34,601 nt of DNA, from the IMG/VR virus record IMGVR_UViG_3300020438_000127, positions 1 to 34,601 of that record, one strand, 5' to 3'. This document shows positions 1 through 34,601 of the stretch, in pieces. Numbering within the stretch: the stretch's first letter is position 1; each line of letters begins with the position of its first letter. The position numbers were made by a program, and so were the translations under genes. Origin of the DNA: a virus. The notes beneath the pieces were generated by a model, which ran no database searches, was not told where the DNA came from, and worked only from the letters and a program-made list of their open reading frames with translations.

Positions 1-382
1 TCATCACCATCATCAGAGTACCAGGTTTACCCATGTAGTCCTTATTCAGGAAGAAATTGTTGGATACTGTGTGATAGACACCACGATGACCATTAGGGAA
101 ATACTTACTATCAGAGAGGAATACATTCACACCAACTTGATTGAGTGAGTGTAACATATTATGAAACTCACCAGTGACACTCGTGAATTCTTCCGTGTTA
201 TCATATTGTGATGAGATGTCAAGCATAGAGTATACTTTCACTACACCATCAGTACACTCACCTAACAACATACAACCCATACTATCCATGGAGTTGTATC
301 CTTGTGTGATCTTACTATCATCAGCAAATGCTGGTGTAGTGAGAGTTAATGCTGCTGCCAGTAGTACATTACGTAGTTTCAT
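1..382 (-). CDS. Secreted conserved hypothetical protein, N-terminal part (cut by window edge)
   Basis: An open frame of at least 127 codons starts with ATG at 382 and runs off the left edge. The first 20 residues are a clear Sec signal peptide: a basic start (MKLR), a hydrophobic core (VLLAAALTLTT) and an AFA cleavage site followed by DD. The mature part has two nearby cysteines (MGCMLLGEC) and the stretch YHTVSNNFFLNKDYM. From memory, similar exported proteins occur in marine cyanobacteria and their phages, some with a downstream HExxH-like motif that would lie outside this window, so I assign no function. A ribosome site (AAGG) lies about 9 nt upstream. The start overlaps the end of the preceding 46-residue gene by 14 nt, which suggests co-translation. 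Confidence 0.85.
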   Translation of the reverse strand, partial: MKLRNVLLAAALTLTTPAFADDSKITQGYNSMDSMGCMLLGECTDGVVKVYSMLDISSQYDNTEEFTSVTGEFHNMLHSLNQVGVNVFLSDSKYFPNGHRGVYHTVSNNFFLNKDYMGKPGTLMMVM

Positions 383-509
383 TTTGTTCACCTTGTGCTT
401 TGATTTGTTCGAGTAGTTGTTCAGAGTCAGCATAACGTTGTTCATTACATGCTACCATGTATTGTACGATTAGCTTACGCATCTCATCTGTTACTGTGTA
501 ATCATCCAT
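369..509 (-). CDS. Small hypothetical protein, 46 aa
   Basis: ATG at 509, TAA at 369-371, 46 residues, starting MDDYTVTDEM and ending in a Gln/Glu-rich helix. It fills the space between the 84-residue gene upstream (8 nt overlap) and the secreted-protein gene downstream (14 nt overlap). That gap-filling position, on the same strand, is the main reason to accept it. The sequence looks helical and soluble. I recognise no family. No strong Shine-Dalgarno is visible, so translation may be coupled to the upstream gene. Confidence 0.6.
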   Translation of the reverse strand: MDDYTVTDEMRKLIVQYMVACNEQRYADSEQLLEQIKAQGEQNETT

Positions 510-756
510 CGATTTCAGGAAATGAGAGATAAAAGTTCAAGAGATCATCCTCATTATAGAATGCTGTCTCTTCCTTCTCTAGATTTTCAGGGTCCATCCA
601 CTCAAAGAACTCATCAGCAAGTGCTAATGCGTTGTCAATCTCATCACGCTCCATGAAATAACGGAAACGTTCCACACACCAGTCATAGATGTCGTCACGT
701 TGTTCTGCTAAACGATCGACAGTTGCGGGATCAACAGTGATTTTGTAGTTGCTCAT
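502..756 (-). CDS. Small acidic hypothetical protein, 84 aa
   Basis: ATG at 756 lies in an ATGA overlap with the stop of the upstream gene (753), a typical coupled arrangement in this phage. The product is acidic and mostly helical, with Trp/Tyr-rich segments (DIYDWCVERFRYFM, FFEWMDPENL). It belongs to the four-gene chain 1234-369 whose members all overlap, so it is probably transcribed from the promoter at 1258-1286. It resembles small conserved cyanophage proteins of unknown role; I cannot name a function. Confidence 0.75.
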   Translation of the reverse strand: MSNYKITVDPATVDRLAEQRDDIYDWCVERFRYFMERDEIDNALALADEFFEWMDPENLEKEETAFYNEDDLLNFYLSFPEIDG

Positions 757-1001
757 GATTTGGTAGCGAAGAGAATGTTGGCGAGGTGATCGTATTGAAT
801 GAATTCTACATCCTTAGGGAGTAGAGAGACAGCAGCAGCAGCGAAATCGTTAGGAAACTTCTTGAACAAGCGCCAGTACTTCTGGACACCATCATAGTCT
901 AGATCTTCACGCGGAAGAATACGAATCTCCCACTCTCCTGGAGTATCTTTAGTTGGATAAGGTTGGATGAATTCCTTGATGTGATCTGCTAGCATGTTCA
1001 T
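753..1001 (-). CDS. Small hypothetical protein, 82 aa
   Basis: ATG at 1001 overlaps the end of the upstream gene by 4 nt, and its own stop overlaps the next ATG by 4 nt. The N-terminus (MNMLADHIKEFIQPYP) is followed by a mixed segment and a hydrophobic helix rich in alanine (FAAAAVSLLP). There is no signal peptide, clear membrane segment or recognised motif. Overlaps on both sides and the shared strand argue that it is a real gene of an early, non-structural operon. Confidence 0.72.
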   Translation of the reverse strand: MNMLADHIKEFIQPYPTKDTPGEWEIRILPREDLDYDGVQKYWRLFKKFPNDFAAAAVSLLPKDVEFIQYDHLANILFATKS

Positions 1002-1234
1002 TTGACAAAGACCTCGTTGAGTTTGGTGTGTTCTTCAGTTAGTTTAGCAATTTGTTGCATGTGATATGCTACGTGAGCAAGATACTCCTGCTCTTCTTCA
1101 TCAACTTCATCATAAGCAATGTCATAGCAGTCATCAATATCAACCGTGTTATCATCATAACACGTCATGCCATACATGGTATCCGTAGAAGAATCCATCG
1201 CATAGGCATTACCAGCAGCAACGAGATAGAACAT
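998..1234 (-). CDS. Acidic hypothetical protein, 78 aa
   Basis: First gene of the chain running to the left edge. ATG at 1234 lies 23 nt after the TATACT box of a strong sigma70-like promoter (1258-1286). No good Shine-Dalgarno is seen between them. The N-terminus is short and hydrophobic (MFYLVAAGNAYAM), the middle is very acidic (DEVDEEEQEY), and the end looks like a short coiled coil (QIAKLTEEHTKLNEV). An export signal is possible but not convincing. Function unknown. Confidence 0.72.
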   Translation of the reverse strand: MFYLVAAGNAYAMDSSTDTMYGMTCYDDNTVDIDDCYDIAYDEVDEEEQEYLAHVAYHMQQIAKLTEEHTKLNEVFVK

Positions 1235-1257
1235 GGGAGTGAAAGCAGGGTGAATTT

Positions 1258-1286
1258 AGTATACTATGTATTGGACTGAATGTCAA
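1258..1286 (-). promoter_or_regulatory. Sigma70-like promoter TTGACA-N17-TATACT
   Basis: TTGACA at 1286-1281 and TATACT at 1263-1258 are separated by exactly 17 nt. The next ATG (1234) starts 23 nt after the -10 box, so the leader is short. The -35 hexamer contains the TGA stop of the upstream 155-residue gene, so promoter and gene end are packed together. This is the type read by host vegetative RNA polymerase, expected of early phage genes. Confidence 0.8.
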
Positions 1287-1750
1287 GCGACATATTGTGC
1301 GTTACGGTAGAGATAACCACCTGCCCAATCAGCATGAGCAAGCATGAATTCACGCTCTTTGATGATCAGCATGTTGAAACGCACTCCCTTAGCAGGTGCT
1401 TTGACGCTCGCTGCTTTGTATACTTCACCAGTCTTCTTATCAATGAAGCAGTGAACACTACGTGAATTACCATCAGTAGTCATCATCACCTTGTGATACT
1501 TACGACCAGTGTCAACACTGAACTGATACGTACCAATGTTAGCCTTAAGGTCAGCAATCTTGTTCTCATAGAATTCTTTGTTATCAGGGTTGCTGGTAGC
1601 AAAGAACTCAGCACGACGGATAGACTCGTTAACGAAGTCTTGCTCTAGTGCTTGACAGAGACGGAATGTGTGCCCTAGGATCGCTTGGTTGATGTCATTA
1701 CGTGCCTCAGCAGCGGCAGCGTATTCAGCGAAGGTGACGGTGGCAGGCAT
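1283..1750 (-). CDS. Conserved hypothetical protein, 155 aa
   Basis: The frame is open up to 1939, but I choose ATG at 1750 because it lies 22 nt after a TATACT box and the longer version would read through that promoter. The N-terminal half is helical (AEYAAAAEARND, NESIRRAEFFA). The C-terminal half looks like a compact beta domain with TGRKYHKVMM, VHCFIDKKTGEVYK and the end DWAGGYLYRNAQY. I recall this C-terminal pattern (fixed Lys-Thr-Gly-Glu-Val-Tyr-Lys, then Pro-Ala-Lys-Gly-Val-Arg) from many cyanophage genomes, where it has no assigned function. No catalytic residues are recognised. Confidence 0.82.
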   Translation of the reverse strand: MPATVTFAEYAAAAEARNDINQAILGHTFRLCQALEQDFVNESIRRAEFFATSNPDNKEFYENKIADLKANIGTYQFSVDTGRKYHKVMMTTDGNSRSVHCFIDKKTGEVYKAASVKAPAKGVRFNMLIIKEREFMLAHADWAGGYLYRNAQYVA

Positions 1751-1772
1751 GGTGTGTTTGTTTGTTGAACTT

Positions 1773-1793
1773 AGTATAGGGCATCTGGTGCCC
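1773..1793 (-). promoter_or_regulatory. Promoter -10 box with abutting inverted repeat
   Basis: TATACT at 1778-1773 is directly preceded by a perfect inverted repeat GGGCA-N5-TGCCC (1779-1793). No -35 resembling TTGACA is present at the usual distance. ATG of the 155-residue gene follows after 22 nt. The inverted repeat would occupy the promoter spacer, so it could be an operator or mark an activator-dependent promoter. Confidence 0.55.
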
Positions 1794-1799
1794 AGTGGA

Positions 1800-2030
1800 T
1801 CAGTTGGTGGGCACTTCGGTCGCTGGCACACGGGAGACGGTGAAACTCTTGATCTCATAGTTTCTCCATGCGTCACATGCCTCCTGCACCATGCGCTCCA
1901 TCTGCCTCTCCATGCCCTTGTGAGTCGTACACTTGCCACACTTGCGGAAGTAGGTGATAGGGTGCTGTGGAGACGCGATAGTCTTGACCTCGATCTTGTA
2001 GTGTGAGTGCTTGACGACTGTGACTGTCAT
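1800..2030 (-). CDS. Small basic CxxC protein, 76 aa, unknown
   Basis: ATG at 2030, 26 nt after a TATACT box, in the leader pattern ACACACCACATG also found before the gene at 3321. The product is basic and carries one CxxC pair (RKCGKCTTHKG) with nearby histidines, which could bind a metal or be redox-active, but a single pair is not diagnostic. The C-terminus is Val/Thr/Pro-rich. The gene is visibly richer in G and C than its neighbours, which may mean recent acquisition. Another reading frame covers much of this stretch (1873-2166), but only this one has the promoter-spaced start. Confidence 0.62.
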   Translation of the reverse strand: MTVTVVKHSHYKIEVKTIASPQHPITYFRKCGKCTTHKGMERQMERMVQEACDAWRNYEIKSFTVSRVPATEVPTN

Positions 2031-2056
2031 GTGGTGTGTCCCGTGCTGATGAATAT

Positions 2057-2085
2057 AGTATAGGGCATTTGGATGCCCTGTGTGC
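2057..2085 (-). promoter_or_regulatory. Promoter -10 box with abutting palindrome
   Basis: TATACT at 2062-2057 is immediately preceded by the perfect inverted repeat GGGCAT-N4-ATGCCC (2063-2078). At -35 spacing the sequence is GCACAC (2085-2080), not TTGACA. The gene at 2030 starts 26 nt downstream. The design closely matches the element at 1773-1793. Confidence 0.55.
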
Positions 2086-2099
2086 GTTCAGTGGACAGT

Positions 2100-2315
2100 T
2101 CACGAGGTGGTCAGTCGAGACATGCTGATCATGAATAGGAAGACTACCATGATCACCACATCCCATGATTTTGTTCTGATGAAGTATGGGATGCTAATCA
2201 GATCAGCAACACAATTCAACATCACACCAGCGATCACATTCACATGAAGAATCACAAAATAGGCAGTGATAACACCAACGCTGCCTAATACTCTTGCTTT
2301 ACTATCGAGTTTCAT
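2100..2315 (-). CDS. Small two-helix membrane protein, 71 aa
   Basis: ATG at 2315 directly follows the TGA of the upstream 52-residue gene (2316), with no gap. The product has two or three hydrophobic segments: residues about 9-28 (VLGSVGVITAYFVILHVNV), 28-45, and 52-65 (DVVIMVVFLFMISM), separated by a short polar piece with KSWD. An inner-membrane location is likely. From memory, similar small membrane proteins are widespread in T4-like cyanophages without known function. The layout loosely recalls half of a PnuC- or SWEET-like transporter, but it is far too short to call one. Confidence 0.75.
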   Translation of the reverse strand: MKLDSKARVLGSVGVITAYFVILHVNVIAGVMLNCVADLISIPYFIRTKSWDVVIMVVFLFMISMSRLTTS

Positions 2316-2474
2316 TCATAGTAGATCCAATGCTTCTGGTGATAGTTCATCACTAGCACTCTGACGCCAGTTCTTATTCACCTTGTCAAAGTCTTCTACA
2401 ATATCCCACGCTGGTTGAGCATCATCGATGTTCTCAAGAATCCAACGGTCGAGCATTACTTCTGAAATAGACAT
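2316..2474 (-). CDS. Small hypothetical protein, 52 aa
   Basis: ATG at 2474 begins just after the stop of the 93-residue gene (2477) and its TGA abuts the ATG at 2315. It encodes MSISEVMLDR and then an acidic helical protein with several Trp residues, ending LSPEALDLL. The exact fit between two accepted genes on the same strand supports it. It looks like a soluble helical protein; family unknown. Confidence 0.65.
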   Translation of the reverse strand: MSISEVMLDRWILENIDDAQPAWDIVEDFDKVNKNWRQSASDELSPEALDLL

Positions 2475-2476
2475 GA

Positions 2477-2758
2477 TTAGTCAGTTGATACAAATGATTT
2501 GAGTAGTGGCATAGCAGAGTATGCCGTAGTGTTGCTTACGTCTACAGTTTTACCTGGACGTTTGTGGTTAATTGGGGCAATGTAACATTGCTTTTTTGTG
2601 TTGTAGAATCCCCAGATCGATCGGACAGGCTCATTAGTGTAACTAAACCGAGCATGATTCCGAATCCAAATGCCAACGACGTTGGACTTATGTTCATGAA
2701 TCTCATAAGTGAAACCTTTGGGAGCAGAGTGTGGGAAATCAGATGGTAGTTCTGTCAT
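2477..2758 (-). CDS. Conserved hypothetical protein, 93 aa
   Basis: ATG at 2758 overlaps the upstream stop by one base (TAATG). The protein appears to be a small alpha/beta domain: FTYEIHEHKSNVVGIWIR, then VRSIWGFYNTKKQCYIAPIN and a tail TTAYSAMPLL. From memory, the WGFY...APIN pattern and the YSAMP ending are seen in many cyanophage proteins of unknown function. No catalytic motif is visible. It is translated together with the 67- and 52-residue genes around it. Confidence 0.8.
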   Translation of the reverse strand: MTELPSDFPHSAPKGFTYEIHEHKSNVVGIWIRNHARFSYTNEPVRSIWGFYNTKKQCYIAPINHKRPGKTVDVSNTTAYSAMPLLKSFVSTD

Positions 2759-2961
2759 TAAAGATCAGCATGGAGCATCTCATCAACAGTCATCTCAAGT
2801 TCTGCTGCTCGCAGTTCTAGTTCATCACAACATGTGTCATCATCATGGAGATCAAACATATCAGTGTCAATATGCTTGGTGAACTTACCAAACAACATAT
2901 CAAGAAAATTGTGGTCGTCTTTAGTGAACATGTGTAGTTCCTTGTTGAATGGTTGAGTCAT
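2758..2961 (-). CDS. Acidic hypothetical protein, 67 aa
   Basis: ATG at 2961; the stop shares one base with the next ATG at 2758. The product is strongly acidic in its second half (HDDDTCCDELELRAAELEM) with a CC pair, and looks helical. Its first 41 nt overlap the end of the proposed 49-residue membrane protein in another frame. Function unknown. Confidence 0.68.
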   Translation of the reverse strand: MTQPFNKELHMFTKDDHNFLDMLFGKFTKHIDTDMFDLHDDDTCCDELELRAAELEMTVDEMLHADL

Positions 2962-3070
2962 AGTAGTTCATCATCTTAGCATCACGCTGTGCTAAGAATA
3001 GCAGATAGCATGTGATAGTGACAAAGGCAATAATGCCACTTAGGAGAAACTGAGTACCTGTACCTCTCAT
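2921..3070 (-). CDS. Single-pass membrane peptide, 49 aa
   Basis: ATG at 3070 overlaps the upstream TGA by one base (TGATG), a sign of coupled translation. Residues 8-27 form one good membrane helix (FLLSGIIAFVTITCYLLFLA), followed by a charged segment QRDAK and a short polar tail. It fills most of the 108-base gap between two genes and overlaps the next gene by 41 nt, which is long for this phage. The clean helix and exact coupling make it plausible; without them the gap would be unexplained. Confidence 0.5.
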   Translation of the reverse strand: MRGTGTQFLLSGIIAFVTITCYLLFLAQRDAKMMNYYDSTIQQGTTHVH

Positions 3071-3321
3071 CAAACTGCCATCGGGGTGTACTCAGAGCGA
3101 GGCATCTGATCTACGTTATAACCAGTGACCTCAGCACCGTTAGCAATGCGCTCTGCCCACTCATTTTTAGCAGTGAGCATGGTGACAGTGCTGTAAGACT
3201 TGAGACCGTTAGCATTGAAGGTGACACGCTTCTGGAAACGCTTGACGACAGTGCCAGACTCTTCAGCGATGAATGCTTCGGGAAAGAAGTCAACTGTGGT
3301 GACGAGTGTGGTGAGTTGCAT
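3070..3321 (-). CDS. Small hypothetical protein, 83 aa
   Basis: The frame is open to 3354, but ATG at 3321 is preferred: it has an AAAGGA ribosome site 9 nt upstream and lies 24 nt after a TATATT box. The longer form would begin inside that promoter. The product (MQLTTLVTTVDFFPEAFIAE at the start) looks like a small beta-rich domain with KRVTFNANGLKSYSTVTML. The leader ACACACCACATG is the same as before the gene at 2030. Function unknown. Confidence 0.75.
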   Translation of the reverse strand: MQLTTLVTTVDFFPEAFIAEESGTVVKRFQKRVTFNANGLKSYSTVTMLTAKNEWAERIANGAEVTGYNVDQMPRSEYTPMAV

Positions 3322-3345
3322 GTGGTGTGTTCCTTTGACTCTCTT

Positions 3346-3374
3346 AATATACACGGTTATGGGGTGCTGTGCGC
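3346..3374 (-). promoter_or_regulatory. Putative promoter with TATATT -10 box
   Basis: TATATT at 3351-3346 lies 24 nt before ATG at 3321. At -35 spacing the sequence is GCGCAC (3374-3369), similar to GCACAC at the 2057 promoter and unlike TTGACA. It overlaps the 3' end of the 59-residue gene (TAA at 3357). Placement matches the other short-leader promoters in this region. Confidence 0.45.
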
Positions 3375-3536
3375 GTTTGGTAGACAGTTCTCAAACTGGT
3401 TGTAAAGGGCAGCATCGTTGATTCCATTCTTTACCATACAGTCGGTTGAATATCCGAGAGGACACCCAACCATAAGATCCATCACGTATCGGATCTCAGA
3501 GGGCGTTAGAGGCACTTCTATAGTCTGGTCAGTCAT
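3357..3536 (-). CDS. Small hypothetical protein, 59 aa, behind the methyltransferase
   Basis: ATG at 3536 overlaps the TGA of the methyltransferase gene (ATGA), so I take this start rather than the in-frame one at 3617, which lies inside that gene. The protein begins MTDQTIEVPLTPSEIRYVMD and contains two cysteines (GCPLGYSTDC). Coupling places it in the same transcript as the restriction-like cassette, although it may be an unrelated passenger. It has no recognised fold. Confidence 0.7.
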   Translation of the reverse strand: MTDQTIEVPLTPSEIRYVMDLMVGCPLGYSTDCMVKNGINDAALYNQFENCLPNAHSTP

Positions 3537-4417
3537 AAGTGGTTCAAGACGCTTGTGGGCGATTGTGGAGGGGTCTCTGGACATTCTGATCTTAGTCGAT
3601 CTGATGCGATTTGACAATAGTGCTCATCAGAATCAATTCCAATGAAGTTTCTATCAATACCTAGAGCAGCAACGCCAGTTGTTCCACTGCCACAAAATGG
3701 GTCGAGTACGGTAGAATTAATGGGAGAATAGATTTTGATAAGATACTCCATCAAACTCACAGGTTTGACTGTAGGGTGATCGTTATCTTGTCCCTTCTCT
3801 TTACGTGTGGCACGAGGAGCATAGAAATACTTTTGATGCTCATGTTGTACATCACCAATGATATTTGATGGATAGCGTCCATCAGGATTAGCATCTACAG
3901 TTCCAAACTCTTTCTGTGTGCCTGTAGTTTTACCATCCTTACCAAATGTGCGACGTTTAGCACCTTGTGCCACCCAACCAGTAGGAGGTTTCTTATCCCA
4001 CGGAATACGAGTGTTAGTTATATCAATCATTCCGCATCCCCATTCCTCAAAGTTATCCTTGAGCGTACCTTTGTACGGTTTCTGTGCTACGACAATGGGT
4101 TCGTGTGCGGGTTTAAGTTTATTATACTTGGGCATCTTGGTGGTAGTCATCCACATGATCTGATCTTTAATCATAAATCCCGCGTCTTCTACATTACATG
4201 CGAGTCTATGATACAATTCAGGAGAACAGAACGCAAGACAGAATGCACCAGGGCGAAGTGTACGATATACTTCACGCCAGATGTCTACATCAGGAACAGA
4301 ATGATCCCAATGATCCATACCCATACCATAAGGAGGGTCAGTAATACAAGAATGAAAAAAGTTCTCCCCATAAGTGGAGAGAACAGATTGGCAGTTACCC
4401 GCGAGGATGTTATACAT
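3533..4417 (-). CDS. DNA methyltransferase, beta-class N6-adenine/N4-cytosine type
   Basis: A 294-residue protein of the N6/N4 methylase family (PF01555 type). The catalytic motif DPPYG is at residues 27-31, before the SAM-binding motif DPFCGSGTTG at 239-248; this order defines the beta class. HPTVKP at about 214-219 and GRYPSNII at about 180-187 are further family signatures. The middle section (about 100-200) would carry target recognition. DPPY rather than SPPY favours adenine-N6, but this is not decisive. Length is normal for an intact enzyme. It follows the ParB-like gene with a one-base overlap (TAATG). Together with the endonuclease-like gene upstream this suggests a modification partner, or protection of phage DNA against host enzymes. 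Confidence 0.92.
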   Translation of the reverse strand: MYNILAGNCQSVLSTYGENFFHSCITDPPYGMGMDHWDHSVPDVDIWREVYRTLRPGAFCLAFCSPELYHRLACNVEDAGFMIKDQIMWMTTTKMPKYNKLKPAHEPIVVAQKPYKGTLKDNFEEWGCGMIDITNTRIPWDKKPPTGWVAQGAKRRTFGKDGKTTGTQKEFGTVDANPDGRYPSNIIGDVQHEHQKYFYAPRATRKEKGQDNDHPTVKPVSLMEYLIKIYSPINSTVLDPFCGSGTTGVAALGIDRNFIGIDSDEHYCQIASDRLRSECPETPPQSPTSVLNHL

Positions 4418-5577
4418 TAATACAGTTTAATCATTTTAGTTTCTCCAGCAAACTCAGGAAATGCTTCGTACATAGGCAAAGTACCAAGATTATCAACATA
4501 GATCATCTGATATGCTTCACCCATCATCTTCATGTGGTCACCAACCTTTTGGATAAACATGCGGCGCATTTCATCTGCTTTTATAGCATCAATTTTACCA
4601 GATTTCTTCAAAGAAAACAAGACCTTAAGAGGACCATTCTTATCAAGAACATGTTGAGCCCACTTATATGCTACCTCCTCAACACCACGACCTTCATCCT
4701 GAGAAAGAATAATGGGGATATCATTGTTAGAAATGAAGTCATAATTTTTAGTACCAGATTTAACCCATTCCTGAAACGTTTCTTCTACATACTCTGCCAT
4801 AAAAAGAGAATCCCATTTCTTACGTTCAGGAGTAAATCCACCTTTGTGTCCTAGTCGTCGAACGATAGCATCACGAGTTTTGGCATGAACGTGATATGAT
4901 TCAACTTCATCTAACATAGATTTTTCTTCCTTTTCAGGTGTAGGAGCGTTAGCAATAGCAACAGAAATGTCAGAGTTGGGATCCTGAAGTTGACGTAAAA
5001 TGCTGTTAATAATGTCACCATCCTTACGGGGATTAGATGAATAAAGATTACGATTCGCTTCAGCAGTTGCCCATTTAATAAGTTTGCTAATGGTAATGTC
5101 AATAATCCAGGCAAGAATATGAGTTTGACCAGCGAGTCGAGCAGCGTAAAGACGATGAGTAAGATTAGCAATACCATAAATTCTCTCTACGCCATCAGAG
5201 GAAAAACTCATACCTTGAAACTCTTTAGGAAGACGAAATACTGCTCCCTGCATTAAAAGAGGATCCCACTTCTTATCAAGCATATCTTTAGCAATACTAT
5301 CTACAGTATCCTGATCTTTATCATCATCAGCACGGGTTTGAAATCCACGGGGGCGATCTAATTCTTTATCATATTTGTGAGCAATATATCCCAAATCATG
5401 AATCTGACGAATGTCAATTAAAACAGGATGGTCAGTAACTGCCTTACCATATCCTTCAAGAAGAGTGTTGATATGAGGACCTTGCTTACAGTCTTCAAAT
5501 AATTCTGTATTGAAACAAAGATTTTCATTTACCTCAATACTAGTATCTAAGTGGAGAGTTTCTTCTAAAATTTCCAT
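4417..5577 (-). CDS. ParB/sulfiredoxin-fold-like protein, 386 aa
   Basis: The frame opens with TTG at 5607, but ATG at 5577 is the first standard start and is preferred. Residues about 52-160 resemble a ParB N-terminal nuclease-like domain: VLIDIRQIHDLGYIAHKYD, the Asp-Arg-Pro-Arg stretch, WDPLL, then ANLTHRLYAARLAG followed by HILAWIID. The HR inside that motif corresponds to the HR of the ParB/Srx GxxHR signature, although the usual Asp-Gly before it is replaced. The remaining roughly 225 residues are mostly helical and unknown. Plasmid partition is unlikely here. ParB-like domains are often found next to or fused with DNA methylases in phages. Sitting between an endonuclease-like gene and a methylase, it may provide DNA binding, nicking or control. 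Confidence 0.7.
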   Translation of the reverse strand: MEILEETLHLDTSIEVNENLCFNTELFEDCKQGPHINTLLEGYGKAVTDHPVLIDIRQIHDLGYIAHKYDKELDRPRGFQTRADDDKDQDTVDSIAKDMLDKKWDPLLMQGAVFRLPKEFQGMSFSSDGVERIYGIANLTHRLYAARLAGQTHILAWIIDITISKLIKWATAEANRNLYSSNPRKDGDIINSILRQLQDPNSDISVAIANAPTPEKEEKSMLDEVESYHVHAKTRDAIVRRLGHKGGFTPERKKWDSLFMAEYVEETFQEWVKSGTKNYDFISNNDIPIILSQDEGRGVEEVAYKWAQHVLDKNGPLKVLFSLKKSGKIDAIKADEMRRMFIQKVGDHMKMMGEAYQMIYVDNLGTLPMYEAFPEFAGETKMIKLY

Positions 5578-5596
5578 TGTTTTTGTTTGTGTGTAA

Positions 5597-6271
5597 TTAT
5601 TGGTCAAAAAGATTTAATGCTTGCTCTTCAAGAGATTCTGAATACTCCCAAAGATCAGCATCCTTGTGCTCAAATCTCTCAGCATATTCTGGTTTGATTC
5701 TACCAAGTTCAGATGCAAGTTTCTTTTTAAGGTAGATAGCATGATCTTCCATACCTTTAGCAAACGCCAAGACTGCTTTCGCTTCTACATCATTAATAAT
5801 TTGCTCGCCATGACGTATGATAATCACATTACTAGATGCCTTGTAAGTCAAATAGATAGTCACCCTAACTTTATCTGGATCATTCAAACCAGCGTTGAAT
5901 TTAGGAGTCTTTGATCCAGAAAAAATAGACTTACACTCAATAAATTTAATCTCATCAGGGTGAACAACAATGAAATCAGGAGTGCTCTTGGGAAGGTCAA
6001 GAACATAAACAGTCTTACCATCATCACAACCGCCAATATAGACTCTACACTTAGGTGTTGCTTTAGGGTGAATCTTTTTCTTCATAGAAGCAGTGAGATC
6101 CTTCACCTCAACTAAATCAAACTCAAAGATCAGGTCATCAAGAACAAGTGTCTCAAAGGTCTGACCTGAATTTTGATCAGTGTTTTGGGTGTCAGGGACC
6201 AAACTCTTTTTGTTGTCAGAGATTCTATCCAACACAGTCCTGATCTGCTTGCGAAAAACTGAGGAAGACAT
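5597..6271 (-). CDS. PD-(D/E)xK type II restriction endonuclease-like protein
   Basis: ATG at 6271 (224 aa) is chosen because the longer TTG-started frame at 6307 would begin inside the promoter. The active-site pattern is clear: TPDFIVV with Asp99, then IKFIECKS with Glu112 and Lys114, the spacing expected of a PD-(D/E)xK nuclease. It is followed by PKFNAGLNDPD, a stretch I recall from type II restriction enzymes of the HaeIII/NgoPII sort. The N-terminus is basic and helical; the C-terminus is helical and charged. It is the first gene of a transcript continuing into the ParB-like and methylase genes. Which site it cuts cannot be read from sequence. A Holliday-junction or recombination nuclease is the main alternative. 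Confidence 0.75.
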   Translation of the reverse strand: MSSSVFRKQIRTVLDRISDNKKSLVPDTQNTDQNSGQTFETLVLDDLIFEFDLVEVKDLTASMKKKIHPKATPKCRVYIGGCDDGKTVYVLDLPKSTPDFIVVHPDEIKFIECKSIFSGSKTPKFNAGLNDPDKVRVTIYLTYKASSNVIIIRHGEQIINDVEAKAVLAFAKGMEDHAIYLKKKLASELGRIKPEYAERFEHKDADLWEYSESLEEQALNLFDQ

Positions 6272-6295
6272 GAACGCTTGCTTGGTTATGAATAT

Positions 6296-6324
6296 AGTAT
6301 GACACAAAAAAAGGGGTGTGTCAA
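6296..6324 (-). promoter_or_regulatory. Sigma70-like promoter TTGACA-N17-CATACT for the restriction-like cassette
   Basis: TTGACA at 6324-6319 and CATACT at 6301-6296, spacer 17 nt. The nuclease ATG at 6271 lies 24 nt after the -10 box. The -35 hexamer sits in the loop side of the terminator hairpin of the upstream gene, so both signals share the same bases. Confidence 0.75.
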
Positions 6325-6329
6325 CCCCC
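6306..6329 (-). terminator. Rho-independent terminator after the 2OG oxygenase gene
   Basis: On the minus strand GGGGT (6328-6324) pairs with ACCCC (6317-6313) around a six-base loop, followed by seven T (6312-6306). It begins 8 nt after the TAA at 6338. It is the only hairpin-plus-T-run of this quality in the window. It ends the small-gene/oxygenase transcript and isolates the restriction-like cassette. Confidence 0.75.
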
Positions 6330-6337
6330 TAGTCCAG

Positions 6338-6898
6338 TTAGCGAAGTGGTGGACCAGTGAACCATCCAACGATGCTTTTTCTGATACCATGTGTCACAGG
6401 TGTAACCCTATGAACCATGTGACTAGGAAAAACTATTAGTGTGCCACGTTTTTTAGGGACAGAGAAAATACGGTATGGATCTTCTGAGTCTGGTGTTGGT
6501 GATATTGCTATTTGTAGCACTCCACCATCGTAATCATCATTTAGAACTAAGGAGAACGAAAGTTTCCTAACAAATGCTGCACTACAGTTTTTTTGAGTGT
6601 CAACATGCCAATTATAATGATCATTTACACAATAGTGTGCATATTGAAACTGATCGTTGTCATAGCAACGGAGATCATAGTTATATTCTTGCTTATTGAC
6701 ATCTGCTACATTGTTTAGACATAACTTTCCAATATAATGAGATGAATGAATAAACTTGACCTTACTAGATCTCCAATCAAGATTGTTATCAAAAGTTACT
6801 GCTTTCTTCCACTCTCCTATACTATCCAACTCAGCAATCATCTCATTTAATATTAGATCGTCAATTCTAAGTTGGCGCACAGAAAAAGTGTCCATCAT
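6338..6898 (-). CDS. 2OG-Fe(II) oxygenase, prolyl 4-hydroxylase type
   Basis: A 186-residue double-stranded beta-helix oxygenase. Iron ligands are His98 and Asp100 (YNWHVD) and His163 (HMVHRV); Arg173 (HGIRKSIVGW) would hold 2-oxoglutarate. The segments VLNDDYDGGVLQI and GTLIVFPSHMVH are typical of the PKHD/P4H group. Length is that of a single catalytic domain. It would hydroxylate a protein side chain; the substrate is unknown. ATG at 6898 overlaps the upstream stop. A strong terminator follows. It stands apart from the other three oxygenases, which are 2.7-5 kb upstream near the fibre genes. Confidence 0.9.
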   Translation of the reverse strand: MMDTFSVRQLRIDDLILNEMIAELDSIGEWKKAVTFDNNLDWRSSKVKFIHSSHYIGKLCLNNVADVNKQEYNYDLRCYDNDQFQYAHYCVNDHYNWHVDTQKNCSAAFVRKLSFSLVLNDDYDGGVLQIAISPTPDSEDPYRIFSVPKKRGTLIVFPSHMVHRVTPVTHGIRKSIVGWFTGPPLR

Positions 6899-7053
6899 TG
6901 ATCACTAAAGATAGGGATGATGTTAGTTTTAGCGTGTTCTGTTTTGTTAATGTGTTGTTCCCACATGCTAGCATCATCTAAGTTATAGAAGATCGCTTGC
7001 TGTTTCGCTTGCCCCTTCTTCTTGTTCTTCATCCACACAACTGCGTACTTCAT
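6895..7053 (-). CDS. Small basic conserved hypothetical protein, 52 aa
   Basis: The frame is open to 7152, but ATG at 7053 gives MKYAVVWMKNKKKGQAKQQA, the usual start I recall for this small cyanophage family (AVV..KN.KKG.AK, then a LDDA.MWEQH segment). With this start it overlaps the previous gene by 71 nt in another frame. Its stop overlaps the oxygenase ATG (ATGA). Function unknown. Confidence 0.7.
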   Translation of the reverse strand: MKYAVVWMKNKKKGQAKQQAIFYNLDDASMWEQHINKTEHAKTNIIPIFSDQ

Positions 7054-7216
7054 CCCAATACTCTCGAAAAACACATAAAGTTGACTGATAACGACCATGA
7101 CGACATGATGGGTCAGGTCGATCGACATAACAAATAGTGATATACCTATCACTGATAAAGTCTACCCACCCTGTGGTGGCGTGATACTGAACCTTCATAC
7201 CACGAGTAAATTTCAC
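6983..7216 (-). CDS. Conserved hypothetical protein, 77 aa, GTG start
   Basis: The start codon is GTG at 7216, in a GTGA overlap with the upstream stop. The first part (MKFTRGMKVQYHATTGWVDF) looks like a small SH3-like beta barrel: a basic opening, then GWVDFISDRYITICYVDR and REYWDEV. I recall this pattern in many cyanophages, where the protein usually ends soon after YWDE. Here the frame continues another 20 residues (acidic, Ser/Ala-rich) across the start of the next gene, giving the 71 nt overlap. Function unknown. Confidence 0.72.
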   Translation of the reverse strand: MKFTRGMKVQYHATTGWVDFISDRYITICYVDRPDPSCRHGRYQSTLCVFREYWDEVRSCVDEEQEEGASETASDLL

Positions 7217-7413
7217 TCGTCAACCTCTTCAAATGGTTGACGATTTTGATTCTCTACTTTAGGAAGACGGAACATCTCTTTCAAGTCATTCAACTGATTT
7301 AATTGACGTTGGAGATTGTCAATCTGTGCTTGTAAAATCTGAAAGTTAGAATCATTGTTATTCTGCATCATCAACATGTTGTTGATTGCTTGTTTAAAGT
7401 CTTCTTCAGTCAT
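7213..7413 (-). CDS. Coiled-coil hypothetical protein, 66 aa
   Basis: ATG at 7413 shares a base with the upstream TAA. The product is dominated by a Gln/Asn-rich heptad-like helix (FQILQAQIDNLQRQLNQL), so a coiled-coil oligomer is likely. The tail is polar and acidic. Function unknown. It is part of the chain 7875-6338 linked by small overlaps. Confidence 0.72.
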   Translation of the reverse strand: MTEEDFKQAINNMLMMQNNNDSNFQILQAQIDNLQRQLNQLNDLKEMFRLPKVENQNRQPFEEVDE

Positions 7414-7661
7414 TAGTAGCGTTCAGGAATACGGTGGTCTAGGTTAAGAGCAGTGTTGCCGGTCATAAGATCTCGAAGAGACATAGCACGACAGTATGCT
7501 GTCTTGTGATATTCTATCACATCATCGACGCCAGATAGCATCTCTTCATACGTTTGTCGTGCTGATACTTTATCATCGTTGAGGTAATCATCGATCGCAT
7601 CTTGCATACGATCTTTACGCTGTTTTGAATACTCATTTTTCCAGTTGATTTCAGTTTTCAT
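7413..7661 (-). CDS. Small hypothetical protein, 82 aa
   Basis: ATG at 7661 is favoured over an in-frame ATG at 7673; both lie in the end of the upstream gene. The sequence starts MKTEINWKNEYSKQRKD and is helical and charged, with a C-terminus LNLDHRIPERY. No motif is recognised. The 1-nt overlap with the next ATG supports the frame. Confidence 0.7.
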   Translation of the reverse strand: MKTEINWKNEYSKQRKDRMQDAIDDYLNDDKVSARQTYEEMLSGVDDVIEYHKTAYCRAMSLRDLMTGNTALNLDHRIPERY

Positions 7662-7875
7662 TAAAGTCTTCATTACGACGTTTGTCAAGGTATTCAATAA
7701 TCTCACTACGCCATTCTAACAACTCATGATAGCATTGCTGATCATGTGCGTCCTGACGTAGCTGATAGTCTGGTTTGAGAACGCTCTCATAGAAGATATA
7801 GAACGCATCTTTACGTTTCTCGTGTTTTGTGGTACTATTCCAATCCATGGGGTTCGACGGACGCTTTGCTACCAT
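7651..7875 (-). CDS. Small hypothetical protein, 74 aa
   Basis: ATG at 7875 follows a GGAGG sequence about 14 nt upstream and begins 10 nt after the stop of the 288-residue gene. The protein is charged and helical (EWRSEIIEYLDKRRNEDF), with an aromatic N-terminal half (FYIFYESVLKPDYQL). Unknown function. Confidence 0.7.
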   Translation of the reverse strand: MVAKRPSNPMDWNSTTKHEKRKDAFYIFYESVLKPDYQLRQDAHDQQCYHELLEWRSEIIEYLDKRRNEDFNEN

Positions 7876-7885
7876 AGCACAGGTG

Positions 7886-8752
7886 TCAACCTCCTGTCAA
7901 GTCTTTAAATTCGCTCAAACGGCATTGATGAACATAAAAATCTTTAATATTTCCGTCCACACCAATAACATACTCCAATTCAAACGTGGATTGACCAACG
8001 CAAATTGATCTGATATAGTCTTTCTGCTCAGATGTGATGATCTGAAGTCCATCATCACGAGTAAGTAAATCTAACAATCCATCAACTATATCTGTATTAA
8101 AAATTGTCTTGTTAACATACAAACCATTATCATTATCAAATATTTCTGGATACTTAAATGCCACCTGTAATTTAATATCTGTGCTACCTGGCAATAAAGA
8201 CACAACTCCTTTACAAACATCATATCTTCCAACAAATAAGGTGCAAAGTTTTTGTATGAAAGAATTGTCTTCTACATTAATATTGTAATGACCATCCCAA
8301 ACAGAAACCTCAGTGGCAATTCCATCCGGATTATATGATATGCCCATTATTGTCTCTTCCATCCCATCATTATTGTTAGTAATGCTTCTAATCTTAGTTC
8401 TAAAATCTAAGATATTATCATCACCAATCTCACTAATAAACTTATTCCAAATATTAGGATGTTCAATAGTAGAAAATCGAATTGGATTTTTACAATAATA
8501 TGACATTATATTATCATCTTTATGCTCGATATAAAGATATTTGTCAAAAACGTAATTATAATCTTGCGTATGTTTTTGTTTGTAATCAAACAATTTGTTG
8601 AACTTGACAATTAGATCAAGTTCCATATCTGGGAGATATGCAGAATCAACCAAACATGTAAATCTTCGTGGCATCATCTCGATTGTCGAAACATGCTCTT
8701 GTGTGTTTACATTGTATTTCTCTACAATGCGAAAGTTATCTGAGAACATCAT
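7886..8752 (-). CDS. Unknown protein, 288 aa, in the fibre/oxygenase cluster
   Basis: ATG at 8752 overlaps the upstream TGA (ATGA), so it is the last member of the coupled run that begins at 11022. I recognise no domain. The sequence is rich in Asp, Asn, Tyr and Ile, alternating like a beta-rich protein, with segments such as FRIVEKYNVNTQEHVSTIEM and YVIGVDGNIKDFYVHQC. There is no signal peptide or membrane helix. The region is AT-rich compared with the genes to the left. Its position suggests a role with the fibre assembly or modification proteins, but this is context only. Confidence 0.8.
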   Translation of the reverse strand: MMFSDNFRIVEKYNVNTQEHVSTIEMMPRRFTCLVDSAYLPDMELDLIVKFNKLFDYKQKHTQDYNYVFDKYLYIEHKDDNIMSYYCKNPIRFSTIEHPNIWNKFISEIGDDNILDFRTKIRSITNNNDGMEETIMGISYNPDGIATEVSVWDGHYNINVEDNSFIQKLCTLFVGRYDVCKGVVSLLPGSTDIKLQVAFKYPEIFDNDNGLYVNKTIFNTDIVDGLLDLLTRDDGLQIITSEQKDYIRSICVGQSTFELEYVIGVDGNIKDFYVHQCRLSEFKDLTGG

Positions 8753-9096
8753 TCGTTTGTCATTACGATTTGACCAATAGAGTTAGCAAGAGAATAGAAA
8801 ATGTAATTTTCTGGTGTAGTAACACTCTCCTGACTATCTGGTAGATTTGACTCCAAGAAATTTAACATATCATCAAAATCATCTACCTCAGCAAATACAT
8901 GCTCAGAATTCTTTAAAAGATTCCACAGATCATGGGGAAGAATGTTTTTATATATTTCTTGTGAGGCATTAATAGCATCCACATCAGAACTGGCATTCCA
9001 ACCAGTTGATCTGAGATATAATATCGCTTTACCTTTGAGAACAGCGTAGTTCTCAATAAAATTATCAAAGTAGAATGCGTTGTAAGATGAGTTCAT
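8749..9096 (-). CDS. Unknown acidic protein, 115 aa
   Basis: A TTG-started frame begins at 9114, but ATG at 9096 sits in an ATGA overlap with the oxygenase stop (9093) and is preferred. The N-terminus MNSSYNAFYFDNFIENY is aromatic, the middle is acidic (FAEVDDFDDMLNFLES), and the end is hydrophobic (FYSLANSIGQIVM). No family recognised. Coupling on both sides ties its expression to the oxygenase and the 288-residue protein. Confidence 0.75.
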   Translation of the reverse strand: MNSSYNAFYFDNFIENYAVLKGKAILYLRSTGWNASSDVDAINASQEIYKNILPHDLWNLLKNSEHVFAEVDDFDDMLNFLESNLPDSQESVTTPENYIFYSLANSIGQIVMTNE

Positions 9097-9608
9097 TTTA
9101 GTATTAGTTTCCAAGCAACAGTTACTCTCAACCCAGTAAATAATCTAGATGTTCCCTCTGCCATGTGTGGTATTTCACCGGGGAAAAGAATAGCAGAATT
9201 TGGAATAGGGTTTTTATATTCCAATTCATTTTCATTACGGAGAAATATAGTTTTTCCTCCCCACTCTGGTCTCCAGTTAGAATTTGCATAATATAGTAGG
9301 GTTCTCCCGTTTGGTTCATACCAATCAACATGGAATTCTCCTTGAGTACCAAATGTATGCCCATTAGCATACACATCATACAAATCATAATCTTGCTGGG
9401 TTTTTTCCCTAATGATATTTAGAAGATAATCAGAAAAATATGAATCTTCTAAAAAATCTATACGCCAAAATGGAATACCAATAGGATTGTTATTCTCATC
9501 TGCATGTGATCCATGTCCATATCTCCAGCGTGGTTCATTTATTTTAGATGTTATTTTCTCTACTACATTAAAAGAAAAAAATCTATCATATTGTATAATA
9601 TCATTCAT
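9093..9608 (-). CDS. 2OG-Fe(II) oxygenase
   Basis: A 171-residue oxygenase with iron ligands His93 and Asp95 (EFHVDWYEPNGR) and His148 (GEIPHMAEG), and Arg161 (FTGLRVTVAW) for 2-oxoglutarate. The WGGKTIFL strand after the HxD motif and the closing RVTVAWK strand fit the 2OG-FeII_Oxy family. It differs clearly from its neighbours at 9605 and 11028, so it is not a recent duplicate. ATG at 9608 overlaps the previous stop by 4 nt. The likely substrate is a protein or peptide; not known. Confidence 0.9.
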   Translation of the reverse strand: MNDIIQYDRFFSFNVVEKITSKINEPRWRYGHGSHADENNNPIGIPFWRIDFLEDSYFSDYLLNIIREKTQQDYDLYDVYANGHTFGTQGEFHVDWYEPNGRTLLYYANSNWRPEWGGKTIFLRNENELEYKNPIPNSAILFPGEIPHMAEGTSRLFTGLRVTVAWKLILK

Positions 9609-10081
9609 ATTTCAATCCAACACACAAACACATCTCTCCTGCCACATGTTACCTCATTTACTTTGTGAAGTAAATTACCGGGATATATTACTGCTTTTCC
9701 TTTTGATAATTTAATACTACGTTCATTCTCTATCACCAACTCTCCTCCATCATAATCATCATTAAGAAAACAAGTCATACTATAATCTGGTCTCACACCA
9801 CCACATGGATTAGCATCATAATGATTGTCATACATACCACCAACATCGTACTTGACAAAGTATATCTGTGATATTGTTGATGTAGTAAATGGCAATTTGT
9901 TTGACATTATATCACGACAATACATATTCAAATCTAAATTACCAGGTCCATCAAACACAGTTTGACAGACCTTATTAGCATTTAAATTACTAATCTTACC
10001 ATTAGTGAACGTTAAGTAATTAAAGTATCGATTGATATATGTTAATTGTTCATAATTTAGTAAATCAATCTCATATATCAT
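9605..10081 (-). CDS. 2OG-Fe(II) oxygenase, PKHD-type hydroxylase
   Basis: A 158-residue protein with His87 and Asp89 (YDNHYDAN), His139 (NLLHKVNEV) and Arg149 (CGRRDVFVCW), the full iron and 2-oxoglutarate set. LNDDYDGGELVI and GKAVIYPGNLLHKV are strong signatures of the PKHD hydroxylase group, related to prolyl 4-hydroxylases. ATG at 10081 overlaps the stop of the chaperone-like gene (ATGA), linking the two products. The same LNDDYDGG motif occurs in the oxygenase at 6338. Confidence 0.92.
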   Translation of the reverse strand: MIYEIDLLNYEQLTYINRYFNYLTFTNGKISNLNANKVCQTVFDGPGNLDLNMYCRDIMSNKLPFTTSTISQIYFVKYDVGGMYDNHYDANPCGGVRPDYSMTCFLNDDYDGGELVIENERSIKLSKGKAVIYPGNLLHKVNEVTCGRRDVFVCWIEI

Positions 10082-11022
10082 AGTTCATTTTCATCAACAA
10101 AGTAACTCGACCAATTAACTTCTACATCCTCATCAATGTTCAACTCTTTCATTAGATCTAATATTTCTTTTGTAACTTTTTTCGTAGGTGCTATTCCTCT
10201 TTGTGCCAAATTAAACATATTGACTTCTCTATTAGTAAAGAAGTCTGTAGATGCTTGAGAATCATGCTTGACCCACTGATTAGTATCATTAGCATCCATA
10301 AATGCTGGAGCATCAGTTACACCATCTTCCAATTTTCCACCTGGATACATTTTAAGATACTTAGATGGATCAATTGGGAATTTAAGATTATATGTGTACT
10401 TGAAGTATTCTAGTCCAGAGTTATTAAATTCTGCGTTTGATGGAGCAGGTGTAGAGTTGTCTCTAATCCACTTTCTCCACTTAATCCAACGATCTTTCTC
10501 GCCCTCATAACTATCTTCAATATCAGGAAGAATTCTCCAATCAGAAAATCCCAACATCTCTTGTCTTTGCCTCTTTAGTTTGTACATACGTTGCTCATAG
10601 AAAGCAACATCTGAGTCAATGCCAGCAACTACAGAATCAATTTTTGCTTTTTTTACTTCTAGTAAAACTCCAAAGAAAGTATCTATTAACTCATATAGTT
10701 CTTTTGCTTCTTGAGAATTAGCACCATTAAAATTATAAGTTTGAAGATATGTACTTTCCGTGCCGAAATCATACTTCACTCGTTTTCTTTGGCAGAAATA
10801 TGTACCGTCATTAAAATATTGAAAAAACTCAAGTAAATCTTTGTCTGTATTCCAAAACTCAGAAATTTTTGTACTGAGAAACCTTTTCTTAAGTTCCTCA
10901 TCTATTTTATGTCTTTTGCCGTTAAAATCTCCAAGCAATTTAAATTCGGATGATGTAGAAGCACCATCTATGATGGTATTATTGGCAAAATCAACTTGTA
11001 TAAGAGCGATTCTTTGTTCCAT
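10078..11022 (-). CDS. Tail-fibre assembly chaperone-like protein
   Basis: A 314-residue protein. Residues about 150-190 (RQEMLGFSDWRILPD, then about 14 residues on WIKWRKWIRD) match the pattern of the phage tail assembly chaperone family (Phage_tail_APC): leucine, SDW, LPD, then W..(Y/W)R..(I/L)RD. In other phages such proteins sit just downstream of fibre or tail genes and help fibre folding. Here the context fits: the 994-residue fibre is 0.7 kb upstream and oxygenases flank it. Residues 105-150 form a long charged helix. The C-terminal 120 residues are unknown and include PIDPSKYLKMYPGGKLEDG. The ATG at 11022 lies 5 nt after the previous stop. Confidence 0.65.
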   Translation of the reverse strand: MEQRIALIQVDFANNTIIDGASTSSEFKLLGDFNGKRHKIDEELKKRFLSTKISEFWNTDKDLLEFFQYFNDGTYFCQRKRVKYDFGTESTYLQTYNFNGANSQEAKELYELIDTFFGVLLEVKKAKIDSVVAGIDSDVAFYEQRMYKLKRQRQEMLGFSDWRILPDIEDSYEGEKDRWIKWRKWIRDNSTPAPSNAEFNNSGLEYFKYTYNLKFPIDPSKYLKMYPGGKLEDGVTDAPAFMDANDTNQWVKHDSQASTDFFTNREVNMFNLAQRGIAPTKKVTKEILDLMKELNIDEDVEVNWSSYFVDENEL

Positions 11023-11027
11023 GAGAG

Positions 11028-11696
11028 TTAATTACGTTTAATGTACCATCCTGTCAAGATATATTTATCTTGGGTAAGTACCGTGTTTCCTTTATGTGTA
11101 TGTGTATATCCTGCTGGCCAGATAACTACAGTTCCAGCAGTAGGTTTAATTCTACGTCTTTGATATAAAAACTCAGTTTCACCTTCGCCGTCTGGCATAT
11201 CATTAAGATATATCATCCAGACTAATTCTCTACAAGCATGTGTTTCATCAGCATTTTCATAATGCCAAAGATGATAACCACCACCTGGAGGAGTTTTCTG
11301 GATCTTAATATCAGAAGAGATCATTTTTGTATTCATCAAAGATTGATACTCTGACAGATAATGCTTCACACATGTCCTCAAAACTGAGTTAATTTTTAAA
11401 CAAAGATCTCTATCTGCATAATTCATGACCATCGCAAAATCCTTCCGATTCAATTGTCCACCATACAGATCTTCAGATTTGATCACATGATTAGGAACAC
11501 CAATTTCTTGCATTTTAAGACTTGGATTGACAACACATGCTAGATCAATTTGAGTGTCTACAAATTCACAAATTTCTTCACATAAAGGACGAGGCATAAA
11601 ATTTTTCCATACACCAATAAAATCGTCAAATTCAGAATCAGTAATGTTTTTATCATACATCAATTCATGTGGTCTATAATCAGGCAATGATGACAT
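11028..11696 (-). CDS. 2OG-Fe(II) oxygenase with HxE-type iron site
   Basis: ATG at 11696 (222 aa) is chosen over a TTG two codons upstream; it begins 2 nt after the fibre stop. The central motif GGGYHLWHYENAD places His145 and Glu147 where most family members have HxD. The distal ligand would be His199 or His201 (AGYTHTHKGN) and the 2-oxoglutarate residue Lys211 (QDKYILTGWY). LVWMIYLNDMPDGEGETEFL and KPTAGTVVIWPAG are typical strands. I recall similar proteins with the WHxEN pattern in cyanophages. The Glu for Asp change may lower or alter activity. Location next to fibre genes suggests fibre modification (inference). Confidence 0.85.
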   Translation of the reverse strand: MSSLPDYRPHELMYDKNITDSEFDDFIGVWKNFMPRPLCEEICEFVDTQIDLACVVNPSLKMQEIGVPNHVIKSEDLYGGQLNRKDFAMVMNYADRDLCLKINSVLRTCVKHYLSEYQSLMNTKMISSDIKIQKTPPGGGYHLWHYENADETHACRELVWMIYLNDMPDGEGETEFLYQRRRIKPTAGTVVIWPAGYTHTHKGNTVLTQDKYILTGWYIKRN

Positions 11697-11698
11697 AA

Positions 11699-14683
11699 TC
11701 AATAAGCTTTAATAATATATTTAGTCTTATGGAAGGGGTTGATAATTGGAACTTGTATCTGTGGTTCCATTGTAACAGATGGAAATGGTTTGGCAAAACT
11801 TTTATTCCATACAAATAAACCATCTGTCATATCCATAAAAATTTCAGTTTGATTGAATATTAAGTTAATAGAAGTAGCACCATTTCCCAACCCAGCTCCA
11901 TCTGGTGCCGTAAGAGTACCAGCGCCACTATTATTGCCACCACTAAAATCAGATTGTATATTTTGAATGGGATCTAAAGTAATGAAGTGAGAATGATTAT
12001 TTGTGGTGCCACTAACAGGGAGATATGACTCAATAGTAAATCTAGTTGTAACTGTATCAACAACCGCAGCAACGCTATTGCCATTAATAGGGTTTAAATC
12101 CATAAGATCTGCTCCACTCAAAACACTTACTGGAGAGAACCACCAAGTCATAAAGTCAACTTCTGTTACATTGTCATTTGATTCAGAGGAAAAGTCAACA
12201 CCATCAGTGACATCAATTCCACCAGGGACATTGGGCGAAGGATTATTACCACCACTTTCAAGTCTTTGAGTTTGTAAATTTTCTCGGACCCACTGTTCCA
12301 TATCAAAACCACCACCTTCATAAAATTCAAGTTCTGTTTTAAATCTACCACCAGCTAAATTATTTAAATATTGTACCCATTTTTGTACCTGTGCATCAAT
12401 ACTACCTTTTCCAACGCTTTCTTCTGTATTACCATATTGTCCACTGGAGACACCAAACATACCTCTACCGGTAGAATTGCCCCATCTAATTAAAGGATCC
12501 CCACCATCACCTTCAGGAATAGCAGTAATATATGCATGATCATGTTCCGGAACTTGTACAACAACATCTTCTAATGGACCAATCTGCCCAACAACAGTTC
12601 CTTGAATATTAAATCTAACGTCGTCCGTTACTGTTTCCAGTCCTGCTATTTTTACTGTTCCTAAACTAAAGTATTCACTAACTAACCCTGTAGTTCCAGT
12701 TCCTTGAATCTGCTCTAATGGATCACTGCCTAAAACATCCACCTTATCAAAATACCAATATCCACCTTCACCACCAACATTAAAAATAGATCCCGAAACT
12801 GGCAGACCAACCGAGTTTGCTCTACTAGCATCAACTTGCCCAGTACCACATAGTCTTCTGTTTCTATAATCAGGAAGATTAAAACTAGAACCAGACCCAC
12901 CATAAGTGTATTCAATAACATCAAATAGCATAAAATACTGTGTTGTACTTAAAGATCTACCATCACACGAAATGAATCCGGGATATCTATCACCAAGAGA
13001 TCCATCAAGATCACCATAATTTCCAAGATTATCTTTTAAAATTGGCAATACAGTACCAATTGGATAACCATCAAATTTTTCAACTTTCTTACTATACCAA
13101 ACACCTAAATTATTTGCTGGAAGTGGTGCTGCAGCATAACTAGATACCGTCCATGTAAAAGGGTTGTTTAACGATCCTGTTCCAACTGTTACTGATGTAC
13201 TTTGTGAAGTATTAAGATTTGATGGTACTAGACTTGACAAGGTAAATGAAGTATTTACAGTGGGATCAAACGTTCTAGGACCAACAACTGGTGTATCGCC
13301 ATCAATAGAAATCAATGATCCATTTGTAGCATTAATAGTAATAGGTATATTAATTCCAGTAACAGTAACTGGAGCACTATTTTTATATGTTCCAGGAATT
13401 TGATTAACTAAATCTGGTGGAACATTAAATGTAGCATCACTATCTGGTCCGCTACCTGTTATAACAGTCCATGTTGATATATCTCTATCACCAACGCGAA
13501 TCTGAAGTTCTTTAGGTGTGCTAAATGCTGAAGCAGACTGTAGATAGATGAATAATTTATCGCCATTTTGTACAGATGTTGGGAATACACCAATTGATCC
13601 ATTATTAACCTGTACACGAACTAAACTAGAATCTGTAGAAACAACCTCTACAGGTACAGACAATCCAGCAGTTAATCCACTGATACCAGCAGTGGGTTGT
13701 TGATCCGATCCAATTAATGTATTTGTAAGAACTCCAGTTTGATCTGCAAATACGAAATTAGATGGAGTATTATCAGATGCTACTCCTGTAGTAACAGTCC
13801 AATTTGATCCGTTGGCATCATCAGCAATAGACAAATCTGTCGATTTTGGCGTTGAATTAGTTGATGGACTTAAAATTCTTAATTGTAAATAATCGCCATT
13901 ACTGACAGTTCCACTAGTGCTCCAACTAGAACCAGATAATACTTCATATCCATCAGCGTTTGTGGATGTATTGCTAGTCAAAGATAATAAATATTCTCCA
14001 CCGTTAGTAAGACTAATAGGTCCATCCTCATTCATTCCTTGTACTCTTAATACTTCACTATAGATAAGAGTATCTACTTCAACAGGATCTAAGTCTGTAA
14101 AATCTGGAAACGGTACAGCATTGTTTCCAGGAATTGCTTCATTCCTTACTTTCCAAGTTTCATTAGCAGTTCCAATAACCAAACTTATATTCATAAACTG
14201 AGTATAGAACGTAGAAGTTCTACCCCTTATTTGAATTCTAGCACCATTTTCAACAGTTTGGGTGCCATCAGCAACAATCCATCCAGTATCCCATGTTCCA
14301 TTACCATCATAGTCAATACGTAGCGCAACATAATCAGTAAAAGAAGCTCCAGATGGAATTGGAACATTACTAGAAATAGCAACAGGTGCTTGTGTTGTTG
14401 GTGTTAATCCAGTGATAGTAGGTATTACTTCTCCCGGTCTACTTCCATCACCAAAAGTATACAAAGTATCCAACTCAGCATCTTCAAATCCTTGTAGTGG
14501 AAACGGATCTGGTGTAAAATCTTCCGGAATAGTTGTGATCAACCAATATTGAAGGAGATCACCAACCTGAATAGTGACTGTTTGCGTTGTATTCCAACTA
14601 GGTGGCGCTTTAAATTTAAACTGAACGTAATCGCCTTCGGATACGAAAAGTGGTTCATTATTTGGTGCAAATGAAAATGACAT
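11699..14683 (-). CDS. Large tail fibre protein with Ig-like repeats and a collar domain, 994 aa
   Basis: Residues about 10-530 contain five related beta-sandwich repeats with the pattern NGDYLQLRIL, STPK..L.I..G and WTVTTG. Residues about 535-610 are a phage tail collar domain (PF07484-like): YPIGTVLPIL, then PGFISCDGRSLS and FNLPDYRNRRLCG. A His-rich segment (EHDHAY) and a late NHSHF segment recall metal-binding sites in T4 gp12-like short fibres. The end (HKTKYIIKAY) matches the endings of the other collar proteins (YIIRAY, EYIIKF). It would be an exposed fibre or adhesin. ATG at 14683 follows AAGAGGA with almost no spacing; a late promoter lies 28 nt upstream. It is followed at once by an oxygenase and the chaperone-like gene. 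Confidence 0.88.
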   Translation of the reverse strand: MSFSFAPNNEPLFVSEGDYVQFKFKAPPSWNTTQTVTIQVGDLLQYWLITTIPEDFTPDPFPLQGFEDAELDTLYTFGDGSRPGEVIPTITGLTPTTQAPVAISSNVPIPSGASFTDYVALRIDYDGNGTWDTGWIVADGTQTVENGARIQIRGRTSTFYTQFMNISLVIGTANETWKVRNEAIPGNNAVPFPDFTDLDPVEVDTLIYSEVLRVQGMNEDGPISLTNGGEYLLSLTSNTSTNADGYEVLSGSSWSTSGTVSNGDYLQLRILSPSTNSTPKSTDLSIADDANGSNWTVTTGVASDNTPSNFVFADQTGVLTNTLIGSDQQPTAGISGLTAGLSVPVEVVSTDSSLVRVQVNNGSIGVFPTSVQNGDKLFIYLQSASAFSTPKELQIRVGDRDISTWTVITGSGPDSDATFNVPPDLVNQIPGTYKNSAPVTVTGINIPITINATNGSLISIDGDTPVVGPRTFDPTVNTSFTLSSLVPSNLNTSQSTSVTVGTGSLNNPFTWTVSSYAAAPLPANNLGVWYSKKVEKFDGYPIGTVLPILKDNLGNYGDLDGSLGDRYPGFISCDGRSLSTTQYFMLFDVIEYTYGGSGSSFNLPDYRNRRLCGTGQVDASRANSVGLPVSGSIFNVGGEGGYWYFDKVDVLGSDPLEQIQGTGTTGLVSEYFSLGTVKIAGLETVTDDVRFNIQGTVVGQIGPLEDVVVQVPEHDHAYITAIPEGDGGDPLIRWGNSTGRGMFGVSSGQYGNTEESVGKGSIDAQVQKWVQYLNNLAGGRFKTELEFYEGGGFDMEQWVRENLQTQRLESGGNNPSPNVPGGIDVTDGVDFSSESNDNVTEVDFMTWWFSPVSVLSGADLMDLNPINGNSVAAVVDTVTTRFTIESYLPVSGTTNNHSHFITLDPIQNIQSDFSGGNNSGAGTLTAPDGAGLGNGATSINLIFNQTEIFMDMTDGLFVWNKSFAKPFPSVTMEPQIQVPIINPFHKTKYIIKAY

Positions 14684-14710
14684 TCCTCTTACAGTGTATC
14701 CCAGTGTTAG

Positions 14711-14718
14711 TATTTATC
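14711..14718 (-). promoter_or_regulatory. T4-type late promoter, GATAAATA
   Basis: The minus strand reads GATAAATA, one base off the T4 late consensus TATAAATA. It lies in the 42-nt gap before the 994-residue fibre, 28 nt upstream of its ATG, a normal position for a late -10 element (late promoters lack a -35). It separates the 994-residue fibre and its helpers from the upstream structural genes. Confidence 0.65.
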
Positions 14719-14725
14719 TATGATG

Positions 14726-15514
14726 TTACATCTGACGAACATCTTTCCAATCACCATCTTGATTAAGATCAACCTGAATTGGATAGTTACTCTTAACTTC
14801 CACTTTGATGTCAACATCATCAATTAAGATTAACTCTGATAAAATTTCTACTTCGGGTGAAACAACGGGGGTCTGATCTTTTATTAAATCCTCACTTTCA
14901 GGAATATTTAAATTTTCCGGAGTATCATCGACAATAATCGGTACAGTAAATGATTGTTCTTGAAAATTACCCAACTTACCGGTTGCCCTAACTACATACG
15001 AAACACTTAATGGTCCCCTATCATTATAAGGTATTGTTGTAATATACCCATTAGTAGATTCGGTTCCCCCAATTTCAGCATTGTCATTGACCGATAAATT
15101 GACAGCAGATCCTGTAGTAGATCCAACATAATCATAGTTATATGTTGGTGTGACCGTTATAGAATCTGTAGCATATTTTGTGGTAACATTAATAGTTCCT
15201 TGATTACCATACAATAAATTAGTTGGAGGATCTACAGATAATTCTACTGGTTGGTAAACAACAACAGTCACGCTACCGGTATCAGTTCCACCAACACCAG
15301 AAACTTGTCCAGTATATACTGTAGTAACTGATGGAGTTACGTCCGAATTACTGGTTAAATTGCCATTAGTAAGACCACCAGCTAACCACGTCAAGGTAGG
15401 GGTCCAATTTAATCCATTACCATCACCACTAACAGACCAAGAAATATTAGCTACATCATTAAGCATCATTTCCGTTTTATTGGTGGAAATATTAAAAATA
15501 GGTGGAACGTAAAC
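14726..15514 (-). repeat. Duplicated C-terminal module, copy A
   Basis: This 789-nt segment encodes residues 324-585 of the glycine-rich protein and corresponds to 16485-17273 without insertion or deletion. The two 262-residue modules differ at roughly 35 positions. Long runs of DNA are identical between the copies, for example around the GNQGTINVTTKYATDSIT stretch. Confidence 0.9.
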
Positions 15515-16483
15515 TGTAGCAGTTGCTGTTGCTGTTGCGGAAAGACCATTTCCAAAAACAGTTAAAGTGTAAGTAATAGTATTGGTAGGACAATTTACAG
15601 TGCTTCCATTTACACCAACTGCTCCAATACCTTGATTAATAGTAGCACTAGACGCATTTGTAGATGACCAAGATAATGTAGTACATTCTCCACGTTTAAA
15701 TGCTGTAGGACTTACCGAAAAACTGTTGATTGTGGGGAGTGCAATATCATAATAAACAGTTGCGAATCCATTACCAAAATGCTGTGATCCTGAATTGGAA
15801 TTAAAACTACAATAAGTGCTATTATAACCAGACTGACCGCCACTACCACCGCCGCCACCTCGGTTACTATCAACGCCATATGCACCACCGGCACCGCCGC
15901 CGCATCCACCGCCGCCGCCGCCTCCACCGCCGCCATCAGGACCACTACTATTGGATCCATTTTCAGTCGTATTTTTTTGACCAACGCCACCAAGACTGCG
16001 ATTGTCTGGATTTCCTGTTAATAGTCCAGTACCAGTCGTTCCATTGGTGGCGGATCTCCCCAACGAAGCGCCACCTCCACCGCCGCCGCCACCAAGTACA
16101 GCAACCCATTTATTGCTAAAAGTATCGAAAATACCAGTAGCACCACCGCCACCGCCACCAGCACCAGAAGATCCATAATCAGCAGAATTTCCACCCTGTC
16201 CACCAGCAGCAGTTAGAGATGATCCGCCACTACCACCAGGACCATTGCCACCTCCACCGCCGCCGCCACCTACACTTCCGAGATAGAAATCTAATCTTCT
16301 AGCAGTAAGATTAGGAAAATATATATTTGCTCTTCTTCCAGCACCACCTTCTCCACGACTGGCGCGAGCATCGTTGCCACCTGCACCACCGCTAGCTCCA
16401 GCAATATCTACACGAATATTAATCGCATAACTTGGAATTTGTACTGATCCGTTGCTGTTAAATGTTTGCTGAAAGTCTGCCAT
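14726..16483 (-). CDS. Glycine-rich adhesin-like structural protein, 585 aa
   Basis: Residues about 28-240 are extremely glycine-rich, with runs of 7-10 Gly (71-80, 109-114, 131-138, 184-199). Similar glycine-rich domains form stacked polyglycine-helix adhesins in T4-like phages (gp38-type). Before the runs lies FQQTFNSNGSVQIPSYAIN, a small beta start. Residues about 250-320 are an Ig-like domain (SVSPTAFKRGECTTLSWS), and 324-585 is the module shared with the next gene. The C-terminus ends VDLNQDGDWKDVRQM. The likely role is host receptor binding at a fibre tip. ATG at 16483 lies one base past the upstream TAA, whose end supplies GAGA as a weak ribosome site. Local G+C is strongly raised by the Gly codons. 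Confidence 0.85.
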   Translation of the reverse strand: MADFQQTFNSNGSVQIPSYAINIRVDIAGASGGAGGNDARASRGEGGAGRRANIYFPNLTARRLDFYLGSVGGGGGGGGNGPGGSGGSSLTAAGGQGGNSADYGSSGAGGGGGGATGIFDTFSNKWVAVLGGGGGGGGASLGRSATNGTTGTGLLTGNPDNRSLGGVGQKNTTENGSNSSGPDGGGGGGGGGGCGGGAGGAYGVDSNRGGGGGSGGQSGYNSTYCSFNSNSGSQHFGNGFATVYYDIALPTINSFSVSPTAFKRGECTTLSWSSTNASSATINQGIGAVGVNGSTVNCPTNTITYTLTVFGNGLSATATATATVYVPPIFNISTNKTEMMLNDVANISWSVSGDGNGLNWTPTLTWLAGGLTNGNLTSNSDVTPSVTTVYTGQVSGVGGTDTGSVTVVVYQPVELSVDPPTNLLYGNQGTINVTTKYATDSITVTPTYNYDYVGSTTGSAVNLSVNDNAEIGGTESTNGYITTIPYNDRGPLSVSYVVRATGKLGNFQEQSFTVPIIVDDTPENLNIPESEDLIKDQTPVVSPEVEILSELILIDDVDIKVEVKSNYPIQVDLNQDGDWKDVRQM

Positions 16484-16484
16484 T

Positions 16485-17273
16485 TTAGATCTCTCTTACA
16501 TCGGTCCAATCACCATCTTGATTAAGATCAACCTGAATTGGATAGTTACTCTTAACTTCTACTTTAATATCAATATCATCAATTAAAATTAAATCAGATA
16601 AAACTTCTACCTCTGGTGAAACAACTGGTGTTTGATCTTTTATTAAATCTTCACTTTCCGGAATATTTAGATTCTCTGGAGTATCGTCAATAATAATTGG
16701 AATGCTAATTACTTGTTCTTGGAAGTTGCCCAATTTACCTGTTGCTCTGATTACATATGAAACACTTAATGGTCCCCTGTCATTATAGGGTATTGTTGTA
16801 GTATATCCTGTAGTAGATTCAGTTCCACCCATATCAGCAGCGTTATTAACAGGCAAGTTAACTACAGATCCTGTAGTAGAACCAACAAAATCATAATTAT
16901 ATGTTGGTGTTATCGTTATAGAATCTGTAGCATATTTTGTGGTAACATTAATAGTTCCTTGATTACCATACAATAAATTAGTTGGAGGATCTACAGATAA
17001 TTGCACTGGTTGATAAACAATAACAGTTACAGTACCTGTATCAGTTCCACCTACGCCAGAAACTTGACCTGTGTATATTGTAGTATCTGATGGAGTTACG
17101 TTTGAATTACTAGTTAAATTACCATTAGTAAGACCGCCAGACAACCATGTTAAAATAGGAGTCCAATTTAATCCATCACCATCTCCAGTAACAGACCAAG
17201 AAATATTAGCTATATCATTAAGCATCATTTCCGTTTTATTGGTGGAAATATTAAAAATAGGTGGAACATAAAC
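16485..17273 (-). repeat. Duplicated C-terminal module, copy B
   Basis: The 789-nt partner of 14726-15514, encoding residues 234-495 of the 495-residue protein, ending in VDLNQDGDWTDVREI. Equal length and dense identity indicate duplication or recombination between neighbouring genes. Confidence 0.9.
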
Positions 17274-17972
17274 AGTTAAAGTTTTCGTGACTGAATTGCT
17301 CGTAATTCCAAAATAATCTGCAGTTAAAGTGCGACTAATCGTACTAGTGGGACTTAAAATAATACTACCAGGTGTTCCAACACTACCTTGACCAGTTAAA
17401 GATCTGGATGTAGAGTTAGTAACAGACCAAGACAATGTAGATGATAATCCCCTTTGAATAGCAGTAGGATTAAAATTTAAAGTAATACCTGGTGTGGGAT
17501 ATGTACAAGTTCCATTATCAAGATCTGCGCTTGGATTATAGTTTGTAGCACGGGGATCTGTACATCCAGGAACAGGTGGGGGAGGAAAAAATCCAATCCA
17601 ATCTATAGCAACACCCCAAGGTCCACCACCAGAATTAATAACAGTAGCACTAAGAGTATATGTGCCTGGTCCATAATAATTTGCAGTAGTAACTGCACTT
17701 TGACTCCTAAAACCACCCATTCCCATTTCATAGTTGCCATTAATATAGATTGCTCCACTATCATCTACATTGGCATAGAATATTTGTCTGCCATAATCTG
17801 CAAAAGTAATAGTCCAAGAAAATGTTCTATTACTACCATTACCAGAACCACCAGGATCAACACCACCAATATTATAACCATTCATAAAAGAAGACCATGC
17901 ACCATTAGTATTGGTGCCGGTATATCCTTGATTATTTGGAGATCTACTTGTGAAACTAGAATCTTGGGTCAT
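16485..17972 (-). CDS. Adhesin-like structural protein with PA14-like N-terminus, 495 aa
   Basis: The N-terminal 130 residues look like a PA14 or lectin-type beta domain (FSWTITFADYGRQIFYANVD, DDSGAIYINGN, GPGTYTLSATV). A Pro-rich linker leads to GCTDPRATNYNPSADLDNGT (from residue 136), a cysteine-bounded motif common in secreted surface proteins of marine bacteria. An Ig-like domain follows (about 160-230), then the 262-residue module shared with the gene at 14726. The gene pair thus has one fixed C-terminus and two unrelated N-termini, as expected for alternative receptor-binding heads. ATG at 17972 is 2 nt after the previous stop. It is probably part of the virion. The PA14 assignment is tentative. 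Confidence 0.83.
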   Translation of the reverse strand: MTQDSSFTSRSPNNQGYTGTNTNGAWSSFMNGYNIGGVDPGGSGNGSNRTFSWTITFADYGRQIFYANVDDSGAIYINGNYEMGMGGFRSQSAVTTANYYGPGTYTLSATVINSGGGPWGVAIDWIGFFPPPPVPGCTDPRATNYNPSADLDNGTCTYPTPGITLNFNPTAIQRGLSSTLSWSVTNSTSRSLTGQGSVGTPGSIILSPTSTISRTLTADYFGITSNSVTKTLTVYVPPIFNISTNKTEMMLNDIANISWSVTGDGDGLNWTPILTWLSGGLTNGNLTSNSNVTPSDTTIYTGQVSGVGGTDTGTVTVIVYQPVQLSVDPPTNLLYGNQGTINVTTKYATDSITITPTYNYDFVGSTTGSVVNLPVNNAADMGGTESTTGYTTTIPYNDRGPLSVSYVIRATGKLGNFQEQVISIPIIIDDTPENLNIPESEDLIKDQTPVVSPEVEVLSDLILIDDIDIKVEVKSNYPIQVDLNQDGDWTDVREI

Positions 17973-17974
17973 TT

Positions 17975-18862
17975 TTAAAACTTAATGATGTATTCTACAA
18001 GAATAAAAGGTGTAACTAGTTGATCAATTTTTTCTTCATTTGATATATCAACATCAACTCTTGCCGTAACACCAGTCATATCGATATCTTGCTCATCATA
18101 TGAATAAGTAAAGTTATGAGTATATGTTGTGGGTCTAGTGATTCTATGATCGTGAAGTGATGCTCTACCGCCATCAAATGTAAAATCTATTGTGTTTCCT
18201 GCACCACTAGTGCCAAGAGCTTGAGCATAATCTTTACCACCTTGTCTACCCACGGAATGTCTAGCAGAATAGTTAAGATATGATTGATTGGAATAATGTA
18301 GATGACCTTGAAAATTTTGAATATCTAATTCCGTCTCAGTCGTATTTCTGCCTAAAATATATTTGGGAGATCCTAACATATTAAGAGCGCCACTAGCAGT
18401 AACACGAGCATTTCCTAAAAATGTCGTGGTAATAACATCACCTTCATTACAAATAACTTCAATTTGAGGACCAACTCTATTAGTAGCAACATTGGAAGCT
18501 ACTTCTCTTTCAACAACGTCATTATTATATGTTCCAGATCCTCTACCACCAACAATTACTTTAGATCCCAAATCTGGTAGTTGAAACTGCCCCAAGTCTC
18601 CAGTAAGAGCATCAGCATTTCTTACATTTGATGCGTCTCTTTTAAATCTACATTCATCCCCAACTCCAAGTATTCGAGATAATGCTAGAAAATCTTTAGC
18701 ATTTAATACAGAACCATCACATTTTAAATATCCTGCTGGAATGGTATCTCTAAATTGTGCTGTAAGTGGATCATTACTACTAGAAATTTGCGGTGTTGAG
18801 TGAATAATAATGCTTCCAGCACAACCACCGTATTTTGATCTTTCGTATGTATAATTTGCCAT
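17975..18862 (-). CDS. Tail collar-domain fibre protein, 295 aa
   Basis: Residues 41-107 match a phage tail collar domain: IPAGYLKCDGSVLNA, then GQFQLPDLGSKVIVGG. A later HLHYSNQSY and LHDHRITRP may be metal-binding His residues of a gp12-like trimer. The end LVEYIIKF resembles those of the other collar proteins here. Size is close to a short fibre, without the long repeats of the 994-residue protein. ATG at 18862 follows the upstream stop by one base, so it belongs to the same late transcript. The likely role is a minor fibre or baseplate-attached tip. Confidence 0.85.
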   Translation of the reverse strand: MANYTYERSKYGGCAGSIIIHSTPQISSSNDPLTAQFRDTIPAGYLKCDGSVLNAKDFLALSRILGVGDECRFKRDASNVRNADALTGDLGQFQLPDLGSKVIVGGRGSGTYNNDVVEREVASNVATNRVGPQIEVICNEGDVITTTFLGNARVTASGALNMLGSPKYILGRNTTETELDIQNFQGHLHYSNQSYLNYSARHSVGRQGGKDYAQALGTSGAGNTIDFTFDGGRASLHDHRITRPTTYTHNFTYSYDEQDIDMTGVTARVDVDISNEEKIDQLVTPFILVEYIIKF

Positions 18863-18863
18863 T

Positions 18864-20174
18864 TTAATATGCTCTGATGATGTATATACAGGTCATTGAT
18901 GGTTGACTAGTGTTCATACTAATAGACAACGCTCCCACATTTGATACATTATCAAGAGTTGTTGTACCAGGAATATTGACATCAGCAACCAATCTAGATT
19001 GTTCTTTTAGACTACCTTGGTCATAGACAACTTCAAATGGTTCATGATCATGAGCAAGAACATTTGCTGCTGCTGCTACGCTAGTATCAGTTTCAAAACT
19101 AGATCCAGGATTGCTCAGTAAAGTACCAAAGTTTCCAGCACCTGAAGCGTCAGGATAATAATTAGTGATACCTTCAGGAACAGTAGTATTACCACCACCC
19201 AAAGCATACGGAATCTCATTAACACTGCCGGTTTTATTACCACCCCAAACAGGATATGAAAAATTTGCTTTTGTCGCTAGAGAAGTTTTTTGAACCCTTA
19301 AAGGTGTTAAATTAATTGGAGGATTTTCAGATTTACATTCCATTACAGTTCTTCCTTCATCTCCAGCACCAAATCCACTAAAACTACCAAAAGATCCCCA
19401 GTTTTCTGGTCCAGCTAACTCAACATTATCTTTCACAAATCTACGGAGACCAATTCTAATGTCATTAATTTCTCCGGTATCAAATCTAGTACCAAAGAAA
19501 CTAGGTGCCTGATCATAACCGGCATAAGTAAATTCTGCCGTAATATTATCATATGGAATAACACCTTGTCCAGGAAACTTTGTTTCATCGGTCGCAGTAT
19601 TGGATGAGGTTCCTCCAGAAACAGTTTCATAAACACCACTATGACCATGACCTCTGACATGTGTGTGCCCTAATTTTCGACCACCAATAAAAATAGATTT
19701 TTCACCTTCACCGTCAATGATATTATTGCCAGTAATATTACCACTATAACCAGTTCTCTCATTTAATGAGAAGACAACATCAGTGTTTACATTATTCCAA
19801 GAAACATTGATACCATTATCAGTATTTGTTCCAATATATGGTTTAATTAAATTGCCAGCAGTAACGTCATTGTCTCTAACATCAGTTAAAGCACCAAAAT
19901 AAGATTTTTCAATATCCATCAACATTTTACCGTTGACCAAATTTGGAAGAGTAAAGTTTCCGGTATATGCTGGAAATCCTCCCCCTAAGTTAGTATTTCC
20001 GCCATTATAACTATCCCCAATTGTTTGTACAAGTAGAGGATATTCATTTGCTGGTGGTTGAGATCCATCGCAAATAATCCAACCTTTTGGTATTTGACTG
20101 ATAGCTCCAGTCCATGGCATAATGGTGCCAATGACGGCACCTTTCATGGTTCTTGTTTCTTGATAAAAAGGCAT
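18864..20174 (-). CDS. Tail collar-domain fibre protein, 436 aa
   Basis: A textbook collar domain opens the protein at residues 16-84: IGTIMPWTGAISQIPKGW, IICDG, YPLLVQTIGDSY and FTLPNLVNGKMLMDI, as in T4 gp12-like short tail fibres. The middle holds GHTHVRGHGHSG, a His cluster that may bind metal, and a later LAHDHEPFEV. The C-terminus ends MTCIYIIRAY. An internal segment (about 90-400) is beta-rich and variable in appearance. ATG at 20174 lies 3 nt after the giant gene's stop, so it is co-transcribed. Probable role: short fibre or host-contact protein. Confidence 0.9.
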   Translation of the reverse strand: MPFYQETRTMKGAVIGTIMPWTGAISQIPKGWIICDGSQPPANEYPLLVQTIGDSYNGGNTNLGGGFPAYTGNFTLPNLVNGKMLMDIEKSYFGALTDVRDNDVTAGNLIKPYIGTNTDNGINVSWNNVNTDVVFSLNERTGYSGNITGNNIIDGEGEKSIFIGGRKLGHTHVRGHGHSGVYETVSGGTSSNTATDETKFPGQGVIPYDNITAEFTYAGYDQAPSFFGTRFDTGEINDIRIGLRRFVKDNVELAGPENWGSFGSFSGFGAGDEGRTVMECKSENPPINLTPLRVQKTSLATKANFSYPVWGGNKTGSVNEIPYALGGGNTTVPEGITNYYPDASGAGNFGTLLSNPGSSFETDTSVAAAANVLAHDHEPFEVVYDQGSLKEQSRLVADVNIPGTTTLDNVSNVGALSISMNTSQPSMTCIYIIRAY

Positions 20175-20177
20175 CTC

Positions 20178-23100
20178 TTATACGTCCATTAAGTACCAAC
20201 CGGCAAGTCCAGCCGCTCCAGCTGCTCCAGCAATTCCGGTTTGTCCGGCATATACCAGTCCAAATGCAGCATTAGGTGTTTGTACAATTAATTCGCCACC
20301 ATTATAATTAGCACTCTCAGAAGGTTGAACACCCGATAATAGTGCTTGTCCTGTATTTGTTACTTCCTTCTGAACTTTGGTATTGTCAGGTGCTCTAACA
20401 ACCATAGTTTGATTATATGTAAGACTACCACTTATATCTATAATACGAACCATATCACCCATTTGAGGATTAGGAGGTAATCTCAAAAGAGTATTACCAC
20501 TACAGTTAACAAAGTAATTGACATTAGCATCTAGAGTCGCTGCAGTATCACCAATATACTCCCACTTACGACCACCACTACTGGTGATGTAATTGTCAAT
20601 TTGAGCAACTCTTAATGCTCCATTATCTGAAACTTGGAAGATGCTATTACCATCTGTGTTTGTAATTTCAAACTTAGAATCAATTGCCGTTCTACCAACT
20701 CCTTCTTGGAACTCAAGGTTGATTCCACCATCGATGTCAAGTGATCCACCAAAAGTAGAAACACCTGTACCTAAAGCAGAGAAGGAACCATAAGTAACGA
20801 AGTCTCCAGAAGAATTATCAAATGTCAGACGAGGAGTAGTTCCATCAGTTCCATAAACATTAATGTCACCACCGTTGATCGTTAGATCGCCAGTTGCAGT
20901 ATCAACTTCTAGAGTTGTTCTGATTGGAGTTCCAGTAGCACCACCGTTAGTGATAGTAAAGAATTGCTGATTCTCAATTGTAGAACCATTAATCGTTAGT
21001 GTATTTTCTGTGGTTAGAGTTCCTTCAACAAAAGTATTGCCAGTTACAGAATTAACAGTAAACTTATTAAATCCAATACCAGCAGCAATATCTCCAAGAA
21101 TATATGTGTCACCAGTTGTAGACTCAACTCTGAATGTATCAGATGCAGGATCACCACCATCATTAATAATTAGTGATTGTGGTGAAGTAGAAATTAAATC
21201 AACAACAGAAACAAATTCATTCTGTGATAGTCTCAAGAAATCAGCAGTTGTTAACGTTCCACCAAATTCAGCAATACCAATTCTTACATTACCGGATCCA
21301 TTTCCAATACCAGATATTGGTTCATCTAATTGACCATCCGCATTAAGGTCAGAACCAGTAATGTATGAAGCATTTGCTTGCTTATCAAGAATAGCAATTA
21401 TACATCCATCTGGGTGATTTGTATAAGTTCCTGTTCCTTCCTGTCCTCTATTGACAATTAGTCTGTATCCATTTGGATCAGCAGGATTAGCAACGTTAGC
21501 AATACCAGTGATTCTAACAATTTCACTTTCTGCTTGAGTTCTTAATCCAGTTAAGATATTTGCTCCGCTACCAACACTATCAGGAGAAAATGCACTACCA
21601 CGATCAAGAAGAAGTAGTTGACCAACTTGGAAGTCAACAATAGAAGGAGTACTAATTGGTAGGTAATAGTTATTGCCAGTAGAGTTAGTTCCATTTACTT
21701 GGAACGTAAGATCTCCACCGCCACCGCCACCTAACTGAGCATCAGTAATGGTGATTGTTTCATCGTTAGCATATCCTTCACCAGGACTATCAATTGAAAT
21801 ATCAATTGTCTTGTCAAATCTAACAAGAACGGTAAATGATGCTCCTTCACCAGCACCATCAGAAGTTCCCTCAAGGAAAGCATAGTTTCCAGGAGTTCTA
21901 TTTGCTTCACCGTTATTAACAACATTGTCAATAGCAGCGATTTGACCACCAGCAACCAAGAATGTGTTTGATCCCCAAGCAGAAACACCAGCAGTATCAA
22001 TTACTCTTCCAGTAGTTACATACTTATAGAAGTCGATATTTGGATTGTCAACTCCACCAACTTGATGTCCTACTCTAGTAGTACCAAATCTACCTCTTCC
22101 AATCTCAATAATACCAGCATTTAAACCACCGTCTAATCTAATATTACCTTCAACAATTGCCGAAGCAAGAACATTTAAAGTATTTCTAATTGTGGTAGTA
22201 CCACCACTAGATCCCATCTGTAATGTGGTTGCGTTTGTTGCGAAGTTAATGGTATTTGTTTGGTCGCCATCAAATAGATTAGCAACTCTTGTTTGTGTAA
22301 ACAATCTAGAGCTACTAGTTCCAGCACCATATCCAGTACCAATCTCAAGGTTACCAGAAAGTCCTGTGTAGAAAGTTCCAATCTTGAAAGATGAAGCGGT
22401 ATCGGACTGTGTTGCCCATGCTCCACCCATAGTAATATTACATGTGGAAGTTACATCATTAGTAACTGTAGCAATATCTACTGTCGATGAAGATGTATTT
22501 CTATGGATCTTAATCGTTCCATTACTTACAACTTCGCCCACCAATAAAGTTTGATTTCCAGTAGAATTACCAATATTAATTGATTGAGTAACACTAGAGT
22601 TGTTCATCAAACTGAGAATCTGACCCTCACCAGCCCAGTTTAGAACATTAGCATTCTGATTGATGAAGTTGAATGCATTGTTTGTAGTTGTAAGGTCTCC
22701 ATCATTAACTTCGAGATCACCAGTAACCTCTAGATTCTCATGAATTCTAGCGTCACCAACAACAACAAATGTCTTATCAAGACTCTTATATGGGTTGACT
22801 ACATCATTAATAGCAGTGTTAATTCCGACTCTACCATTATTGGTAGTCATCACTCTAAACGTAGCATTATCACTAGGATTAGCACTATCACCACCAACTA
22901 ACAATGCATTGTCAGTATTAGTTTCAGTCTTAACAACAGAAACTTCAGACAGATAAGAATTGATAGTCTTACCACTAATGAAGGTTGTACCAACAATATC
23001 CAAGTTAGCTCTTGGTAGAACTTGATCAGAACTAAATGCGTCTAAGCAATCATCATGTGAAGATCTAGCAACAGTATTAATACCTAATTTGTAGTCACCA

Positions 23101-26100
23101 ATAGTTTCTGTGTTAGCACGTAATACTTCAGCACCAACTAATCCATATTCTTTCCAACTAGAATTAGAGAAGTCAACTGCTGGTACTGGTACACCAGGAG
23201 CAACATCAGTAATACCACCAGCACCTTTCCAAGAAACAGTTGCGATATTAATATTATTATAAATTTGGAAATGTACGTAGTTATTGGTAGAATTAAACGC
23301 ATCGCCATTAGGACTAAAGACTGTCCAAGTAGAGTTAAATCTAGAATCTGGATAATCTCTGAATCTAATTTGTGATTCGTTAGTAATTCCAATACCGGCA
23401 TTGGTAACGTCTACACCAAAGGTATCCTTAAAGGTCAGTTTAACTACGTTTGTACCATCAAATTCAATACTAAAGATGCTGTTAGTAGGAATCTGTGCGA
23501 AGTAGTTTGCATAAACCCACCCCAAAGAACCAGTTCTTCCAACTTGCTTACCTTTTAGGAGGATATCACCAGGTTTAGCAGCAACACCACTATAATCTAC
23601 AAATTGAGGAGAAAGTAATCTACTACCACCAGACGAAATTAAAGCAGAGTTGTTTGGTGTGATATTAGAAGGAACACCAGAAGTAATATGAGTCTGAATT
23701 TGATAATTCTGACCCATTCCTCTTGAATTAAATCCAAATACAGCAGCATTAACTCTATTCTTACTAATTCTAACATCACCAGAATTTGGTGGTTGGAAAT
23801 TAGTTCTATCTAAAGTTTCATCTTGCTCATCTAAAGTAACAGGATCTATACTTGATACGTTAGAACGAACAGTGAAAGAATCTCTTACTTCAGTTAAATC
23901 GTTATCCTGAACAGAAACGATTAGAGGAGACTGGAATACATTCTGCTGTGAACCATCACCACCAACAACTGTAATATTCTGGTTGAACGTTACAGGAGTA
24001 TCGAATGATGTGACTAGGTTTCCTACATCTTCATCTTCATCCTCACTATCTGCAAGAACTGCTCTTTCTAGGAATGTCTCTTCACCAGTAATAGCATTAA
24101 TCTTACGATTACCAATATAAAGATCACCGTTGGAGTTTAGACCCGTGTAGAAGACAATACCAGCGTCCTCTTTCTTACTTTGAGCGTAGAAGTCCTCAGT
24201 AGGTGATAAGACGATCTCCTGACGCGCAGGGAGACCAGTAGAGTAGTTTCCTGGACCGAATCCAAGATACTCAAACGTATGGTTACCAGCACGAGCAATA
24301 GAAGGTCTTCTAAGTTCAACATAATAGCGTTGATCAGAGACTACCGTGCTATCACCAACAATCGCAATTCTACGATCTTCAGAACCAGAAGTTGCGTTAC
24401 CAGTTTGTGCTTGGAGTTGATTATTTCCAGTAGAATATGTATTCTGTATAAATGCAGGTTGTAATACAAAATCCTGAACCAGTTCTTTTGTTACAGAGTT
24501 CTTGAAGTCATTAGTCGTAACAAGACCATGAACATAGTTGTCAGCAGCAGAAATTGTAGCAGGAGGATCAAGCAACTGAGAAGCAAGATTAAGTTCTTCT
24601 GTTGATGTGCCTGCTTTCTGGAACCAAAGAGGATCGTTCTTATAGTTAAGAGGATACAAACCACTGACTGGTTGCGAGAAGTTAAACTTCTTGAAGTTTT
24701 CAGCAACACCAGCACCAGTTGGGAATGGTGAAATATTACCACGTAAGCAACTTAAGTAATAGATACCGTCTTGCTGACCAGCAATTCTACGCTGAAGAGT
24801 TTCATAACTGAAGACATAGAACGTATCTTCAATAATTCCAGCATCTTCAACACTCTCAACATAGTATTCAATACCAGCGTCATCTTGAATACGATCACCA
24901 GGAGTGATAGTATAAACGTTAGCGCCGTTTTGCTTGTAATAATACTCAGGATATTTTTTCGCGATTAGTGTTTTTAGAGGTAGCGATTTGCCATAATCCT
25001 GATCATTAAGCATGTCAGCAAAAACACTACCCTGAGTGAATCTGGTATTAGTGTACTCTGAGTACTCTAATTTTCCGCCGCGAATATTTTTCAGAATTAG
25101 GTAATGTAGTCCACCAATTGTGTAATAGGCATGGATATTAGCAAGACCAGAAGAGTTTCCAGTCCATTCAATTTGATTGGCGATAATGCTAGCAGTTTTA
25201 TTAACTACAAATGATCCACCCTGAGGTGCATTAATCTGAACCGTAGTAAACGATTCGTTTCGTAGACCAGGGAAATTCAGTGTATCGACACTATGATCAT
25301 ATACAGTTAACTCAAGATAGTTAATTGTTGGATCTAATTGATCTTGTACATAACGACCAGACTGAATAGTTGCTTGAATACCAGAAGAGAACTTGGCAAA
25401 CGCACGATATTCAATACCCTGTCCTGTTTGATCTTTCTTGTATGGATCGTATGAGTTTTCCGTATTCAATCCAGCAGTACTGAAATCAGTATCAGTGAAT
25501 CCAATAAACTCATTTGGTTGAACTGGGTTGCTGAAACGAGCACCATATACAGTACCAGCGACAGGTTTTAGAAGAAGTTTTTGTGGTACTAACTTACGTG
25601 TGTCATCAGTTCTTGTCTTGATAACAAATCCATTGATAGGATCTCTTGCGTTCTCAAGATACTTAGGAATAACATAACGTAGTTTGTATGTTCTGTCATT
25701 TGCTTCACGCTCATCTTCTAGACGAGTGAACCACATATCTGTAGATCTTGGACGATCTGATAGATCTTGCTGTTTGATTCTCCAGAAAATATTCTCATCC
25801 CTAATTGACTGAGAGACGCTGGATGATCCTTCATCCTTACAGTTAACGAACCACTTACCAGTAGTAATAAGACCGTTACTAAATCCTGGATCATATTTTA
25901 CAGGACTTCTACGCTTATTCGCGAAGATTCTGAATCCAGCACTTTGACCTGCTGTAAATGTAATTGGGAATACATTATTGATAGCATCAGCATGAGTCTT
26001 GTGAATCGTAAAGACTCTATCATTCTGATAACGAGCAAAGAATGACTTGTTGGGATTAATCTTACCGAAGTTAGCATCTGATACATCAGTTACTGCTACG

Positions 26101-29100
26101 TCGCTATCATTAGCATACGTTGTAGAAACATCAGGAAGTACTTCACCGTCAAATGCTCTAATGAATACCTCATGAGGTGTTACAGAAGAGAATGGAACGT
26201 CAAAGATATGTGATACTTCAGTTTCAATACCAGCGTTAACAGTATTAGTTAACTTAGCTTTGTATGTGTGTAGATCATACTTCTCATCAAGAATAAACTG
26301 ATAGACATCAATTTCAACGTTAGCATCAATAGACTCAGACTCAGAAGCATAGATGTAAATACCTGCTGCAGCATTCTCTTTAGAGGTTGCTAGCATCAGT
26401 TTTGTCTGATCACTACCATTAAAGAATGTAGTAGTAGAATAATCTTCTGGTTGTGTTCTTCTGCCAGGAGCAATTACATAGTAAGTTTTGTTAGTCTCAA
26501 AACCATTAGGTAGTCTGACGAGACGCTTGTCTACATCAACATATTTACCAGAAGCAACATCAAAACGTGGACGTGGAACTAATCTGACTGGTGTTCCAGT
26601 TTCAAAGTCATGTGGATTAGAAGCACCAACACCAGAAGTGTTGATTGTAAATACAGTTGCTCTAGACGCGAATAGTGAAACACTAGCGGTTTGCTCTTCT
26701 CTATCAACTGATCCCACACCACTGTTAATAACAGTAGTAATGTTACCAATCAAAGTAGTAATAGCATCAGCAGTTCCAGAACATTCAAGACCAGGAGTTG
26801 TATCTACTAGTACATCAGGAGCAGGAACAGAACCAGCTGGTCCAACAATTACTGTCTTAGGTAAGGTATCTGCCCACTGACCTTTTTCAAATGTGAAGTA
26901 TAAACCTAATCCATTAGTATTAGTTTGCTGTGCGATGATAGTATTACCAAAATCAAATCTAGAGTTCTGAACTCCAAGTTCAATTTCAGTACTACTTACA
27001 ATTCTCTTGACATATACGTTATCTTGAATCGTATTTAAAACTGGGTTAGATCCAGGAGTAAGAAGACCATTGACAATACTATTGCTGTTATACTCAACTA
27101 CTCGCATACCAATTAGAATGCCACGAGTATCATTAACGTCAACAATCGCACTACCAGCAGTGGTACTACAACCATCAATCCAAACATCAAAGTTTCTCAT
27201 GGCAGCAGTTGCTACCTGACCAACGTAGTTCCATGCATCAAGAGTTTCAGTCTTCTCACCATCAATGTAAGTTAGGTTGTTGCCAACATAGTATGCTTCA
27301 CCTGCCTGTACTGAATTAATGTTACCGCCTAGTCTTAGGTCATTAACAACAGCATCAACAATATATGAAACGTCACGATAACATTTAGATTGCTCAGCAT
27401 CTGTAGTAAATCCACCCCTTGTTACAACAGGTAGAGTTGCTAGTGAAGTTCCAGAGAAAGCATCATCAGCAATATCAAATAGAGTCTCAATAGATCCACG
27501 AACGTTAGCACAATCCCACTCACCTTGATCTAGTGGAGGAAGACTATCTAGATTACCGGCAGCAGTTGTATCACAAATAATTTCAACTAAAGTATTAACA
27601 GTAGACACAACGTCAGAACAATTGCCTGCTACATATCCACCTGGTTGTGGCAGAACACTACTTGTGCTTGGTTGTGCTGGAGCAGTTCTTGTGATACCAC
27701 TGATACTACCAACACCAGCATCTGTTCCAATTGCTTGAATAATAGTGTCTAGATTAGTGGTTGTTGCGTTGATAGCATCAACACAAGCAGGTGTATCCCA
27801 ATCAGTAACAATGTTGTTGTCAATTACCTGAGTTTCTAAGTTGGCAGACTTAGGAGTAATAGATATGTTTCTGAGAACATCAGCAATAAGGTTCTTAGCA
27901 GCAGTAAATACAGCAGCTGCTTCATCACGCTCAGGATCTAGGAATGTTGCTGCAGCAACACCATAACTAACACAGTTATTAGTCGCAGAAACAAATGTAT
28001 GAGCAGATTGTGGGTTATGTTGTACAGCACCAGCAAGAGCACTTACAAATGTATGTGGAACACCAACAGCAGACCCAGCATTACCAACATTAACAGTAAT
28101 AGTAGTTGCGGTTACTGCTGTGATTGGAATAGACTTACCAGCGTAAGGATCAGATCCAGGACGTGGGTAAGTATGTTGAGTTACATTGTTATCTTGATCA
28201 CAAGTAAAGGTGAATGAATTATCAGAAAGAATAACACCTTCAGTCACACTCAACGAATGATTGCCAATGGTGATTTCCATATCACCAGTTGTGGAATTGT
28301 ATACTGCGTTAGATGGATTAAAACTCTGGTTAGCACTAGAAGCACCAACGTTTACAGTCACTGTAGAAGCATCTGCTGCAGTGATTAGCATCCACTGACC
28401 AGCATAAGGATCATCAGCACTTGGTGATGCGTGTTGTGTCTGGTTGCCATCCATAGTACACGTAAAGATGACACTTCCGGTATCAACTCTAATGTATCCA
28501 CCCTGTGTCATATCATGACCAGGAATAGTAAATACTGAAAGACCAGTTGCTGGATTATAAGATACCGAGGTAGGGGTAAAATTCTTTCTCTGCTTACTTA
28601 ATCCAAAGTAAGGCATTATGTTAGTAACGTAAATCTCAGCAGAATCATAAGTTTTAGCATTTCCGCCAAACTTAACGTCATACATAACTTCTTCTAAGAC
28701 GTTATAGACATCATCTAAACAATCTTGCTCAGTATTAGTTGCCTGAGGAGTGTACGAAGGATATGATTCCTTCATTGTTTCATATGCTTGCTTAGCAATA
28801 AACTTCTTATTTGCTAATACAAGATCATAAGCATCCGCATTCATATCGGATACAATAGGAGGATCTCCTACTTGATCAAGCGTAATTGTAGAATCTTTAT
28901 AGTATAGTTGGTTGTTGATTGCTAAGTTAATAGCATCAGCGGCTCTCTTAAATGCTGTGATAGATGGTGATTCTTCTCCAGCAAGACCGTCACTAATTGG
29001 TGCGCCTAGGCGATCAAAATATGTCCTCGCCATCGCGATAGAATAGGCATTACCACCAAACCAAAGATCTTGTCTTATAGCGTCAACAATATGTCCAATG

Positions 29101-32100
29101 TCTCTTCTACACTTGCTCGCACCCGTTAGTAAATCTCTTTCTGTAGGAGTAACATAGTTTGCGTTTTGTACATTTAGAATGCTGGCACTACTACCATCAC
29201 TAATACATTGAGTTATAATTGACGTTAAAGATGCAATTGAATTTTGTACATCAGCACAAGCAGTGGTGTCAGTGTTAACAACATCTCCGTTTCCATTTCC
29301 ATATATCGACTCGCCAGTAGAAACGGTAAGGTCTTGATATCCAGAACTCAATTGGTTAGATACAGCATCCTGTAGATAATCTCTAGCAGCGTTGAATGCA
29401 GCAATACTCTGTAGTTCTTCACCTTGTAATCCACCAGTTATCCATTGCTGACTGCCAGAGAAATATTTACCAATAAAGGTTCTACTCCATAAGTTACCAC
29501 CAAGGAAAATATCCATCGCTACAGCATCGATGAAATATCCAATATCTCTTCTACACTTTGCAGATCCACCAGGGAAGACAAACGATGGATATAAAGTAGA
29601 GACCTGACCAATAGCATAGTCTTGGGCATCTGCTTTGTTTCTTCTGATTAAACGATATGCTGTCTTAAATCTATTCGTAGCAGTTTCAGCAGGATCTCCA
29701 GGGAAGGAGAAGAATGGAGCTCCATCATAAACAGCAATTTCAGCAAGAGCATTATCAAGAATGTAATCTCTATTTTCTGTAATTAGATTGTATGTGTCTC
29801 TGTACCTGGCAGCAGGATCAATTTTCTGTGCTAGATCAATGGTTACACCATTTGTAGTGTCTCCATCATTCTCCGCTTGAGATCCTGTCTTACCAGAAGT
29901 AATACTGCCACATGGAAGATTGCTATAGAAATTATAAGGACTGTCGGCAAAAGAAACAGGATCATATAGATTTGCTTTTACACTTAGCAAGTTAGCTACT
30001 GCTTGCTTACATAGATCGCGAGCTCTTCTAAATGCCCAAAGTAGATTTTCTTCTTCGCCAACCAATTGTCCAGTAAGTGTCGTATCATCAGCAAAGAATC
30101 CTTGTACAGCAGCAACTGTATTATAATTACCGCCGTCTCTTAAATCTTCTGCTACAGCATCAACAATAGTGCCAATATCATCAACACTAACAGGAGTACC
30201 ACCAGGACTAAAGACTGACAAAGAATTTAGAGTCTCGTTAATGATATTCTGTCTATTAGCAATAATTAAATTGCGAGCATCGAAATAACGATTCGCGTTA
30301 GGATCTCTTCCAGGATTAACATAAGAAATGTCCTGAAGTCTTGGATACTTCTCAATGATATATCCAAAGACTTCCTCTTGGATCATCTTGCGGTTGCTTT
30401 CAATTAAGTTAGCAGCATCTGCATAGATGCTATTAATAGCGAATCCAGAAGGATTGAGAATTTGAGGAGCAGCAATATACTTAACAAATCCAGTTGGTTC
30501 TAGCGTTGCGTTAAACTCTTCAGTTCCACCAGCAACTGCTGGATCTAGTCTAACATATAGTTTTTCTCCAGACTTAGAACCAAGTCTATATCCACCAATA
30601 CTAACAGCAGGACGATTTAGTGGACTGGTAATCTCTTCACTACCAAGGAATAATTTAGTGTAGTTACTAGTATCTTGAGTTGTTCCAGAAATATCAATAG
30701 TATAGTATTGAGTTTTCGTAATATTAGCAGTACCACTATCAACCGCTTCAGGTGGAATGATATCAGTAATGAAACCACCTTTATCCTGGTTAAAGGCAAA
30801 TCCTTTGAAACCAATCGCATGAAGTGATGTATTACCAAAGTTAGAGTTCGAGTTCGTGATGGACATATCGCCACCACTTTCCATCAGGAAGTGATCAGCG
30901 AAACCAACAGCGAAGATAGAAACGTTCTGAATGAATGCGTCTTCTGATGCTTTAACGTGGAAGGTTCTCCAGTCATCCTTCCAATAAGAATCACCCTTAG
31001 CGTGATAAGGAACAGTAGCAAACGCATCAGTTAGCGATGCTTGGTTCCAGGTGTTAGAATACTCATCATAACGGATGAATGCTCTGTCATCCTTTTGCAA
31101 CGAAACGCCCGTATACTGAGCGATAACCATTGACTTAAATCCTGTCGCCTTAAGACCATTCGCCCAGATGCCACAAATACCCCACGTAGAGCGAATTGAT
31201 ACGTTAAAGACATATGGAGAGGCAGACTCTACACTATCAACTTCAGCGAGTGTCTGAGCGTTCTGACCGAGTGCTGGTGTAGTATCTACACTAACTGTTT
31301 GACCCGAAGCAATACCTGTACCAATTGCGCTGACAACTTCAGCAACTTCGTAAGTAAACTTGCGTGGATCATTTTGATCAATATCAATGATTGGGAAGAT
31401 ACCTTCCAAAACACTATCGATATTTGTATTAGAAATAGCAACGAACTGACCAGCAAAGTATCCGTGGTCTACTTTAGTTGTTACTTCAATTTCAGATGTT
31501 GATGCAGCAATGCTAGGAATAGTCGTAGCATCATTAAGTGTTAGTGACTCAATAACTCTAGAGTCAGATAGAGGACCAACAATACGGTTCTCCTGAATTC
31601 TAAAGTCAAACTCACCAGGATCATCAATTGTTGGTTGATATTCAGAGAAACCTTTAGCAATCTTTCTGTAGTAAAGACTTAATTCTTCTGTATCTGCGTA
31701 TTCAAATACAGTTAGTTTGTGGTGAGAATAGTTGGGAGCAGTTTTTCTAGTGAAATCATTAGGATCGTAGTATACCTCACCAGTTCCTTCTACAGTATTG
31801 TAAAGAGGAGACTCAGCAGTAGTTTGACCATCTTTTAAAGTAAACTGCCAGAAGTAACAACCACCGGTTACGTTAAAGATAGCAGAGCGAGGAACAGTTA
31901 CTGAAGCAGGATCAGGAACATATAAAGGACGTATAACTGTACGACGGAGGTCATAACCTACCAGAGATGAACCCCTAGGGATGATAGCACCACCCTCAGT
32001 GTTGTTAAACTTATAAAGGACATTATCAGGGTTGGAAATATCAAGAATGGAATTATCAGTCCACTCATTATTTGCTTGATCAAATCCAAACGCAGAGATA

Positions 32101-32372
32101 CCACTAGTGTCTACAAGACCAGGGCGGTTATCAATGTAGTGAATACCAGGCATCAGCATAATGCTGAACTGGTCAAACCTATCATTACCAAATCCAGGTA
32201 GATACGAATATCTTGCAATCTCTAGAAAAGCACGCTGGATGCTCTTGAATGGCGTTACAGGTGAGTTACCTCTATTAGATAACGCATCTGTAGCGTTGAA
32301 ATCATCAGGAGAAACATAAAGATACTTACCAGTTTTGCTGCTGATAAGGTTATCCAGACGTGTTAAAGGCAT
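20178..32372 (-). CDS. Giant virion structural/tail fibre protein, 4064 aa
   Basis: One uninterrupted frame of 12.2 kb. The N-terminus (MPLTRLDNLISSKTGKYLYV, then FKSIQRAFLEIARYSYLPG) is a start I recall from large cyanophage structural proteins. Residues about 90-200 look like a beta-helix opening (PGIHYIDNRPG, YDLRRTVIRPLYVPD). About 650-1260 and 1664 carry helical repeats with the CRRDIG.IVDA signature. Residues 1265-1436 are two tandem 86-residue beta units. Cys-led helices recur at 1039-1864. The rest is beta-rich with fibre-like repeats (GRVGINT, TGDLTINGGDINVYG). Residues 4043-4058 are five Gly-X-Y triplets, followed by GWYLMDV. It has a late promoter upstream and collar fibres downstream. 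It probably forms a long host-contact fibre or baseplate-linked structure. Confidence 0.88.
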   Translation of the reverse strand: MPLTRLDNLISSKTGKYLYVSPDDFNATDALSNRGNSPVTPFKSIQRAFLEIARYSYLPGFGNDRFDQFSIMLMPGIHYIDNRPGLVDTSGISAFGFDQANNEWTDNSILDISNPDNVLYKFNNTEGGAIIPRGSSLVGYDLRRTVIRPLYVPDPASVTVPRSAIFNVTGGCYFWQFTLKDGQTTAESPLYNTVEGTGEVYYDPNDFTRKTAPNYSHHKLTVFEYADTEELSLYYRKIAKGFSEYQPTIDDPGEFDFRIQENRIVGPLSDSRVIESLTLNDATTIPSIAASTSEIEVTTKVDHGYFAGQFVAISNTNIDSVLEGIFPIIDIDQNDPRKFTYEVAEVVSAIGTGIASGQTVSVDTTPALGQNAQTLAEVDSVESASPYVFNVSIRSTWGICGIWANGLKATGFKSMVIAQYTGVSLQKDDRAFIRYDEYSNTWNQASLTDAFATVPYHAKGDSYWKDDWRTFHVKASEDAFIQNVSIFAVGFADHFLMESGGDMSITNSNSNFGNTSLHAIGFKGFAFNQDKGGFITDIIPPEAVDSGTANITKTQYYTIDISGTTQDTSNYTKLFLGSEEITSPLNRPAVSIGGYRLGSKSGEKLYVRLDPAVAGGTEEFNATLEPTGFVKYIAAPQILNPSGFAINSIYADAANLIESNRKMIQEEVFGYIIEKYPRLQDISYVNPGRDPNANRYFDARNLIIANRQNIINETLNSLSVFSPGGTPVSVDDIGTIVDAVAEDLRDGGNYNTVAAVQGFFADDTTLTGQLVGEEENLLWAFRRARDLCKQAVANLLSVKANLYDPVSFADSPYNFYSNLPCGSITSGKTGSQAENDGDTTNGVTIDLAQKIDPAARYRDTYNLITENRDYILDNALAEIAVYDGAPFFSFPGDPAETATNRFKTAYRLIRRNKADAQDYAIGQVSTLYPSFVFPGGSAKCRRDIGYFIDAVAMDIFLGGNLWSRTFIGKYFSGSQQWITGGLQGEELQSIAAFNAARDYLQDAVSNQLSSGYQDLTVSTGESIYGNGNGDVVNTDTTACADVQNSIASLTSIITQCISDGSSASILNVQNANYVTPTERDLLTGASKCRRDIGHIVDAIRQDLWFGGNAYSIAMARTYFDRLGAPISDGLAGEESPSITAFKRAADAINLAINNQLYYKDSTITLDQVGDPPIVSDMNADAYDLVLANKKFIAKQAYETMKESYPSYTPQATNTEQDCLDDVYNVLEEVMYDVKFGGNAKTYDSAEIYVTNIMPYFGLSKQRKNFTPTSVSYNPATGLSVFTIPGHDMTQGGYIRVDTGSVIFTCTMDGNQTQHASPSADDPYAGQWMLITAADASTVTVNVGASSANQSFNPSNAVYNSTTGDMEITIGNHSLSVTEGVILSDNSFTFTCDQDNNVTQHTYPRPGSDPYAGKSIPITAVTATTITVNVGNAGSAVGVPHTFVSALAGAVQHNPQSAHTFVSATNNCVSYGVAAATFLDPERDEAAAVFTAAKNLIADVLRNISITPKSANLETQVIDNNIVTDWDTPACVDAINATTTNLDTIIQAIGTDAGVGSISGITRTAPAQPSTSSVLPQPGGYVAGNCSDVVSTVNTLVEIICDTTAAGNLDSLPPLDQGEWDCANVRGSIETLFDIADDAFSGTSLATLPVVTRGGFTTDAEQSKCYRDVSYIVDAVVNDLRLGGNINSVQAGEAYYVGNNLTYIDGEKTETLDAWNYVGQVATAAMRNFDVWIDGCSTTAGSAIVDVNDTRGILIGMRVVEYNSNSIVNGLLTPGSNPVLNTIQDNVYVKRIVSSTEIELGVQNSRFDFGNTIIAQQTNTNGLGLYFTFEKGQWADTLPKTVIVGPAGSVPAPDVLVDTTPGLECSGTADAITTLIGNITTVINSGVGSVDREEQTASVSLFASRATVFTINTSGVGASNPHDFETGTPVRLVPRPRFDVASGKYVDVDKRLVRLPNGFETNKTYYVIAPGRRTQPEDYSTTTFFNGSDQTKLMLATSKENAAAGIYIYASESESIDANVEIDVYQFILDEKYDLHTYKAKLTNTVNAGIETEVSHIFDVPFSSVTPHEVFIRAFDGEVLPDVSTTYANDSDVAVTDVSDANFGKINPNKSFFARYQNDRVFTIHKTHADAINNVFPITFTAGQSAGFRIFANKRRSPVKYDPGFSNGLITTGKWFVNCKDEGSSSVSQSIRDENIFWRIKQQDLSDRPRSTDMWFTRLEDEREANDRTYKLRYVIPKYLENARDPINGFVIKTRTDDTRKLVPQKLLLKPVAGTVYGARFSNPVQPNEFIGFTDTDFSTAGLNTENSYDPYKKDQTGQGIEYRAFAKFSSGIQATIQSGRYVQDQLDPTINYLELTVYDHSVDTLNFPGLRNESFTTVQINAPQGGSFVVNKTASIIANQIEWTGNSSGLANIHAYYTIGGLHYLILKNIRGGKLEYSEYTNTRFTQGSVFADMLNDQDYGKSLPLKTLIAKKYPEYYYKQNGANVYTITPGDRIQDDAGIEYYVESVEDAGIIEDTFYVFSYETLQRRIAGQQDGIYYLSCLRGNISPFPTGAGVAENFKKFNFSQPVSGLYPLNYKNDPLWFQKAGTSTEELNLASQLLDPPATISAADNYVHGLVTTNDFKNSVTKELVQDFVLQPAFIQNTYSTGNNQLQAQTGNATSGSEDRRIAIVGDSTVVSDQRYYVELRRPSIARAGNHTFEYLGFGPGNYSTGLPARQEIVLSPTEDFYAQSKKEDAGIVFYTGLNSNGDLYIGNRKINAITGEETFLERAVLADSEDEDEDVGNLVTSFDTPVTFNQNITVVGGDGSQQNVFQSPLIVSVQDNDLTEVRDSFTVRSNVSSIDPVTLDEQDETLDRTNFQPPNSGDVRISKNRVNAAVFGFNSRGMGQNYQIQTHITSGVPSNITPNNSALISSGGSRLLSPQFVDYSGVAAKPGDILLKGKQVGRTGSLGWVYANYFAQIPTNSIFSIEFDGTNVVKLTFKDTFGVDVTNAGIGITNESQIRFRDYPDSRFNSTWTVFSPNGDAFNSTNNYVHFQIYNNINIATVSWKGAGGITDVAPGVPVPAVDFSNSSWKEYGLVGAEVLRANTETIGDYKLGINTVARSSHDDCLDAFSSDQVLPRANLDIVGTTFISGKTINSYLSEVSVVKTETNTDNALLVGGDSANPSDNATFRVMTTNNGRVGINTAINDVVNPYKSLDKTFVVVGDARIHENLEVTGDLEVNDGDLTTTNNAFNFINQNANVLNWAGEGQILSLMNNSSVTQSINIGNSTGNQTLLVGEVVSNGTIKIHRNTSSSTVDIATVTNDVTSTCNITMGGAWATQSDTASSFKIGTFYTGLSGNLEIGTGYGAGTSSSRLFTQTRVANLFDGDQTNTINFATNATTLQMGSSGGTTTIRNTLNVLASAIVEGNIRLDGGLNAGIIEIGRGRFGTTRVGHQVGGVDNPNIDFYKYVTTGRVIDTAGVSAWGSNTFLVAGGQIAAIDNVVNNGEANRTPGNYAFLEGTSDGAGEGASFTVLVRFDKTIDISIDSPGEGYANDETITITDAQLGGGGGGDLTFQVNGTNSTGNNYYLPISTPSIVDFQVGQLLLLDRGSAFSPDSVGSGANILTGLRTQAESEIVRITGIANVANPADPNGYRLIVNRGQEGTGTYTNHPDGCIIAILDKQANASYITGSDLNADGQLDEPISGIGNGSGNVRIGIAEFGGTLTTADFLRLSQNEFVSVVDLISTSPQSLIINDGGDPASDTFRVESTTGDTYILGDIAAGIGFNKFTVNSVTGNTFVEGTLTTENTLTINGSTIENQQFFTITNGGATGTPIRTTLEVDTATGDLTINGGDINVYGTDGTTPRLTFDNSSGDFVTYGSFSALGTGVSTFGGSLDIDGGINLEFQEGVGRTAIDSKFEITNTDGNSIFQVSDNGALRVAQIDNYITSSGGRKWEYIGDTAATLDANVNYFVNCSGNTLLRLPPNPQMGDMVRIIDISGSLTYNQTMVVRAPDNTKVQKEVTNTGQALLSGVQPSESANYNGGELIVQTPNAAFGLVYAGQTGIAGAAGAAGLAGWYLMDV
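26700..29258 (-). repeat. Cys-led helical repeats inside the giant protein (second family)
   Basis: Five segments begin with Cys and a helix of similar pattern: CADVQNSIASL (Cys1039), CVDAINATTTNL (1530), CSDVVSTVNTL (1585), CANVRGSIETL (1621), CSGTADAITTL (1864). Each is followed by I or D-rich residues and a Gly/Ser turn. Similarity is low, so shared origin is probable but not proven. Confidence 0.55.
28065..28580 (-). repeat. Tandem pair of 86-residue beta units in the giant protein
   Basis: Residues 1265-1350 and 1351-1436 align end to end: FTPTSVSYNPATG with FNPSNAVYNSTTG, VIFTCTMDGNQTQH with FTFTCDQDNNVTQH, DDPYAGQWMLITA with SDPYAGKSIPITA, and TVTVNVG with TITVNVG. This is an intragenic duplication of one beta domain. 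Confidence 0.85.
28650..30430 (-). repeat. Three-helix repeat units in the giant protein (first family)
   Basis: A unit of roughly 100-200 residues recurs. Helix one: LIESNRKMI, LIIANRQNI, LITENRDYI, LIRRNKADA, LVLANKKFI. Helix two: D(I/V)..IVDAV..DL..GGN at 729, 940, 1088 and 1218, with a fifth copy at 1664 (near 27383). Helix three: GEE..S..AF..A...L..A..NQL. Four of the five second helices start with Cys (940, 1088, 1218, 1664). Confidence 0.8.
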
Positions 32373-32412
32373 GATTAATCTGACCCTGCGGTATATCTTT
32401 TATCCTAGGATT

Positions 32413-32420
32413 TATTTATA
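32413..32420 (-). promoter_or_regulatory. T4-type late promoter, TATAAATA
   Basis: An exact match to the T4 late promoter core on the minus strand, 40 nt before the ATG of the giant structural gene. It fits expression of the whole virion block 32372-14726 as one long late transcript. No -35 is expected for this class. Confidence 0.8.
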
Positions 32421-32520
32421 CACGGGGTCTATACCTATCTCTGAGAATAAGCATTAATGCTATTTCTTTAAGACACATGTAAATGTATCCAAATTGTTCT
32501 CTATAAGTTGTTCTATACAT
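32416..32520 (-). CDS. Possible 34-residue peptide between tRNA-Asn and the giant gene
   Basis: ATG at 32520 has a very strong ribosome site (GGGGAG) 2 nt upstream that is formed by the 3' end of tRNA-Asn. It encodes MYRTTYREQFGYIYMCLKEI and a short amphipathic end, stopping inside the late promoter. The spacing is too tight for efficient initiation and no family is known, so this may be chance. Confidence 0.25.
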   Translation of the reverse strand: MYRTTYREQFGYIYMCLKEIALMLILRDRYRPRV

Positions 32521-32522
32521 AA

Positions 32523-32594
32523 CTCCCCTTCCTGGGATCGAACCAGGGACAAATTGATTAACAGTCAACCGCTCTACCGCTGAGCTAAAGAGGA
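32523..32594 (-). tRNA. tRNA-Asn (GTT)
   Basis: A complete cloverleaf of 72 nt: acceptor TCCTCTT with AAGGGGA (one G-T pair), D arm GCTC/GAGC, anticodon loop CTGTTAA, T arm CCTGG-TTCGATC-CCAGG, discriminator G as usual for Asn. No CCA is encoded. Confidence 0.95.
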
Positions 32595-32599
32595 ATGAG

Positions 32600-32672
32600 A
32601 GCCAAACACAGGACTTGAACCTGCGACCTGAGCTTTACAAAAGCCCTGCTCTACCAGCTGAGCTAGTTTGGC
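32600..32672 (-). tRNA. tRNA-Thr (TGT)
   Basis: A complete cloverleaf of 73 nt: acceptor GCCAAAC/GTTTGGC, D arm GCTC-AGCTGGTA-GAGC, anticodon loop TTTGTAA, T arm with TTCAAGT. CCA is not encoded. Its first 10 bases overlap the 3' end of cpeT and supply that gene's stop codon. It reads ACA (and ACG by wobble), codons more frequent in AT-rich phage genes than in many hosts. Confidence 0.95.
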
Positions 32673-33187
32673 ATCCTAGTAAAATTGAATGGACCGTAAT
32701 CAGATCCCCATACTTTTTGATGAGTTTCTGAATGAAGACCACGGTCCATTACTTGGTAATTTGTTTCAGTAAGAAGAACTTCGTTATTAACATAAGTTCT
32801 AACTCCTCCACGCATTACATAACACTCACAAGTATCATTCTTACCGGTGAATGTCTTTGTTGCTGTCTCTTTGATAATATTATCACATCCCTCTCGGTAT
32901 GTCAAGAGGTCATCAGTAAGCTTATCAAGGTTCATACATCCAACAAAATCTGATGGTGTTCTGATCTCATAGTTCTTGAGTCTAAGGTAATCACCTTCAT
33001 CAACTACATCAATTACAAATTGTCTATAAGGGCGATTTAATTGATAGTTGTATGCTTGCTCTCCATAGAATCTAGTCTCCCCAATTTTACGATGACTAAC
33101 ACGAATGTGAGCATAACGAGTAGGATGACTTTGTGCTTGACGTTTGTTAGCAAAAGTTCCCTCAAATAATTCAAGAAACGTGTTCAT
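32663..33187 (-). CDS. cpeT: CpeT-like T-type phycobiliprotein lyase
   Basis: The 174-residue protein follows the CpeT/CpcT family (PF06206) almost end to end: FLELFEGTFANKRQAQSHPT at the start, YGEQAYNYQLNRPYRQFV, the YREGCDNIIKE segment, GKNDTCECYVMRGG, and the closing DRGL, then VWGSDYGPFNFTR. Cellular CpeT enzymes attach bilins to Cys of phycobiliprotein subunits. Phage copies are known auxiliary genes thought to bind host pigments or redirect them during infection. Length is slightly below typical host forms. The last residues and the TAG stop are encoded by the 5' end of tRNA-Thr. ATG at 33187 overlaps the previous gene by 17 nt. It indicates a phycobilisome- or phycoerythrin-containing host. 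Confidence 0.9.
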   Translation of the reverse strand: MNTFLELFEGTFANKRQAQSHPTRYAHIRVSHRKIGETRFYGEQAYNYQLNRPYRQFVIDVVDEGDYLRLKNYEIRTPSDFVGCMNLDKLTDDLLTYREGCDNIIKETATKTFTGKNDTCECYVMRGGVRTYVNNEVLLTETNYQVMDRGLHSETHQKVWGSDYGPFNFTRMPN

Positions 33188-33452
33188 CGGGCATCACTTC
33201 AGGATTAATAAGATCTAATTCAAATAATACAGGGTGGCATTCTTCAGCAATCAAGTAATCAGAGTACTTAAAAATTTCTTCTAGTGTATAGTCTTGATTC
33301 ATTGCTGCTTCTGCCAGTATCCATTTGTTATCTTTTTCCTCTTTTTCAAGAACGTCGAATGCAAATGGCATACTCTCGATATAATACATCAGGACTGGTT
33401 CACTATCAACAAACACATGTTTGCGTGTGATTGTATACCTGAACTGTGCCAT
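33171..33452 (-). CDS. Conserved hypothetical protein, 93 aa
   Basis: The frame is open back into tRNA-Leu (33569), but ATG at 33452 is chosen: it has AGGAAA upstream and gives MAQFRYTITRKHVFVDSEPV. The product is a small alpha/beta protein (PVLMYYIESMPFAFDVLEKE, then FKYSDYLIAEECHPVLF). I recall similar genes near cpeT or tRNAs in cyanophages; function unknown. It overlaps the start of cpeT by 17 nt and probably shares its transcript. Confidence 0.78.
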   Translation of the reverse strand: MAQFRYTITRKHVFVDSEPVLMYYIESMPFAFDVLEKEEKDNKWILAEAAMNQDYTLEEIFKYSDYLIAEECHPVLFELDLINPEVMPDEHVS

Positions 33453-33490
33453 AATGTTATGGTTTCCTGTTAATGTTATATTTAACAGAA

Positions 33491-33575
33491 TGCGAGTAGG
33501 GAGACTTGAACTCCCACGAGCATAATGCTCAACAGATTTTAAGTCTGGTGCGTCTACCGATTCCGCCATACTCGC
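33491..33575 (-). tRNA. tRNA-Leu (TAA)
   Basis: 85 nt with the long variable arm of a class II tRNA. Acceptor GCGAGTA/TACTCGC with discriminator A, anticodon stem CAGA/TCTG and loop CTTAAAA (anticodon TAA), variable arm GAGCATTATGCTC, T arm GGGAG-TTCAAGT-CTCCC. It reads UUA, a codon rare in GC-rich hosts but used in AT-rich phage genes. Confidence 0.95.
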
Positions 33576-33578
33576 AAA

Positions 33579-33651
33579 TGCTTCCTGAGAGGATCGAACT
33601 CTCCTTAGGCAAATTATGAGTTTGCTGCATTCACCAGATTGCTAAGGAAGC
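33579..33651 (-). tRNA. tRNA with CAT anticodon (Met elongator, or Ile2 if lysidinylated)
   Basis: 73 nt: acceptor GCTTCCT/AGGAAGC with discriminator A, anticodon stem GCAAA/TTTGC with loop CTCATAA, T arm GAGAG-TTCGATC-CTCTC. The paired G1-C72 end rules out an initiator tRNA. Sequence alone does not settle Met versus Ile(AUA). It lies 3 nt upstream of tRNA-Leu, so the two are probably processed from one transcript. Confidence 0.88.
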
Positions 33652-33660
33652 ACTCCGTAT

Positions 33661-33669
33661 ATTATAACA
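33661..33669 (-). promoter_or_regulatory. Extended -10 promoter (TGTTATAAT) before the tRNA genes
   Basis: The minus strand carries TATAAT at 33666-33661 preceded by TGT, an extended -10 form (TGnTATAAT). No TTGACA is found at -35 spacing. The CAT tRNA begins about 9 nt after the box, so the transcript would start almost at its 5' end. Confidence 0.5.
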
Positions 33670-33673
33670 CGGA

Positions 33674-33811
33674 TTAGGCAGGACGGGTAGGGGGTGCTGA
33701 CAGATTGGTAAATGACTGTCGTTTAATGAATTCCCTTAGTTCAGGAGTCTCTTCCCACTCCCAAGTCTCTTCGTGTCCGTGTCTATCGATCTTCTTAACT
33801 GTCTTTTTCAT
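33674..33811 (-). CDS. Small hypothetical protein, 45 aa
   Basis: ATG at 33811 has a very good ribosome site (AGAGGAG) about 7 nt upstream and overlaps the end of the preceding gene by 17 nt. The product is basic at the start (MKKTVKKIDRHGHEETWEWE) and Pro-rich at the end. It ends 5 nt before the extended -10 box of the tRNA genes. The strong ribosome site makes it likely real; role unknown. Confidence 0.7.
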   Translation of the reverse strand: MKKTVKKIDRHGHEETWEWEETPELREFIKRQSFTNLSAPPTRPA

Positions 33812-33995
33812 TGGAAAACTCCTCTAATTTATCCATAATACCATCAAATGATCCGATACTGTCAATCTCTGAGATAAGATTGGCAATCTGTGTACATACA
33901 ATTGGTCGTTCTTGTCTAGCAGCATATGATAATGCGTTGCGAAGACTACTAGTAGCCTCTGAAAGACTCTCCTCCACTTGTTTACCTAAAGCCAT
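33795..33995 (-). CDS. Small hypothetical helical protein, 66 aa
   Basis: ATG at 33995 has the ribosome site AGAGGAG and lies 26 nt after a near-perfect sigma70 promoter. The sequence is helical (VEESLSEATSSLRNALSYAA, then IVCTQIANLISEIDSI), with a polar acidic end. I recall similar small proteins in cyanophages but no known function. Strong promoter plus strong ribosome site imply high early expression. Confidence 0.8.
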   Translation of the reverse strand: MALGKQVEESLSEATSSLRNALSYAARQERPIVCTQIANLISEIDSIGSFDGIMDKLEEFSNEKDS

Positions 33996-34021
33996 TGCTC
34001 CTCTTTATCCTCAACATAGTT

Positions 34022-34050
34022 ATTATACTGGGTTTCTTAAATGCTGTCAA
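34022..34050 (-). promoter_or_regulatory. Consensus sigma70 promoter TTGACA-N17-TATAAT
   Basis: TTGACA at 34050-34045 and TATAAT at 34027-34022 with a 17-nt spacer, a perfect match to the consensus. It starts one base after the glutaredoxin-like stop codon. It should be read by host RNA polymerase early in infection and drives the 66- and 45-residue genes and perhaps the tRNAs. Confidence 0.9.
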
Positions 34051-34051
34051 G

Positions 34052-34288
34052 CTATACAAGCATCCCAGCATCCTTCATATAGTGTAGTGTGTCATGCATA
34101 TTGCCAAGATGCTTAGCACCAATAGCGACCTGAGGATAGGTTGCTTCAGATCCAAACTCTGCTTCAAATGCTCTTTGAGTAAAGTGTTCGTTGAGATTAT
34201 ACTCATGAAACTCTCCACCCATTGACTTAAGTAGTGCTGCGATACGCTCACACTCTTGACTACCGTTTGAATAGATTACTGCTTGCAT
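34052..34288 (-). CDS. Glutaredoxin-like protein lacking the nucleophilic Cys
   Basis: A 78-residue thioredoxin-fold protein. The first strand and active-site turn read MQAVIYSNGSQECERIAALL, where most glutaredoxins have YTKPGCPYC; only the second Cys (Cys14-equivalent) remains and the first is Ser. The cis-proline motif TYPQVAIG and the HLGNMHDTLHYMKDAGM helix are intact, so the fold is kept. Small cyanophage glutaredoxins of this type are common from memory. Without the first Cys, ordinary disulfide exchange should be weak, so it may act as a binding or monothiol protein. ATG at 34288 overlaps the upstream gene by 13 nt. Confidence 0.78.
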   Translation of the reverse strand: MQAVIYSNGSQECERIAALLKSMGGEFHEYNLNEHFTQRAFEAEFGSEATYPQVAIGAKHLGNMHDTLHYMKDAGMLV

Positions 34289-34479
34289 GTGTCTTCTTTG
34301 TAAGTAATAGTGATTTGATGATATACTTCATCTCGATTGTCGCTATTGTAGACACGACAACGGTCCACTTTAGCATCTAATATATTTACAACATTACCTA
34401 GTTGATGCTCAACTATAAATTTTTTGAAACCCTCATCCATCCAAGATTTATTAGATCCTGGTGTGTTAAAATCATCCAT
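34276..34479 (-). CDS. Small hypothetical protein, 67 aa
   Basis: ATG at 34479 shares its last base with the upstream TAA (TAATG). The protein starts MDDFNTPGSNKSWMDEGFKK and continues as a small alpha/beta domain (VVNILDAKVDRCRVYN, YHQITITYKED). It overlaps the glutaredoxin-like start by 13 nt, implying coupled translation. Not recognised. Confidence 0.7.
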   Translation of the reverse strand: MDDFNTPGSNKSWMDEGFKKFIVEHQLGNVVNILDAKVDRCRVYNSDNRDEVYHQITITYKEDTCKQ

Positions 34480-34601
34480 TATTCAATACCTTTAGGAAAG
34501 TCTTCAATCTCAGTCAATTCGTAGTCCCAGTCTTCCATGACTGTATTGGCAAGGAATCTATCAGATAGCATTTCGAGTTCTTTCTCAGCATACTCTCTGG
34601 T
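34479..34601 (-). CDS. C-terminal end of an acidic protein (cut by window edge)
   Basis: The frame is open from the right edge (first codon ACC at 34601) to TAA at 34479-34481, giving 40 residues. They include REYAEKELEMLSDRF and end with the acidic tail TEIEDFPKGIE. An internal start is possible, but the open frame at the edge and overlap with the next ATG make it most likely the end of a longer gene. Function unknown. Confidence 0.6.
   Translation of the reverse strand, partial: TREYAEKELEMLSDRFLANTVMEDWDYELTEIEDFPKGIE

Follow-up and report, generated by a model that had tools for sequence, protein, structure and literature searches.

The window, a 34,601-nucleotide stretch of viral DNA (IMG/VR record IMGVR_UViG_3300020438_000127) that is a fragment of a Kyanoviridae (T4-like cyanophage) genome, carries three neighbouring minus-strand genes that probably form a restriction-modification island of type II-like character, borne by the phage and supplemented by an optional accessory of the ParB/sulfiredoxin (Srx) fold that would bind NTP and act on DNA. 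They encode NucA, a PD-(D/E)XK-type nuclease candidate, MTw, a DNA methylase, and, between these two, MidA, a ParB/Srx-fold protein (Table 1). Gene content, conservation, recurrence and exchange borders were demonstrated, and the ParB/Srx fold of MidA was established by prediction. The original prediction of a restriction-like cassette whose layout is non-standard for type II systems is supported.

Organization of the cassette

The predicted adjacency of the three genes is borne out by their positions. The further suggestion that the set possesses its own promoter and terminator boundary holds upstream, where a hairpin and a promoter-like site are found, but not downstream, where the end of the methylase gene runs 4 bases into the beginning of the 59-residue gene. 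An aligned copy of the promoter-like site precedes the nuclease in loci L003, L052, L055 and L057, and promoter-like matches upstream of the cassette number 9 versus a mean of 11.9 in shuffles, i.e., no excess. Comparison with relatives places the window genes under constraint, with dN/dS values of 0.15–0.18 for NucA (two pairs) and MidA (one pair), and of about 0.1 for MTw (two pairs); the MidA pair L030–L038 gave 0.45, at low divergence. Designation of the third gene as a DNA methylase is confirmed by its match to Pfam N6_N4_Mtase (PF01555, E 4.1e-39); it displays the motifs DPPYGMGM toward the N-terminus and FCGSGTT toward the C-terminus, and its relatives in the PDB are DpnA, CcrM and RsrI.

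Table 1. Features of the cassette and its surroundings, in window coordinates
Feature	Position	Strand	Remarks
NucA, PD-(D/E)XK-type nuclease candidate, 224 aa	5597..6271	minus	PDF...IECKS...PKFNAGL
MidA, ParB/sulfiredoxin-fold protein, ~386 aa	4417..5577	minus	invariant HR at 141-142; alternative start at upstream TTG, giving 5607 instead of 5577
MTw, DNA methylase, 294 aa	3533..4417	minus	Pfam match
Promoter-like site	6296..6324	minus	TTGACA-17-CATACT, TG ahead of second hexamer
Terminator-like hairpin	6311..6330	minus	overlaps promoter-like site
5' exchange border	6295-6320		approximately at hairpin/promoter-like site
3' exchange border	3533..3587	minus	methylase tail ETPPxSPTSVLNHL
Internal exchange border	4399..4421	minus	methylase start, GGTAACTGCC
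Flanking gene, 59 aa	3357..3536	minus	phrog_20742; site marker, outside cassette
Flanking gene, 77 aa	6983..7216	minus	conserved; opposite side of cassette

Recurrence and exchange

The same kind of triplet recurs in other phage loci, contrary to the refuting outcome named at first (the three genes never together elsewhere), and cassettes occur in the isolated phages S-CAM4, S-RSM4, Syn19, S-SSM5, P-RSM4 and P-SSM7. NucC, a nuclease group related to NucA, adjoins MTw in 37 of 39 IMG/VR loci, the other two ending before the methylase position; the view that a linked endonuclease is rare does not apply to this group. A third gene (MidA, MidB or MidD) intervenes in 13 of these 37 loci and is absent from the other 24. 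Fixed nuclease/methylase pairs take different Mid groups: the NucC-MTw pair combines with MidA, MidB, MidD or none, NucA-MTw with MidA or MidB, NucREII-MTg with MidD or MidB, the RsaI pair with MidE or MidB, and the NucG pair with MidA or none. Being both optional and exchangeable, the ParB-like protein is therefore no required subunit of one enzyme. In natural pairs (L050 versus S-CAM4/L047, L055 versus L057, and L053 versus L051; all metagenomic contigs except S-CAM4) the third gene is present or absent, or differs, while nuclease and methylase are kept at 85–97% DNA identity.

At the same genome site, relatives contain NucC-MTw, NucC-MidB-MTw, NucREII-MidD-MTg, NucREII-MidB-MTg or RsaI-methylase-MidE, cassettes being exchanged at sharp borders and several different ones sharing the 59-residue gene as a neighbour. 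The methylase tail at the 3' border is common to the unlike methylase MTg of ACG-2014e/i, and ACG-2014h, in which no cassette could be recognised, has a comparable tail ahead of the 59-residue gene. At the internal border the nuclease/Mid unit is swapped in L048, L050 and L052. Cassettes are probably traded between phages, whole or in part, via recombination in conserved flanks.

Same-site exchange and loss of the Mid gene would also suit a mobile module serving as an anti-restriction device, an anti-phage-only weapon or a selfish addiction element, whose nuclease spares host DNA. A precedent is marseillevirus restriction-modification, which left host DNA undegraded and was suggested to be aimed, as a weapon, at co-infecting viruses (PMC7253447). 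Anti-restriction would need the methylase alone, yet the nuclease is under purifying selection (dN/dS 0.08–0.18, four pairs), and chlorovirus restriction enzymes reportedly do not bring about virus exclusion, host-DNA degradation being their presumed role (PMC7019647). We consider such a role possible, though doubtful.

The nuclease candidates

The PD-(D/E)xK core (TPDFIVV, IECKS) and the PKFNAGL stretch attributed to the first gene are all present, and the expectation that its Asp/Glu/Lys residues would be conserved among homologues held, the PDF...ECKS...PxNxG core being kept in 2/2 NucA and 33/33 NucC sequences. NucA and NucC are related by an independent hhalign comparison (probability 94, E 1.2e-7); another, with NucA inside the NucC alignment, was left out as circular. 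Searches of Pfam, NCBIfam, PADLOC and PDB sequences returned nothing above threshold for NucA, and among the known restriction-enzyme models searched none matched NucA or NucC above threshold. A role for NucA in recombination, packaging or repair was rejected because the family searches gave nothing above threshold, and the match to a recombination or packaging family that would have spoken against the original prediction is absent at that level. Below threshold, a set of 12 NucA/NucC members gave RmuC (four members, best E 0.029), NERD (E 0.02) and the recombination nuclease Hjc (E 0.076), and in PADLOC Csx1 (0.003), PglX (0.008) and KwaB (0.02), which we judge to be chance or distant nuclease likeness. 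The structure model of NucA is too poor for a fold search (pLDDT 47). With regard to a bacterial origin, a pattern-limited scan of genome contigs with the NucA/NucC alignment found one weak match, 35% over ~53 residues. Among sister-cassette groups, REase_II matches were obtained for Nuc58 (PADLOC, E 4.5e-18), NucF (2e-7) and the RsaI-like group (1.4e-3), with an adjacent methylase recognised for NucF in 0 of the 4 phages examined.

The third component

The second gene does contain the HRLYAARLAG motif for which it was termed ParB/Srx-like, and a ParB-CTPase/Srx fold is supported by its AlphaFold2 model (pLDDT 78). VIA-align matches residues 48–178 to ParB (Z 9.4 over 97 residues, 2.5 Å) and gives Z 7.5 for sulfiredoxin, and Foldseek against the PDB reached E 3e-3 at best, with none below 1e-3. 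In the P-motif GxxR the arginine is present in 12/12 MidA sequences and the complete motif in 8/12, LTHR occurring in the remaining four, including the window copy, whose predicted nucleotide-binding site is thus without the glycine. MidA has a nuclease candidate and a methylase as neighbours in 16/16 untruncated loci, several of them closely related.

In the other groups, resemblance to ParB is a matter of motif for MidB (Arg 16/16, GxxR 4/16) and MidE (Arg 3/3), the latter being retained as a group on the strength of its motif link to ParB, and profile comparison linked neither to MidA or MidD. Against the PDB, the MidB profile gave no ParB match, with EF-hand proteins at E ≥ 0.05 judged to be chance, and the MidD profile matched nothing. 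MidB is found with six methylase groups, which are less independent than their number implies because three share one Pfam family. In the enterobacterial phages Felixounavirus and Mydovirus it accompanies a Dam-type methylase with no recognised nuclease, and it lacks an adjacent methylase in S-RIM8 and in ACG-2014d (one isolate examined; 47 of the 60 matches listed are ACG-2014d). A methylase adjoins MidE in one of four loci. Seven of 19 MidD loci (L090–L092, L094, L095, L097, L098) have motif-level methylase candidates alongside, upstream ORFs with NPPxG and/or EVFTP that may be a split gamma-type methylase. Of the four NPP ORFs scanned against Pfam, two gave a sub-threshold Eco57I match, and the one EVFTP ORF scanned matched nothing; for this reason these ORFs were excluded from the methylase counts. 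In L091 and L098 a nuclease/methylase-type pair lies ~1.4 kb downstream of MidD. Family counts leave out exact duplicates and the over-long L028 ORF (3060–4250 used instead).

What the ParB-like protein does has several conceivable answers. It might be a nucleotide-dependent operon repressor or timer (DndB-like or C-protein-like) that keeps the nuclease in check while phage DNA is still unmethylated: the ParB-fold protein DndB reportedly represses the dnd operon in an ATP-dependent manner (PMC12704722), the MidA fold search also picks the DNA-binding ParB relatives KorB and Noc, and MidA has weak sub-threshold matches to the AntA antirepressor (E 0.09) and AbiEii (E 0.005). However, the 70-base stretch just ahead of the nuclease, which the comparison covered, is 69/70 identical between loci with MidB and MidA (L051, L025), 69/70 between those with no Mid and MidB (L055, L057), and 68/70 in a second such case (L050, L047). 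This independence of Mid type argues against a promoter-specific regulator and weakens a promoter-bound role, and MidB moreover occurs in operons of differing content and in another viral group, so that we regard repression as unlikely. As things stand, the protein is unlikely to serve as a specificity subunit or to regulate a specific promoter.

Comparably improbable is an effector function, in which a nonspecific nickase/NTPase finishes DNA opened by the restriction enzyme. ParB/Srx proteins, including the ParB-methylase Bce_0392, are reported to be nonspecific nicking nucleases (PMC5512222), and the C-terminal part of MidA weakly resembles several nuclease folds (VIA Z 4.4–6.1, including BglII at 6.1 and EndoMS at 5.8), although Z values below 8 may, per the tool, reflect a shared arrangement only. 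No conserved (D/E)xK was seen in this part in alignment A3, its identification as a PD-(D/E)XK nuclease is kept as a lead only, and the pairing of MidB with Dam leaves a nickase no evident partner. Least probable is that the protein works with the methylase by modifying the DNA in an additional way, through phosphotransfer or hypermodification. Consistent with it, MidB stands beside methylases without recognised nucleases, the VIA rows for MidA include SerK (Z 6.0) and SbnI (5.0) besides sulfiredoxin, and the ParB-like ATPase DpdB is required for base modification (PMC12839542), but no hypermodification gene was recognised among the classified neighbours.

Comparison with known systems

The cassette resembles bacterial type II restriction-modification in its adjacent nuclease candidate and methylase, and in the REase_II matches of several sister-cassette groups, but it is phage-borne, has an optional ParB/Srx-like third gene, and its NucA/NucC fall outside the curated models searched. 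Paired nucleases and methylases are also encoded by chloroviruses and marseilleviruses (PMC7019647, PMC7253447); these, however, are eukaryotic viruses, and the cited passages mention no ParB-like partner. A ParB fold is tied to a DNA methylase in phage ParB-methylase fusions and in Bce_0392 (PMC12704722, PMC5512222), N6_N4 methylase being described as one of the domains more often fused to ParB in phages (PMC12704722), whereas the cassette Mid is a separate gene of several groups, exchangeable between methylases and often located in nuclease-containing operons. DndB and DpdB are likewise described as ParB-fold, NTP-binding accessories of DNA modification systems (PMC12704722, PMC12839542), but the partners in the cassette are methylases and type II-like nucleases, and no Dnd or Dpd gene came to notice. 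Type IV restriction by GmrSD/BrxU reportedly brings a ParB-like domain together with a nuclease; theirs is of the HNH type and targets modified DNA, unlike the separate PD-(D/E)XK-type nuclease candidate and methylase found here.

Proposed function and implications

Regarding enzyme activities, the matching specificity of nuclease and methylase, their targets and the job of the third protein, we infer a restriction-modification island in which the methylase would place the cassette's methyl mark on the DNA of the phage itself, while the nuclease would cut DNA without this mark, from the host chromosome and/or from competing phages. Degradation of host or competitor DNA, addiction and superinfection exclusion, the roles first suggested for the set, are conceivable uses. 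For its part, the ParB/Srx-fold protein may act as an optional NTP-binding accessory that aids modification and/or cutting, working through DNA independently of the recognition site as a clamp, nick or access factor. The natural pairs indicate constructs suited to probing its role next to a methylase. No prior description of such cassettes was recognised in the open-access literature among the matches listed (titles and abstract openings).

Cyanomyoviruses are described in a 2010 review as being without denA, ndd and denB, their host-DNA degradation being either less efficient or achieved by an undescribed method (PMC2984593). Given this absence of the T4 genes for host-DNA degradation, the cassette is a testable candidate substitute, and a concrete one that is present in isolated phages. 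A broader and more speculative notion is that phage restriction-modification and modification systems have in ParB/Srx-fold NTPases a general third component, interchangeable and serving various methylase chemistries and recognition sites, and that the three-slot cassettes of marine cyanomyoviruses are their missing machinery of host-DNA destruction or phage warfare. Such interchangeable cassettes may offer marine cyanobacterial viruses a way to attack the DNA of hosts or rivals while their own DNA is spared.

Composition of the cassette

The window is a virus record of IMG/VR, and its matches are to Kyanoviridae cyanophages, the best being S-CAM4 and ACG-2014j (~86% DNA identity, 74% of first 12 kb). 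By its sequence MTw, the 294-aa methylase, is clearly a DNA methylase. The 224-aa PD-(D/E)XK-type nuclease candidate NucA and the ~386-aa ParB/sulfiredoxin-fold protein MidA gave no above-threshold match in Pfam, NCBIfam or PDB sequences, and the weak matches of MidA were AntA (0.09), AbiEii (0.005) and two from PHROG, an antirepressor (0.04) and a ParB-like protein (0.25). Within the methylase coding sequence, 33 bases in, is a terminator-like hairpin of 10 pairs with a T run after it, which could be a methylase attenuator or due to chance. Close to the cassette are also three 2OG-Fe(II) oxygenase-like genes.

Features of the window and of compared loci
Feature	Locus	Position	Strand	Remark
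NucA	window	6271-5597	minus	
MidA	window	5577-4417	minus	
MTw	window	4417-3533	minus	PF01555, E 4e-39
Terminator-like hairpin	window	4361-4384		
Terminator/promoter	window	6296-6330		hairpin and promoter-like site
Oxygenase-like gene	window	6338-6898		backed by Pfam; adjoins cassette only in some relatives
Oxygenase-like gene	window	9093-9608		called by eye
Oxygenase-like gene	window	9605-10081		called by eye
gp215	S-CAM4 (NC_031900, L011)	7840-8727		span of the likely full-length MTw; gp215 as annotated, 165 aa
ORF and Dam-type methylase	L066	2059-3482		182-aa ORF, unclassified
ORF and Dam-type methylase	L068	6932-8379		182-aa ORF, unclassified
phrog_2615	L045 (Felixounavirus)	3926-4738		adjoins Dam-type methylase
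phrog_2615	L046 (Mydovirus)	3905-4705		adjoins Dam-type methylase

Profile comparison (probability 94, E 1.2e-7) places NucA in one family with NucC, a nuclease group of sister cassettes with which it has PDF, ECKS and PxNxG in common. The other nuclease groups showed no hhalign link to NucA/NucC or to one another (best probability 2.1): NucF and Nuc58 match PADLOC REase_II, as does the RsaI-like group at 1.4e-3, and NucREII and NucG carry the PHROG assignments 'restriction endonuclease II' and 'endonuclease'. NucH (L030) and a 218-aa ORF (L115, L117) are nuclease candidates by position only, and a Pfam scan of the L115 ORF gave nothing. Relatives of NucF without a recognised adjacent methylase occur in S-SSM4, ACG-2014f, S-ShM2 and S-BM3 (L018, L019, L020, L021).

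An AlphaFold2 prediction of MidA from 13 sequences reached a pLDDT of 78, and VIA-align superposed residues 48-178 of the predicted model on ParB (Z 9.4, 97 residues, 2.5 A), followed by Noc, KorB and PadC, then sulfiredoxin (7.5) and SerK (6.0). Foldseek with the same model gave modest E values (best 3e-3; whole-model TM 0.20), and the structure matches include predicted structures of viral proteins that carry the name ParB/Sulfiredoxin. The predicted C-terminal part (residues 249-386) resembles the PD-(D/E)XK folds BglII, EndoMS and BstEII (Z 5-6); inspection of these residues by eye revealed no conserved catalytic residues. Among other groups of this third protein, MidD is kin to MidA (hhalign probability 98, E 3e-13 and 1e-12), and profile comparison gave no link for MidB and MidE, which retain an Arg aligned here with the ParB P-motif.

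Exchange at one site

The cassette site is bounded by conserved genes of 77 and 59 aa, and its contents differ among relatives; in ACG-2014h the 59-aa gene is present, with none of the listed modules recognised in the stretch.

Cassettes found at the site
Cassette	Genome or locus
NucA-MidA-MTw	window
NucC-MidB-MTw	S-CAM4
NucC-MTw	L048-L050, L052
NucREII-MidD-MTg	ACG-2014e, ACG-2014i
NucREII-MidB-MTg	S-RSM4
RsaI-methylase-MidE	ACG-2014j US23

Identity between the window and L050 is 98.4% over 1219-4399 and 88.5% over 6317-10000, with replacement only in between. The borders against L048, L050, L052 and L010 (6317, 6317, 6295 and 6320) fall at the terminator/promoter, and the match to ACG-2014i extends to 3587, inside the methylase's last codons, MTw and MTg having the tail ETPPxSPTSVLNHL in common. 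L050 and S-CAM4 (L047) differ by a ~1.08-kb segment holding MidB, which lies between the nuclease stop and the first methylase codons, with sides of 95% and 97% identity; GGTAACT stands at either end of it in L047 and a single time in the L050 junction stretch compared. L030 and P-SSM7 agree in MidA (92%) and methylases (94% and 85%), yet another gene fills the nuclease slot, and NucG with its methylase has no adjoining Mid in ACG-2014a and MidA in L029.

Recurrence and partners

Against named phages, tblastn with MidA matched three records at 34-35% (P-SSM7, twice, and AG-345-E15), and with NucA none. IMG/VR scans returned 5 loci for NucA, 17 for MidA, 39 for NucC, 19 for MidD and 19 + 7 for MidB, counts that are non-independent, as several contigs recur across scans (e.g. 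L025 = L053; L003 = L103) and some loci are near-identical relatives (L032, L033, L035, L036); neighbours were assigned to classes by similarity to module proteins. MidA is flanked by a nuclease candidate and a methylase in 16 of 19 distinct loci (17 from the scan, L038 being P-SSM7, plus AG-345-E15 and the window), counting L030, where only its position marks the gene as a nuclease candidate; the remaining three (L034, L039, L040) stop within MidA or just beyond, and P-SSM7 has one extra gene between MidA and nuclease. MTw adjoins NucC in 37/39 loci (split into two frames in L073), the other two (L056, L083) stopping before it, and the intervening gene is MidA in 2, MidB in 6, MidD in 5 and none in 24. 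MidD has both partners in 11 of its 19 loci, only motif-level methylase candidates adjoining it in seven, and in L088 a nuclease, after which the sequence stops.

A methylase is adjacent to MidB in 15 of the set of 19, the other four (L056, L114, L116, L118) stopping within or soon after MidB, and Nuc58 and MT58 accompany it in all of the set of seven; L111 is MidB-MTw with no recognised nuclease. MidB matched 94 named-phage records, of which one per type was inspected: in seven of nine types (S-CAM4, S-RSM4, Syn19, S-SSM5, P-RSM4, JLBYU28, Ro1) a methylase is adjacent or one small gene off, and in ACG-2014d, the commonest by record number among the matches listed (47/60), and S-RIM8 it is not. 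MidE has an adjacent methylase in one of four loci (ACG-2014j US23); in Syn1 a Dam gene is five genes distant.

MidB adjoins six methylase groups (MTw, MTg, RsaI-type, MT58, Dam-type, MTf2-like), about three families rather than six unrelated ones, since MTw, RsaI-type and MTf2-like are all PF01555; for MTg and MT58 the matches are to DNA methyltransferase families of PHROG, and the Dam-type was called from annotation. Methylases are also grouped into classes, beta and gamma among them, and DPPY is taken as a sign of adenine methylation. The occurrence of phrog_2615 (function unknown) beside Dam-type methylases extends the MidB-methylase link to enterobacterial phages. S-CAM4 gp215 resembles a truncated annotation of MTw, whose full length is present in record KU686200 (tblastn, 294/294 residues, 98%), and the overlapping opposite-strand gp216 is likely a spurious ORF. 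In L066 and L068 the ORF and Dam-type pair directly follows NucC-MTw, and is possibly a second cassette in tandem.

Proposed role of the ParB-like protein

Because one Mid group serves several methylase families, a dedicated protein interface or a sequence-specificity role appears unlikely. A promoter-bound switch is less likely since upstream regions are the same with different or no Mid, a comparison that covered the 70 bases upstream of the nuclease. The shared elements that are left are DNA and NTP, which favours Mid as an NTP-dependent accessory that would act on DNA. In one study, ATP, CTP or GTP was bound by 11 of the 28 ParB-fold proteins that had been purified, changing the GxxR Arg abolished nucleotide binding, and methylase domains were among the frequent fusion partners of phage ParB-fold proteins (PMC12704722); NTP-regulated nickase activity is reported for other ParB/Srx proteins (PMC5512222). 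MidB also adjoins Dam where no nuclease was recognised, which points to modification, not cutting, as its main partner, and lone MidB copies show that this partner is not obligatory.

Passages on chloroviruses describe packaged restriction enzymes thought to degrade host DNA and reported as no cause of virus exclusion (PMC7019647), and those on a marseillevirus system describe host DNA as spared and propose action against co-infecting viruses (PMC7253447). The relevant passage on cyanomyoviruses gives denA, ndd and denB as absent (PMC2984593). For the cassette itself, host-DNA degradation and action against co-infecting viruses are both possible uses.

Follow-up and report, generated by a model that had tools for sequence, protein, structure and literature searches.

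2OG-Fe(II) oxygenases rank among the most numerous accessory genes in marine cyanophages, and the published proposals for their function there are DNA repair or nitrogen signalling. The described proteins closest to those of the locus analysed here come from several quarters. Among the oxygenases they are the viral collagen prolyl hydroxylase of PBCV-1 (5c5t), bacterial prolyl 4-hydroxylases (P4Hs; 3itq, 5hv0), including that of B. anthracis, the PKHD-type enzymes PiuC and Sbal_3634 (9ghl, 3dkq), and the HIF prolyl hydroxylase PHD2/EGLN1 together with PPHD of Pseudomonas. Among the chaperones they are the PF16778 (APC) family, Pam3 gp25 and Mu Tfa. The ABBA, or PT-barrel, prenyltransferases (AmbP1, FamD1 and NphB, and the cyanobactin enzymes PatF, PagF and KgpF), and the cyanophage flavin halogenase VirX1 (Syn10), complete the list.

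The window, that is, the whole stretch of DNA analysed, comprises 34,601 nt of the viral record IMGVR_UViG_3300020438_000127 (Table 1). The six ORFs that a preliminary description had placed behind a 994-residue fibre gene are all present there, on the minus strand. That description called them mostly joined by ATGA overlaps, and this is so for the four junctions from the chaperone to the last gene (chaperone/OG2, OG2/OG3, OG3/742 and 742/743); fibre and OG1 are separated by 2 nt, and OG1 and the chaperone by 5 nt. We refined the start of OG1 to the ATG at 11696; that of 742 is probably the ATG at 9096, giving 115 aa. A fourth oxygenase, OG4, is loosely attached downstream in the window, and lies directly behind 743 in S-PM2, S-H9-2, Sf-FP1 and S-RIM32. 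In S-PM2, whose host is Synechococcus WH7803, the fibre is p226 and the chaperone p228. We treated the labels ‘DNA endonuclease V’, ‘ferrochelatase’ and ‘minor coat protein’ with caution.

Table 1. Features of the fibre–oxygenase locus, in order along the minus strand
Feature	Position	Strand	Length (aa)	Remarks
T4-type late promoter motif NATAAATA	14711..14718	-		35 nt before fibre start
Fibre, short-tail-fibre-like, phrog_4924	11699..14683	-	994	tail-collar domain
OG1, prolyl-4-hydroxylase-like 2OG-Fe(II) oxygenase	11028..11696	-	222	invariant H145xE147, H199/H201, K211
Late promoter motif GATAAATA	11062..11069	-		in OG1 codons D210-K211-Y212; 47 nt before chaperone start
Tail-fibre assembly chaperone-like protein, phrog_4697, PF16778 type	10078..11022	-	314
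OG2, PKHD/PiuC-type 2OG-Fe(II) oxygenase	9605..10081	-	158	H87xD89, H139, R149
OG3, 2OG-Fe(II) oxygenase, phrog_274	9093..9608	-	171	H93xD95, H148, R155/R161
742, phrog_4883	8749..9096	-	115 (probable)	unknown fold; part of fibre–chaperone–742 core
743, phrog_4851	7886..8752	-		predicted PT-barrel (ABBA) fold; co-occurs with OG1
OG4, further 2OG-Fe(II) oxygenase, PF13640	6338..6898	-		downstream

The assignment of OG1, OG2 and OG3 to the 2OG-Fe(II) oxygenases, made at first by inspection, holds. OG1 and OG2 match the PF13640 profile at E 1.6e-10 and 9e-13, and OG3 at 7e-5, which is below Pfam's cut-off; all three retain an intact HxD/E...H iron triad and the Lys or Arg that binds 2OG. The OG3 triad is invariant in 13 sequences, and the catalytic residues of OG1 are invariant in 79 diverse ones. 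By profile, OG1 is nearest to the P4Hs: it matches the bacterial enzymes at E 9e-6, with the distal His and 2OG-binding Lys aligned, and the PBCV-1 enzyme at 1.5e-5, and it shares the His-to-Lys spacing (+10) of B. anthracis P4H. Because its proximal iron motif is HxE in 79 of 79 sequences, instead of the usual HxD, we call it P4H-like rather than P4H; it also differs in having a phage fibre, and not a collagen-like protein, as its partner, and in that its activity is predicted. The OG2 family aligns with PKHD/PiuC hydroxylases over its entire length (E 1.5e-38), HxD, H and R included. The OG2 of the window departs from that family by its place in a phage fibre operon and by the loss of the C-terminal domain, which is missing from S-CAM4 and ACG-2014e as well, and present in the other ten sequences aligned. 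OG3 resembles PHD2 weakly over the catalytic core (E 0.04; 0.04–0.7 with PPHD included), a borderline similarity. The sequence relatives of these enzymes are protein (mainly prolyl) hydroxylases, then, and not nucleic-acid oxygenases. The PHROG label ‘DNA endonuclease V’ was rejected for OG3 in favour of its 2OG triad and its resemblance to PF13640 and PHD2; a similar protein so labelled itself matches PF13640 at 7e-7. Oxygenases of the same superfamily occur also in cyanophage replication regions, so the superfamily as such is not fibre-specific.

The protein earlier described as tail-assembly-chaperone-like matches PF16778 at E 0.05 by itself; 50 of its 88 relatives do so at that value or better, down to 6.4e-8, in agreement with that description. 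It conserves the APC motif LxxSDWRxLPD...W..WR..R and, like Pam3 gp25, combines a beta-rich N-terminal domain with a helical C-terminal part. Unlike the APC chaperones, Pam3 gp25 and Mu Tfa, however, it is twice as long, and its model has no significant structural match: Foldseek found nothing above background (best E 0.16), and the best match to solved structures by VIA (Z 5.1) was to the helices of DnaK, a common arrangement. For neither protein, chaperone or fibre, did a sequence search find a relative of solved structure. Of the two proteins set down originally as unknown, 743 is predicted to fold as a PT-barrel, which had gone unnoticed: 50 of 50 among the matches listed are ABBA prenyltransferases, and the model aligns end to end (Z 13.2, 219 of 288 residues, rmsd 3.9). 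A search for a sequence match to these enzymes gave none, and 743 is without the conserved basic set that holds prenyl diphosphate: its alignment shows partial conservation of a basic residue at just two positions (K12, 0.77; K71, 0.88).

The motif NATAAATA has been published as the late promoter of cyanophages (PMC2984593), and its distance from the fibre start is that of a promoter, which points to a T4-type late unit. This motif occurs at -30 to -41 before the fibre in 69 of 101 related loci, compared with 1.1% at random. A second motif, not remarked on before, lies inside OG1, where it overlaps the codons of the 2OG-binding motif. It precedes the chaperone in 149 of 149 loci (77 of 77 after dereplication), compared with 57% expected. 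We rejected the reading that it is a mere by-product of coding for Asp-Lys-Tyr, because codon choice at these residues is 100%, against 63–97% at other conserved Asp, Asn or Lys positions. A late motif was looked for before OG2, OG3, 742 and 743, and none was found in the loci examined.

The neighbourhood comparison called for in the preliminary description reveals a near-invariant order, fibre–OG1–chaperone–OG2–OG3–742–743, in 160 distinct cyanophage loci. Of 93 PF13640 genes in 12 genomes, 39 are no more than 5 kb away from the chaperone, compared with 4.8 expected; this clustering far exceeds chance. OG2 and OG3 are gained or lost jointly, never singly (4–5 joint changes on the chaperone tree), and OG1 and 743 co-occur among loci. 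Evolutionary distances, after removing the neck gene gp14, correlate between fibre and OG1 (0.62) and between fibre and OG3 (0.69), in a sample of 9 genomes and with the proviso that linkage by itself, without interaction, can produce such a correlation. In S-RSM4 and ACG-2014h the cassette takes variant forms, in which oxygenases still follow the fibre and chaperone. The coupling of oxygenases to fibre and chaperone that had been claimed thus has strong support: the gene order is conserved, late promoter motifs are present, the genes diverge in step, and oxygenases recur behind other fibres. In 10 loci of one clade, fibre, chaperone and 742 occur without any intervening oxygenase, and hydroxylation is therefore no general requirement for fibre folding. 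Sf-FR1, too, has no oxygenase in this cassette.

We consider it somewhat better than an even bet (probability about 0.55) that the locus works as an operon for maturing the fibre late in infection, in which the oxygenases hydroxylate residues of the fibre while it folds with the chaperone's help. One late promoter would drive the fibre and OG1, and the second, within OG1, the chaperone, OG2, OG3, 742 and 743. The newly made fibre would be held by the chaperone, with 742, while the oxygenases, working as Fe(II)/2OG protein hydroxylases, hydroxylated specific side chains, Pro being the most likely target of OG1. Hydroxylation before or during trimerisation might then tune how stable the fibre is or how it binds its receptor. 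OG2 may work in tandem with OG3, and OG1 may partner the putative PT-barrel protein 743. The late, fibre-tied genetics is seen in the loci themselves; from it we infer the substrate, and likewise enzymatic activity, residue types and effect on the phage. Fibre columns conserved only in oxygenase-bearing loci (P655, P966, N917 and K986/K988) are candidate sites, and prove nothing, since OG1 absence counts as one event in the tree.

Co-transcription names no substrate, and late, protein-acting oxygenases could serve neighbouring structural proteins instead, or the giant fibre of 4064 aa, or the chaperone: several further large virion genes lie directly upstream of the fibre (14726–32372). We think this unlikely, because the genes upstream vary between loci in number and length, whereas OG1 lies between fibre and chaperone in every OG1-bearing locus in which both are seen.

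Other fibre loci widen the picture. Unrelated ones in syn9, Sf-FP1, Sf-FR1 and S-RSM4 carry different oxygenase arrays immediately downstream, headed in the first three by flavin halogenases of the class of VirX1. In syn9 the oxygenases alternate with other proteins. Oxygenases with a halogenase make up a second module, overlooked previously, which follows fibre genes at two genome positions other than this one; no halogenase was found in the present window. Halogenases together with a PT-barrel are reminiscent of natural-product tailoring, and in pelagimyophages the region downstream of the fibre is a hypervariable host-recognition cluster with glycosyltransferases (PMC7029224). The cassette might accordingly be cargo beside the fibre that modifies host or envelope molecules late in infection (for superinfection exclusion, or acting on lipopolysaccharide or small molecules). 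This is more improbable still: order, overlaps and embedded promoter are fixed across the sampled loci, unlike variable cargo, no biosynthetic scaffold gene was seen there, and the fibre is the sole constant partner.

Both published proposals fit the data poorly. Drawdown of 2-oxoglutarate, altering host nitrogen signalling through NtcA, has been put forward for cyanophage 2OG oxygenases generally (PMC3037559); it leaves the late promoters, the fibre–chaperone position, the joint loss of OG2 and OG3 and three conserved active sites unexplained, and we give it little credence. We give no more to the idea that catalysis has been lost and the proteins are iron-binding folding partners, delivering Fe, for example, to the HxH pairs of the fibre (714/716 and 897/899). 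These pairs are invariant in all fibres examined, and iron is known at such sites in T4 gp37 (PMC11705849), but loci that have no oxygenase at all conserve them just as well, and the 2OG-binding residues, needless for an iron carrier, are invariant too. Least probable is an AlkB-like role in DNA repair or modification, proposed for the syn9 enzymes next to UvsX/UvsY (PMC2984593) and echoed by the endonuclease V label discussed above, given the late promoter context, the 2OG triad of OG3 and a solved-structure profile search that matched prolyl hydroxylases and found no AlkB or TET match for OG1–OG3.

In the open-access literature searched, we found no report or proposal of fibre hydroxylation in cyanophages. 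If many of their 2OG oxygenases are fibre-modifying, the long-standing question of their substrates would become directly testable in laboratory phages. More tentatively, cyanophages may use interchangeable fibre-tailoring modules to finish their virion adhesins covalently, with hydroxylases partnered either by a PT-barrel protein or by flavin halogenases. Such modules would be a protein-level counterpart of peptide-natural-product tailoring, and would explain many of the 2OG oxygenases and tryptophan halogenases of these viruses that have yet to be given a substrate. Enzymatic hydroxylation of a bacteriophage adhesin, if true, would add a chemical layer to host recognition, one that would be invisible to sequence-based prediction of host range.

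The window is a 34.6-kb piece of a Kyanoviridae T4-like cyanophage genome whose closest relatives, Synechococcus phages S-CAM4 and ACG-2014j, share ~81% DNA identity with it over the cassette region. The cassette comprises a fibre, three predicted 2OG-Fe(II) oxygenases (OG1, OG2 and OG3), a fibre-assembly chaperone-like protein ('chaperone'), and proteins 742 and 743. As the preliminary description stated, ATGA overlaps join most of these genes: there are four such junctions, and two short gaps (fibre/OG1, 2 nt; OG1/chaperone, 5 nt). Elsewhere, a possible restriction–modification set includes a 236-aa protein in the same position as 'restriction endonuclease II' of ACG-2014e and ACG-2014i, and a late promoter motif, TATAAATA, lies at 32420, upstream of the phrog_4527 gene.

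Features of the window
Feature	Position	Strand
Fibre, tail-collar protein (phrog_4924), 994 aa; heads cassette		minus
OG1	11028-11696	minus
Chaperone-like protein	10078-11022	minus
OG2	9605-10081	minus
OG3	9093-9608	minus
Protein 742	8749-9096	minus
Protein 743	7886-8752	minus
Fourth oxygenase (OG4)	6338-6898	
DNA N6/N4 methylase (PF01555), 396-aa unknown protein, 236-aa protein	3533-6307	
Single fibre-like protein (phrog_4527), 4064 aa	20178-32372	
CpeT-like antenna gene flanked by four tRNA genes (Asn, Thr, Leu, Met)	32522-33652	

The comparison covered the annotated gene neighbourhoods of 13 named cyanophages and a single-cell contig that lacked annotation, whose ORFs were called; related IMG/VR loci were gathered with three chaperone profiles and one OG1 profile, and removal of duplicates left 160. 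The pairing of oxygenases with chaperone, which the preliminary description proposed to look for in other phages, recurs: the order fibre–OG1–chaperone–OG2–OG3–742–743 is nearly invariant throughout the 160. Among loci with a judgeable right side, 103 carry the full set; OG2 and OG3 are both missing in 11, OG1, OG2, OG3 and 743 jointly in six, and 743 alone in two. On the chaperone tree, OG2 and OG3 change state five times, always together, and OG1 once. Because of these patterns, the core consists of fibre, chaperone and 742, to which two accessory modules, OG1 plus 743 and OG2 plus OG3, are added at constant places. Pairwise distances, in a small sample of nine genomes where linkage alone can contribute, correlate after removing neck gene gp14 at 0.62 (fibre–OG1) and 0.69 (fibre–OG3), and in the same analysis at 0.87 (chaperone–742).

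Within 5 kb of the chaperone lie 39 of 93 PF13640 genes, against 4.8 expected, a descriptive figure from 12 mutually related, chaperone-bearing genomes. In S-RSM4 and ACG-2014h the cassette is rearranged, yet still stands behind fibre and chaperone, and at 88.7-95.0 kb of S-RSM4 (6735-13007 of locus L301) a tandem 2OG oxygenase array directly follows an 8.8-kb tail fibre gene. A second, homologous module, combining a flavin (tryptophan) halogenase with 2OG oxygenases and unknown proteins in alternation (phrog_7084, phrog_8014, phrog_1644), occurs behind fibre genes at two distinct genome positions: in syn9 (L299, L300), at about 21-45 kb, after genes for fibres or glycine-rich adhesins, and in Sf-FP1 (L302, 98-118 kb) and Sf-FR1 (L303, 92-110 kb) adjoining neck genes at about 98-115 kb. 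That modules shift position but remain behind fibres argues for a functional tie. Oxygenases of the PF13640 superfamily also occur in cyanophage replication regions; therefore, not every one is fibre-linked.

OG1 shows no variation in its iron triad or 2OG-binding residues (H145xE147, H199/H201, K211; 79 sequences), and the same holds, in alignments of relatives, for OG2 (H87xD89, H139, R149) and OG3 (H93xD95, H148, R155/R161). Searches of solved structures pair OG1 with prolyl 4-hydroxylases from bacteria and with the viral prolyl hydroxylase of PBCV-1, OG2 with the PKHD-type hydroxylases PiuC and Sbal_3634, and OG3, weakly, with PHD2 and PPHD; none of the three match lists contains a nucleic-acid oxygenase. 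The label 'DNA endonuclease V' for OG3 is unsupported, the protein having instead the 2OG triad and these weak matches. RefSeq cyanophage records label 2OG-oxygenase-like proteins of phrog_274, phrog_2297 and phrog_3531 'DNA endonuclease V', 'DNA endonuclease' and 'ferrochelatase', likely a propagated misannotation. Only three copies of OG2, those of the window, S-CAM4 and ACG-2014e, have lost the C-terminal ~70 residues.

Profile searches link half of the chaperone's relatives to PF16778. Its predicted model, beta-rich at the N-terminus and otherwise helical, has the arrangement reported for Pam3 gp25 (PMC9608196); a search of solved structures returned no significant match. Two HxH pairs are retained by all fibre sequences that were compared, and in T4 gp37 this motif binds iron (PMC11705849).

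The AlphaFold2 model of 743 (mean pLDDT 91) is a PT barrel of repeated beta-beta-alpha units. Every one of the 50 entries in the VIA-align listing is an ABBA prenyltransferase, with Z reaching 13.2 over 219 of 288 residues, and Foldseek concurs (E 1.5e-4). Some ABBA-fold family members have peptides as substrates, PagF and KgpF being two from that listing. The 743 family is highly divergent and its alignment revealed no conserved basic residue set; we therefore describe 743 by its predicted PT-barrel fold and do not call it a prenyltransferase.

The published cyanophage late promoter, NATAAATA (PMC2984593), lies at -30 to -41 of the fibre start in 69 of 101 loci and upstream of the chaperone in 153 of 160 (random rate 1.1%); the same scan never found it upstream of OG2, OG3, 742 or 743. 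Cyanophage 2OG oxygenases have been proposed to act in DNA repair (PMC2984593) or 2OG signalling (PMC3037559); the late context of the cassette speaks against a part in repair or early metabolism. The cassette is most safely called a conserved, late, fibre-linked, putative hydroxylase operon. Its most economical function would be fibre hydroxylation during chaperone-assisted folding, to which we give a probability of about 0.55; the open-access literature searched contained no such proposal.

In the window, the chaperone's late promoter motif (11062-11069) is embedded within OG1 active-site codons, those for (Asp/Asn)-Lys-Tyr, the Lys being the 2OG-binding lysine. It is present in 149/149 OG1 loci (77/77 dereplicated), against 57% expected from codon usage; codon choice varies at other conserved Asp/Asn/Lys positions. 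The clade without OG1 has similar TAAATA motifs in the fibre–chaperone gap. A previous genome-wide promoter survey retained intergenic sites only (PMC3037559), and would therefore have missed the embedded promoter. Coding and regulatory constraint overlap at this site, invisibly to intergenic-only promoter surveys.
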